Source: Malus domestica
Taxonomy: Eukaryota; Streptophyta; Magnoliopsida; Rosales; Rosaceae
Length of the DNA: 64,000 bases
Direction: 5' to 3'
Assembly (NCBI RefSeq): GCF_042453785.1
Contig: NC_091669.1
Coordinates: 10,304,501 to 10,368,500, forward strand
Notes under the pieces: model-generated
What the model saw: the letters and a program-made list of their open reading frames with translations, nothing else
What the model was told of the DNA's origin: nothing
Databases searched by the model: none
Shown: piece by piece, positions 1 through 64,000 of the stretch
How the letters are laid out: each line of letters starts with the position of its first letter
Numbering within the stretch: position 1 is the first letter of the stretch
Position numbers and translations under genes: made by a program

Positions 1-148
1 AATTTGTAAAATGCTCGAAACAAGAAAAAAGATTTTTAGAATACGGCGGTCACATAAACATAGCCACGTGATCACAAATTACTTTCATTTGAATTTTAAA
101 AGCATTGCCTGCCATTTGGGAACCTTGGTGACATTTTAATTGCGAACT

Positions 149-335
149 GGATCCTCTCCGAGGCAAACCCTTGAATTCGTCCGATTCATTAACACATATA
201 ATTGGATATTGATCAAACGGCTACAAATAAATAAGTCATTTTAAAGTTATAATAATTATAACCGTTTGATCAAAATTTAACGACCCGTATTATAGGATCA
301 GGCGGGATCCCGAGAGTTTGCTTCGGAGATGATCC
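149..335. mobile_element. short MITE with terminal inverted repeats
   Basis: The ends form a 22-bp imperfect inverted repeat: GGATCCTCTCCGAGGCAAAC at the left, and the reverse complement of the right end reads GGATCATCTCCGAAGCAAAC. The interior is also self-complementary around the GTTTGATCAA motifs (about 214 and 266). Size (187 bp), AT-rich core and TIRs fit a non-autonomous DNA transposon. No clean target-site duplication was found, so the superfamily is not assigned. It lies upstream of the CYSTM gene. Confidence 0.6.
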
Positions 336-607
336 AGCTCCTTTTAATTGGGGTATTTTTTTCGGCTTGATATTCTTTCTTCCTCACGCCGTGTTAGCCG
401 CCCGCGTACAAGCGCGCGACTGCCTTCTACGAAACAACTCCATCCATCTGCCCTTTTTTCTATATGTATATATATTCATCATCGATCGTCTTCTAAACCA
501 ACAACTCCAAAGCAGTAACTCAAAGCCTTCCAAGTATTTTGGTTATCTAAAGTTCTAAACCCCAATATACCTTATAATCTTCCCCAGATCTTCGCCTTTG
601 TTCAAAC

Positions 608-1165
608 ATGAGTTCTACTAATTCAGCAGGTACTTTTTCAACTCCACCCCTCACTCGTATTATCTTAATTTCTTCCCATAAAAATCCAGATCTTCATGCA
701 TATATATGTTCTTGAATTTAATTTGAATATCCTGTTGGAGAATATTTAGTTTCCGTCGATCAAAGATTTCAGTTTCTTGATTCCTCAAATTTTTTAAGTT
801 ACATGTTCAATTTTTCTTTAAGATTTTTCTCGAGTTAAAACAATCTCATGAACGACATAGGTCAAAAATACTAGCTGATCATTTTTCTTTCTCTTTAATT
901 AGTTTTTATCTGAATTATACGTAAAATTGATTGTTGATTACACGGAGTGACCTTGTTTAATTGATGTGCAGCAGGACACCCCGCTCCAGCTTCCGGCGCC
1001 GCTCAGGGTCCCTATTACGTGCAAGCTCCGCCACCAGCCGGCTACCCAACAAGAGATGAACCCCAAAACGCGGTTCCGGTAGAAACCAAGTCAAAGGGTG
1101 ATGGCTTCTGGAAGGGCTGCTGTGCTGCCCTCTGTTGCTGTTGCATGGTGGATGCATGTTTTTGA
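608..1165 (+). CDS. CYSTM-type small cysteine-rich membrane-associated protein
   Basis: Two exons, 608-629 and 972-1165, separated by a GT-AG intron, encode 71 residues. The N-terminal part is rich in Pro, Gly, Ala and Tyr (YYVQAPPPAGYP). The C-terminus is a compact Cys-rich hydrophobic segment (GFWKGCCAALCCCCMVDACF) ending at TGA 1163-1165. This arrangement is the hallmark of the plant CYSTM family, short stress-related proteins thought to attach to membranes through the Cys-rich helix. The start is the only ATG giving a seven-codon first exon that splices in phase 1 to the conserved second exon. The acceptor is a tandem CAGCAG (969-974), so two isoforms differing by one Ala are possible. 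A pyrimidine-rich leader precedes the ATG. Family assignment is firm; the specific role is unknown. Confidence 0.85.
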
Positions 1166-1882
1166 AGATATACCCAGCCATTCATACCGATCAATATCTT
1201 TGATCATTTGTATTTATTTCTTCCTAGTTTTTTGTGTTATTACAGTACAGTCACGGTGTGTGATATTGTTGATGTAGATTTGGACGGTGTCTGATTGTCC
1301 AGTTTCTCATCCTTGTATAATAATTTTAGCTATCTGGCTACCCTTTTTATTTATTTCTTTATACTTTATTTAGTGGTTGATTTGTTTCTCTTTCAATTAT
1401 TTCTGCTATATTTTATCAATTTTCAAACATTACGTGAGAGTGGATGACTACTTTCAAAGGCACGCGTGTTTGACAAAACCTGCATTGTGTTTGTGTCATC
1501 GATTCTTAAACGCAAAGGAACATGAGGGATGGTCCCATTGCCAACTTTATCTTTCCAGAAAAATGCCTTATCCTCACCTATATATAGAAATATAAGAGGA
1601 CAAAAACACTTGGGTTGGTTCGGAATAGTTGTCAAATGACTCTTAAACAAGACAAAACATGACGTTATCGACACTCTACAATATTCATTCTCCGCTTCAA
1701 ATATAGAAATATAAGAGTTATCTTTGAAGAAAATATCAAAACTGTCCCATAAACATACAATTATTGATATATTTGTACTTTTATATCAACTTTTAGTTAT
1801 AATTTTCATAAACTTAAAAGAGTGGTTTAATTCTACATTGGGTCCAAGTTTCACGATTATTAATTATTTTAACAAACAATAT
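1166..1882. other. intergenic, no gene seen
   Basis: AT-rich DNA after the CYSTM stop codon, containing its presumed 3' UTR. Short open frames on both strands (for example 1377-1595) lack recognisable protein features. Confidence 0.5.
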
Positions 1883-2030
1883 TATCTACACTAAAGGGTG
1901 GGAGACTAGGCTAAGCGTTACAATGGGCTAGCAATAATGTGATTCAAATTCGTTTTTTGTGAGAATCGAACTTAAGGCCTCTGACTTACAAGTGAAGATG
2001 AATATCACTAAACCGTAGTACTGAGTGGCC
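1883..2030 (-). mobile_element. tRNA-derived SINE-like repeat, copy 1
   Basis: Read on the minus strand it resembles the copies at 5793-5955 and 6097-6259: an A-box-like GGTTTAGTGATATT, then a B-box-like region ending GTTCGATTCTC, then a tail running into TTAGTGTAGATA. This copy is more diverged, and I could not define a target-site duplication. Confidence 0.5.
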
Positions 2031-2292
2031 ACATTTTATAGTTAATTATATATGCCTTTTTCATGCCTTACTTATAAATTTTGGAAAGGAAATGAAAATT
2101 GATTTTGGATGGTTGATGTATAGTTTCTATGCTTTGTATATGTTTTGATTGCATAGTTTCATGTATCAAGTTTTGTCTCTCTTGCAATATTTAATTGATT
2201 CATGTTTGTCGAAGATGGTAGTGATTTCAATTTACTTTTTAAGAATTGTTTGATAACTATTTCGTATTTTCTTGTACTTTTTATGCTTAAAA

Positions 2293-4738
2293 TGACACAT
2301 CCCGACCTAAATCGAGGCATGCTGGCCATCACGTGAGGGTCACGTAGCCATGTGCGCCGTGCAGAAGTGAAGGTGATAAGATAATGTGGGTAATTAAAAA
2401 CCGAACTAGCTACTCTACACTAGGTAAGTATATAAATATGAGTGGAAGTATTAGAGTGTAGATATACATAATCAGAGCGTAGGTACCAAAGTGCAATCCA
2501 GCAAGCTAAATACTAATTATACAGGATATGAAAGAACACCCTACATTGATGGAAATCTGTCAAAACCGCCGTAGAGTCCTCGTAAGCCACCAACACGAAC
2601 TTCTAACTAGAACCTGGAGAGGCGCAAAAACAAAAAACGTGAGTGGGCAAAAATAAAACTTTTCAAAACCATTTCACTTTCAAAACATACAACCCCTCAC
2701 CGTAAAACCCGTATATTTTCCCAGAAAATAATAATACATATGTATATAGAAATCCTGCTCGAAAGTAGTGAAAACCAAGTATATGCCATGTCAAGTATCT
2801 CAACAATGAAATAAGTAAGCCAGGTGAAATAAATCAATATATAGTGATATGTCAGTCGGAGTCACTTAACGTAACCTGTACAACTGAACCTATAGCTCAT
2901 CTACCAAATCCTGCACACGAGTCGAAACCACCTAATGTGGTCTGTACAACAAGCTAGGTGCAAATAAATATGCTCAAGTGCTACGATCATGTGAAGGCTG
3001 TGTGAAGTATTGCAAGTCACATACGAGTTGGAACCACCTAATATGATCTATACGACAGGCTGGCACCTGCCTTGGATCCAAGGTGAGCATACGGTGCGGG
3101 AGGTGAACGATCACATGAAGGCTAGGCCCTGGCCTCGGGCTGAGCATTAACACTGGGGTGCAGGATAATGAACACTAAATGTATTTCAACATAATCATAT
3201 ACACTGCAATCGCTATCATTAATATGTACTCACCTGAAGCTTACATGTGCGTCCGCAACACCATGCAATAATATCCATATCTATACTAATGCATATACTA
3301 AAATATAATGAAATCGACATGGCATTTAAAACATAATTTCATTTAAAACCATTTATGGAAAAATGTAAACCATATATATATATAACCAAAAGCTCACTCA
3401 CTGGTATGTAGCTGGGTCGTAACCCCTGAGTCTCACTTGGTTACGCTCGTCCTTCGGGAACGTCTCGCCTATATGTGAAACCACTGATTTAACGTTAATT
3501 TAAGCACATAATCAAAACCATATAATAACTTCTCATACGTTGCTCAATTAGGTTGTTTGAATATACCACTGTGGCCTACTCAACACCACGAGCATCCCCA
3601 TATTTTTAGAATAATTTTCCGATGTCCCATGCGCCCTCATGCGCCAGCCACGGGCAAGCACGTGCCTGGCACATGGACGGAATCTTTAACGTCGTTAGGA
3701 AATATTCCATTAAATAGTAGCATATACTGTTAACTTTTACCTGACGCCGTTAGTATATTCTGTCAAAATTGAAGGAATATTCTCTTTCCTTCTTTGATGG
3801 TTCGCCGAAATCCGGCCCCGGCCACCGCTGCGTCACCGGAAACTGAAAAATTGTAAAACTTCAATATCTTCTTCGTTTTTTCAACCAAATTCCACAAATT
3901 TTATATCAATTTGAAGCCCTGAAGTAGTAGAACATGATCTTACCTCTTAGAGGTCCTAAAATCGATGAAAAGTGGCTGAAAAATCCTTCGATATTTCGAC
4001 TAAGTCTGCAACTCATGGAACTGACCTATCCCGACGTCTAAATCCTCCCAAAAATTGTTCCTAGGTCTCTATGGAGTAGTTTTAAGACTCCCTTAAGCTT
4101 TAAAACTCCGTGAAATAACTATGATCACGATGGAGCAACAGAGCACCAATTCGAAGCTCTTAGGTTTTCGGGTTCCCGTGGTCTGTTCTTTGATCCAATG
4201 GTACAGATGGATTCGCGAAGTCACAAAAAACACGTTGGTGCAAAGCTCAAGCTCGATCGATGAAGTTTGGATGGTGTTTGAGAGTTGAAAGCTTGGATTG
4301 TACGAACAAGGGAAAAGAGTCAAGAAGAGAGAAGAAGGAAAGAAAGTTTGTACGTGTGTGTGTATGTATGTGTTACGGGATTGGGCAGAAATAAAAGAGT
4401 AGGGCCCTGATTGGGCCATAAGGTTTAGGGCTAACAATTTAAATCAAAACAAACCCACAATTCTAATTGGACCCAAGAAAGTAGGAGGTATGATGATTGG
4501 TCCATTTCCTTAGCTCGACTACACCATCGTTTATTCGTAACATTTTCGTTACAAACCCAATTCGGCCCTAACTCGCATCAATGTTCTCATGACGTCGCAT
4601 ATAATTTACTCACGTTCGCTAAAAATAATAATTTAAAACTATAAACGTACATCCACATCACTACAACTCGAGGGTATAATCGTCAATTCCACACATCCGA
4701 GGATAAAAATATATATTAATTCAGGACGGATCGTCACA
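2293..4738 (-). mobile_element. solo LTR, 2.4 kb
   Basis: On the minus strand the element starts TGTGACGATCCGTCC (at 4738) and ends GGTCGGGATGTGTCA (at 2293), so it has the TG...CA ends of an LTR. It is flanked on both sides by TAAAA (2288-2292 and 4739-4743), a 5-bp target-site duplication. No primer-binding site, polypurine tract or pol coding is visible inside, so a solo LTR left by recombination between two long LTRs is the simplest reading; a non-coding TRIM/LARD-type element is the alternative. The 114-codon minus frame at 4093-4437 shows no known domain and is probably incidental. Confidence 0.65.
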
Positions 4739-4923
4739 TAAAATATGAGGAAAATCTATGAGGAATGAAGAAAGGTGGCAAGAAGGAGGGGAACAAATTT
4801 AAAAAATTTGTGAAAACAAAATTTTTAAAGTGGAAATCAACTAAAAATAATTTTTGGTTTTGGATTTTCAATTTGTAAATTGTATACATTGATTCCACTC
4901 TTGCAGCACTGGAGTTTTTGCAC

Positions 4924-4925
<2 letters not shown>

Positions 4926-4961
<36 letters not shown>
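4926..4961. repeat. (CT)n microsatellite
   Basis: An uninterrupted CT dinucleotide run of about 18 units, likely polymorphic in length. Confidence 0.95.
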
Positions 4962-4962
<1 letters not shown>

Positions 4963-5792
4963 ATTTTGTTGTTATTTCAACCTGTTATACGTTTGTGTTA
5001 GCTTTTGCTGGTTTCTATTACTTGGCCTGCATGCAAACTGAGCTATGAAAATCCAACAAGGACAAGTTATGGGAGGAGGAGAGAAGCAATTCATAAACCC
5101 GTTATTATCCTTGAAAAAGATGGCACTGTGTACTTTTTAAATTTTTTTTTTAACAAATGATATTTTCTACGTTAAGGGAGAGGGGATGAATTTAGTTGAA
5201 AATATATTTCTAAAGATGATCGTAGTTATTATCCTTTCCTACGGAGGGCTATAGTTGTGGGCAATACCATCTATGCTTTATCTAACCTTAACAAGGAGCA
5301 CTAGACGTGTCCTAATGAATCACATCCAATGTCATGCCTAGGCTTATGTAGGAGCAACTCTACTTTTGCTTATTGCTTTGGGGATAGGCAATCAAATCCA
5401 CTCCACCCTCCCCAAAGGGTCAAAACACTCCAGCCCACTTGAGCAATTGGACTCAAGGCGAGTCCGATGGAGAAGTCAGGCAATAATCACCTGTTCTAGC
5501 GCCCTATCTATGTGACGCAAGACGTCAGTCACAATTTAAATTATTAAAAAATTATAAAAATATAAAAAATTATATATATTTTTTATAAATACCTAACCAT
5601 ATTCTTCCACCTTACCCTACATTTCAATATTTTCAAATACTTTCAACCAATCATTTATTATTACCCAAAATTAAAAATAAAGTTAGTATTTTATAAAATA
5701 AAAAATATTAATATTTTAAAACAAATTGCCTAGGCTATTCAGTTTTTGGGGTGGAGATGTACTTGAGTAGTTACTGTTCATTTAAGGGGATT

Positions 5793-5955
5793 TTTTTTAA
5801 TATATTGATATTTTTACACTAAGGGATGGAGAGTTTAGCTAAGTCACACAATAGGCAACCTAATTTGGTATTGAATTCGTCATCTATGAGATTCGAACCT
5901 AAGACCTCTCACTTCCTAGTGAAGAGGAATACCACCAGACCGTAGTACTAAGTGA
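5793..5955 (-). mobile_element. tRNA-derived SINE, copy 2, with 15-bp target-site duplication
   Basis: The minus strand shows an A box (GGTCTGGTGGTATTCC), a B box (AGGTTCGAATCTC), a short body ending CTTAGTGTAAAAATATC, and an oligo-A tail. It is flanked by a perfect 15-bp direct repeat, TCATTTAAGGGGATT (5778-5792 and 5956-5970). Internal Pol III promoter boxes, an A tail and a long target-site duplication are diagnostic of a SINE. Confidence 0.85.
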
Positions 5956-6096
5956 TCATTTAAGGGGATTAAGTTGCCTACTGGCTAGGGAGCCTTACTA
6001 CACTAGAAGTGCTCTAAAGGCATGACCATTTACATGAAAAGATAATTGTTCATGAGACAAGAAGCTTATACCTTGAAATTCATTTTTCCTAAAATT

Positions 6097-6259
6097 CATT
6101 TTTTTTTAGTACATCGATATTTTTACACTAGGGGGAGTTCGGCTAAGCCACACAATGACAACCTAAATTGGTATTGAATTTTCTATTCACGAGATTCGAA
6201 CTTAAGACTTCTCACTTCTAAACAAAGAGGAATACCATCAAACTGTAATACTGAATGAC
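6097..6259 (-). mobile_element. tRNA-derived SINE, copy 3
   Basis: Same family as copy 2 and about 140 bp from it: a B-box-like AAGTTCGAATCTCG on the minus strand, the same TAGTGTAAAAATATCGATG end and an A-rich tail. Flanked by TCCTAAAATT (6087-6096 and 6260-6269), a 10-bp target-site duplication. Its A box is degenerate, so this copy is probably transcriptionally dead. Confidence 0.75.
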
Positions 6260-6464
6260 TCCTAAAATTAATTAAGTCTAACTAAGACACCAGAGAATCT
6301 TAGGATCACACCATGTCGGCATGACAAGATTTCACCCCACTTTCCTTCCTAGTGCAAGGCCTACCGAAGTAACCCTACGTTTGTGAGAAATCTGTTCCCA
6401 ATTTTTCGTTTTTTGGATGTTGCCCGATTAAGCACGAGATTGGAAAAAAAAAAAAAAGTAACTC

Positions 6465-6574
6465 AGCCCAGTTCAAGCCCAATACAAAATCTTAATAGTT
6501 CAGCCCAGATCTAAAAAATAACCTAGAGTTTCAGTGAGCCGCCATTACTATAAATTTTCTCTCCTAGGGTTTTT
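6465..6574 (+). promoter_or_regulatory. ribosomal-protein promoter: site II boxes, TATA, telo-box
   Basis: Three AGCCCA motifs (6465-6470, 6476-6481, 6502-6507) match site II elements (TGGGCT on the other strand). They are followed by TATAAA (6549-6554) and a telo-box, TAGGGTTTTT (6565-6574). Site II plus telo-box is an established signature of plant ribosomal-protein and cell-cycle promoters driven by TCP-type and telo-box factors. The GAGA-rich leader then runs to the RPL27 ATG at 6651. Confidence 0.7.
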
Positions 6575-6650
6575 CCTCCCCGCCCTTTGCCGAAACCGAG
6601 CGACAGAGAGAGACTGAGAGAGACTGAGAGACAAGAGAGAGAAACCAGCC

Positions 6651-7058
6651 ATGGTGAAGTTTCTGAAGCCAAACAAGGCGGTGATCAACCTCCAGGGCCG
6701 CTACGCCGGGCGCAAGGCCGTCATCGTGCGCGCCTTCGACGAGGGCACCCGCGACCGTCCCTACGGGCACTGTTTGGTTGCGGGGATTAAGAAGTACCCA
6801 GCCAAGGTCATCCGCAAGGACTCCGCCAAGAAGACGGCCAAGAAATCTAGAGTGAAGGCCTTCATCAAGCTCGTGAACTACCAGCACCTGATGCCAACGC
6901 GCTACACCCTGGATGTGGATCTCAAAGACGTCGTCAACGTCGAGTGCTTGCAGACAAAGGACAAGAAGGTCACTGCTTTGAAGGAGGTCAAGAAGCGGTT
7001 CGAGGAGCGGTTCAAGACCGGGAAGAACAGGTGGTTCTTCACCAAGCTCAGGTTCTGA
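6651..7058 (+). CDS. RPL27: 60S ribosomal protein L27 (eL27)
   Basis: A single uninterrupted frame of 135 residues from ATG 6651 to TGA 7056-7058, the usual full length of plant eL27. It begins [20 protein letters not shown], an N-terminal KOW-type beta-barrel segment. The middle is Lys/Arg-rich ([12 protein letters not shown]), and it ends [12 protein letters not shown], the conserved eL27 terminus. The protein is a structural component of the large cytosolic ribosomal subunit. The ATG context (GCCATGG) is strong and no upstream in-frame start extends the conserved N-terminus. Codon use is GC-rich compared with the flanks. The preceding promoter motifs fit constitutive, growth-linked expression. 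No intron is needed. The many other frames overlapping it are shadows. Confidence 0.97.
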
Positions 7059-8248
7059 TGACCTTTCCATACGGCGCCGCATCGGAAATGGGGTCTGTCT
7101 GATTTTGGGTTTATATTTTTTCGAGTTTATGTTTAATTTTGAAATGAAATGAGACGTTTTTATGGATTTTAAGATTAATGTTTAGCTTAAATGATTAGAT
7201 TTTGTATTACTGAAATGTTTAATTTTGGGTATTTCTGGATTTTGCTTTATTTTCCTTCGATTTTATATCGGCATTGTTCTTCTGTGTTGTTTGATATGAT
7301 TCTTTCCCTGCAGTTACTTTACGCCTATCATTTGTGTATTGATTCTGTTTCAATTTGGATAATTAGGAATCGGGTTTCTAGAGTTGTAGGCTATTGAGTA
7401 GCTGTGATGCGTGTAATGTTTCGATTTAAGTTCGATTCACTGGATTAATATTCTGCTTATTGTTCACTGATACTGGAATTGCCCAAGTGTTGTGCTTTTG
7501 GATTTTCCAGGGTTTAGGTTCGATCACGAACAAATTGTCTGTTGTGAGGTATATTGTTTGTCAACTTTAGTGATAGTTAATAGAAATAGTTTAGTTATGG
7601 TGTTTATTTTTGATGATTCTGCTTGTAGAAAACGGTTTTACCTTAAGACGTCGTTGGAGTGTGTGTATATGTATTGGTTTATGTTGAGGTTTTGCAATAT
7701 GGAATGTTCTTTACTAATTGGTAGAAATTTGAAAAGTTGCAGTTGGTTTCTTTTCAAGAATGTTTATCTTTCAGTATGATGTGCTGAATTGAGTCTTCAA
7801 CTGATGGCTGGTGATTGGAAGTTTTGCAGATTGCTGCGTTTGTAAAACGCTTTATCGCTCTTTGTTTAGGGATTTTTGTTGTCTGTGGTCTCTATGTTGA
7901 CTGTCGAGTTTCTTGGTTAGTGGTAGATGCCCTAATCATCTCATGTCAAATGTTTAGATTTGTGATTTAACAGTCGTGAATAGAAGTTGTTGCTCGTTTT
8001 TGGATGTTACTTATAATTACATGGTTCTTGTGTTGCGTTGATCATGAAAACATGTGATGCTAAACTGGTGCTAGCATTCGATGGATTGGTTTGCTGTCGT
8101 GAAATTTTGGTTGAAAACATTTCCGTGCCAATTCTTTTCTGGATGATTTTAATGTGTAGTCAAATTTAAGAACAATAGTTTTTGTTCATAGACTTATTCT
8201 GTTGGGTTTAATCTATTTCCTCTCTGCCTGAGGTCCTTAGACTTCTGT
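7059..8248. other. intergenic, including RPL27 3' region
   Basis: T-rich DNA holding the RPL27 3' UTR. The open frames here (for example 7191-7397 and 7492-7779) translate to Phe/Tyr/Cys-rich peptides typical of T-rich non-coding DNA. Confidence 0.5.
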
Positions 8249-8250
8249 CG

Positions 8251-8313
8251 AAAACTTGCCTATCCCAGTTCCATGAAACATCAAAACTTGCCTATCCCAG
8301 TTCCATGAAACAG
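8251..8313. repeat. 33-bp tandem duplication
   Basis: The 30-bp block AAAACTTGCC...CATGAAACA occurs twice in direct orientation, at 8251-8280 and 8284-8313, without differences. It is a recent small duplication. Confidence 0.9.
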
Positions 8314-8349
8314 CTACCTTGTTTCATGAACCGGGTTTCTGATATTTGC

Positions 8350-8805
8350 TGCAATTTAGTAAATTGTAGCAATGGTTTTTCAACTTTAATCAAATTGGAG
8401 CAATGATACTTCAACAAAAAATTCATTACTATTGGTTTCTCAACTCATCAAAATGTGTAGTTATGGTTTTTTTCGTCATAGTTTTGTCAAAATAAGTTAT
8501 GTTAGAAGAACCATTGCTACAACATTTTGGTTTTTTTCGTCAACTTTATTAGGATTTTGTCAAAATGAGTTATGTTGGAAGCATCGAGTTAAAGTTGAGG
8601 GATCATTGTTCTAATTAGGTTAAAGTTGAGGGGTCATTTCTCCAGTTAGAGTAAAGTTGAGGGATCAATGATAATGAATTTTTAATTGAGGAACCATAGC
8701 CGCACGTATTGGTGAGTTTAGAGATTAACGGTATTGGATTTTTAATTGGTTTTTCAATTGAGTTAAAAGTTAAGGAATTATTGTTATAATTTACTCTTTG
8801 AAGTA
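8350..8805. mobile_element. foldback (MITE-like) repeat
   Basis: The outer arms are imperfect inverted repeats. The left arm near 8355-8405 (GTAAATTGTAGCAATGG...) corresponds to the reverse complement of 8755-8805 (GTAAATTATAACAATAA...). The interior repeats variants of TTAAAGTTGAGGGATCA in both orientations, so the whole could fold into a long hairpin. The exact ends are uncertain. Confidence 0.5.
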
Positions 8806-9169
8806 AACTATTGGAATGCTACATGGGAGGGTTGGTTTGCCCTTCCGCACCCGTCTCCTTGTTTGTAACCCTTGATTATCTTTTGATTCTCTGGTGATTC
8901 ATTCAATTCAAAGGCCGTAGTAAAAACAGGAGTGCAGAGAAGAAAGTCGTGTGCGGAAATCGCTTTTGTTGTAACGGAACTCTACAAATTTCAATAGGAA
9001 TCTTAGTTAGTATCATCTGCTTTTATTCATTAAATACATGATATATCATGAGACATTGCTTAAGAGAAACAACAAAAGCACAACGCTTGTCTGCAAATTC
9101 CCATCCTATATACAAAACAAGCTTCAAAGGGATAAAAATCCATCTCTCTCAAGTTATTCACCAAAACAC

Positions 9170-9316
9170 TTACCGCTTATGAGCTTTTCGAGTTGCCTGA
9201 CCGAAGCCTCCGCTGCTCTATGCCACCACGGCCTGGTGCATTGCCACTCCACCTCCACCACCAGAACCAGAGAAGCCTTGGGTACCAGTTGAAGGACCAA
9301 CAGCCCCAGTCGGACA
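9170..9316 (-). pseudogene. unidentified protein-coding relic, Gly-rich C-terminus
   Basis: On the minus strand one frame from about 9316 reads a Gly/Ser-rich stretch (GPSTGTQGFSGSGGGGG), meets an in-frame TAG, then continues as GGFGQATRKAHKR to a TAA at 9170-9172. This looks like the last exon of a gene with one nonsense change, followed by an AT-rich tail. I do not recognise the parent. A chance open stretch in a TCC/ACC-rich segment remains possible. Confidence 0.25.
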
Positions 9317-10758
9317 TTACTCAGTTTAGTATTTATGATGGCCTTGACTAACTCGGTCTACTCTTTTCAAGTTTTAGTTTTTTCTCACTTTTGTAGTATA
9401 CCTACGTACCCTGGAATCTTTCATCATTTTGGTAAGCAATAGGTATGGCCAGCGAATTCACATATCTTTTGAAGTTCGCCTGTAGCACATAAAAGTTTCT
9501 TTTATGCTCCAGTCGAACTACGACCAAGATTGGAATGATGGGACTAGAGACTGGGGTAGTTGGACTTGAAATACAACGCGGTTGGGGTAGAGAGACTTTC
9601 AGTCGCCATCTCAGACCTTAGAACTTGTCCTATACAAGACATCAAATGAGCTCAAGAACGTCGAATTCTAGAATTTCTCCTATACTAGGCGTGTGACAAG
9701 TTTTTACTTTGTTGATTGATCTTTAAACTTCAGGACTATGGAAGTCCTAACTGTATTTAAGCTTCTTGAATATAGGCATGACATGTGAATCATTCTATTA
9801 TATATCAATTGACAATGTACAATACGATTAAGAGGCTCAAATTTACATGTTAAATTCTCTGAAATACGTTACTTTTGGACCGTTATATTTTAACTACATA
9901 GATCACACTATTTTTTTTTTTTTAAATTGGGACAATTGATGGTAAGCACGGTTATCTACCTCTTTCGAAAGTCAGAAATACTCACAGAGACATTTCAGTC
10001 TTCTCTAACTACAGTCAATTAAACTCACCAACTTGGAACCCCAAATCCGAATACATGTTGAAGTCGAACTTGGGATCTAAGTTGGTACAGCTGTAAAGCC
10101 GCCGTCTAAAGTTCCAAAAACTCGTGAATATTGAATGGTCTAGATGTTTGCATACAACCATACAAACATTATTCAAATCTCCTCTCTCAAAACAAAATTA
10201 ACAAATTAACACACATCAATGTCAACACAAAGACAAACCCTCCCACCCTATTATCTTCCCAAAACCTCGATCCGAGAATCCAAAGATGACGCTAATTACA
10301 CCATTAATCAACTAATCAACCCTTAATTAATTCTACTAATCCGCCAATCGACCGACCCCCTTTTTTTTGGTCGAATCCCCCAACACAACAAACGGACTTA
10401 ACGACAACCCCAAACGGAGTACCTAACGAGGAGGATTCCCAACACGAGTCAACTCCTCACACCCCCACACGCTCGCACGTATCCCCTTCCCCCTCTAAAG
10501 TTATCAAACTTTCCGTCTCATTTTCTCTAATTTGCTCACTTTCTCGCACTTTCTCTCTAACCAAACAGTTTTCTCTCTCTACTCTCTCTCCTCTCTCTCT
10601 GACAAAGCTTTCTGCAAAACTCTCACTGTACATGCGTTTGGTTGTCTTTCTCGCTTTTCTTTGTCGCTTTCCGCCCGAAGGCTTCCGAGCTTTTTATATT
10701 CTCTCTATCGACAATCACACACTTCCTCCTTCCTCCTCCTCCTCCTCCTCTACCAGTC
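9317..10758. other. intergenic and 5' region of the GRAS gene
   Basis: No gene is seen. From about 10490 the sequence becomes CT-rich (long TCTCTCTCTC runs), which is the likely core promoter and 5' UTR of the downstream GRAS gene. Confidence 0.5.
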
Positions 10759-12108
10759 ATGCTTCAGAGCTTAGTTCCTCAATCCCCAATCACCGCCGCC
10801 ACCCCTAACAATAACAACCCTACCTCCTCCTCCTCCTCCATGAAGACCAAGCGCGTCGACCGCGACCTTGCCGGCAGTGGAAGCGGCGATTCCGACGCCG
10901 AAGACCCCTCCTTCACCAAACGCCCCAATTCCGGCAGAAATTTCCGCGAAAGAACTGCCGACGATCGTGACACCGAACCGGTGGCGGAGGGCGAATCGGA
11001 CGGGTTGAGACTGTTGGGGCTTCTGCTACAATGCGCCGAGTTCGTCGCCATGGACAGCCTCGACGACGCCAGCGACCTGTTACCTGAGATCGCGGAACTA
11101 TCATCGCCGTTCGGGTCGTCGCCGGAGCGAGTAGGTGCTTATTTCTCGCACGCGCTTCAGACTCGCGTGATCAGCTCCTGCTTAGGTACCTACTCTCCGC
11201 TCACCAACAGAACCCTAACGCTTGCTCAGTCGCAGCGGATCTTCAACGCTCTCCAATCCTACAACTCCATCAGTCCGCTAGTCAAATTCTCACACTTCAC
11301 GTCCAATCAGGCGATTTTCCAGGCGCTGGACGGCGAGGATCACGTCCACGTCATCGATTTGGATATAATGCAAGGCCTCCAGTGGCCAGGATTGTTCCAC
11401 ATCCTTGCATCGCGGTCGAAGAAGATCCGATCAATGCGAATAACCGGGTTCGGGTCCTCCTCGGAGCTCCTCGAGTCGACCGGGCGGAGACTCGCTGATT
11501 TCGCGAGCTCGCTCGGCCTGCCCTTCGAGTTCCAGCCGCTGGAGGGCAAAATCGGGAGCATAACCGACCTAAGTCAACTCGGAATCAGACCGAGCGAGGC
11601 CACCGTGGTCCACTGGATGCACCATTGCTTGTACGACGTCACCGGCAGCGATTTGGCGACGCTGAGATTGCTGGGCTCGCTGAGACCGAAGCTGATCACG
11701 ATCGCCGAGCAGGATTTGAGCCACAGCGGCAGCTTCCTGAGTAGGTTTGTGGAGGCCTTGCATTACTACAGCGCGCTGTTTGATGCGCTCGGGGACGGAT
11801 TGGGCGCCGACAGCCTGGAGAGGCATATGGTGGAGCAGCAGCTGTTCGGCTACGAGATTAGGAATATCCTCGCGGTGGGCGGGCCGAAGAGAACCGGGGA
11901 GGTGAAGGTGGAGAGGTGGGGGGATGAGTTGAAGCGGGTCGGGTTTGGGCCCGTTTCGCTTGGCGGGAACCCGGCGGCGCAGGCTAGCTTGTTGCTTGGG
12001 ATGTTTCCGTGGAAGGGGTACACTTTGGTGGAGGAGAATGGGTGCTTGAAGTTGGGTTGGAAGGACCTCTCCTTGCTTACAGCCTCTGCCTGGCAGCCGT
12101 TGGATTGA
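10759..12108 (+). CDS. SCL23: GRAS-family transcription factor, SCARECROW-LIKE 23 type
   Basis: A single intronless frame of 449 residues, typical for GRAS genes. The first ~80 residues are low-complexity (poly-Ser, Asn). They are followed by [20 protein letters not shown] (leucine-heptad region I), the VHVIDLD form of the VHIID motif at about residues 196-202 with [15 protein letters not shown] behind it, and the [16 protein letters not shown] block of the PFYRE region. The SAW motif ends the protein ([17 protein letters not shown]). The sequence is closest to SCL23, the SHR-interacting partner of SCARECROW in bundle-sheath and endodermis patterning. The frame is open upstream to 10642, but those 39 codons are translated CT-rich leader with poly-Pro, so ATG 10759 is preferred; MKTKRVDRD about 30 residues further in is an alternative start. 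Confidence 0.93.
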
Positions 12109-13130
12109 AATACTTTGACCAGCATGATACGGTGGGGAGGAGGACTTGTTTTTCACTTGGCTGTAATTCTTTGAAGGAGAAAAACATTGTAGTTAGGTTT
12201 TTTTCGGTTCCTTGTTATATGTTTAAAGAAAAGAAGAGAGCGGTGCTGTCTACGCATCTATTTTTACTTATCACATATTTCTTGTTAATTTTTGTTCTTT
12301 GAATTTTTGTGATTTATTAAATTCGACGGTGAAAACTGAAATGGGTGTGTAGATAACATCATCCGAAAAAAAATAAAAAAAAATCCATAGGTCATGGGTT
12401 GTTATTATTGTTATTATTTAGGAAGTGAGAATCATTTGGGTTGTTAAATTAGGTGCAATTGTTTAACTCATTGAAGAGTTGAATGTGAGTTTTGATGATG
12501 CAATGTCATGAGAGGATGAGGATTATGATATTTGGCTTGGTGGAAAGTTGCAATCAAACATGGGAGACAAGACTTATCCTCCTTTGTGTGCTAAATAATT
12601 TTAGGGATCAATAGAAATATTAGTGTTATATGCTACGGTAAGTTGTCTGCACGAATTATAAAATTATGATTGAGACTTTAAATGTGATATATCAATGGTA
12701 TGATACAACGCTTAGAACTAACTCACGTACACGACTAATCTTTTTAGGTCCCATCATCCTATATCTAACATGTGTGGGGTAAGTGAGTAATTGGAATTTG
12801 GAGATGGCCTAGTCCCTACAAATGAAAATGAGTGCACATGGAATTGTACCCTAGAAAATGAAACCTTGTCTCACCTTGTCTGAAAATCATATAAGCTCGG
12901 TGTGCTTCTCTTCCTCTCATAGTTGCACATCAGTTCTTGACAGGTTGATTGGAAGGGAATTCCACACACTTAACTCATATGATAGTGACCTTTAAATTAT
13001 TTCAATCCCAATTTTACTAACATGAATCATTTTTCCACCATTTTTAATCAAGTTTTAAACACTTGCTAACCTCCTCATCTTACCATACCAGCATACCTCT
13101 ATGTCAATATGTCAATGAGAAAATTGGATT
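12109..13130. other. intergenic, no gene seen
   Basis: AT-rich DNA after the GRAS stop codon, including its 3' UTR. No coding or structured element was recognised. Confidence 0.5.
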
Positions 13131-13360
13131 AATTGAAGCTTTTGTTCTTGAACTAAAAACTTGTGAGTATTAATTCCTGATTTTGTTATAATGTGGAGTA
13201 ATGATCATTTTGTCTAACTCCGTTAGAACTTCCATCCAAAATAAAGGATCTAAAGTGTGGAAGATCTAAACGGAGTTAGCCAAAAGGATTGTCACTTCAT
13301 ATTATAACAATTTCAGGAATTAATGCACATATTTTTAGTTTAGGACTAAACCTCCAATTG
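13131..13360. mobile_element. foldback MITE, ~230 bp
   Basis: The left arm (13131 onward: AATTGAAGCTTTTGTTCTTG...) pairs with the right arm ending near 13360 over roughly 95 bp. Shared landmarks are ATTAATTCCTGA, TTGTTATAAT and CTAACTCCGTT, with the arms meeting around 13225-13270. Nearly the whole element is inverted repeat, as in hairpin MITEs. No target-site duplication is assigned. Confidence 0.65.
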
Positions 13361-14643
13361 AGTTAAAGTTCAAAGACTGTTGCTCTAATTATCTCATATG
13401 TGAAATGTGGAAGCCATTGTGCCAATAGCAAAAGAAGGGTGGAAGCTTTCGCACAGAAATGAATTTTGTACACTTTTTTCTCATAATGCATGCTCACATT
13501 TATTTATTTCTCTTATTTCTTTTGTTTTCTTTATTTGATCTGAAAATTAAATATAAATAATGTGTGAAAATCATCTCCCTTCTTTGTACTTCTCCATGAA
13601 AAAACTTTGTTTACTTTACGAAAAATTCTATTTTAATCATTGTCTAAGATTACTGTTTGAATAAAACCTTGTCTAAGATTAAAAATTAATTTTAATTCTT
13701 GGCATTTAATTGTAATTTCTGAATATTAAATAGGTTGTATTAATTTGTAGGTTATATATTGATTCCCATAAATAATAAAAATGTTATTTATCATTGTTCC
13801 CACAATAAGAAAAGTCATATTATCGTATATTTTTCATTGTGCATGAATTTCTCCATATATATGTATATGCAGATTACGTACATATGTATGTTTAGATATT
13901 ATACTTACGTACAAACACATTTGTACATATACATTTGTCCCGAAACTTACGTACCAATACTTATGTACCTATGAGTAAAATAAGGTACCTAAAATTATGT
14001 ACCGATACTTCTGTAATTATGAATAAAATAAGGCACCAAAAGTTATGCATAAATTGTTTTTGTTTTGTTGTTGAATTTTTTTTAATAATAATAATTTGAA
14101 TTTTGAATGAATTTGTATCTATTAATACGATTGGAGCACAAAAAATATACATTAAGTACGAATGGGCAAAGAATTTCAAATGTAAGTTTATAAATAATAA
14201 TAATGTGCTATAATTACTTAATATGATAAGTTTTAAAAATAAGGACTTATATTAGATTTTGAAAACTATTCAGATTAAAATCTAAAAACAATCTTATTGA
14301 AGTCCTAATATCTAAAAGTACCTTTACTTTATAAGGTAATATATTTACATGTTTTCTTTAAAAGGTAAAATAGTTATTCACTCTAGTATTTAGTACAATA
14401 GGGTCTTGTTATTGACATTGGGCCGAATAGGACCCGATCCTTAAGGCTCGTTGTGGGCCAATCTAGGTTTAAAATGAAATCCCCATGACCTACCGATTTA
14501 AAAACGAGTCAAATAAAACCCGCTATACGATCGGATTGGGCTGGCCTAAGACCTTAAAATAGGACTAAACTCGGCCCGCCTATTAGGGCCTTGGCTCTTT
14601 TTAACAGGCCTAGTACAAGTAAATCATTAGCTAGTTGTTTCAA
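13361..14643. other. AT-rich intergenic region
   Basis: No gene is seen. 13850-14040 repeats variants of TACGTACC / TATGTACC, a low-complexity signal. A similar AATGTACC-rich stretch occurs at 56805-56900. Confidence 0.45.
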
Positions 14644-15655
14644 AGGGTAGTTATGATTTTTAAGATCGGTATAATTTCTTTTTAGGTTTTTGAGATTTGA
14701 AATTAATATAAGTGGTTCTGAGTTTGTCTACCATCAATCATTTTGGTCATTCTGTGAAAATTTTCTATTAAATTTGGATTAAAACTACAAAAATACTCCA
14801 AATTAGTGAACATGGGCCAAAATGATTCAACAAAAACTAAGAGTATTTTTGTCATTTTATCCCCTGTTAATTTGGCAGCTACCTTTTTCCTTCTTATATT
14901 ATGAAACCCCTCCTGACTTCTCTATCACTTACCTCTCTCTATATCACACACACACACACACACAGTTGGGGTCGTTGCTCTAGATGTTGTTCTCCTGGTG
15001 TGAAACCAATTGTTTCCATAGTTTTAGAATTTTGCTGATCCCAAGTACTCCATCTCCATCATTGCATATGGGAATATAGAAAGCAAAGAGGAAAAGGGAA
15101 GCCGTGGGTTCTTGCTTTAGTTTCTTTCTTGCGCACTCAACCATCCCTTGGTCAAGCTCTAGACGAACTTTCAGTGTTGAGTTGTCACAAGTAGGTTTTT
15201 AGTCATAACTAGACAACCAAGATAGACATCCTTCTCCTCAGTCAGACTCACCAGTATCCATGGTTGGAAAATGAAGAAGTAATCAGAGTGACAAATGGCT
15301 ACGGTTGCGGAAACCGGAGAAAAAGTCGGTTACCTTTTGAATCATAGAATGAATAAGTAGAATGAATAAGGAGAGGCATGTTGATGTCCAAGCCACTCTT
15401 ATACTACTCCTTACCCCACCTCCTGTCACTTAAAGGGCGAAGTCATTGAAGCAAGTCTAAAGGTCAAAGAATGATCCTTGAACGCTACTACCCATCCTTA
15501 CTAATAGTATAGTGTAAGCTAGGTTTCCTTACTCTAACAGAGATTTTTCACGGAATGATCAAAATAATTATGATGGACAATCTCAAGCATATTTATATTA
15601 ATTTTAAATCTTAAGGGCAAAAATAAGAAGTTATAACCGTCAAATCCCATTTTGG
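14644..15655. mobile_element. ~1-kb element with long terminal inverted repeats
   Basis: The segment 14655-14770 is an imperfect inverted copy of 15530-15650: shared blocks include GAAATTAATATAA / AAAATTAATATAA, TTTTGGTCATTC / TTTTGATCATTC and CTGTGAAAA / CCGTGAAAA. The ~750 bp between them contains a (CA)n run near 14948-14964 and no recognisable coding. Consistent with a non-autonomous long-TIR DNA transposon; exact ends and duplication not resolved. Confidence 0.5.
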
Positions 15656-15831
15656 CTAAAAGAACAAAAAAAAATTCACCAGTTTGACAAACTGGTTGAC
15701 CTTTCCATTTTTCTCAACACAAAAATCCATCAAAAGCCCGCACGGACGCTCGTTTCTCTCTCCCAAATAAAACCATCGCTCTCTGTGTTCCCAAAATCCT
15801 CCAACGAACTGAGTGAAATCACCAGAGGCAA

Positions 15832-15983
15832 GTAAGTCATCTTCTTTCCACTCTTCTCCTTCGAATTCTTTCTGGAAAATGCAAAATCTTCACCACTACA
15901 TATTAAATTATCAGAAAAATTTCCAAAATATTCACAGGCTAGTAATTTGATTGATTAATTGATTGATTATTTTAGTTAATTAG
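15832..15983 (+). other. 5'-UTR intron of the hAT-derived gene
   Basis: A donor CAA|GTAAGT at 15832 and an acceptor TTAATTAG at 15983, one base before the ATG at 15985, define a 152-bp intron in the leader. Inferred from splice motifs only. Confidence 0.45.
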
Positions 15984-15984
15984 G

Positions 15985-18900
15985 ATGATATCTTTGGAGG
16001 GTTTCGAGCCCGTAGCTGTTTCTCCCCAGAAACAAGACCCGGCATGGAAACACTGCCAAGTTTTCATGAAAGACCAACCCAATGGGGTTAGAGTTGAGTT
16101 GAAAAAGTGTATATATTGCGGCAAGTTGTTTCAGGGTGGTGGGATTACTCGGCTTAAATCCCACCTTGCCGGTCGGAAGGGCAATGGCCCCACCTGTGAG
16201 CAGGCCCCGCCGGATGTTAGAATCGCAATGTTGCAGAGTTTGGATGATGGGATTGCAGCGTTTAGGCAGAGGAAGAGTCGAATTGTTGCTAACCCGCATT
16301 GTGGCATTAGCGAAATTGACGGTTCATTAGGCGAAAATGGAGAGTATAAATTGGTTGTAGGACACTTTTCGAATGCGGTGGTGAATGATGAGGAGGCTGG
16401 TGGGATGAGTGGGAATGGAGGAATTAGGTTAAGTGATAATTTGACGAATGTGCCCCTTGAAGTAGATAATTCTTACAGGAGTAATGCTCAGCAGGGATTA
16501 ATTGGAGTGCCCAAATTGGATTTTTCGGTAGATGAAGAGGAAGATGGTGGGACAAGTGTTGATAGAAGAGTACAGCGGAGGGGTAGACCTTCAGGTGGTG
16601 CTACCTGTTCTGGTTCAGTTCATGCTGGTGTTACGAAATTGAGTAGTGTTTCAAATCCTTTTCCTATTTCAGTAGGCAATGCTTTTCCCAATTCAAATTT
16701 ATCGCAAAACGAAGAAGAAGTTGGCATCAAACTGAATCAGGAAGATGTTGGATTGAGTATTGATAGAAGAGTAAGGCGGAGGGGTAGACCTTCTAAAGCA
16801 GCAACTGGTTCAGTTAATGCTGTTATGAAATTGAGTAATGCTTCACCTCCTGTTCCCATTGCATTAGGTAATGCTTTTCCCAATTCAAATTTGTTGGAAA
16901 ATGAAGACGTTGGCATAAGTAATACAAATGTGAGTGTGAAGAAGAGGGTAAGGGATGAAAATGCTTTTGGGGCTGCGAATGATGGAACCATCGGCAATGA
17001 TTACGAGGTAAAAAGGTTGAGCATTGAACAAATACATATGGCAATTGGTCGGTTTTTGTATGAAATTCAGGCTCCCCTGGATGCCGTGAAGAACTCTGTT
17101 TATTTCCAGCCAATGATTGACGCAATTGCCTCTGGGGGAAAGGAGACTGTGGCACCCTCATATGATGACATTCGGGGTTGGATGTTGAAGAATGCAGTTG
17201 AAGAGATGAAAAGTGAAATTCAACAACACAAGGAAACTTGGGCGAGGACAGGTTGTTCTCTTCTAGTCAGCCAATGGAATTCTGAAAAGGGAAGAACTTT
17301 GCTAAATTTTGCTGTGTACTCTTCTGAAGGAACAGCCTATTTGAAATCTGTGGATGCTTCCTACTTTATTTTTTCCCCAGATGCTTTGTTTGCATTTTTC
17401 AAGGAAATGGTGGAAGAAATTGGAGTGGTACATGTTTTGCAAGTCATTACAAATACTGAAGAGCAGTTTTCTGTTGTTGGGAAGAAGTTGATGGATACGT
17501 TCCCTACCCTGTACTGGTCTCCCTGTTCCACTGCTTGCATAGATTCGATTCTTGAGGATTTCGGAAAAGTTGAGTGGATAAATTCTGTAATTGAACAGGC
17601 TAGATCCGTTACAAGATTTATCTACAAACACGTTGTCATTTTGAACATGATGAGAAGGTATACGTTCGGGAATGACATTGTTAGGCTGGGGGTATCTAGG
17701 TTTGCAACAAACTTTATGACGTTGAAACAAATGGCTGGCCTTAAATATAATTTGCAGTCGATGGTTACTTCAAATGAGTGGATGGGCTGCCCCTTTTCTA
17801 AAACACCAGAAGGATCGGCAGTGTTAGATATATTCAGTAATCACTCATTTTGGTCTTCGTGCATTTTGATCACCCGTTTAACAAATCCACTCTTGCGAGT
17901 TTTGAGAATTGTTGGTAGCCAGAAGAGGCCTGCGATGGGATATGTTTTTGCAGGGATGTATCGAGCAAAAGAAACAATCAAAATAGAACTTGTCAAGAAA
18001 GAAGAATATATGGTGTACTGGAACATTATAGATCACAGATGGAAAAAACTGTGGGATTTTCCCCTTCACGCTGCAGGATTTTACCTTAATCCCAAGTTCT
18101 TTTATGGCTTCAAAGGAGACATGCATAATGAAATTGTGTCGAGGATGTTTGACTGCATAGAGAGATTGGTTCCTGATATAAAAGTCCAAGATGAAGTAAT
18201 CAAAGAGATAAACTTGTACAAAAATGCTGTTGGAGATTTGGGGAGGAATTTGGCAGTCCGAGCAAGGGACAATCTGCTTCCTGGTGAGAATGGTTCATTA
18301 GAATGCTTTGTTATTTTGTGTCGCATGGTTTCTTTAGTTACTTGGCTATACATGTAGACCAAAGGTAATTAAGCCATATTTTAACTCGGTTTTAACCTTT
18401 AAATAATAGAATGATAGATATGATAAATTGCATAAAATATACCCTGACCATCTATTTTTTATTTTTTGTTTAAATTCGATACGAGAGCTCCTATTTTGAG
18501 GATATGCTGCACAGGGTTGGATGTTCTTGCATCTTTTGGCTCATTTCTTTAAACTCTCTGTTTGTCTTAGCTGAATGGTGGTCTACATATGGTGGTGGTT
18601 GCCCAAACCTTGCACGCTTGGCAATTCGTATTCTCAGTCAAACTTGCAGCTTAGTTCCGTGTCAGGATCATCAGATTCCTTTCGAACAGTTGCACAAGAC
18701 AAGGAACAGCGTAGAACATCAGCGGCTTAATGATCTTGTTTTCGTTCAATACAACCTCAAACTAAAACAGAAGTAAGTGGAAACCATAGGTTCTGTTGAT
18801 TTGTATTTCCAATTTCTTTGGTCAAAGAAAACAGATCTTTTGCTAATCAACTGTCTTATAGGGTTCATAAGCACAAAGAACAGGAGTACGCGGATCCTAT

Positions 18901-19204
18901 ATCATTTGACCGCAATAGCATTGCCGAAGAGTGGGTAGCAGAGATGGAGATGCACCAAGAAGACACTGAAAATCCTGATTGGATGTCACTTGATCCCCCC
19001 TCTGAGAACTCGAGGCTTTTAGAACTTTCGGTTGATGAAGTTGAAGAATTGGGTTCAGGTAACTAAGTTTGTATGGTTTGTAATTGATCGTCGAAGATGT
19101 AATCTTTTCTACATCTTGAGTTAAACTAGACAGTTGGTCAATGTACAGGGTTTGATGACAATGAAATTTTGAGCGGATTGAAAGTGGTTAAAGAAGAATG
19201 TTAA
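15985..19204 (+). CDS. domesticated hAT transposase: BED zinc finger, DUF659, hAT dimerisation
   Basis: Four exons, 15985-18283, 18571-18772, 18862-19058 and 19149-19204, join in consistent phases (1, 2, 1) and encode 917 residues. A BED-type zinc finger lies near the N-terminus (C42, C45, H60, C71, in DPAWKHC...CIYCGKLFQGGG). Residues ~192-312 hold an internal duplication, each half starting RRGRPS, an AT-hook-like core. Then come the DUF659 region (~350-500) and the hAT dimerisation segment in exon 2 (ARLAIRILSQTCS, RQRLNDLVFVQYN-like). The architecture matches a conserved plant gene family (Arabidopsis AT3G17450 type), which is a host gene rather than a mobile element; no terminal inverted repeats flank it. 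Likely a nuclear DNA-binding protein; target unknown. The 3' ends of this gene and of coiled-coil copy A converge about 0.6 kb apart. A scrambled copy lies at 40839-42586. Confidence 0.85.
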
Positions 19205-19810
19205 ACACAACGCTGTGAGCCGGCAGGACAGAATGCAAAGACAAGCATCTTTATGAGTTCACCACACCACCGTCACTTTCTTCAAGTACCTACAGGAAGC
19301 AAGGCATCTTAGCAAACTCGCATGTCTAGAGATACTGCTCGTGCCGATTATATTCTTTCCCTGGCATTACTGCAGAGTGACGGAAAGTAGGAGGAAAAAT
19401 ATGTGATCGCCGCCAGCCTCCAGTGATGTGAATTGGCTCGGCAAGTTCCTGCAACAAACAATTACAAGTAGGTAGTTCACATGGTAGAAAAATGGGGCTT
19501 TGTAGCTGACAATCAAAAATAGTTGCCGAACGAGTTTTCAGTTTTCAATTTAAAAAAAGAAATATAAAAACTGAAAATTAAATGCTTATCCAACGGCCCT
19601 GAAGTAATTTCATTTAGGGATCCGACCATATGACTCACAAACAACTGAGACCGTCCTCTTCTTTTCGTATCAACAAACAAACAAATTCTTATATTTCCGA
19701 AAGCATCTGCAACCCAATATACAAACTAAATACAAACTTGAATAATACATAACCATCTGTGTTTTGCCTTGCAAATAGCCAAGGGAATAGCAAAAACACA
19801 AAAACTTGAT
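19205..19810. repeat. duplicated 3' flank, copy A
   Basis: The spacer between the converging hAT-derived and coiled-coil genes. It is nearly identical to 42587-43193 (B), and most of it also to 47157-47720 (C). Recognisable by GCCGGCAGGACAGAATGCAA at its start and GCCAAGGGAATAGC near its end. It must contain both 3' UTRs; no separate gene is seen. Confidence 0.85.
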
Positions 19811-21739
19811 CTAGTATCGTTTCCCAAGAATGAGGCCGATGATCGTAGACACCACAGCCACTCCCACTCCCACTCCCACGATGAACTTAACGCTCGGCAT
19901 TGGGGAAGCCTTTGCCTCCCTTTCCGCTGCAGCCGCCTTAATGCTTCCAACCTACAATTCGTCTGAGTCAGAAAGAATATTTAAAAGATGAATGTGCCCC
20001 GTTCTTTGGCCGCCCAAGAGCTTATCTGTGGATTTTTTTTTCATGGAAATTGATTTCTACCTCTTTTTGCAGTTAAGGTTCAGTTTTCACCAATTTTTCT
20101 TCGAGTTCCTTGAGAGAATTCTGCAACAAAGGTTTCTCAGCAACCTCAGCCTTGAGATTTTCACCTCAGATTTTAAGGCAGCTTCTGCTTTTTGTTCCTT
20201 GAGCTGTTCTTCCAGGTTAGATATCACTTGCTGGAGTTCCTTGTTAGTATTTTGATGCACTTCATTAAGCAGGCGGTTCTCATCCATAAGTGAAGATATC
20301 TGTGGCAAACAGATGTAGCTAATAACCATAAAGCAACAATATTTAGCCGCAAAATAATTACAAAAAAGTTTGGTGCAAACCTGAGATTGTAGTTTCTGCC
20401 CTTCAGAAGAATGCTGCTGCGTTAAATCTTCAATAGTCCTTTTTGCAGCCTGAAGTTGTTCAACTGATCCGTCCTTCTCAGCAACGGCAGTGGAAAATTT
20501 TGCTTCAAGGTCACTTAGTTTGGACTCGTATGTAGACACATCTTCTTTAAGCTTTATATTTGCCTCAGCTAGTTTTCTGCTCTCTTCTTCAAAGTGAGCT
20601 GACTTGGTTTGCAGTTCCTTGAGAGAATTCTGCAATAAAGGTTTCTCAGCAGCCTCAGACTTGAGATTTTCAACCTCAGATTTTAAAGCAACTTCTCCTG
20701 CTTTTTGTTCCTTGAGCTGTTCTTCAAGGTTGGATATCACTTGCTGGAGTTCCTTCTTAGTATTTTGATGCACTTCATCAAGCAGGCGGATCTCATCCAT
20801 AAGCGAAGATATCTGTAGCAAACAGATGTAGCTAATAACCATAAGGCAACAATATTTAGCCGCAAAATAATTAAAAAAAAGTTTGGTGCAAACCTGAGAT
20901 TGTAGTTTCTGCCCTTCAGAAGAATGCTGCTGCGTTAAATCTTCAATAGTCCTTTTTGCAGCCTGAAGTTGTTCAACTGATCCGTCCTTCTCAGCAACGG
21001 CAGTGGAATATTTTGCTTCAAGGTCACTTAGTTTGGACTTGTATGTATACACATCTTCTTTAAGCTTTATATTTGCCTCAGCTAGTTTTCTTCTCTCTGC
21101 TTCACAGTTAGCTGATTTGGTTTGCAGTTCCTTGAGAGAATTCTGCAATAAAGGTTTCTCAGCAGCCTCAGCCTTGAGCTTTTCAACCTCAGATTTTAAA
21201 GCAGCTTCTCGTGCTCTTTGTTCCTTGAGCTGTTCTTTAAGGATGGCTATCTCTAGCTGGCGCGAAGGCATCTGTGGCAAACAGATGTAGCTAATAACCA
21301 TAAAGCAACAATATTTAGCCGTAATATAATTACAAAAAAGTTTGGTGCTTTCCAGAAATTCCAGAAAATCCATTAGCTTCCAAATCTCTCTGGCTGAATG
21401 TTTCAATGGCTTCTTGCAACTTCGTTTCAGCTTCCACAATGCGGGCTTCGGAAGCAGAATGAAGTTCTAAGGCTCTCGAGTGCTTATCTGTTAATTCTTC
21501 AACAGTGCTCTTGTGCAAAGGCTCTGAACTGCATCCTAACATCATGTGTAAAAACAAGCAAGAGGAGGCACCAACTCATTAGTGGGTGAAGTCTTTTGGC
21601 AGCGTCCCGACTCCAAACCAAAACAAAAATAAAAAGATGCAGGACAATTCGAAGATAATACCTGGTGACTGGGAAGGCGACCGATCATCCAACTCACGGA
21701 CAACCAGCTTTGCCCTTGGATCAACAACTTCAAACAAAT
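19811..21739 (-). pseudogene. coiled-coil copy A: chimeric, truncated PICC paralogue
   Basis: Minus-strand pieces in order: E0 21739-21662; E1 from 21535 to about 21355 (matches parent exon 2, VEELTDKHSRALELHSASEA); M1 21271-20894; M2 20812-20381; M3 20299-20061; and a fused tail exon 19951-19811. Introns between M exons are 81 bp with GTTTGC donors and CAG acceptors. M2 is the 432-bp module; M1 is a shortened version. M3 is 239 bp instead of the 243 bp of the parent exon: a 3-bp loss plus a 1-bp loss (GATTTTCACCTC against GATTTTCAACCTC) shifts the frame, which then stops at 20087-20089. The tail exon still encodes the membrane anchor (KFIVGVGVGVAVVSTIIGL). The E1-to-M1 junction has lost its donor. 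Most likely non-functional as a full-length protein; a product ending in M3 is possible. Confidence 0.7.
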
Positions 21740-21799
21740 CTGAGGCCAAAGGAAAATGTTACAAACTTTACACATCAAGGGCACAAGAAACGTCGCAGT

Positions 21800-22651
21800 A
21801 ATACAAGGAACTCTGACGTGGAGCTTCTACAGGGATGATCTATATAGCAAACGATCGTAGATATGTATAAGATGGGTGGTGCAGGTGCTACAATAGGGAT
21901 TTTGACTATTAACTGCTTGATCAGTCGTATCCTATGGACCAGACCGAACTGACAATACCTGGTTGACACCCCAGAAAAACACGACTGATCAAGGGCACAT
22001 GCTAATATGAATAACTAGCCAGATTTCTCCGGCTCACTTTCATATCATATTTGCAGAATTCATGAAATGCGGATTCCCCACTATATACAATATATTCGAA
22101 ACTACTATTTAATCGCCCTTTTTCTGTTTCTAATGACTCCAAATTGAAATTTCTATTTCAAAATGAAGTTCTAAACACAATTCAATAAAGAAACGCCCAA
22201 TGGCAGTGACATCAGAATCACCAAACATGCAAATCCAAACTTAACCCGGTTTTCGCAACCATATTATCCATAAAACACCTCAAATAATTACAATTAGTGA
22301 TTAAGCATAAGATCAAACCTAAAAAACAATTCAAATCCAAATGCAAACCAAATTAACCAATGGAGCAGCTTCCACGGAAGAAATGGGAGAGATTAAAAGC
22401 TCGAATTCGAGAGATTGCCAAACCAAAACGCAATGCATCAAATTGCCAAACCAAAAAGCAATGCATCAAAACCATCCCCGGATTAGATTCTTACTTAGCT
22501 GTTAAGCTTGGGATGTTTAGTGATTGGTTATATATATTCTTAACTATCTGTTGAAGAAATATAAATCTTGACAGAAAGGAAGAACATGAAAAGGAATCTT
22601 GTGTGAGAAGATAGAGCTTAGAATCTTTTAGAGAGATTTTTTTAGAGAGAA
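21800..22651. repeat. duplicated 5' flank, copy A
   Basis: About 850 bp repeated in B (46230-47088) and in A' (25432-25802, 33552-33706, 38651-38948, split by two retrotransposons). Landmarks are GACTGATCAAGGGCACATGC, AACCCGGTTTTCGCAACC and GGAGCAGCTTCCACGGAAG. It is absent upstream of the full-length gene, so it came from another locus. The frame 22360-22554 within it is not conserved between copies. Confidence 0.8.
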
Positions 22652-23033
22652 AGGTTTCTCAGCAGCCTCAGCCTTGAGATTTTCACCTCAGATTTTAAAG
22701 CAGCTTCTGCTTTTTGTTCCTTGAGCTGTTCTTCAAGGTTAGATATCACTTGCTGGAGTTCCTTGTTAGTATTTTGATGCACTTCATTAAGCAGGCGGTT
22801 CTCATCCATAAGCGAAGATATCTGTGGCAAACATATGTAACTAATAACCATACGGCAATAATATTTAGCCGCAAAATAATTAAAAAAAAGTATGGTGCAA
22901 GCCTGAAATTGTAGTTTCTGCCCTTCAAAAGAATGCTGGTGCGTTAAATCTTCAATAGTCCTTTTTGCAGCCTGAAGTTGTTCAACTGATTCGTCCTTCT
23001 CAGCAACGACAGTGGAATATTTTGCTTCAAGGT

Positions 23034-24838
23034 CACTACTACAATATTAGCTTTAGGTGTCGGATGATGGTGGCGGTTTAATAAGACATTATGTCGGATA
23101 AGAGATATCTGACACATCATTCAGTTAGTGTCGGATAACAATGAAATCATGTCGATTATATCTGCTAGTATTTTTGAATTTTTTTTATAAATATTTTTAA
23201 CATATTCCGGCGGTTTTTAAGTTAATGGTGGCGGTTATAATTGACAGAAATTGACTATTTTATTATTTTAAAATATTATATTGATTAAAAATAAATAAAT
23301 AAATAAACATATGGTTTAAATATATTTTTAGGGGGGGGGTGGATTTAAAATCGTAACAAAATTTTGGAGGAGAACTTAAAATTTTGGGAGGGAATTTTGG
23401 GGGGAATTTTGCCGCAATTTTTTTTTTGTCGGTTATAACCGATAGTAATGAAAATTTTATATCGATTTTTATTTTAAAAAATGTTATTGTCAGTTTTAAT
23501 TGACAGTAATGAAAATTTTCCAAAATAAGACCCCTTCATCTCTTCGTTGCGTCGGTGCCTTTTCCCTTCCCTCTTCCTTCAATGAAATCATTTCAGCTTT
23601 TTACATTATATCTCTCTCTCATTTCACTCTCTCTCTCTAAACCTTTCTCTCAATTTTCTCTGTGAGTTCATAGTGTTCACCAACGGTAATTCTTTAGTTA
23701 TGTTAATATGTTATCGATAGCCATCGATTCTTCATGGGTTTTCTGTTACTGAATCTTTTGGGGGAGCTTTTCGTTGGAATCTTCGTCTGGGGTTTCATCT
23801 GGGTTGCATTCTTAGTTGTGTTCATCATGTTCATAGTTGTATGTGCTACTCTCTCATTTGTTTCCGCTCTGATGGTTATGATGGTGTATGCTGATAAGGT
23901 TAAATCTGGTGAAATCTCAGGTTCTATGTTCGAAACCTTGCAACATATTATCTTTGATTCTTGATTTCTTGTGCTGTTTTTTGTTAAAGATATGAGATTT
24001 TCAGTATACATATACGTTACTATGAAAGTTAATCAGTAGTGTTAAAACAATTAAAGGCCAAATTGCCAATGTGATAGAGGTCAGATGCCATTGTTTGAAC
24101 GGCAATTGCCAAATCTGTGAATCTTGATTGAAGTTGTGAAGGCCGATGGCCATAGATTGATTATAGTTAGAATTTGTAAATGGAGAATACTAGTTTTCTT
24201 GTTAATCTTGAAGTGATAAGTTGGTTGTGTATGCTTGTGAATTTGTAAGTGGAGAATACTAGTTTTCTTGTTAATCTTGAAGTGGAGAATACTAGTTATT
24301 CTGCACTATATATGCAAGGGTCTGCAAGTTCTTCCTTGGATTCTCATAATCAAATTGGTGAAGGACAATTTCTAATTCTGTTAGTATTGACTCATCAACT
24401 GGTGGAAGAAGTCGTGTTCCTCTTTGTTCAAATAATCAACACAACATTCTGGTTTTCAACCCTAACAACCTCAACAACAAGCATTCTATCCTTTGGCACC
24501 TGCTAATGATTTTGGATCTGGTTTTGTGGGAAAGAAATGATTCAGAAAGTGGTTTATATATATTTTTTATTATTAATATAATTTCTGTCGGTTTTATCCT
24601 ATAGAGAATGCTCTTATTTATTTTATTAATAAATTCTCTATCGGTTATATCTGACACAAGTTCTGTCGGTTTTAGTGTATTTTCTGTCAGAAAATTCATT
24701 TCCTGATGCTGGCAATTCTGTCGCTTATTATATACGCCACTGCATCCATATTCTGTCAAATTTTACTTAATATGTGATAGTAATATACGTTTCTTGTCGG
24801 TTATCATAACGACACTAATAAATGGTTTTGTAGTAGTG
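23034..24838. mobile_element. non-autonomous CACTA (En/Spm) transposon
   Basis: The ends are inverted CACTACTACAA repeats (left at 23034; right end GTAGTAGTG at 24830-24838). Subterminal GTCGGTT / AACCGAC motifs recur near both ends (around 23085, 23430, 24588, 24665 and 24797), as expected for transposase-binding repeats of CACTA elements. The host coiled-coil sequence stops and resumes almost exactly at the insertion (CAAGGT / TTAGTTTGGACT). A clean 3-bp duplication is not visible because the target itself resembled CAC. No transposase is encoded. Confidence 0.75.
23734..23964 (+). CDS. small hydrophobic ORF inside the CACTA element
   Basis: A 76-residue frame whose first ~55 residues are almost entirely Leu, Val, Phe, Ile and Met (LLGELFVGIFVWGFIWVAFL...), enough for two membrane segments, followed by a polar tail (YADKVKSGEISGSMFETLQH). 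The polar tail and the CT-rich leader at 23600-23660 suggest a captured piece of a host gene. I do not recognise a family; it may be untranslated. Confidence 0.3.
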   Translation: MGFLLLNLLGELFVGIFVWGFIWVAFLVVFIMFIVVCATLSFVSALMVMMVYADKVKSGEISGSMFETLQHIIFDS

Positions 24839-25802
24839 TTAGTTTGGACTGGTATGTAGACACATCTTCTTTAAGCTTTATATTTGCTTTATATTTACCT
24901 CAGCTAGTTTTCTGCTATTTTCTTCAAAGTAAGCTGACTTGGTTTGCAGTTCCTTGAGAGAATTCTGCAATAAATGTTTCTCAGCAGCCTCAGCCTTGAG
25001 ATTTTCAACCTCAGATTTTGAAGCAGCTTATCCTGCTTTTTGTTCCTTGAGCTGTTCTTCATGGTTGGATATCACTTGCTGGAGTTCCTTCTTAGTATTT
25101 TGATGCACTTCATTAAGCAAGCGGTTCTCATCCATAAGTGAAGATAACTGTGGCAAACGGATGTAGCTAATAACCATAAAGCAACAATATTTAGCTGCAA
25201 AATAATTACAAAAAAGTTTGGTGCAACCTGAGATTGTAGTTTCTGCCCTTCAGAAGAATGCTGCTGCGTTAAATCTTCTATAATCCTTTTTGCAGCCCGA
25301 AGTTGTTCAACGGCAGTGGAATATTCTGCTTTAAGGTAGGACTCGTATGTAGTAGGCCCACCACCACCACTGCTAAGATCGGCGAGCATGATCGCAGACA
25401 CCACAGCCACGCCCACGAGGAACTCTGACGTGGAGCTTCTACAGGGATGATCCATATAGTAAACGATCGTAGATGGTATAAGATGGGTGGTGCAGGTGTT
25501 ACAATAGGGATTATGACTATTAACTGCTTAATCAGTCGTATCCTATGGACTAGACCGAATTGACAATACCCGTTTGATACCCAAGAAGAACACGACTGAT
25601 CAAGGGCACATGTTAATATGAATAACCAGCCAGATTTCTCTGGCTCACTTTCATATCATATTCGCAGAATTAATGAAATGCGGATTCCCCATAATGAAAT
25701 GCGGATTCCCCACTGTATACAATATATTCGAAACTACTATTTAATCGTTCTTTTTCGGTTTCTGAAGACTCCAAATTGAAATTTCTATTTCAAAATGAAG
25801 TT

Positions 25803-26317
25803 TGTTGGTACCATACTTGACCAATCCCAAAACTACTGAGCACTGGTCAACGTTATACCGTCAAGGACCCAGAAGAGTTTTCCTCCAACCAGGAGGCCAA
25901 TCACAGCGCGACACGTGTCGACATCAGAAGCCAATCATAGCGCGACACGTGTCAACATCAGAAGCCAATCACAACACGACACGTGTTAATGTTAGAATGA
26001 AACGAGAAACTCTATTCTATAAATAGAGATCATTCTTTCACAATATTTCTTAATGTCATTTGTACTAAATTATTCGCTAGTACTCACAAAAGAAGAGCCT
26101 GAACCTATGTACTTGTGTAAACCCTTCATAATTAATGAGAACTCCTCTACTCCGTGGACGTAGCTAATATGGGTGAACCACGTACATCTTGTGTTTGCTT
26201 CCCTATCCCTATCCATTTACATACTTATCCACACTAGTGACTGGAGCAATCTAGCGAAGGTCACAAACTTCACACTTTCTGTTGTACCAAAGTCCTCATT
26301 GATTTTGTGCATCAACA
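25803..26317 (+). repeat. left LTR
   Basis: 515 bp, including a likely promoter (CTATAAATAGAG near 26017-26028) and three copies of a GACACGTGTC-containing unit around 25900-25990. These CACGTG palindromes are G-box cores and could act as enhancer elements. Confidence 0.85.
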
Positions 26318-26899
26318 TTTGGCGCCGTCTGTGGGAATCGATACGAAAAGTTGTGTCGGTTCTCTTTCATTGTTTCACCTCCACCGTGAATCTGCAAAAT
26401 AAAAAAAACCCAGAAACAAAAAAGAAACCTACTCCGTGTCTGCTTTCTTTTATTTTGGGTGCAATCTATTCTATATATTTCAATCACACAGAGAAAAACA
26501 ATCAAATAATTGTGATCCTTCGCAAAAATGGTTAGTCTTAATTAGAATTGCTCCGGATTCAGCAGAGGCCGTACCGAAGCGCATTGGGGCCCAGTATCTG
26601 CCCAACTTTCTGATCTCGTTCATTCTCATGCTCCTAGCCCGTCTCCTAACCCTGCAATGGGTGCTCCAAACCATTCAGTGCGCAGCACCACCACCAGCCT
26701 CTCTGCACCCACACACACCAGATCAGAGTCCTCCTTTTGGTCGCCGCCGCATTCTCCTTCACCAGCCTCTTAAACCGCTCATTCCGCCTCTGCGCCTCTC
26801 GCTTCCTCGCCGTAGATCTCCTCCACAAATCACGGAGCTTCATCCAAGTCATCTGCCTGTGCCTGACGGCCTGTGAAAATAACCCGACCCATTTACATA

Positions 26900-27092
26900 A
26901 CCGGCGAGAGCTAAGCCGGGAAGTATACTTCAGTGATCGGTGAGGTCTATGGGAAATATATTCCCTGGAAGCATATTCGCAGCACCGGCGAGGTCAAAAC
27001 TGTAGCAATAGTGGTTGAACTTCCAAGTCAACTGGAAGAAGATGAGGGCTATGATGATAGCAATTTTTCAGCATGGCAAAAATGATGTACTG
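26900..27092 (+). other. gene-like fragment inside the LTR element
   Basis: One frame reads GEVYGKYIPWKHIRSTGEV, continues through a hydrophobic stretch into ELPSQLEEDEGYDDSNFSAW, then stops. The composition looks like a real protein exon rather than random AT-rich DNA. The parent gene is unknown to me; it could be a captured host fragment or part of a decayed element protein. Adjacent 26640-26880 is GC-rich with several overlapping open frames. Confidence 0.3.
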
Positions 27093-27810
27093 TTGCATGG
27101 TGAGCAGCAAATTCGTTATCATACAAGGCACGTGGAGGAAGGAGTTTTAAGTGGCAATGACCACCAACTGAAGCATGACACTGAAATTGAGGTGTTGTTA
27201 GATGGTGAATCGCAGGCAGGAAATTAGCAAGGACTCGTGGATGAAGCAGTTGTGAATGGTAGTAACCACCGACTGGAGTCAACAGTTTTGGCAGTCGGTA
27301 ATGTTCCACCATTTTGAGGAAATCAAACAGGTGAATTCTACTACAATACACCCTGTACCAACCTCTGGCCAGCAGAGACAGGTGTTGGTGGGGTTATTTT
27401 CTGCTTAAATGGAATTGGCTCTATTTTATGTGGTTTTCCTGACGATGTAAAGAGAGAGGGAGAGAGACAGCTGGCGATCTAGGACATGTTGTCGTAAGCA
27501 GCAAGCATCTGGAGTCTCTGTTAGTTAACAGGCGGCCGACTCTTTGCTCCCTCACACCTCCAATCCAATCCAATCTAATACATAGTCCAATCCAATAAAA
27601 TCAAATCTGAATCGCCTTTTTACTTTTAATTGGGTATTCGAATCCCGGAAAGTGTTTGGATTCTGGGGTTTCCGATTCGGTGGAGCTCCAGTTCCGGCAT
27701 GCCTCTGTCTTTGAACATTCATTCAAATTTATCGCCTTTTTTCTTGGTTGTTGGTTTAAGCTCTGGATTTGGGGTTTGGAGGTGAAGGAAGCTTTCAAGA
27801 CAGTGTGAAG

Positions 27811-28735
27811 CAAACCAATTTATGGTGCCAATAAAAGGTTCATCAAAGGAGTTCAACCATAATTCTCAAAAGCTTCACACACTCTTGATCAAGACAGTGT
27901 GAAGCAAAACCAATTTATGGTGCCAACAAGAGCTTCATCAATGGAGGGCTACCACAATTCTCAAAAGCTTCACACACTCTTGATCAAGATAGTGTGAAGA
28001 AAAATCAATTTATGGTGCCAACAAGAGCTTCATCAATGGAGGGCAACCACAATTCTCAAAAGCTTCACACTCTTGATCAAGACAGTGTGAAGCAAAATCA
28101 ATTTATGGTGCCAACAAGAGCTTCATCAATGGAGGACAACCACAATTCTCAAAAGCTTCACACACTCTTAATCAAGACAGTGTGAAGCAAAACCAATTTA
28201 TGGTGCCAACAAGAGCTTCATCAAAGGAGTTCAACCACAATTCTCAAAAGCTTCACACACTCTTGATCAAGACTGTGAAGCAAAACCAATTTATGGTGCC
28301 AACAAGAGCTTCATCAATAGAGGGCAACCACAATTCTCAAAAGCTTCACACACTTTTGATCAAGACAATGTGAAGCAAAACCAATTTATGGTGCCAACAA
28401 GAGCTTCATCAAAGGAGTTCAACCACAATTCTCAAAAGCTTCACACACTCTTGATCAAGACAGTGTGAAGCAAAACCAATTTATGGTGCCAACAAGAGCT
28501 TCATCAATGGAGGGCAACCACAATTCTTAAAAGCTTCACATACTCTTGATCAAGACAGTGTGAAGCAAAACCAATTTATGGCGCCAACAAAAGCTTCATC
28601 AAAGGAGTTCAACCACAATTCTCAAAAGCTTCACACACTCTTGATCAAGACAGTGTGAAGCAAAACCAATTTATGGTGTCAACCAAAGCTTCATCAATGG
28701 AGGGCAACTACAATTCTCAAACCTTCGAAGCAAAT
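27811..28735 (+). repeat. ~95-bp tandem array, 10 units
   Basis: The landmark TATGGTGCC (with minor variants) recurs at 27821, 27916, 28011, 28104, 28199, 28292, 28387, 28482, 28577 and 28672, i.e. a period of 95 bp (93 in two units). Each unit contains an imperfect hairpin, CTTCACAC...TTGATCAAG...GTGTGAAG. The period is not a multiple of three, so the array is not a protein repeat. Confidence 0.95.
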
Positions 28736-28914
28736 TCAAGACTGTTCGAAACAAATTCAATTAATATGGTTCATCCAAACTTTCGACTACTACAAGGTGT
28801 GGCTTGCATCACAATCTCTTGCTCAACAATGTGGAAGCAAAATTTGTATATGTTGTTTCTCCCACATTTTCAAATTTCTAGTTTCCTAAAAAAAAAAAAA
28901 AAGAAGGGAAATTC

Positions 28915-29770
28915 AACAAAGCTTCATCAATGGAGGACAACTACAAATTCTCAAAAGCTTCACACTATCTTGATTAAGATAGTGTGAAGCAAAATCAATT
29001 CGTGGTACCCAATAAAGCTTCACCACAAAAGCTTCACCAACAAAAGCTTCATCAATGGAAGACAACTACAAATTCTCAAAAGCTTCACACTATCTTGATC
29101 AAGATAGTGTGAAGCAAAATCAATTCATGGTACCCAACAAAAGCTTCAGCTCCAAAGCTTCACCAACAAAAGCTTCATCAATGGAGGACAACTACAAATT
29201 CTTAAAAGCTTCACACTATCTTGATCAAGATAGTGTGAAGCAAAATCAATTCATGGTACCCAACAAAAGCTTTAACTCCAAAGCTTCACCTACAAAGCTT
29301 CAACTCCAAAGCTTCACCTATAAAAGCTTCACCCACAATAGCTTCACCTACAAAAGCTTCACCCATAAAAGCTTCACCAACAAAAGCTTCACCCACAAAA
29401 GCTTCACCCACCACAAAAGCTTTACCCACCACTAAAGCTTCACCCACAAAAGCTTCACCTACAAAAGCTTCACCTACAAAAGCTTCACCAACAAAAGCTT
29501 CACCCACAAAAGCTTCCCCCACCACAAAAGCTTCACCCACCACAAAAGCTTCACCCATCACAAAAGCTTCACCCATAAAAGCTTCACCAACAAAAGCTTC
29601 ACCCACAAAAGCTTCCCCCACCACAAAAGCTTCACCCACAAAAGCTTCATCCATAAAAGCTTCACACTATCTTGATCAAGATAGTGTGAAGCAAAATCAA
29701 TTCATGGTACTCAACAAAGCTTCAACCTCAAAGCTTTACCTACAAAGCTTCAACACCAAAACTTCACCTA
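28915..29770 (+). repeat. second repeat block: palindromes and AAAGCTTCACC short repeats
   Basis: Related, longer units (GGAGGACAACTACAAATTCT...) at 28915-29270 and a run of ~15-bp AAAGCTTCACCCAC variants at 29280-29660. Perfect 34-bp palindromes centred on TTGATCAA lie at 29082-29115, 29208-29241 and 29659-29692. HindIII-like AAGCTT occurs dozens of times. The long open frames on either strand here are by-products of the repeat. Confidence 0.9.
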
Positions 29771-30299
29771 CAAAGCTTTAAAATATATATATATATATAT
29801 TTTTTTTCGAAAATTCGAAAATTCAAAAATTCAAAAATTCGAAAAAAAAAATTTGCCTAAACCTCATCTTTTTTGGGCCTAACAACTTTCATAACAAATA
29901 TATATGAAGAAGGAGTTTTGGGCTACCACTTAGAAATGAAATGCCTCATTTGTCAACTCTCTCGACCGGAGACTTGGGGGACTCCTACCATATGCTACTA
30001 CATCTTGATACTCGGAAGTCTCACGATCATTCAGTGACTTGGATTTTTCAAGTCTCCAAACGAGAAGTTTTCCTCACTCGGGAAATTAAGGGAGCAGTAC
30101 CTCAACCTACATGCTTCACTCACAAAGCTTCAACATACAAGCTTAAACAAAAGGAAAAATTCAAAAAACTTAGTGAAGAAGGCCTTGGTGTATTTAACAC
30201 AATACGTTGAAATGAAGCAAAGCTTGTTTATTGATATCTCCGATAAGTTACAAATATGTATATATACATGAATCAAAATAAACAAACAATAGGGAGTCT

Positions 30300-30974
30300 T
30301 CACAAAGGTTGTTCAGGAGAAGTCTCAGCAGTCAGCAGAGCCCCAGAAAGAGGAGGCACCAGAGGGTGATTATTCGGAGCCTCAGTACTAGGCAGAACCC
30401 CAGAAGGAGGAGGCACCGAAGGTTGATCATTTGGAGCTTCATTACACGGTACAGCCCCAGAAAACGAAGGCAATAAATACATTTAGAACAAAGCCACAAA
30501 CCTCTGATGATCAAGTAAAATCTGACCATCAGATTCCTGCAGCTGGTCGAGCTTCCTCTTCATGTTTGTAGCATAGTCATGTGCGAGCATGTGCAACTGT
30601 TTATTCTCATGCTTGAGCCATCTGATCTCCTGTTTGAGACTTATCACTTCAGCAGCCAATGATTCAACTTGGCGGGTTCGAGCAAATATGCGTTAGGCCA
30701 TATTAGACACAGAACCTGCACACTGAACATTGAGAGCCAGAGAATCTTTAACAGCCAACTCATCATACCGTTTGGAAAGTAGTCTGTTATCTTTAGGAGT
30801 GAGAAGGTTCTTGGCCACCACCGCATCGGTCATATCATTCTTCATCACAGAGTTCCCAATGGTAAGAGGACCAGTAGGGGATAAGAAGGATGGGCGCTAT
30901 ATGTTATCTTGAGAAGGCATGGCTGCCTCTTCACCAAAGTTCAAGTCAAAACGACGGTCAGATGAGCCAGACAT
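30300..30974 (-). pseudogene. antisense coiled-coil ORF of the LTR element, three nonsense changes
   Basis: On the minus strand ATG 30974 opens a 225-codon frame ending at TGA 30300-30302. It starts MSGSSDRRFDLNFGEEAAMP, contains a coiled-coil stretch (VESLAAEVISLKQEIRWLKH), and ends with three repeats of a Pro/Ser motif around EAPN. Three in-frame stops interrupt it (after DNI, after VSNMA, and after RFVALF), each explicable as CAG/CAA to TAG/TAA. Antisense additional ORFs between the interior and 3' LTR are known in some plant Ty3/gypsy lineages. The function is unknown; this copy is dead unless read through. Confidence 0.6.
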
Positions 30975-31387
30975 TCTCAGAAATGATGAAAGAGAAATAA
31001 GGTACAATAAATCTTTGAAGTAAGGGGAAAATTCCTACAAGCAATAACTCTCTGAATGTACTTCTTGCACACAATTGGTGCCTTTATAAAAGAAAGGGCA
31101 ACAAGGCCATTGGTTCAAAAATCGAAGAGGCACCACTCTCCGGATTTCGAAGAGGCACCACTTTCCACACGCAACATCAGCTCCTCGGGTACCACAGATA
31201 ACTTTGCCAAAGATCTCTGACAAAGTTTAGACATATAAATTTTGAAGGTCCAGCTACCCTACTATTACCCATAAGGGTAAAGGAACAACACCACTACTTG
31301 ATAACTAAAAAGTCCCAATGTGTGTCAACCTCCGTGCTCCGTGGCAAGGCAGACTGGCAAAAATGCCCAACCTTTACTCACATTTGA

Positions 31388-31720
31388 GAAAACACTCCCA
31401 ACAAGATTGCTTGCTTAAAAATCGAAGAGGCACCGCTCTCCGAATCACGAGACCCAAACTCCCAACAGGATTACATGCTCAAAAATCGAAGAGGCACCGC
31501 CCTCCGAATCTCGAGAGCCAGACTCCCAACATGATTACTTTCTCCAAAATCGAAGAGCCACTGCTCTCTGAATCTCAAGAGTCAGACTCCCAACAAGATT
31601 GCTTTCTCAAAAATCGAAGAGGCACCGTTCTCTGAATCTCAAGAGCCAGATCCCCGACAGGATTGCTTGTTCGAAAACTGAAGAGGCACCGCTCTCCGAA
31701 CTTCGAGAGCCAGATTTCCT
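31388..31720 (+). repeat. ~64-bp tandem array, 5 units
   Basis: AAAATCGAAGAGGCACC-type landmarks at about 31417, 31482, 31546, 31609 and a variant at 31674. Each unit also carries CTCCGAATCTCGAGAGCCAG and CTCCCAACA-type blocks. A related pair of boxes lies at 31119-31165. On both sides is a CACACGCAACATCAGC block (31156 and 31745), so the array sits between duplicated segments. Confidence 0.85.
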
Positions 31721-33036
31721 TGGATAAAGCTTGTCTGCAATCTTCACACGCAACATCAGCTTTCCAGATACCACATACCACTTTTTCAAAGTGCTTTGAC
31801 AAAGTTAAAACACGTGAAGCTTGCAGCTCCCACTATATTGCTATGACTAAGAAGGGTAAATGAATAGCACTACGACTTGTTGTTAGGGAGACTCCTATAT
31901 ATGTTGACCTTCATCCTCCACAGCCAGGCAGACCTGCAAATAAAAAAAATGCTCAACTTTTCTTCACATCCGAGATGACACTTTTAGCAGAGTCTCTCGA
32001 AATACTCAGCTTCTTTTCCCCCCGATAATACCTCTGCAAACAAGCCACACCAGAGCAAGAGTATCTCATATCATAAGGGTTAAAAGCAAGAGTATCCCAT
32101 ATCATGCTTTTTCCCTGTCTTTTCCTTTGGCCTTGTTCTTACATGCAAGACAAGGAGAAAGAGAGCAATCAGTCAGCACTTGGAATCAAGCTTCCAGTCA
32201 GGAACTGACTGCCTGGAACCCTTTGCCTGATTACTTACCTGGCATTGCTCTCGAGTACTCATCTTCAACATTTTATGCTTCCAGATAAGATACCACATCT
32301 GTCTGAGAAACAGATAGGGCAAGTGAGAAGGATACAAGGAAGCATGTGGAGACAAGCGTAACAGAACACGTACCGATACATCCACTACTTTGTCAACAGC
32401 AAAAGTATCTCATATCATCAGGGTCGAACATACTCTAGATTTGATGGATTTGTTTTGACCCTCAAATTCTTGAGTCGGCCTTGTACTCTGGAGGAAACCA
32501 GAAAACCCTCCAGCCCAGTTCAAGAATAAGCCTGTGGAAAGTTACTTCTTCAAAAGCAAAAGTATCTCATATCATCTCTTTTCCATTTGCTTTTCCTTAT
32601 CCTTGTTGCTATTTACGACACAAGAAGAAGGAGAACAATCAACCGGAAGCCGAAGTCGAACCTCCGATCCAGGTTGCTTGCTTGGAAGTCTGATTGCTTA
32701 CCCTGTCTGTTACCTCATTCGGCAAATCTCCTAGCTCGGCGACTTGGGGGACTCCTACTATATGGTTTGTATCGCACTTGACCAAGCTCGAAAGTACAAG
32801 TAGGCTTCAAGTGAAATTGATACATTACCTTGTGCATCTTCATCGGTTAAAGATACCACCCCTGGATGAAGGAAAAGTACTTCCAGAAAAGATGTCATAT
32901 CTACATATGAGACAGATAAGGCAAGTGAAAATGATACCACACTTCGGTACTTAGAAGTTTCATGATTACTCAATGGCTTGGATCTTACAAGTCCCTAACC
33001 GAGGAGCTTTCCTCATTCGGGAACTTAGGGGAGTAC

Positions 33037-33551
33037 TGTTTGTACCATACTTAACCAATCCCAAAACTACTGAGCACCAGTCAACGTTATACCGTCAAGG
33101 ACCCAGAAGAGTTTCCCTCCAACCAGAAGGCCAATCACAGCACGACAAGTGTCGACATCAGAAGCCAATCATAGCGCGACACGTGTCAACATCAGAAGCC
33201 AATCACAACACGACACGTGTCAATGTCAGAATGAAACTAGAAACTCTATTCTATAAATAGAGATCATTCTCTCACAATATTTCCTAATGTCATTTGTACT
33301 AAATCATTCACTAGTACTCACAAAAGGAGAGCTTGAACCTATGTACTTGTGTAAACCCTTCACAATTAATGAGAACTCCTCTACTCCGTGGACGTAGCCA
33401 ATCTGGGTGAACCACGTACATCTTGTGTTTGCTTCCCTATCCCTATCCATTTACATACTTATCCATACTAGTGACCGGAGCAATCTAGCGAATGTCACAA
33501 ACTTCACACTTTCTGTTGTACCAAAGTACTCACTGATTTTGTGCATCAACA
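33037..33551 (+). repeat. right LTR
   Basis: 515 bp, the same length as the left LTR, with scattered substitutions and the same CTATAAATAGAG box and CACGTG-bearing units (the first unit is altered to ACAAGTGTC). Ends GCATCAACA before the AAGTT duplication. Confidence 0.88.
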
Positions 33552-33706
33552 AAGTTCTAAACACAATTCAATAAAGAAACGTCCAATGCCAATGACATTA
33601 GAATCACCAAACATGCAAATCCAAACTTAACCCAGTTTTCGCAACCATATTATCCATAAAACACCTCAAATAATTACAATTAGTGATTAAGCATAAGATC
33701 AAACCT

Positions 33707-36700
33707 TGTTGAAGTATTGAAGTGTATTTTGGCCTCTAAAGTCAACTACCATGTTCTCTAGGGATAGCTTTAGGCACTAGAGTAATTAGTCTTCTTTCCT
33801 TGATTTAAGGGATGTGATTGATTGGTGAGTTGCCATGTTCTCTAGGGATAGCTCGAGGCACTAGAGTAATTAGTCTTCTTTCTTATCCCTCTTTTTTCCC
33901 CCTCTTTCTTCTCATATATATCTGGACCCCTTGTACATTAAATTCATGAAATACAATACAAATTAAAGCCATAATTTCTATATGGTATTAGAGCAGGTTC
34001 TTTTGTAACATGTCTCTGCCATTCTTGTTGCTGCGATTTTTTTCTTTCAAAGTCTAAGTCATGGCTGCAGAAAGTTCTGTGAACCATGATGAGGAAACCC
34101 AGCATAGTCTCTCTCCAAACTTCTCAGACGTTAAGGTTAACACCAGTCAACGTTTATGTTCAGTTCTCTTAAACGAGTTCAATTATCTTCCTTGGTCCCG
34201 AGCTGTTTCATTAGCTCTTGGAGGCAAAGGGAAGTTAGGGTTTGTAAATGGAAGCGTAGAAGCTTTAGACCGTTCTTCCTCTACATACGATGCATGGCTC
34301 TGCAAAGATCAACTTGTCATGTCCTTGCTGCTCAACACCATGGAGAAACATGTTGCTGAAATTTTTAGCTACTCCAATTCCACACATGATCTTTGGAAAG
34401 CTTTGCAGGATATGTATGGAAATCAAAACAACTATGCGCGGGTCTTCCAATTAAAGAAGGACATTGCCAGTGCTCAACAAGAAGGGAAAGAGTTTGTTCA
34501 ACACATTGGGAGTCTCAAAGCCATGTGGAATGAGTTGGATGTATATCTCCTACATACCACAGATCCTACCATTCTCTTAAAACGAGCTGAGGAAGACAAA
34601 ATTTATCAGCTGTTCGGGAGTTTGAGCTCTGAGTACGAGGACCTAAGGAGTTACATCTTGATGAGTCAATACCTATCTACCTTCAACAATGTTTGTGCAG
34701 CTATCCAACGAGAATAAGCAAGGAATAAGGTTATGAATGCTGATCACATCCCCAGATTGACTGAGACTCGGGCATATGCATTAAATTACAAGAATTTAGA
34801 AGCCAAGGTATACAAGGGAAAAAACACACATCTAAAATGCAAATATTGCAATGGTGTTGGTCATGTGGAAGACAAGTGTTGGGAACTTCATCCTGAACTT
34901 AAGCCTAAGTTCAGCAAAGATGGAAAAATGATACCAAGGTCCTCACAGGAATTTCAACCTCATTTCAAGGCACAACTTGCTAATGCTCACCTTCCTACTA
35001 TTTCACAAGGATCCATGGAGTTCACTGCCAATCCATTGTCACTGATCAATGAATTTGCAGCTTACCTACAAAGTAAGGGACACGAAAGAGGCTTACATGG
35101 TCAAGGCAATGAAGAGGGTAGTCACACAGCTATGTTGGGACAATTTGCCGGCTTTCTTGCTGGAAATGAGAAAATTCCAAAGAAAGAAGCATCAGGTATG
35201 CTCAAAGCCTTCACTACTGCCCTATTAATTAGTACTGAGACTGATTGTTGGATAATTGATTCAGGCGCCACAGATCATATGACAAACAAAGTTACAAATT
35301 TACATCATTTTAAAAAAATTTCAAGTCCCCCGCATGTGTTTGTTGCAAATGGAAAAAATGTCTTAGTTTTGGGAAAAGGAGAAATAAACTTACTCTCTCA
35401 AAAAATACCTTCCACTGCCCTCTATGTACCAACCTTTCCTTTCCAACTTTTGTCAATTGGAAAGATCACTAACACTCTAAACTGCCGTGCTATTTTTGTC
35501 ACCAAATAATGTGATGTTTCAGGATGTTCTTACCATGAAGATGATTGGTGAAGGGGTCTTCATAAATGGACTTTACTACCTGTGCAAGAATGCCTGTTTC
35601 ACTCAGGCTCTTCAAGCTCAATCAAAGTCCATAGACGAAAACCAACTTTGGCATAGGAGATTAGCTCACCCTTCTGAAGTTGTCTTGTCTAAACTGTTTC
35701 CAAATTTTTTAAACCTTTATCCTACTTGTGATACTTGTCAATTTTCTAAGTTTACTAGGCTACCTTTTGGTAATTCAATGTCTAGGACAAGTAAACCTTT
35801 TGAAATGGTACACACTGATGTATGGGGACCTACAACTAAATCAATGGAAGGGTTTAAGTACTTTGTTCTATTTGTTGATGATTTCTCTCGAACACGTTTT
35901 CTATATCTTATGAAACCAAAGAGTGAAGTCCCAACCATTTTCAAAGATTTTCACATGCATGTTAAAACACAATTTCAATCAAACATTAAGGTTTTAAGGT
36001 CAGATAATGGCACTAAATTTATATCCAACAACATGTTTCAATACATAAGTTCTCAGGGTATCATACATCAAACCAGCTGTGTAGGGACTCCTAAACAAAA
36101 TGGAGTAGCCGAGAGGAAAAATAGAGATCTCTTGGAGAAGACTCGTGCTCTCATGATTCACATGCATGTTCCAAAGAAATTTTGGTCGTTTGCCATCCTT
36201 ATTGCCACTTATCTCATCAATCGACTTCCAAGTCGTGTGCTAGGGTTTAAATCTCCCTATGAACTTCTTAAGGGGAGGAAAATAGATTTGACACACCTCA
36301 AGGTGTTTGGTTGTGTTTGTTTTGTTCACATCCAAACCTTAAACTGTGATAAACTAGATGTTAGGGCAACCAAGTGTGTGTTTATGGGATACTCGGCCAC
36401 CCAAAAGGGATACAAGTGCTTTAATCCAGTCATTAAGAAGTGCACGATTTCAAGAGATTTGAAGTTCAAAGAAGACTGTCCCTATTTTACACGTCAGGGG
36501 AAGGATTTAGTTGATATGTTCCCACTCCCTCAAAACTTTAATCATCCGATGTTGGAAGAAAGATCAGTCACTGTGAGTCCAGATTGTGAAGAGGTACAAA
36601 CTAACCAAATTATTGCCAGTGAGAGTGAAGAAGAGCCCTACTCTGATCATTCTCAGTCCACTACAGAGTCTCAGGTGATTAAGAGAAACCCTTCTCGAAT

Positions 36701-38645
36701 CAGAAAACCTCCAGCTAAGTTGCAAGACTATGTTACATATGCCTCACAACATCCTATCACTGAATGTATCAGCTTTAGTAAGTTCTCAACATCTCATGCT
36801 GCATTTCTTAGTGAAATTGATAAGCACTGTGAACCAAGAAGCTTTCAAGAAGCTTCTCTTCTCCCACAATGGAAACAAGCCATGACAGAAGAGCTTCATG
36901 CACTGGAAGAGAATCACACCTAGAGTTTAGTTCAATTACCACCAGGAAAAAAGGCTGTTGGAAGTCGTTGGATCTACAAGACAAAATTCAAAGCTGATGG
37001 ATCTATCGAGAGACACAAGGCTAGACTTGTTGCTCGAGGTTTCACCCAAACCTTTGGAGTAGATTATAAGGAAACATTTGCACTTGTGGCCAAGATGAAC
37101 TCAGTCAGGGTTTTACTTTCAGTTGCAATCATTATGGGTGGTCACTCTACCAAATGGACGTGAAGAATGCTTTCCTTCACGGAGAGTTGCAGGAAGAAGT
37201 GTATATGCAACCTCCTCCAGGCTATGATGGTATCAAAGGCAACATGGTTTGCAAATTGCACAAGGCAATATACGGATTGAAACAATCGCCAAGAGCTTGG
37301 TATGCCAAACTCAATTCTGTTCTGGAAAATGCTGGATTCGTGAGAAGTAATGTTGATTCTTCGTTATTTGTGAGAACTGGCATCAGTGGGAAGTTGGTGG
37401 TCCTCATCTACGTTGATGATCTTATCATCACTAGAGATAGTATCATGGAGATTGAGGCACTAAAACTCTCACTACATCAAACTTTCGCTATCAAAGATTT
37501 GGGGAGGTTAAAGTATTTTTTGGGGATCAAAATGGCAACATCTTCAAACGGACTGTTTCTAGATCAACAGAAATATGTATTGGACCTTATTCAAGAAGCA
37601 AAAATGCTTGACTGCAAGCCTACTATCATTCCCGTTGATTGTAAACTGAACCTCAGCATAGATGGAGAAGCCATGCATGATGTAACCTACTATCAACGAT
37701 TAGTAGGTAAATTCATATACCTTACCATCACTCGTCCAGATATCACTTATGCAGTGAGCTTGGCTAGTCAGTTTATGCACTCTCCCACTGTTGATCACCT
37801 TAACATTGTTAAGAGAATCCTTCGTTATCTTAAGGGTTTAATAGGGCAAGGAATTACAATGCACAACAATCAATCCACTGTCATTAATGGCTACACAGAT
37901 GCAGACTGGGCAGGTAATGCAATTGATAGGAAATCAACCACAGGCTATTGTACATTTGTTGGTGGAAACCTTGTCACTTGGAAGAGCAAGAAGCAACAGG
38001 TAATTGCTCGTTCCAGCGCAGAGGCTGAGTATCGAGCCATGGCAACCACTGCTTGTGAACTCATTTGGCTTAAAGGGCTTCTTTCAGACTTAGGATTTTC
38101 TAGTTCTACTCATATGTCACTTATGTGTGATAATCAGGCAGCTATGCATGTTGCTGCCAACCCTATGTTCCATGAAAGAACCAAACATATTGAAGTGGAT
38201 TGTCATTTCATCAGAGCTCAAGTTCAAACTCAAATCATCCGGACCATGTTCACACGAAGCCATGATCAATTGGCAGATCTCTTTACAAAGGCATTGGCAT
38301 CCACTCAGTTCCATCGATTATTAGGCAAGCTTGGCTCAGTTAACCTCCTTGATCCAGCTTGAGGGGGAGTGTTGAAGTGTTGAAGTGTATTTTGGCCTCT
38401 AGAGTCAGCTACCGTGTTCTCTAGGGATAGCTCTAGGCACTAGAGTAATTAGTCTTCTTTCCTTGATTTAAGGGATGTGATTGATTGGTGAGCTACCATG
38501 TTCTCTAGGGATAGCTCTAGGCACTAGAGTAATTAGTCTTCTTTCCTATCTCTCTTTCTTCTCCCTTTTTCTTCTCATATATATATGGACCCCTTGTACA
38601 TTAAACTCATGAAATACATTACAAATTAAAGCCATAATTTCTATA
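33707..38645 (+). mobile_element. Ty1/copia LTR retrotransposon, 4.9 kb, defective
   Basis: Two 276-bp LTRs (33707-33982 and 38370-38645) start TGTTGAAG and end TTTCTATA. They are flanked by AACCT (33702-33706 and 38646-38650). The primer-binding site TGGTATTAGAGCAGG (33983) matches initiator Met-tRNA, and a GAGGGGGAG polypurine tract (38361-38369) precedes the right LTR. Each LTR contains an internal ~100-bp tandem duplication (TTCTCTAGGGATAGCTC twice). Domain order gag, protease, integrase, RT, RNase H is that of Copia. Four lesions break the polyprotein, although the LTRs are very similar. Confidence 0.95.
34061..38362 (+). pseudogene. Copia gag-pol polyprotein, broken
   Basis: Gag 34061-34714, then an in-frame TAA (34715-34717). 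The same frame continues with a zinc knuckle (CKYCNGVGHVEDKC) and the protease (WIIDSGATDHM). A 1-bp insertion near 35490 shifts the frame to 35487-36923, with HRRLAHPS, integrase core HTDVWGP / RSDNGTKF / ERKNRDLLE. A TAG at 36921-36923 (where Trp is usual) and a frameshift near 37120 precede the RT/RNase H part (37154-38362): [52 protein letters not shown]. The expected single frame is therefore interrupted four times and the element cannot make its own polyprotein. Confidence 0.93.
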
Positions 38646-38650
38646 AACCT

Positions 38651-38948
38651 AAAAGACAATTCAAATCCAAATGCAACCCAAATTAACCAATGGAGCAGCT
38701 TCCACGGAAGAAATGGGAGAGATTAAAAGCTCGAATTCAAGAGATTGCCAAACCAAAAAGCAATGCATCAAAACCATCACCGGATTAGATTCTTACTTAG
38801 CTGTTAAGCTTGGGATGTTTAGTGATTAGTTATATATATTCTTAACTATCTTGTACGAATTGCAGAAATATAAATCTTGATAGAATGGAAGAACATGAAA
38901 AGCAATCTTGTGTGAGAAGATAGAGCTTAGAATCTTTTAGAGAGAAAA
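38651..38948. repeat. end of duplicated 5' flank (A')
   Basis: Continues the 5'-flank repeat after the Copia insertion, parallel to 22320-22645 and 46745-47085 (GGAGCAGCTTCCACGGAAG; TTAGCTGTTAAGCTTGGG). It ends at GAGAGAAA, where unrelated Copia sequence begins. Confidence 0.8.
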
Positions 38949-38949
38949 T

Positions 38950-39570
38950 GTTTATTACAATATAACCAACCGACTACAAATGAGAGAGGGAAAAGATCTT
39001 TATACAAGGTATTTCGAAGACTACTTAATTCTAAAGCTATCCCTAACATGGCAATTGCCTACGTGGCATGTATATCCAATAACCCCCCCTTTAATCTTAA
39101 TTGGGATAGTCCAGATTAAGATTGCGACAATGTTTGAGAAAATCAGGACCATACAGTCCTTTTGTAAGGATGTTAGCCACTTGATCCTGTGTAGGCACAT
39201 ATTGAACATCAAGATCACCCTTTTGCTCCCGTTCTCGAACAAAATGAAAGTCAATTTCCAAATGCTTGGTCCTTGAATGATGAATAGGATTCATACTTAA
39301 GGCTATGGTAGACTGATTATCACACAATAACAAGGGAGGATTAGGAAGAATAGCACACATATCTTTAAGCAGAAGTCGAATCCAAGCTATATCGCAATAG
39401 CATGTGCAATGGCTTTATATTCAGCCTCGATGGAACTTCGAGACACAAAACTTTGTTTCTTGGATTCCCAAGAAATAGGATTATCACCATGATAAACAAC
39501 ATATCCTGTAATGGATCTCCTAGTGTTCACATCTGCAACCCAATCCGAATCAACATAAGATAAAATTGTA
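38950..39570 (-). mobile_element. Copia relic: RNase H end plus LTR
   Basis: On the minus strand, 39570-39097 encodes the end of a Copia polyprotein: [37 protein letters not shown], a frameshift near 39390, then LLLCDNQSTIALSMNP and VANILTKGLYGPDF. Downstream, a polypurine tract (AAAGGGGGGGTTA at 39082-39094) leads into LTR sequence at about 38950-39080. The rest of the element is missing. It is not the same family as 33707-38645. Confidence 0.8.
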
Positions 39571-39756
39571 GTTTAAAGTTCTAATAATTCTCTGTTATTA
39601 TTCTTCTCCCGTTGGGAGGTATATATACAACTCAAATCCTTGTGATACAAGGAATATTAAACGATTTATAATCAAAGTAGGAAACACACCTACATTCCTA
39701 ATCCTCCTAGGACATTGCCTATATTCCAAATCCTCCTAGGATGTTGACTCACGCCA
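39571..39756. mobile_element. LTR-like fragment
   Basis: AT-rich with a duplicated CCTCCTAGGA box (39702-39711 and 39732-39741) and CAAATCCTTGTGATACAAGG, a palindromic core typical of short Copia LTRs. It is bounded by the RNase H relic on one side and a different repeat on the other. Assigned by context. Confidence 0.35.
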
Positions 39757-40838
39757 TGTCACACCCCGACCCGTGAACAAAGACTATTCACAAGTGAGGG
39801 TGTGAGCCATATCTTAGTTATAGAAATAAACTCTACAACCAAGATATGGTGGAAAATAAAATTAAATTATAACAATTACACCATACATCATATAACAAAT
39901 CTTACATAATAAAAGCTTGAGTGTACCACAAATAATTTATTGAATACGCAGCGGAAATAAAATATTAGTATACAAAATTTAATTCATAACAAAAGTACCA
40001 ACTAAAATAATAATTGAAATGAGTAGTCCTTGCCAATACATAATATGTATGCATTGAGATGCATGGAACATATGCAAATAAGATGGATGAATGTACTCAC
40101 TCCCTTCTAATCCCGTCAACACATACCTAAGGCACCCAAGCCAGCACGTCTCATACCATGCTTATACCACTTGGCTTCGAGTACGTTAGAATATGAGTTA
40201 ACTCCCATTCATCCCTTAAACCCAATTTTTGTAATTAAACTCTCAGTTTTCACTTTATTAAATAGGCATTTCACCCAACACCCAAATGTATATTCAAACC
40301 CTTCACCCTACACCTGACATATATAAGATTTCATTATTTTATATTCAAGGCAAACTTCAGCCCTTGAATATCCTCACAACTTCACTTTTTACACAGGTGA
40401 GCACTTGACAAAACACAACTCTTTTTCTTGCTTTACAATGCATATGTATATGTCATGTGCATAATACTCACATTTTATCTTACAAACGTGCAATTTCAAC
40501 ATAAATCAAATTGAATAGTAACAAGAGTAGTATAATCATAATCTTAATAACAAAATAATAATTTATAATCCATCATATAAAATGTTGCTCATTGACCACT
40601 CCATATATATTTTTCCAACGTCTCGTTCATCTTGGTCGAGCAATCTGTTTTTATTAAAAAAGAATAGACATCCATGTTAGAGAAAATAATTGTTAGAGTA
40701 AAATATGTCTCAAAGGCCACAAGGCATGGAATCATGTTTCTAGCTTTTCCCCGTCCAAACATCATCATTTATTTTTATTGTTTCAAGTTCTTTCCTTCCC
40801 TCTCGTTCTCTTTCTTCTTTCACCACATCCTCTTCCTC
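39757..40838. mobile_element. truncated LTR-type repeat
   Basis: Starts TGTCACACCCCGACCCGTGA, resembling the (reverse-complemented) end of the solo LTR at 2293. It ends abruptly at about 40838, where duplicated hAT-gene sequence begins. No coding domain is seen; the open frame at 40674-40871 is not supported. Confidence 0.4.
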
Positions 40839-42586
40839 TTCAAACGAGTGGATGGGCTGCCCTTTTTCTAAAACTTTATGACGTTGAAACAAATGGCTGG
40901 CCTTAAATATAATTGAGTGGATAAATTCTGTAATTGAACAGGCTAGATCTGTTACAAGATTTATCTACAAACACGTTATCATTTTGAACATGATGAGAAG
41001 GTATACGTTTGGGAATGACATTGTTAGGCTGTGGAACCCTGTTTATTTCCAGCCAATGATTGACGCAATTGCATCTGGGGGAATGGAGACTGTGGAACCC
41101 TCATATGATGACATTCGGGGTTGGATGTTGAAGAATGCAGTTGAAGAGATGAAAAGTGAAATTCAACAACACAAGGAAACTTGGGCGAGGAAAGGTTGTT
41201 CTCTTCTAGTCAGCCAATGGAATTCTGAAAAGGGTAGGACTTTGCTAAATTTTGCAGTGTACTCTTCTGAAGGAACAGCCTATTTGAAATCTGTGGATGC
41301 TTCTTACTTTATTTTTTCCCCAGATGCTTTGTTTGCATTTTTCAAGGAAATGGTGGAAGAAATTGGAGTGGTACATGTTTTGGAAGTCATTACAAATACT
41401 GAAGAGCAGTTTTCTGTTGTTGGGAAGAAGTTGATGGATACGTCCCCTTCACGCTGCAGGATTTTACCTTAATCCCAAGTTCTTTTATGGCTTCAAAGGA
41501 GACATGCATAATGAAATTGTGTCGAGGATGTTTGACTGCATAGAGAGATTGGTTCCTGATATAAAAGTCCAAGATGAAGTAATCAAAGAGATAAACTTGT
41601 ACAAAAATGCTGTTGGAGATTTGGGGAGGAATTTGGCAGTCCGAGCAAGGGACAATCTGCTTCCTGGTGAGAATGGTTCATTAGAATGCATGGTTATTTT
41701 GTGTCGCATGGTTTCTTTAGTTACTTGGCTATACACGTAGACCAAAGGTAATTAAGCCATATTTTAACTCGGTTTTAACCTTTAAATAATAGAATGATAG
41801 ATATGATAAATTGCATAAAATATACCCTGACCATCTATTTTTTATTTTTTGTTTAAATTCGATACGAGGGCTCCTATTTTGAGGATATGCTGCACAGGTT
41901 TGGATGTTCTTGCATCTTTTGGCTCATTTCTTTAAACTCTCTGTTTGTCTTAGCTGAATGGTGGTCTACATATGGTGGTGGTTGCCCAAACCTTGCACGC
42001 TTGGCAATTCGTATTCTCAGTCAAACTTGCAGCTTAGTTCCGTGTCAGGATCATCAGATTCCATTCAAACAGTTGCATAAGACAAGGAACAGCGTAGAAC
42101 ATCAGCGGCTTAATGATCTTGTTTTTGTTCAATACAACCTCAAACTAAAACAGAAGTAAGTGGAAACCATAGGTTCTGTTGATTTGTATTTCCAATTTCT
42201 TTGGTCAAAGAAAACAGATCTTTTGCTAATCAACTGTCTTATAGGGTTCATAAGCACAAAGAACAGGAGTACGTGGATCCTATATCATTTGACCGCAATA
42301 GCATTGCCGAAGAGTGGGTAGCAGAGATGGAGATGCACCAAGAAGACACTGAAAATCCTGATTGGATGTCACTTGATCCCCCCTCTGAGAACTCGAGGCT
42401 TTTAGAACTTTCGGTTGATGAAGTTGAAGAATTGGGTTCAGGTAACTAAGTTTGTATGGTTTGTAATTGATCGTCGAAGATATAATCTTTTCTACATCTT
42501 GAGTTAAACTAGATAGTTGGCAATGTACAGGGTTTGATGACAATGAAATTTTGAGCGGATTGAAAGTGGTTAAAGAAGAATGTTAA
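40839..42586 (+). pseudogene. scrambled partial copy of the hAT-derived gene
   Basis: Blocks of the gene at 15985-19204 occur here in the same orientation but shuffled order. Approximate source intervals in the order found are 17768-17804, 17709-17752, 17570-17689, 17090-17504, then 18060 onward without a break to the stop. The BED finger, AT-hooks and first third are missing, and the joint at about 41443 shifts the frame, so no full protein can be made. Exons 2-4 (41954-42155, 42245-42441, 42531-42586) and their splice sites are intact, still encoding the dimerisation segment. The longest frame is 40984-41472. Confidence 0.88.
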
Positions 42587-43193
42587 ACACAACGCTGTGA
42601 GCCGGCAGGACAGAATGCAAAGACAAGCATCTTTATGAGTTCACCACACCACCGTCACTTTCTTCAAGTACCTACAGGAAGCAAGGCACCTTAGCAAACT
42701 CGCATGTCTAGAGATACTGCTCGGGCCGATTATATTCTTTCCCTGGCATTACTGCAGAGTGACGGAAAGTAGGAGTAAAAATATGTGATCGTGGCCAGCC
42801 TCCAGTGATCTGAATTGGTTCGGCAAGTACCTGCAACAAACAATTACAAGTAGGTAGTATACATGGTAGAAAAATGGGGCTTTGTAGTTGACAATTAAAA
42901 ATAGTTGCCGAACGAGTTTTCAGTTTTAAGTTTTCGAAAAAGAAGGATAAAAACTGAAAATGAAATGCTTATCAAACGGCCCTGAAGTAATTTCATTTAG
43001 GGATCCGACCGTATGACTCACAAACAACTGAGACCGTCCTCTTCTTTTCATATCAACAAACGCACAAATTCTTATATTTCCGAAAGCATCAGCAACCCAA
43101 TATACAAACTAAATACGAACTTGAATAATACATAACCATCTGTGTTTTGCTTTGCAAACAGCCAAGGGAATAGCAAAAACACAAAAACTTGAT
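42587..43193. repeat. duplicated 3' flank, copy B
   Basis: Parallel to 19205-19810, including the shared absence of about 140 bp that is present downstream of the full-length coiled-coil gene (47720-47865). No separate gene. Confidence 0.85.
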
Positions 43194-46165
43194 CTAGTAT
43201 CGTCTCCCAAGAATGAGGCCGATGATCGCAGACACCACAGCCACTCCCACTCCCACTCCCACGATGAACTTAAAGCTCGGCATTGGGGAAGCCTCTGCCT
43301 CTCTTTTCGCTGCAGCCGCCTTAATGCTTTCAACCTACAATTCGTCTTAGTCAGAAAGAATATTTAAAAGATGAATGTGCCCCGTTCTTTGGCCGCCCAA
43401 GAGCTTATCTGTGGATTTTTTTTTCATGGAAATTGATTTCTACCTCTTTTTGCAGTTGAGCTTCAGTTTTCACCAATTTCTCTTGGAGTTCCTTGAGAGA
43501 ATTCTGCAACAAAGGTTTCTCAGCAACCTCAGCCTTGAGATTTTCAACCTCAGATTTTAAAGTAGCTTCTCCTGCTTTTTGTTCCTTGAGCTGTTCTTCA
43601 AGGTTGGATATCACTTGCTGGAGTTCCTTCTTAGTATTTTGGTGCACTTCATTAAGCAGGCTTTTCTCGTCCATAAGCGAAGATATCTGTGGCAAACGGG
43701 TGTAGCTAATAACCATAAGGCAACAATATTTAGCCGCAAAATAATTAAAAAAAAGTTTGGTGCAAACCTGAGATTGTAGTTTCTGCCCTTCAGAAGAATG
43801 CTGCTGCGTTAAATCTTCAATAGTCCTTTTTGCAGCCTGAAGTTGTTCAACTGATCCGTCCTTCTCAGCAACGGCAATGGAATATTTTGCTTCAAGGTCA
43901 CTTAGTTTGGACTCGTATGTAGACACATCTTCTTTAAGCTTTATATTTGCCTCAGCTAGTTTTCTGCTCTCTTCTTCAATGTGAGCTGACTTGGTTTGCA
44001 GTTCCTTGAGAGAATTCTGCAATAAAGGTTTCTCGGCAGCCTCAGCCTTGAGATTTTCAACCTCAGATTTTAAAGCAACTTCTCCTGCTTTTTGTTCCTT
44101 GAGCTGTTCTTCAAGGTTGGATATCACTTGCTGGAGTTCATTCTTAGTATTTTGATGCACTTCATCAAGCAGGCGGTTCTCATCCATAAGCGAAGATATC
44201 TGTAGCAAACAGATGTAGCTAATAACCATAAGGCAACAATATTTAGCCGCAAAATAATTAAAAAAATAGTTTGGTGCAAACCTGAGATTGTAGTTTCTGC
44301 CCTTCAGAAGAATGCTGCTGCGTTAAATCTTCAATAGTCCTTTTTGCAGCCTGAAGTTGTTCAACTGATCCGTCCTTCTCAGCAACGGCAGTGGAATATT
44401 TTGCTTCAAGGTCACTTAGTTTGGACTCGTATGTAGACGCATCTTCTTTAAGCTTTATATTTGCCTCAGCTAGTTTTCTGCTCTCTTCTTCAAAGTGAGC
44501 TGACTTGGTTTGCAGTTCCTTGAGAGAATTCTGCAACAAAGGTTTCTCAGCAACCTCAGACTTGAGATTTTCAACCTCAGATTTTAAAGCAACTTCTCCT
44601 GCTTTTTGTTCCTTGAGCTGTTCTTCAAGGTTGGATATCACTTGCTGGAGTTCCTTCTTAGTATTTTGATGCACTTCATCAAGCAGGCGGTTCTCACCCA
44701 TAAGCGAAAATATCTGTAGCAAACAGATGTAGCTAATAACCATAAGGCAACAATATTTAGCCGCAAAATAATTAAAAAAAAGTTTGGTGCAAACCTGAGA
44801 TTGTAGTTTCTGCCATTTAGAAGAATGCTGCTGCGTTAAATCTTCAATAGTCCTTTTTGCAGCCTGAAGTTGTTCAACTGATCTGTCCTTCTCAGCAACG
44901 GCAGTGGAATATTTTGCTTCAAGGTCACTTAGTTTGGACTCGTATGTAGACACATCTTCTTTAAGCTTTATATTTGCCTCAGCTAGTTTTCTGCTCTCTT
45001 CTTCAAAGTGAGCTGACTTGGTTTGCAGTTCCTTGAGAGAATTCTGCAATAAAGGTTTCTCAGCAGCCTCAGACTTGAGATTTTCAACCTCAGATTTTAA
45101 AGCAACTTCTCCTGCTTTTTGTTCCTTGAGCTGTTCTTCAAGGTTGGATATCACTTGTTGGAGTTCCTTCTTAGTATTTTGATGCACTTCATCAAGCAGG
45201 CGGATCTCATCCATAAGCGAAGATATCTGTAGCAAACAGATGTAGCTAATAACCATAAGGCAACAATATTTAGCCGCAAAATAATTAAAAAAAAGTTTGG
45301 TGCAAACCTGAGATTGTAGTTTCTGCCCTTCAGAAGAATGCTGCTGCGTTAAATCTTCAATAGTCCATTTTGCAGCCTGAAGTTGTTCAACTGATCTGTC
45401 CTTCTCAGCAACGGCAGTGGAATATTTTGCTTCAAGGTCACTTAGTTTGGACTTGTATGTATACACATCTTCTTTAAGCTTTATATTTGCCTCAGCTAGT
45501 TTTCTTCTCTCTGCTTCACAGTTAGCTGATTTGGTTTGCAGTTCCTTGAGAGATTTCTGCAATAAAGGTTTCTCAGCAGCCTCAGCCTTGAGCTTTTCAA
45601 CCTCAGATTTTAAAGCATCTTCTCGTGCTCTTTGTTCCTCGAGCTTTTTTGCAAGTTTGGATATCTCTTGCAGTAAGTCGGCTCCAATAGGCCAGCAGAA
45701 AGGCATCTGTGGCAAATAGATGTAGCTAATAACCATAAGGCAACAATATTTAGCCGCAATATGATTACAAAAAAGTTTGGTGCTTTCCAGAAAATCCATT
45801 AGCTTCCAAATCTCTCTGGCTGAATGTTTCAATGGCTTCTTGCAACTTCGTCTCAGCTTCCACAATGCGGGCTTCGGAAGCAGAATGAAGTTCTAAGGCT
45901 CTCGAGTGCTTATCTGTTAATTCTTCAACAGTGCTCTTGTGCAAAGGCTCTGAACTGCATCCTAACAGCATGTGTAAAAACAAGCAAAAGGAGGCACCAA
46001 CTCATCAGTGGGTAAAGTATTTTGGCAGCGTCCCGACTCCAAACCAAAACAAAAATAAAAAGATGCAGGACAATTGGAAGATAATACCTGTTGACTTGGA
46101 AGGCGACCGTTCATCCAATTCATGGACAACCAGCTTTGCCCTTGGATCAACAACTTCAAACAAAT
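43194..46165 (-). CDS. coiled-coil copy B: modular, tail-anchored PICC paralogue
   Basis: Exons on the minus strand: M1 45706-45308 (133 aa), M2 45226-44795, M3 44713-44282, M4 44199-43768 (144 aa each), M5 43686-43444 (81 aa, as parent exon 3) and tail 43334-43194 (46 aa). Introns in between have GTTTGC donors and CAG acceptors (81, 81, 82, 81 bp; the last 109 bp); all are phase 0, and the joined frame of 692 residues is open. Each module reads ISSLMDEN...ELQQVISNLEEQL...EDLTQQHSSEGQKLQSQ. The tail exon fuses the start of parent exon 4 (VESIKAAAAKREAE) to the parent's anchor (FKFIVGVGVGVAVVSAIIGL...GRRY). Upstream pieces E0 (46165-46088) and E1 (45961 to ~45786) splice to each other in phase, but E1 lacks a clear donor to M1, so translation may begin at the first Met of M1. 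Predicted: a homopolymer-like coiled coil anchored in the ER by its C-terminus. Expression unknown. Confidence 0.6.
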
Positions 46166-46229
46166 CTGAGGCCAAAGGAAAAAGTTACAAACTTTACACA
46201 TCAAGGGCACAAGAAACGTTGCAGTAATA

Positions 46230-47088
46230 CAAGGAACCCTGACGTGGAGCTTCTACAGGGATGATCTATATAGCAAACGATCGTAGATGGTATAAGATGG
46301 GTGGTGCAGGTGCTACAATAAGGATTTTGACTATTAACTGCTTAATCAGTCGTATCCTATGGACCAGACCGAACTGACAATACCTGTTTGACACCCCAGA
46401 AAAACACGACTGATCAAGGGCACATGCTAATATGAATAACTAGCCAGATTTCTCCGGCTCACTTTCATATCATATTCGCAGAATTCATGAAATGCGGATT
46501 CTCCACTATATACAATATATTCGAAACTACTATTTAATCGCCCTTTTTCTGTTTCTAATGACTCCAAATTGAAATTTCTATTTCAAAATGAAGTTCTAAA
46601 CACAATTCAATAAAGAAACGCCCAATGGCAGTGACATCAGAATCACCAAACATGCAAATCCAAACTTAACCCGGTTTTCGCAACCATATTATCCATAAAA
46701 CACCTCAAATAATTACAATTAGTGATTAAGCATTAGATCAAACCTAAAAAACAATTCAAATCCAAATGCAAACCAAATTAACCAATGGAGCAGCTTCCAC
46801 GGAAGAAATGGGAGAGATTAAAAGCTCGAATTCGAGAGATTGCCAAACCAAAACGCAATGCATCAAATTGCCAAACCAAAAAGCAATGCATCAAAACCAT
46901 CACCGGATTAGATTCTTACTTAGCTGTTAAGCTTGGGATGTTTAGTGATTAGTTATATATATTCTTAACTATCTTGTACGAATTGCAGAAATATAAACCT
47001 TGACAGAAAGGAAGAACATGAAAAGCAATCTTGTGTGAGAAGATAGAGCTTAGAATCTTTTAGGGAGAGTTTTTAGAGAGAAAGGTTT
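46230..47088. repeat. duplicated 5' flank, copy B
   Basis: Parallel to 21800-22651, including TGATCAAGGGCACATGC and the CTTCCACGGAAG box. Uninterrupted here. It presumably supplies the promoter of copy B, if there is one. Confidence 0.8.
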
Positions 47089-47156
47089 GTCAGCAGCCTC
47101 AACCTTGAGATTTCAACCTCAGATTTTAAAGCAGCTTCTCTTGCTTTTTGTTCCTT
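47089..47156 (-). pseudogene. short coiled-coil module remnant at the duplication joint
   Basis: A ~70-bp piece of module sequence (AGCAGCCTCAACCTTGAGAT...TTGTTCCTTGAGC) joins directly to the 3' flank of copy C (CGGCAGGACAG). The shared bases GAGC mark the junction. Confidence 0.7.
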
Positions 47157-47720
47157 GAGCCGGCAGGACAGAATGCAAAGACAAGCATCTTTATGAGTTC
47201 ACCACACCACCGTCACTTTCTTCAAGTACCTACAGGAAGGAAGGCATCTTAGCAAACTCGCATGTCTAGAGATACTGCTCATGCCGATTATATTCTTTCC
47301 CTGGCATTACTGCAGAGTGAGGGAAAGTAGGAGGAAAAATATGTGATCGCGGCCAGCCTCCGGTGATCTGAATTGGTTCGGCAAGTTCCTGCAACAAACA
47401 ATTACAAGTAGGTAGTTTACATGGTAGAAAAATGGGGCTTTGTAGTTGACAATTAGAAATAGTTGCCGAACGAGTTTTCAGTTTTCAAAAAAGAAGGATA
47501 AAAACTGAAAATGAAATGCTTATCAAACGGCCCTAAACTAATTTCATTTAGGGATCCGACCATATGACTCACAAACAACTGAGACCGTCCTCTTTTCATA
47601 TCAACAAACGCATAAATTCTTATATTTTCGAAAGCATCTGCAACCCAATATACAAACTAAATACAAACTCCAATAACACATATTCATCTGTGTTTTGCTT
47701 TGCAAACAGCCAAGGGGATA
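47157..47720. repeat. duplicated 3' flank, copy C
   Basis: Matches 19217-19790 and 42598-43170, so the full-length coiled-coil gene once had, or was copied with, the same downstream neighbour. Sequence beyond 47720 (to 47884) is the unique 3' UTR missing in A and B. Confidence 0.8.
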
Positions 47721-47884
47721 GCAACTAAAATAAATTCCCAGACCAACAACCTCTCAAAAACCAAGCTTGAAAGCACAAAAACAAAGCCTTCAATCTTTCT
47801 GTGGATAATGTCCACCAAGCGAAACAATTAACGAAGTAATCAACCAAAACCTGACGGACAAACCCAAAAACACAAAAACTTGAT

Positions 47885-50800
47885 CTAGTATCGTTTCCCA
47901 AGAATGAGGCTGATGATCACAGACACCACAGCCACTCCCACGACTCCCACGATGAACTTAACGCTTGTCATTGGGGAAGCCTCAGCTGTATGTGTATGGA
48001 TATCTGAAGATGATGAGGTTTGAGCAGGTGTTGCTTCTGACTTCTTCTTGCTCTTCCTTTTCGATGGAGTTGAAATGATTGATCCAATGTCCCTGGATTT
48101 CACTTCCAGTCCGGCTACACTGCCTCCGTCACCCTACAACACGATCATTTAAACATAAGTAAATTTAATTTCCCACTCGAATTCTTGTAAGTTAAAAGCC
48201 TTGTGCAAGCTGAAACCCTTTTCGTATGGTTTAATGTTTTCATTTCCCCCGAGTTGTTTTCGACAATTATGTCCAAAAACTTGACATCTACTGAGAGCTT
48301 AAGATTATGTAACTAGCGTATGCTGTTTTCGAAATTTCTACTGTGGTGGTAACTATAAAGTGAGTTGGAAACAGAAATAAACATACCCTTTCTGTTACTT
48401 TGGTATCTGCCAGCTGCACTTTCTGCTCAAGCTCTTTGACTTGCTTATCTAGAAGAGCGATTTCTTTATTCTTAGCTTCAAGTTCTTCAAGAGAATGCTT
48501 CAAAGATGCTTCTCGTTCCAGGTCCTTTTGAGAATCTGCTTCTTTCTGTTGAATAGGGAATTCAAACATGAACGTTTTCGCCGGCATTAAATTCCTTTTG
48601 TAGAGAATTGTCAGCGTACAGTTTAAGTAAAAGAAATCTTGAAAACTGATCGGTTCCTAACCTTTTCGGAAACGGTGGCATGAGCAAGTTGTAACTCGCT
48701 CTGGAGTTTTGTGACTTGTTCATTTAATAAATCTCTGTCATGGACCTTATGCGCATGATCGTCCAATTTTGAAGTCAACTCTGCCTCTCTTTCCGCTGCA
48801 GCCGCCTTAATGCTTTCAACCTACAATTCGTCTGAGTCAGAAAGAATATTCAAAAGATGAATGTGCCCCGTTCTTTGGCCGCCCAAGAGCTTATTTTTTT
48901 TTTTCATGGAAATTGATATTCTACCTCTTTTTGCAGTTGAGCTTCAGTTTTCACCAATTTCTCTTCAAGTTCCTTGAGAGAATTCTGCAACAAAGGTTTC
49001 TCAGCAACCTCAGCCTTGAGATTTTCAACCTCAGATTTTAAAGCAGCTTCTCCTGCTTTTTGTTCCTTGAGCTGTTCTTCAAGGTTGGATATCACTTGCT
49101 GGAGTTCCTTCTTAGTATTTTGATGCACTTCATTAAGCAGGCTGTTTTCATCCATAACTGAAGATATCTGTGGCAAACGAATGTAGCTTATAAGCATAAA
49201 GCAACAATATTTAGCCGCAAAATAATTATAAAAAGTTTTGGTGCAAACCTGAGATTGTAGTTTCTGCCCTTCAGAAGAATGCTGCTGCGTTAAATCTTCA
49301 ATGGTCCTTTTTGCAGCCTGAAGTTGTTCAACTGTTTCATCCTTCTCAACAACGGCAGTGGAGTATTTTGCTTCAAGGTCACTTAGTTTGGACTCGTATG
49401 TAGACACATCCTCTGTAAGCTTTATATTTGCCTCAGCTAGTTTCCTGCTCTCTTCTTCAAAGTGAGCTGACTTGGTTTGCAGCTCCTCAACAAAACTCTC
49501 CAGATTGTTCAGCTTCGATAGACTCTCTTCTAGCTCTGCATTTCTGGTTTCAGAAACCGCAGATGTTTCTCGAACTTGCTCTTCATACAATTTTATTTGG
49601 CCTTCTAGGGCATTTAGCTTCTCCAGCAAGTCGTTAGCTTCCAAATCTCTCTGACTCAATCTTTCAATGGCTTCTTGCAACTTCGTCTCTGCTTCCACAA
49701 TGCAGGCTTCGGAAGCAGAATGAAGGTCTAAGGCTCTCGAGTGCTTATCTGTTAATTCTTCAACACTGCTCTTGTGCAAAACAAGTTCTCTTGTAGTGGC
49801 TTCAGTTTCAGATAGAGCAGTATTCAACGATTCCTGCAATTCATCAATCTTGCATTTCAGCTGAACATTCTTCTCAACTAGCATTTCGTTTTCTGAGAAA
49901 AACTTAGAAGCTTTGTTTTCTGCTTCCAAGATCTGTTTTCTGAGTTCTTCATTGGTACTTTCGGAAGATGCCAATTTAGCCAAGCTGTTGTCCAGCTCTT
50001 CTTTCAACGATGCAGATTTCCCCGCTGCTTCAGCAACATGCTCTTCATAAATCTTCACCTGATCTTCAAGAATCTTTAGTTTCTCAAGCAGAGAATTTGC
50101 CTCGGCATCCCTGTTAGTGAAGCGCCCTATTTTTTCTTGAAGTTTGATCTCTGAATCCCTCACTAGGGTTTCATGTAGTGCTTCAAGCTCTGATTTCTTT
50201 GACATTGTTTCCTTTATTACTTTGCCTTGTTGCTCCAGTTGCTCCTCCGCAGATTTGAGTTTCTGTATGACCTCGCCTTCTCTGATTCCAGCAGTATTCA
50301 GATCATTTTCAATGCTTTCCAATTTCTCTTGAGTCATCTTCAATTCTTCTCTCAAGACCTCCACCAATTTTTCTGATTCGGAAAACTTCTCAGTAAAACT
50401 ACTCGATGCATCCTCCAACCTTTTCTTCTCTTCTGTGGCAACATTCAAGGCTTCGAACAACTCCCTTCCCTTTTCGTTGGCTGCTTCCAGTTCAACTTCA
50501 ATGCTAGATGTTCTCGCTTGGAATGCCTCGAGTTCAGAAGCAAGTTCAGATACCTTGTTAGAGTAATTCCCAGAATCTGCTTCTGCCTCCTGACATTTCT
50601 TTTCCAACGCAGTTATTTGTTCCTCGAGTTCTTGAATTCTGGACTTCTCTGTTTCAAGCATCAACTCCAGCTCGCTCACCTTTTTACCAGTAACCTCCAC
50701 TTTGGTATGAGAAATTTGGACCAAATCTTCAAGTTCGAGGCTTCGCTGATGGTGTTCACTGGCCCGGCCCTCATGTTCGGCACATTTCTCGGAGGCAGTC

Positions 50801-52765
50801 TTCAGTTCCTCCTGAAGATCTGAATATTGCAAAGTTGACTGGTTTAACGCAGATTCCAGCTGGCCTGTCTTCTCTTGGTATTCTTGCACCTGACCAGTCA
50901 GCTGTTTCTTTTCTTCCTCGACCTTGCTCAATGCAGTATTGAGTGCAGATAATTTTTGAGAGAGTTCTTCCAGACCACTCTCAGTAATTCCTCGGTTCAG
51001 CTCTACCGCACTTACCTGTTGCTCAAGCTCTACATTCTTTTGTTCTACTGCTATAAAGAGCATCTCGAGCTCTCTCAGTTGTGACTTTGCCTCCTCCGCT
51101 GCTGCATTTGAAGCTTGAATAATTGCTTCAAGTTCAAGATTCTTGTCAGTAACAGTTGCAAAAGCAGTTCCTGATTCATTATGGAGCTCTTCCAGCGACT
51201 TCAACTTCTGTTCAAGCTCGGCATTGTTTGACAAAGATTGAGACAAAAGAGCATCTTTTTGACGAAAATTCTCTTCCGAAAGCTTCAATTTTCCTTCGAG
51301 ATCACTGCACAGCTCCTTCATCAGCTGCACATTACCGGTGAGATCTGCCACAGCTGCTTCCAGACCTCCTTTTTCTTTGGTTACTATTGCCAAATTCTCC
51401 TGTGCAGCTACGGACTGTTCTTCATGAGTTTTTCGTGCAGCTTCAACTAATTCCTTGGCGCTCAATTCGTCCCGTAGCTTCAGCTTGATTTCTTCCAATT
51501 CAGAAACCTTTGCTTGAAGATCTTCTTTAGTTGACGAAAACAGATTTTCAAGAGCGGAAATATCTTCCTTCACTTGAGATTCCGAGGCCTTTTTCAAGCT
51601 CAATTCCTCACTCAGTTCATTTATCAGAGCTTCCTTAGCCGAGAGCTTCTCCTCCAGGTTCACGCCTTGAGACTTTGATAGAGCCAGCTCTTCTTGGACA
51701 GCAGAAAGCTCGGCAGCGGTAGAACTGAGTGCTTCTTTGACTTTTTCATCTTCGGCAATCTTTTCATACAGGCCCTTGAGTTCTCCTTGTATGGATGCCA
51801 TCTGATCTTCCATCTCTTTCGCACTCAACCTTGTTGCTTCGAGCAGTTTCTCGAACTCCAAGGCCCTCTTTGTCTCAGATTCGGCATGTGAACCACTTTG
51901 CTTGTGCAGCTCCTCAAACTTTTGTACCTCGCAGGCAGAACTCTGCAGCTCTTGCTCCAATTCCTGCATCCTCTTTCTTGAGCTTTCAAGCTCCAGGTTG
52001 AGACCATCAAACGATTCCTTCACCCCGATCAGATCCTTGTGCTTTTCTTCTTGAGCTTGCAATGCCTCTTGCAAAACATTGAGCTGCGAACTGTATTTCT
52101 CCTCGGCTTCGGTGATTTGCTCTTGCAATTTCTTATGACTGAGTTCAAGCTCTTCATACTTCTTTCCACTTTCTCCCAGCTTCTTCTTCGTAAGCAAGAC
52201 CTCATGCTTCAACTCAGAACTCTCTGATTCTGAATGCTTCAACGCACCAGCCAACCTTTCGATTTCAACCTCAAGGTCACTGACCTTCTCCCGTGCTTCT
52301 AGCAATTCTCTGCTCAAATTGCTCGAGCTTCTCTCAATAACAGATACCTTGTCGTCCTCTGCCAATGCTGTTTCAGCAGCATGAGAACCATCCTTCACAT
52401 CTATCGATTCTCTCTCAACTTTTATGAACTCTCCATCAAATGTTGCTTCCTCCTCTTCTTTCTTTCCTTCTTTTTCTACCGGCAGCAATTCCCCATTCGA
52501 TACCTACATCGAAAACAACATTCAGCATCCATTCAAATCATGCAAAATCAAATGATCCCACGAAAAGACTGAAACGTTCAGTTGCAAACTAATCCATGAA
52601 TGACTACTGTAACTTAATTCCGATCACTTCAAACAAAACTAGCAAAGAGAAAGGCTTGAATCACAGAACGCAGATCGCGGTTACCTTGATCGCTTCGGCA
52701 TTTGCAGTCTCGGCATTCTCTGCAACCTTCACCGGGGTTTCGGAGATCACTTGTGCTTCTTCCAT
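47885..52765 (-). CDS. PICC: full-length PICC-type long coiled-coil protein, tail-anchored
   Basis: Six exons on the minus strand: 52765-52685, 52503-49249, 49167-48925, 48820-48662, 48545-48387 and 48133-47885. All lengths are multiples of three and every intron is phase 0, giving 1381 residues. It starts MEEAQVISETPVKVAENAE, has an acidic region (EEEEATFDGEFIKVE), then over 1000 residues of heptad-rich coiled coil (e.g. EELTDKHSRALDLHSASEA). A basic Ser-rich segment follows (TPSKRKSKKKSEA), then a C-terminal membrane segment (VKFIVGVVGVAVVSVIISLI) ending GKRY. This matches Arabidopsis PICC (AT2G32240), an ER tail-anchored coiled-coil protein linked to PAMP responses. The 81-bp second intron (49248-49168) has no stop and stays in frame, which is why a longer frame can be read through it; the Arabidopsis protein supports splicing. 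This is the parent of copies A, A' and B. Confidence 0.92.
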
Positions 52766-53842
52766 ATTTTACCCAGCTTTCACCTACTCCACTCTCCTCT
52801 GCGATTTCAGAACAAGAACAACTTCATCAGATACTTTAATGATATCAACTTATGAAAATAACACAGATTTTTCCAAAAAAAAAAAGATTCTTAATTCCTA
52901 CACTTCATTTTTTCTGGAAAAATTATTTTACGTGAAGGCTTTGCAATCTTGCATGAAAAATAAACGCATGAGAAAGACAATTCGTAGCAGCAAGAAAAGC
53001 TTAGAGGGGCAATTATGTAATTTGGGTCACAGGAGACAAGTTGTGTGTCGGAAATAGACAAAAAAAAATCTGACGTGGAGCCCAAAACAGGGACCCACCC
53101 CCAACTCATACTAGTGGCCCATCAGCATCATGGCACAGAATTTTATTCTTTCGTGATGCTCTTTATTTATTATTTCTTAAGTAAAAAGTGTAAAAAGAAA
53201 TTTTATAAATTAAATTAATTAATATAATAGAAAAAATTATTAAAGTTTTTCTTTTTATGTTTGATTCCACATTATTGGTAGGATATTGTAACGCTAAGTC
53301 CACAATTTCTTTTTAACATAGATAATATCGTTTGTTAAAAAAAAAATTCTAAAATTTAGACGCTCTTTCTTTCACTCTCTCATTGAAATTGAAGGCTTGG
53401 ATTATGATTAATTAGTAATTAGTATCAAATAATAAAAACTTTAGTAACTCAAAGTTTCGCTTGCCAAAAACTTAGAAGATTAAAAATTTGTTTCCATTAA
53501 AAATGAATAATTGAGCTTAGGCAATGATGCAAGGTCTATCATCAATACATGGACCACTAACAAATCATGGGTTCCTGGCTTTTGGCCACATTCAAGGACA
53601 TAATGACCTTGATAACGATAATGTTCAAGGTGATCATAACTCGTGCTAATAACACTACATAACTGTGTAATCGTGATAGTCCAAAGAGGAGAAATCAATA
53701 GGAAAACACTCAATTATCTTCAAGGTGAGATCAAAATCACATGCTGCCTGCCAATTTTTCTGTCACTTAAACTAGTGATGATCTCATGTGGAACGATTTA
53801 GTATGTGGGACCCAAAATTCTTCATCCAAAGAATATAATTTT
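52766..53842. other. upstream region of the PICC gene
   Basis: Contains the presumed 5' UTR and promoter of the minus-strand gene. A possible 5'-UTR acceptor (ATCGCAG) is near 52800; no donor was assigned. The open frame 52596-53057 (+) overlaps exon 1 in antisense and is not supported. Confidence 0.4.
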
Positions 53843-53993
53843 GGGGTGTGCTATCCACACACCTCTTTTTACTTCTCCCACACCCCTTATTAATTTATAT
53901 CCTTTGATCTTTCTCAATTCATCCGATCCAACGGCTGAAAATTAAAAGGGTGTGAGAGAAGTAAAAAAATGGTGTGTGGATATCACATCCCTA
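53843..53993. mobile_element. hairpin MITE, ~150 bp
   Basis: The left end GGGTGTGCTATCCACACACC and the right end (GGTGTGTGGATATCACATCC) are inverted copies. Inner arms CTTTTTACTTCTCCCACACC and GGGTGTGAGAGAAGTAAAAA also pair. A classic stem-loop MITE. Confidence 0.75.
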
Positions 53994-54236
53994 TAATTTT
54001 TTACACTTCCGGGTACACAAAAATTCCAACCAATTTTGTAATTATGTTATGACAATTGATATACCGGACGGTATTGTGACAAAAGATTACTCCATTTTCA
54101 ATGGGTTAAAAATGGAAAAATAAATTAGAAAAAAAGGGAAAAAAATTAAAAGGTGCACATCTTTGAATCCCTAGAGACATCTGGACCGTCCGTTGCTAAT
54201 ACACAAAAAGTGAGGCAAGCAGTGGGAGGTGGCCAC

Positions 54237-54420
54237 AAGAGAGGATCTCCGCCGGATCCTCTTTGTGAGGATTTCAGAGATCCTTCAATCACATCCGTTC
54301 ATCGTACATCATGCAGTCAATTTTTGTCAAGTACTGTTTATATTTAATTTTAAATAAAAAATTTATAATGATTTCTGACTGCACGATGTACAATGAACGA
54401 ATCCGATTCTCAGGTGGCCA
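54237..54420. mobile_element. hairpin MITE around the GGATCCTCTTTGTGAGGAT end
   Basis: CCGTTCATCGTACATCATGC (54296 onward) is inverted at 54380-54400 (GCACGATGTACAATGAACG), with an AT-rich loop (ATTTAATTTTAAATAAAAAA) between. The left end resembles, but does not equal, the TIR of the element at 149. Confidence 0.6.
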
Positions 54421-57207
54421 CTAGCAAAGTTGGCAGTCCATCCTTTATATTTTTTGATGTATCTTTTTTATTTGAATCGACAGATCACAAACCCCATCTT
54501 TTCTAAATTTCCCTTCCAAAGTTATTACCAAAGAGAAAAATTAGAAAATAAAAAAAGATTCTTTCAAAGTTAAAGAGGAGGGGGGGCGGCATGACAGGTA
54601 GCTTGGCCATCATTTTCTTTCTTAAGTTTGTTTTTCCTACTTTAGAATTTTAATCACCATCTTTGGCTCCGTAATTACATAAAAAGGCATATCAATTATC
54701 TTCGACAAATGCAGAAAAATTAGGCGGCCACTAATTGAGGTGGATAATCAAGATCAACTTTCACATGATATAAACACATTTGTTTAGACTTGCTAGCTAA
54801 AATGTTTTTAGGTTTCAAAAGCACAAATATTTTCTGCAATAAGCATTAGTTATGTGTTCATCGTAAGAAACACTTCATTGCTTTTCCAAGATTCACTTGC
54901 ATTTTTACAAAAAATTGGTTCCAAAAACATTTTCACAAAATATGCTTTCAACAATTTTAACAGCACTTCTAAACGAGTTCTAGAACATGAATATGGACAA
55001 AAAAGAATGGGTACTAGATCAATTAGGTATTCCTAATCAATCTAATTCTCGATTTTTCATGTACTTTTAAGGGCTTAAAAATAGAACTTGCAAATCAAAG
55101 CATACTAAATACACATGTGTCAACAAACGCATTAGACTATCTTCAAATAAGATGTCGAATGTGATGTGAAATGCGATGTGACTCATTTTATGTAAGTAAA
55201 TTTGTCAAACATTTACATACATAGCATCATTTTATCCTTCTAACTATTACGACTATTTTTGTTGCTCAAATTCAATTATTCCATGTCGTTAATAAAAAAT
55301 TGACTCCAAAATTAAAAAAAAAAATTCAATTAAGAGCTGGAATCCACTGCAACAGGACGTGCAAGTAAACCAACCTCAAATGTGTTAAATTTACCAATAA
55401 ATTCATACTTCCTTAACCCTTTAATAGCGATTTAAACAGCTTTAACGACTAAAATCTCCACCTAACACCCCTAATTAAATAAAATTTAATTGATTTTATC
55501 ATCAAAGTGAAGATATGAAGAAAATGGACCAGAAAAATGATCATCAAGGATCAGCAATCAGCAAATGGAACGTGAAGAATTATGATCGTCCTGATCGGTT
55601 TCTTTGATTCTTTCAAAGTATTTTTTCGATTCATAGATATTTTAAACTACTTTGATTTATTAGATACGGAATTCAAAGTCCGTCTTGACCAACTGACATA
55701 ACCCGTCTGCAACTTCTTTCAAAGACTTCAAAGACACGAACTTTGACACCAGAAACAAATGAAAATTGAAATGCGCAATCCAATTCACATAAGAACCAAA
55801 TTCTAAAACTTTACCCAAATCTAAACCAAACCCAGATTCCATCATCGCACAAGGATCAAAATTCGATGCTTAACCATTTAATCGAAACACCATAAGCAAA
55901 AGAAAGAAGAAAACATTCTGCATCATTCAGTAAAAGCAGAGCCAGTATGCATAAAATAAATACATAGCAAAAAAGGAATAAGTAGAGAGAGAGGTTGATG
56001 ACTTGCCTGATAAAGTTTTGATTGGATTCTCCTTAGATTTCTGGGAAGCTTTTTTTGTTGTTTCTTCTCGAGACACGAAAACCAAATGGAGTGATTAGGA
56101 TTTTGATGAAGGTGATGAGGATGATGAAGGTGAAAATACAAAATGAAAAGGCATATTTTTTTTTTTTTTTTGCCAAACAAAATGAAAAGCTAGATGAGTT
56201 GAGAGGGAGATTCCAACTATATACATATGAGTGCGGCGGCAGAGGGGTCCACCTACAGTGCCAGGCAATTAGACAGTAGAAGGAGAATTTTCAGTGTGTC
56301 TGGAACACGAGATGCATGTTATTATACAATTAAAAGAATTTTTTTTAAATGTTTCTCCAATTGTATAATAGCATGTAGTGTTTCGGCCTGTATTATGAGC
56401 CTATTGAAAAATCTGCTTTACTATGTTCCTCTTTATTTTTTTGTTATTTTTTTAATGTACGGATTCCAAAATAGTAAGTCTATTTTCATCTGTTCAATTC
56501 TGTAGGTTTGAAACCTGCTTCGAAATTCCATTGTTTTGTGTTGTGAATGTGTGATTGTATAAATATTGGTTGATTATATTTAGAATATTAGAAGATTTAT
56601 TTCCTTTATATTAGATTGTAGGAGAAACTAGGTTTCTATTCTTAGTTTTTCTACTCCATTAATTAATTTTTTTTTAAATTTGAATCAAAGTCTTTCGGTT
56701 TTAATAAACGTCATTAATTATTCAAAAACAAAATATTTATATGTCAAGATAATAAAGTTTTATTTTTAAATATATTCAAAAACAAAATATTTTTTTAACA
56801 TAAAATGTACCCATTGTTTTCTATATAAAATGTACCCACGTTTTTATGTAAATGTACCAATTTTTTTATATATAAAATGTAGCCAAATTTTATTATATAA
56901 ATATACTCATTTTATAAAAACTAGTCTTTCTACACGCGCCTTGAAACTCCTTGAAACTAACAACAGCCTGCATGCGTCTCCAGCCATCGTCAATGAATAA
57001 GATCATCATCCATCTTGGTTGTACCTTCTTCTCTCCAATGACATCAGAAGTTTTTAATTTCTTATGCAGTTATATGAGTGCTATGCAACAGTTATATGGG
57101 TTGCAGCAATCAACTGAATTAGAACCGCTAAGTCTGCAACGTGGGTTCCTTCACGTTCGTGTTTCCATTTTTTTCTTTTTAGTTTATTTTTTATTTACTG
57201 TGCTTTC
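54421..57207. other. AT-rich intergenic region
   Basis: No supported gene. 56805-56900 holds four degenerate AAAATGTACCCA-type repeats. The short frames (55660-55845, 55923-56180, 56951-57226) show no domain. A poly-T run occurs at 56157-56171. Confidence 0.45.
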
Positions 57208-57547
57208 TGTGACAACCCGTCCCTAATTTTACGATTTTATTAATTTTAAAAGAGTGAATTCACGAAAATGCCCTTAGAGGCGAGGATGTTGACTTTCGTT
57301 GACCAATGTATTGTGAGATGTATGAAACATTCTTTTAGCATATCCTCATAGTGCTTGTCAATATGAACATGTAGACGCAAGCGGAATCGAAATCGGAGCT
57401 ATGGTAAAAATTTTACGAAACTACGATCGTAAATGGCGTTTTAGTAATTTCATGTTTACGGGAGATAATTTGATTTTGTCTTTTTGGCCTTGGGCTGTGT
57501 ACCACGTGGGGCCCACTCCCCATTCCTTCCATCTCTCCCGTGTTTCT
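57208..57547 (+). mobile_element. LTR-type repeat end, interrupted by Copia
   Basis: Starts TGTGACAACCCGTCCCTAAT, which resembles the minus-strand start of the solo LTR (TGTGACGATCCGTCCTGAAT). The adjacent sequence continues to the Copia insertion at 57548 and probably resumes at 61976. The far end is not identified in the window. Confidence 0.45.
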
Positions 57548-60500
57548 AGAAGATAATGCTTTTTTGGAATAATTGTGTGTTCTGTTCATCTTTCAAAGAG
57601 GGGTTTATAAGATGTTACAATCCTATCAATAAGGAAAGAAATAATTTACATAAAAAAACATATTAAACTAAGAATCCCAAGATTACAGGAATATACCCAA
57701 AAATTCAACACTCCCCCTCAAATTGGTGCATATATGTCACACATGACCAACTTGTGTAGGAAACTTGAAAACTTATGACTTGAAACAGCCTTTGTGAGGA
57801 TATCTGCCAACTGATCTTCCGTTCTTATTGCTAGTACATCAATTATCTTCCCTTCCAACTTTTCTTTGATGAAGAACCGGTCAACTTCAACATGCTTTGT
57901 TCTATCATGCTGTACTGGATTATGTGCAATGTCACATGCAACTTTATTATCACAAAACAATTTCATAGGCTGATCATGTTTTATACCCAAATCCCCTAGC
58001 AGAAGCTTAAGCCATAAAATTTCACAAATCCCTAAGGCCATACCTTTGTATTCAGCTTTTGCACTAGACCGGGCAACCACATTTTGTTTCTTACTCCTCC
58101 ATGTAACCAAGTTACCTCCAACGAATGTAAAGTAACCTGATGTTGAGCGTCTTTCAACCACTGATCTTGCCCAATTTGCATCAGTATAACTTTCAACTCT
58201 AAGATGATTATTCTTTTTAAACAAAATTCCTTTGCCTGGGCTTCCCTTCAAATATCTCAAAATCTGCATCACTACATTCATATGGTGTTCTCCAAGATCA
58301 TGCATGTATTGACTCACTACACTCAAGGCATATGCAAGGTCTGGTCTTGTGTGTGCCAAGTACATTAAACGGCCTACTAACCTTTGGTATCTCCCTTTGT
58401 CAACTAGTGGCTGACAAGCTAAGATAAGTAAATTCCAGAATTGCTTCTCGAGACCTCAATCCCTAGAAAATATTTTAAGGATCCAAGATCTTTCATCTCA
58501 AATTCTGTAGACAAGTATCCTTGCAAGGCCGCACGTTCTTCTAGATCATTCCCTGTTACAACCATATCATCTACATACACAATGAGTGTAGTAAGCTTCC
58601 CATTTTGTCTTTTCAAAAACAGAGTATGATCATAATTACTTTGTGTGTAACCAAATGCTCTTATAGATTTTGTGAATCTTCCAAACCATGCTCGAGGGGA
58701 CTGCTTCAAACTATACAAGGATTTCTTCAAGCTGCATACCTTTCTTTTGTATTTATCTGGAGCACTACATCCTGGTGGAAGATCCATATAAATTTCTTCT
58801 GTCAAATCTCCACGCAAGAAGGCATTCTTTACATCAAATTGTTGTAAGGGCCAATTAAGATTCGTAGCCAAGGACAACAAAACACGAACTGTGTTGATCT
58901 TGGCCACACGGGCAAATGTATTTGTATAATCGATTCCATATTTTTTAGTGTACCCTTTTGCTACCAGTATTGCCTTGAAACGATCCACTCCCATCAGCTT
59001 TGTACTTGATAGTATAGACCCATTTGCATCTCATAGGTTTCTTACCAGCTAGCAAGTCTGTGATCTCCCAAGTAGCATTCTTTTTCAACGACTTCAATTC
59101 TTCATTCATTGTTGCTTGCCAATGTGGATCAGATACAGTAGATAATTGAAACACAAATGACTTATTTGATTCTGATAGGTGGCTGGTAGACATATAATTA
59201 CCTAACGGGTAAAACACATTAGATTCTTGGTTGGGTCTATTCACCGGGTACCTAGTTTTGCATTTAGGGTCAGCTTCGTAGGTAAGTTTAGGAATACCTC
59301 GATTGACACGGTTAGGGAGACGATGTGGTGGTGGTGCATCTGGGATTGAAGACGATTGATTATGGTTATTGGGGTGGTGAGATCGACTGTGAGGTAGCTG
59401 GCGACAATGAGCTGTCCAATGGTGATGAGGCTGGAAGTAAGTTGTCCAACGGTGATGAAGGCAATGAATTTTCCAACGGTGTCGGTTCATCAACATTGTT
59501 TTCATGTGAATGATCACCACTCAACTCCAAGGCATTACCATTTAATTTCAAGTATTCACATCATTAGTTTCTTGTGAATCATTACCACTTGTTTCCAATA
59601 CATCACCACTTAAGTCCAAATGATTCACATCATTATGTTTTTGTGAATCATCACCACTTAAACCCAAATGATTCACATCAGGAATAGTATAATCAAAAGT
59701 TTGAACTTATGTCTGATTCTCCCCCTGAAGTGCAGACTCAGAATGGGCAAAGTACATATCGTTTTCATGAAATGAAACATCCACCGTGATAAACAACTTT
59801 TGTGTCGGAGGATGATAGCAGCGATATCCTTTCTGATTAGAAGCATACCCCACAAACACACATCGTAAAGCTCGAGGTTCAAGCTTACTCCTCTGCTGTT
59901 TATGGAGATGAACGAAAGCCACACAGCCAAACACGTTAGGTGGAAGATTTAGAACTATAAGTGCATTAACATGTGAGGAAAGAGCCTGAAGAGGTGTCTG
60001 AAAATCAACTGATCGGGATGGAACACGATTAATGAGATACGCAGCCGAGGTGAGAGCTTCTCCCTAATAGGATAACGTGAGACGCCCCTCAAGTAAGGAA
60101 GCATGAACAACCTCCAGAAGATGACGGTTCTTGCGCTATGCAAATCCCATTTTATTGTGAAGTGTATAGACATGTAGTTTAATGAACAATACCATGATGA
60201 TTAAAAAAGGCACGAAGTTTAGAGTTCACATACTCGCCACCATTATCACTCATGAGAACCTGTATTTGTGACTTATACTGTACTTGCACCATTTTGTGAA
60301 ATTGCCGGAACAAATAAAAAACTTCACTTTTTGACTTCATCAAACAAACCCAAGTCATACGTGTGCAATCATCTATAAAAGTAACGAACCAATAAGCACC
60401 ACTAAATGTAGCAATTTTATATGGTCCCCAAACATCAGAATGGATTATCATAAATGGAACATAACGTTTTATCAAACAGGACGGAAACGAAGTACGATGA

Positions 60501-61975
60501 CTTTTAGCTAGTTCATAAACACCGCATTTAAAGCTAGAAACATCATTCTTAACAAATAGGCTAGGAAACAACCTCTGTAAATAACCAAAAGAAGCATGTC
60601 CAAGTCGACGATGCCACAACCAAGCCTTCGAAGCTTTATTCCGTTCCCCCTAAGATCCTTTGACAGTAAGAGCTTGAGTCAACATCTGGGTACTGTTCGA
60701 TGTCATCTCCAAGTAGTAAAGCCTCCCTTTTCTGATACCATAACCAATCGTCTTGCAAGTCCGAATATCCTTAAAAACACAAAAAGAAGGCCAAAAAATA
60801 ACAAGACAATGTAGGGCGACTGTTATTTGAGCAACATATAATAAATTATAATCAAGAGAAAGAACAACAAGTACGGTATCAAGATTAAAGGTATCTAAAA
60901 GGGAGACAGTGCCTTCCCCAATAATGGGGGCAGGATTACCATTGGCAACACTTACAACAACAGTTCTGGTGGATGGTTTTATGGTTGGTACCACGTCTAG
61001 AATCACAAGTCATATGTTCAGTAGCACCTGAATCAATTATCCATGTATTATTCATAACAGATGCAGAAACCTTTAAAGCTTTACCATCGTTGTTTGTATG
61101 TTCATAAGCTACCTTAGCTTTGACAATCAATGCACACGACTCATTACAGTGGGGATGATGAGTCCAACGTGTTATTGGTCTGCGTGAGTTGAGTGCAACG
61201 TCTGAGGTGATTGACAGGGCCAAGATCCCAAACCAACTAGGTCAACAATGTGAGACCCCTGGAAAACAAACAGTAGCCCAAAAAAAGACAATCTATTTTT
61301 TTCCCTTTTTTTCTTTTTTCCTTTTTTAGTTCTACTTTTTTCTTTTTTTTTCTTTTTCTTTTTTCCTTTTTCCTTTTTCCTTTCCTTACGCCTGATTCTT
61401 CCTTTTTCCTTTCCTTACGCCTGGGGACTTCCTTCGAAGCAAACTTCCTCCGAAACACGACAAAGAAAATTGCAAATAAAAAAAAAAGTTTTGCAGAACA
61501 CGGGTTGGGCTGCAGATTGGTAAGATGCTTAGCAGTCATTTTGCGGGTCTCGTCTCCGGTGCAAATAGAATTGCAAACACAGGTGGTGGTTCTCAATCGG
61601 GATTTGCAGCAGTAATTTCTAGGTTTTGAACCTCGGTTTATGGCCACGTGATGCAACAATGAGTAGTGGTGGGTGGCTGTAACGATATGCTCGGTGAACT
61701 CGGGTCAGCAACGACGACGTCGCTTGCTGATCTGACGGTGTGCTGGTGGTTCTTGGTTATGCGCACAGCGCGCAACTTCTATGTTTTTTTTTCTAACCTA
61801 GGCTCTGGTGCCAAGAAGAGAATGCTCTTTTGGAATAATTATGTGTTCTATTCATCTCTCAATGAAGGGTTTATAAGATGTTACAATCCTATCAATAAGG
61901 AAATAAATAATTTACATAAAAAACATATTAAACTAAGAATCCCAAGATTACAGGAATATACACAAAAAGTCAACA
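57548..61975 (-). mobile_element. degraded Ty1/copia element, minus strand, 4.4 kb
   Basis: Terminal repeats 57548-57710 (163 bp) and 61814-61975 (162 bp). On the minus strand they begin TGTTGA. The primer-binding site TGGCACCAGAGC lies inside the right repeat (61813-61802), and a polypurine tract TTTGAGGGGGAG sits at 57722-57711. Flanks TTTCT / TTTCC (57543-57547 and 61976-61980) are probably a target-site duplication with one change. Most of gag is missing; its place is taken by a pyrimidine-rich simple-sequence stretch (61290-61400). Confidence 0.85.
57718..61223 (-). pseudogene. Copia pol remnants
   Basis: From upstream to downstream on the minus strand: protease WIIDSGATEHM (in 61223-60936), GAG-pre-integrase and integrase MWHRRLGHASFGYL / IIHSDVWGPY / MSDNGGEYVNS (60619-60179), a decayed linker with several stops (60178-59000), RT FDVKNAFLRGDL / IVYVDDMVVTGND (58994-58419), and RNase H YTDANWARS / DQLADILTKAVS (58365-57718). 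Many stops and frameshifts; non-functional. Confidence 0.88.
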
Positions 61976-63265
61976 TTTCCCTCCTCGTGTCTTCTTTTTT
62001 GTCTTCCTCTCTTTTCCCTCACTCTCTCTTCTTCTCTCGAACACTCTTTCTCTCTTAACTCTCCCTCTCAAACTATCTTTTCTCTGTGAACCATGGGGAA
62101 GCTAAGACGAAACCACACCATCACAAATGCTCTTCCTCCTCCAATACTTCTCCTTCATGGACAACTCTCCATGTCGTATGTTCTCACAGTGAAACCCTCG
62201 GTTTCACTGATGTTATCGACAAACCATCACCACTGTAACCACCTGACCTTACTATCCCGGCGAGATTATAGCTTCCATAACCCGATCATCACCACTCATT
62301 TTGTGTGACTAGAGACAAGGGGTAGAGCCTTTAGCTCGCTCACCTCTCTCTCGTGTCTTTCCTCTGTAAATCTGGCCAAACCACTTCGGTGCCATGTTTT
62401 CTAGCAAGAATCTTGCCTTTGTGATGAATGTAGGGCTTCAACGATCCTAAATGATTCCCTTATAATGTTCTTAATGAGATTTAAGTTCATACGTGTGATT
62501 TCGTAGAGTTGCTGCATGAAAACACCTTGGGGGAAAGACTTCCCCAGATTTTTGAAAAAAAAAATGGAACTGTGGCCATCTAGGCATTTTTCAGACCAAA
62601 TTCTCGACCAACCCTAACCACAATTGGGCTTCCAATAGGTATAGATCGATTCCCTACATTTCTAGCTTTAAGTTGGTTTTTGTATCATCGAATTTGGTTT
62701 AGAATCAAGCTCAAAATGAGCTCTTAAAGTCGAGGGAAAAACCTGCAAAAACTACAGGTATCGTGAAGAAGGCGCGTGGGAAGCCACAACGTGGTGGCAC
62801 GTGGAGGAACCCGAGGTCCCTCTTTAGGTTTCTCGACGTGCCGAATCCGAATCCGTGTCCGTTTTTTGAAATTCGACAGTTTTAAAATAGTTCCTTTATT
62901 AGCCGTACTTTGTACAAAAATGTTTAATTATGTAAGTACATTATATTTATGTAAATGGTTTCATTTCTAAGTGAAATGCATCACAAAGATCTTCGTTGCC
63001 CGCGAGGCGAGTTCGACTCGACGACATGATTTGTGAGTGGGTCTTTTCTTTGATATATACATATATATGTTTAGTTTCCATATATACATCTAATAATGAA
63101 TTTTCTATATGACTGCTGTAATTAAATTAACATTTATAGGAAATGACGTAACGATGAGAATTATGAAATCACTATAAATCTTACGGGATGCCTTAATTAA
63201 ATTTAAGGCTATGAATAATATTATGTTGACTAGAATGATTGGGTCACTGTGGCATGACTATATTT
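61976..63265. other. repeat-derived intergenic DNA
   Basis: Probably the continuation of the repeat starting at 57208. It holds CT-rich sequence (61990-62080), a 71-codon frame at 62093-62308 without recognisable features, and AT-rich DNA. No gene supported. Confidence 0.4.
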
Positions 63266-63470
63266 ATGTTAGGGCAAAAGACTGTTTACTACCCTCATGT
63301 TTCGTGGTTTTCAACATTTAGTACATCAATTTTTTTTCATCCCAAAGTCATACCTAAAGTGTAAATTTTGGGACAGTCTCATACATTTGTTAGTCAAACT
63401 GTTAAGTTTTCAGTTAAGTGATGACGTGGTGCCCATGTGGATAATGACTGGGCGGCACATGTCATCCACA
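63266..63470. mobile_element. MITE-like repeat, partial
   Basis: GTTAGGGCAAAAGACTGTTT and GATGACGTGGTGCCCATGTG with CACATGTCATCCACATGG resemble one arm of a long-hairpin MITE with the other arm missing. Assigned from general resemblance. Confidence 0.3.
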
Positions 63471-64000
63471 TGGAAATTAAAAATAAATTATTTATAAAAT
63501 AAATTTAATAAATTTAAATAATTTATAAATAAAATAAATAAATAAATAAATAACCCCTTCTTCCCCAAATCCCACTCGTGCCCACCCTCCCTTTATCCAC
63601 CCCTTCGTCTTCCCCACCCTCTACCCCCTACCCACCGACACCCTTCATTTCCCTGATACCCACACAGCAGAACCCATTTCATCCCCCAATTTTATCAAGA
63701 CACCCAACACCCAATTTTATCAAGCTCCGCCATTTCCGACACCAATCTCCCCACGCGCACCTGAACCCTCCGGTGTTTGAGTCCGACGGCGCCAACCTCT
63801 CCCTCCCTCCTCTTCCCCCGTCGTCCGCTCCCTCGACCTCCCAGCGCAACCCAGAAGAAGAACAAAAAAAAAAACCCAGAAGAAAAAGAAGAAAAAGGAG
63901 GAGGAAGAAGAAGAAAAAAAAAACTGAATCTACAACCCAGAAGAAGAAGAAGAAGGAGGAGGAGGAGGAGGAAGAAGAAGAAAAAAAAAAGGGAAATGCG
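63471..64000. repeat. simple sequence: (AAAT)n, CCCT-rich, then GAA/GGA-rich
   Basis: (AAAT)n around 63520-63552, a C-rich segment to ~63850, and a GAAGAA/GGAGGA purine tract to the window end (63850-64000). The last could be the 5' UTR of a gene beyond the edge. Confidence 0.6.

Follow-up and report, generated by a model that had tools for sequence, protein, structure and literature searches.

PICC and PICL (At2g32240 and At1g05320) are plant tail-anchored ER coiled-coil proteins, and the sixth exon of PICL is its last (PMC3581476). HvARM1 is described as a partial duplicate of HvPUB15 in the Triticeae (PMC6092874). Here we describe a PICC-like gene and a truncated, internally repeated copy of it (termed array B) that lie together in the window, i.e. 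the whole stretch of 64,000 nucleotides of Malus domestica DNA that was analysed. We consider it probable, though well short of certain, that array B is a 5′-truncated partial tandem duplicate of the PICC-like gene under relaxed constraint, most likely within a decaying pseudogene cluster.

The parent gene and the exons of array B

The parent gene P (47885..52765, (-) strand) is complete, with six exons separated by introns that are all in phase 0. Exon 5 starts at 48545, and exon 2 has 3255 bp, this large exon coming from our own gene model. The product of 1381 aa is mostly coiled coil, with a hydrophobic C-terminal stretch that is the membrane anchor. The long coiled coil, the C-terminal anchor and the large second exon are the layout of PICC and PICL; the name is given by analogy, on the basis of that layout and of the published description of At2g32240 and At1g05320.

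The rod of the parent contains an older internal duplication. Residues 812-965 and 966-1119 are identical at 56 of 154 positions, and the offset of 154 residues is exactly 22 heptads; the region is encoded at 49147-50151, mostly inside exon 2. The best 60-residue window on this diagonal scores 153, compared with a maximum of 77 in ten block shuffles. Windows on a 133-residue diagonal (19 heptads) are weaker and fall inside the spread of the maxima from shuffling. This gene has therefore been lengthened by internal duplication before.

Array B is made of six exons on the (-) strand. M1 (45308..45706, 399 bp) is a divergent first module. It is followed by M2 (44795..45226), M3 (44282..44713) and M4 (43768..44199), each a module exon of 432 bp (144 aa), then by M5 (43444..43686, 243 bp), which is the direct counterpart of parent exon 3, and lastly by a tail exon (43194..43334, 141 bp including the stop codon) that ends in a membrane anchor. 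All are in phase 0, and all six are free of internal stops. The introns are 81, 81, 82, 81 and 109 bp long; all five are GT-AG, and every junction is in phase 0. There are four repeat units of 512-513 bp with pairwise differences of 2-5%, units 2 and 3 differing at 11 of 512 bases. Whole exons thus lie head to tail with their flanking intron and in a single phase, as in tandem exon duplication. In the tail exon the beginning of parent exon 4 runs in frame into the last part of parent exon 6, which encodes the membrane anchor; all of exon 5 and the greater part of exons 4 and 6 have been lost.

Each module follows parent exon 3 as far as LKEL, and then continues as the end of parent exon 2 from QTKSAH. 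The DNA at the two breakpoints shares only AGGA-x-CT (6 of 7 bases, compared by eye), so the joint is one of microhomology and not of extended homology. The unequal exchange proposed in the first-pass annotation fits the labile number of modules (five in array B, three in the sister array A described below), as expected of such a process.

In a heptad scan, made with a home-made scoring scale set by judgement and not with a published predictor, one register run crosses the joint in M1 to M4. The 144 residues of the module are 20 heptads plus four, and in the same scan register shifts of 3 or 4 alternate in both the array and the parent. AlphaFold2 predicts M2 to be one helix (residues 2-143, mean pLDDT 95), as is to be expected for a sequence of this kind. 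Because every parent intron is in phase 0, the number of copies can change without a frameshift. The structural description given in the first-pass annotation is thus borne out; this comprised 432-bp phase-0 exons M2 to M4 with introns of 81-82 bp in a unit of about 513 bp, a module in which parent exon 3 continues into the last part of exon 2, five open M exons leading to a membrane anchor, and tandem amplification of whole exons without loss of frame.

A Pfam scan of M2 gave no named domain, all 25 families among the matches listed being under the cut-off; the best was Cep57_CLD_2, with 25.2 bits against a cut-off of 27.1. A search of viral contigs for relatives of M2 gave six stretches that matched a pattern, of which none was confirmed.

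We note that the 81-bp intron of the parent (49168-49248) is a multiple of three in length and free of stops. The same is true of three of the four introns between the M exons of array B (43687-43767, 44714-44794 and 45227-45307), and the 81-bp intron of the copy on contig C17 (see below) is open too, as read by eye. Were such an intron retained, the rod would be interrupted midway by 27 residues of rather hydrophobic character, in the manner of an exitron.

Parent P lies upstream of array B on the same strand, so that the array might act as an alternative 3′ end of the parent. This would involve read-through, with the exon-2 donor spliced to the phase-0 acceptors of the array, giving a longer rod with a variant anchor, and it would need no promoter belonging to the array. 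Parent exon 2 and the five M acceptors are all in phase 0 and near-identical around the acceptor, so splicing would be in frame. Nevertheless it would require about 2-4 kb of read-through together with skipping of the parent's four last exons, and the array lineage is without amino-acid constraint (see below); we regard this explanation as improbable.

The 5′ end of array B, its sister copies and the rest of the genome

Array B has no 5′ part of the parent and no start exon; what it contains is the last part of exon 2, exon 3 and the fused tail. It lacks the full-length rod and the native start of a gene of the PICC or PICL type. The remnant of parent exon 2 is a fragment of 164 bp (45782..45945, (-) strand) joined straight to intron interior; the donor bases GTTTG are missing and its native frame soon stops. 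Before this lies a segment of about 1.1 kb that is not derived from PICC (45946..47080, (-) strand) and is present before array A too. It is preceded by an 80-bp fragment of an exon-3-type module (47081..47160, (-) strand), 1 bp shorter than the corresponding stretch of the parent, which is joined to the parent 3′ flank and forms a duplication joint.

The gene had been taken in the first-pass annotation to extend to 46165. This would add a 78-bp exon-like stretch (46165-46088), which could join M1 in frame; on reading the sequence, however, no frame works for splicing it to the exon 2 fragment, and such splicing was rejected. The ATG at 45799 and the one that opens M1 share an open frame, as do their counterparts in array A (read by eye); they are putative start codons.

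Array A (19811..21519, (-) strand) has the same order of elements, with an exon-2 fragment, M1 (21271-20894, open), one 432-bp module (20812-20381, open), a terminal module (20299-20061) broken by a frameshift and a stop, and an open tail (19951-19811). The terminal exon has suffered deletions of 3 bp and 1 bp, followed by TAA in the parent's frame. The arrays are 23 kb apart, with three M exons in array A and five in array B. A third module copy (22650..25311, (-) strand) has an in-frame stop and is split by a 1.8-kb insert (about 23031-24839) with CACTA-type ends, CACTACTAC...GTAGTAGTG. A stretch of 28 kb thus holds, in addition to the parent, three PICC-derived copies, of which two are broken.

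M1 is strongly diverged over its first 50-70 bp (45640-45706 in array B, 21200-21271 in array A), both between the arrays and relative to the other modules, although beyond this point arrays A and B hardly differ in M1. A genome search with 45600-45780 gave no better source than array A (78%) among the matches listed.

Parts of the non-PICC 5′ segment are also found at 25415-38945, interrupted by two LTR elements that are both inserted in this third copy of the segment. In the first (25803-33551) the LTR pair is 95.1% identical, with AAGTT on both sides, and in the second (33707-38645) it is 94.2% identical. Long tandem arrays of 95-bp and 15-bp repeats occupy 27795-29665 inside the first element. 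Elsewhere in the window there is an open frame for a GRAS-domain protein (10603-12108).

The PICC 3′ flank of array B (42598..43193, (-) strand) passes directly into the neighbouring DUF659 gene, an arrangement also seen on contig C17. The DUF659 gene copy here (40913..42592, (+) strand) is partial and rearranged, and marks a segmental duplication common to arrays A and B. The other copy (15976-18357) has an open frame of 793 codons. The DUF659 segments are in a different order in the two copies (15976-19210 and 40913-42592).

Divergence between arrays A and B is patchy. It is 0.6% in unit 1, 1.0% in the DUF659 part and 2.6% in the 5′ segment, rising to 4.7% in the PICC 3′ flank, 6.0% in the terminal module and 9.7% around the start of M1, where there is also a 21-bp gap; this points to exchange or gene conversion between the copies. 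Unit 1 of array A differs from unit 1 of array B at 3 of 512 bases. These are closer than units 2 and 3 of array B, so the number of units changed after or around the split of A and B. Comparison of the sequences suggests that array A probably lost units rather than that array B gained them.

Genome assemblies are known to be prone to error at near-identical tandem repeats, and the first-pass annotation had allowed for an error of expansion. The extent of difference between the units marks them as distinct copies, each with private changes, and unit 1 with its flanks recurs elsewhere, in array A. That the array arose in assembly is thus very improbable indeed.

The genome (651 Mb in 19 contigs, the window lying on contig C9) was searched with the tail, M5 and adjoining bases. 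There were at least 15 matches, 13 on C9, all of them inside the window, and two on C17; among these listed matches there was no array outside the window. Contig C17 carries one plain copy, in which exons 2 and 3 are unfused, with a DUF659 neighbour as on C9. Its protein is 83-93% identical to that of parent P over exons 2-6 and 76% over exon 1. Since the C17 copy has the DUF659 neighbour, the DUF659-PICC order is likely to be ancestral. This paralogous locus is probably homoeologous to the one on C9, C9 and C17 being regarded as a pair. Capture by a transposable element was thought unlikely, as the flanking DUF659 gene is the neighbour on C17 too.

Selection, decay and coding potential

Nucleotide changes in the module region were polarised using the C17 copy as outgroup. 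The parent branch has no nonsynonymous and six synonymous changes (0N:6S), and the array stem has 5N:1S. Within the arrays there are 26N:10S, giving 31N:11S for the whole array lineage (stem plus within). In the within-array count each derived base per column was taken as one event and array A was included, with five events private to its second unit (2N, 3S), without which the total is 29:8; M1 enters the counts without its first half and M5 without its end, and the tail and the third module copy do not enter at all. The parent branch differs by Fisher's test from the array lineage (0:6 against 31:11, p=0.001) and from the stem (0:6 against 5:1, p=0.015), in each case with the proviso that a single event may appear as several through gene conversion, so that events are non-independent.

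A nonsynonymous share of 31 out of 42 is that predicted for no selection (cumulative P between 0.26 and 0.76 for the neutral shares tried), so that purifying selection on the array protein is not seen in the 31N:11S. Exons vary within the arrays to the same degree as introns (36 variable sites of 431 against 5 of 81, Fisher p=0.66), and the changes include radical substitutions such as G>W, R>W and S>F. Two further comparisons were not significant, i.e. unpolarised N:S of the stem against within-array (p=0.15), and exon against intron changes in the stem (p=0.15). For the parent compared with its C17 counterpart, dN/dS is 0.07 in one half of the module region and 0.18 in the other, and 0.37 over exons 1-3. 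Pairwise values from parent to array are about 0.4, and that of M5 against parent exon 3 is about 0.2, so M5 may be less relaxed than M1-M4 and have been constrained for longer. To judge from these counts, which are small (the parent branch having six changes in all), the amino-acid constraint that the parent keeps in this region is gone from the array lineage.

The first-pass annotation saw here a gene lengthening its rod. That reading is not, or only in part, supported, given the absence of the parent 5′ part and of a donor before M1, the two broken sisters, exons that vary like introns and the lack of amino-acid constraint in the array lineage. Signs of a pseudogene are the 5′ truncation and lost donor in array B and the disabling changes in array A and the third copy; against these, the exons of array B are all open. 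In a rough neutral simulation of the five M exons alone, array B keeps every one of them open with a probability of 0.2-3%. The simulation took 37 or 45 assumed events, a transition bias of 2 and assumed rates of frame-breaking indels of 0.04-0.08 per substitution, for which the few gaps observed served as a guide. So low a probability might argue that the array coded for part of its history, but is suggestive at most because there were three copies to choose from and array B was picked for being open. Gene conversion may also have spread open copies. Past or present coding of array B may thus be considered possible.

If it were expressed as a partial duplicate, from its own promoter in 45946-47080, array B would give a short membrane-anchored rod that could pair or compete with the full-length protein. 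Its open exons, improbable under pure decay on the above simulation, its intact splice sites and the in-frame ATGs at 45799 and in M1, open in both arrays, would be consistent with this. Expressed partial duplicates are known in barley (PMC6092874), and PICC is reported to form homodimers (PMC3581476). The 31N:11S of the array lineage, the radical changes and the absence of the native start exon all argue in the other direction, and we think expression of this kind unlikely. More doubtful still is a transcribed rod cassette of variable copy number, driven by its own promoter or by read-through, in which the number of modules would set the length of an anchored coiled coil that tunes the full-length protein. 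If true, phase-0 introns and a register-preserving joint would let the length of the rod change in whole steps with the protein unbroken.

The origin of array B as a decaying partial duplicate could be explained as follows. A partial duplicate would have formed on contig C9; it is not found on C17, where the plain paralogous copy sits. A microhomology joint would then have united exon 3 with the last part of exon 2 in a 513-bp unit that retained the intron, and unequal exchange, as the presumed cause of the change in number, would have added or removed whole units. Segmental duplication including part of the DUF659 gene would have led to array A with three M exons and array B with five. The array would no longer be held to the protein sequence of the parent and would probably have no present function, array B being open by chance or kept open until recently.

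Comparison with known systems

The locus is a compact case of the gain of modules by a coiled-coil gene, in which a microhomology fusion that keeps both frame and heptad register was followed, we infer, by changes of whole units. Sister arrays with three and five M exons lie close together, and an unduplicated paralogous locus is available as outgroup. Open frames in such arrays do not alone prove a working gene, and a relic seems a better description of array B than a new, longer protein.

Like PICC and PICL (PMC3581476), parent P has a very long coiled coil, a C-terminal membrane anchor and six exons. Unlike them, the array retains, in repeated form, no more than the final segments of the coil and the anchor; its module begins near parent residue 1036, and about three quarters of the protein, counted from the N terminus, are therefore absent. 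The array resembles HvARM1 in being a truncated gene copy, HvARM1 holding only an interaction domain (PMC6092874). HvARM1 is expressed and functionally tested, whereas the array is known from its sequence alone, and is tandem, internally amplified and under relaxed constraint. In the tandem exon duplication of animal genes such as Dscam, whole exons are likewise duplicated head to tail. In Dscam the copies reportedly belong to a complete gene and are used alternatively in splicing, while those of the array lie in a truncated gene and, if spliced, could be joined in series.
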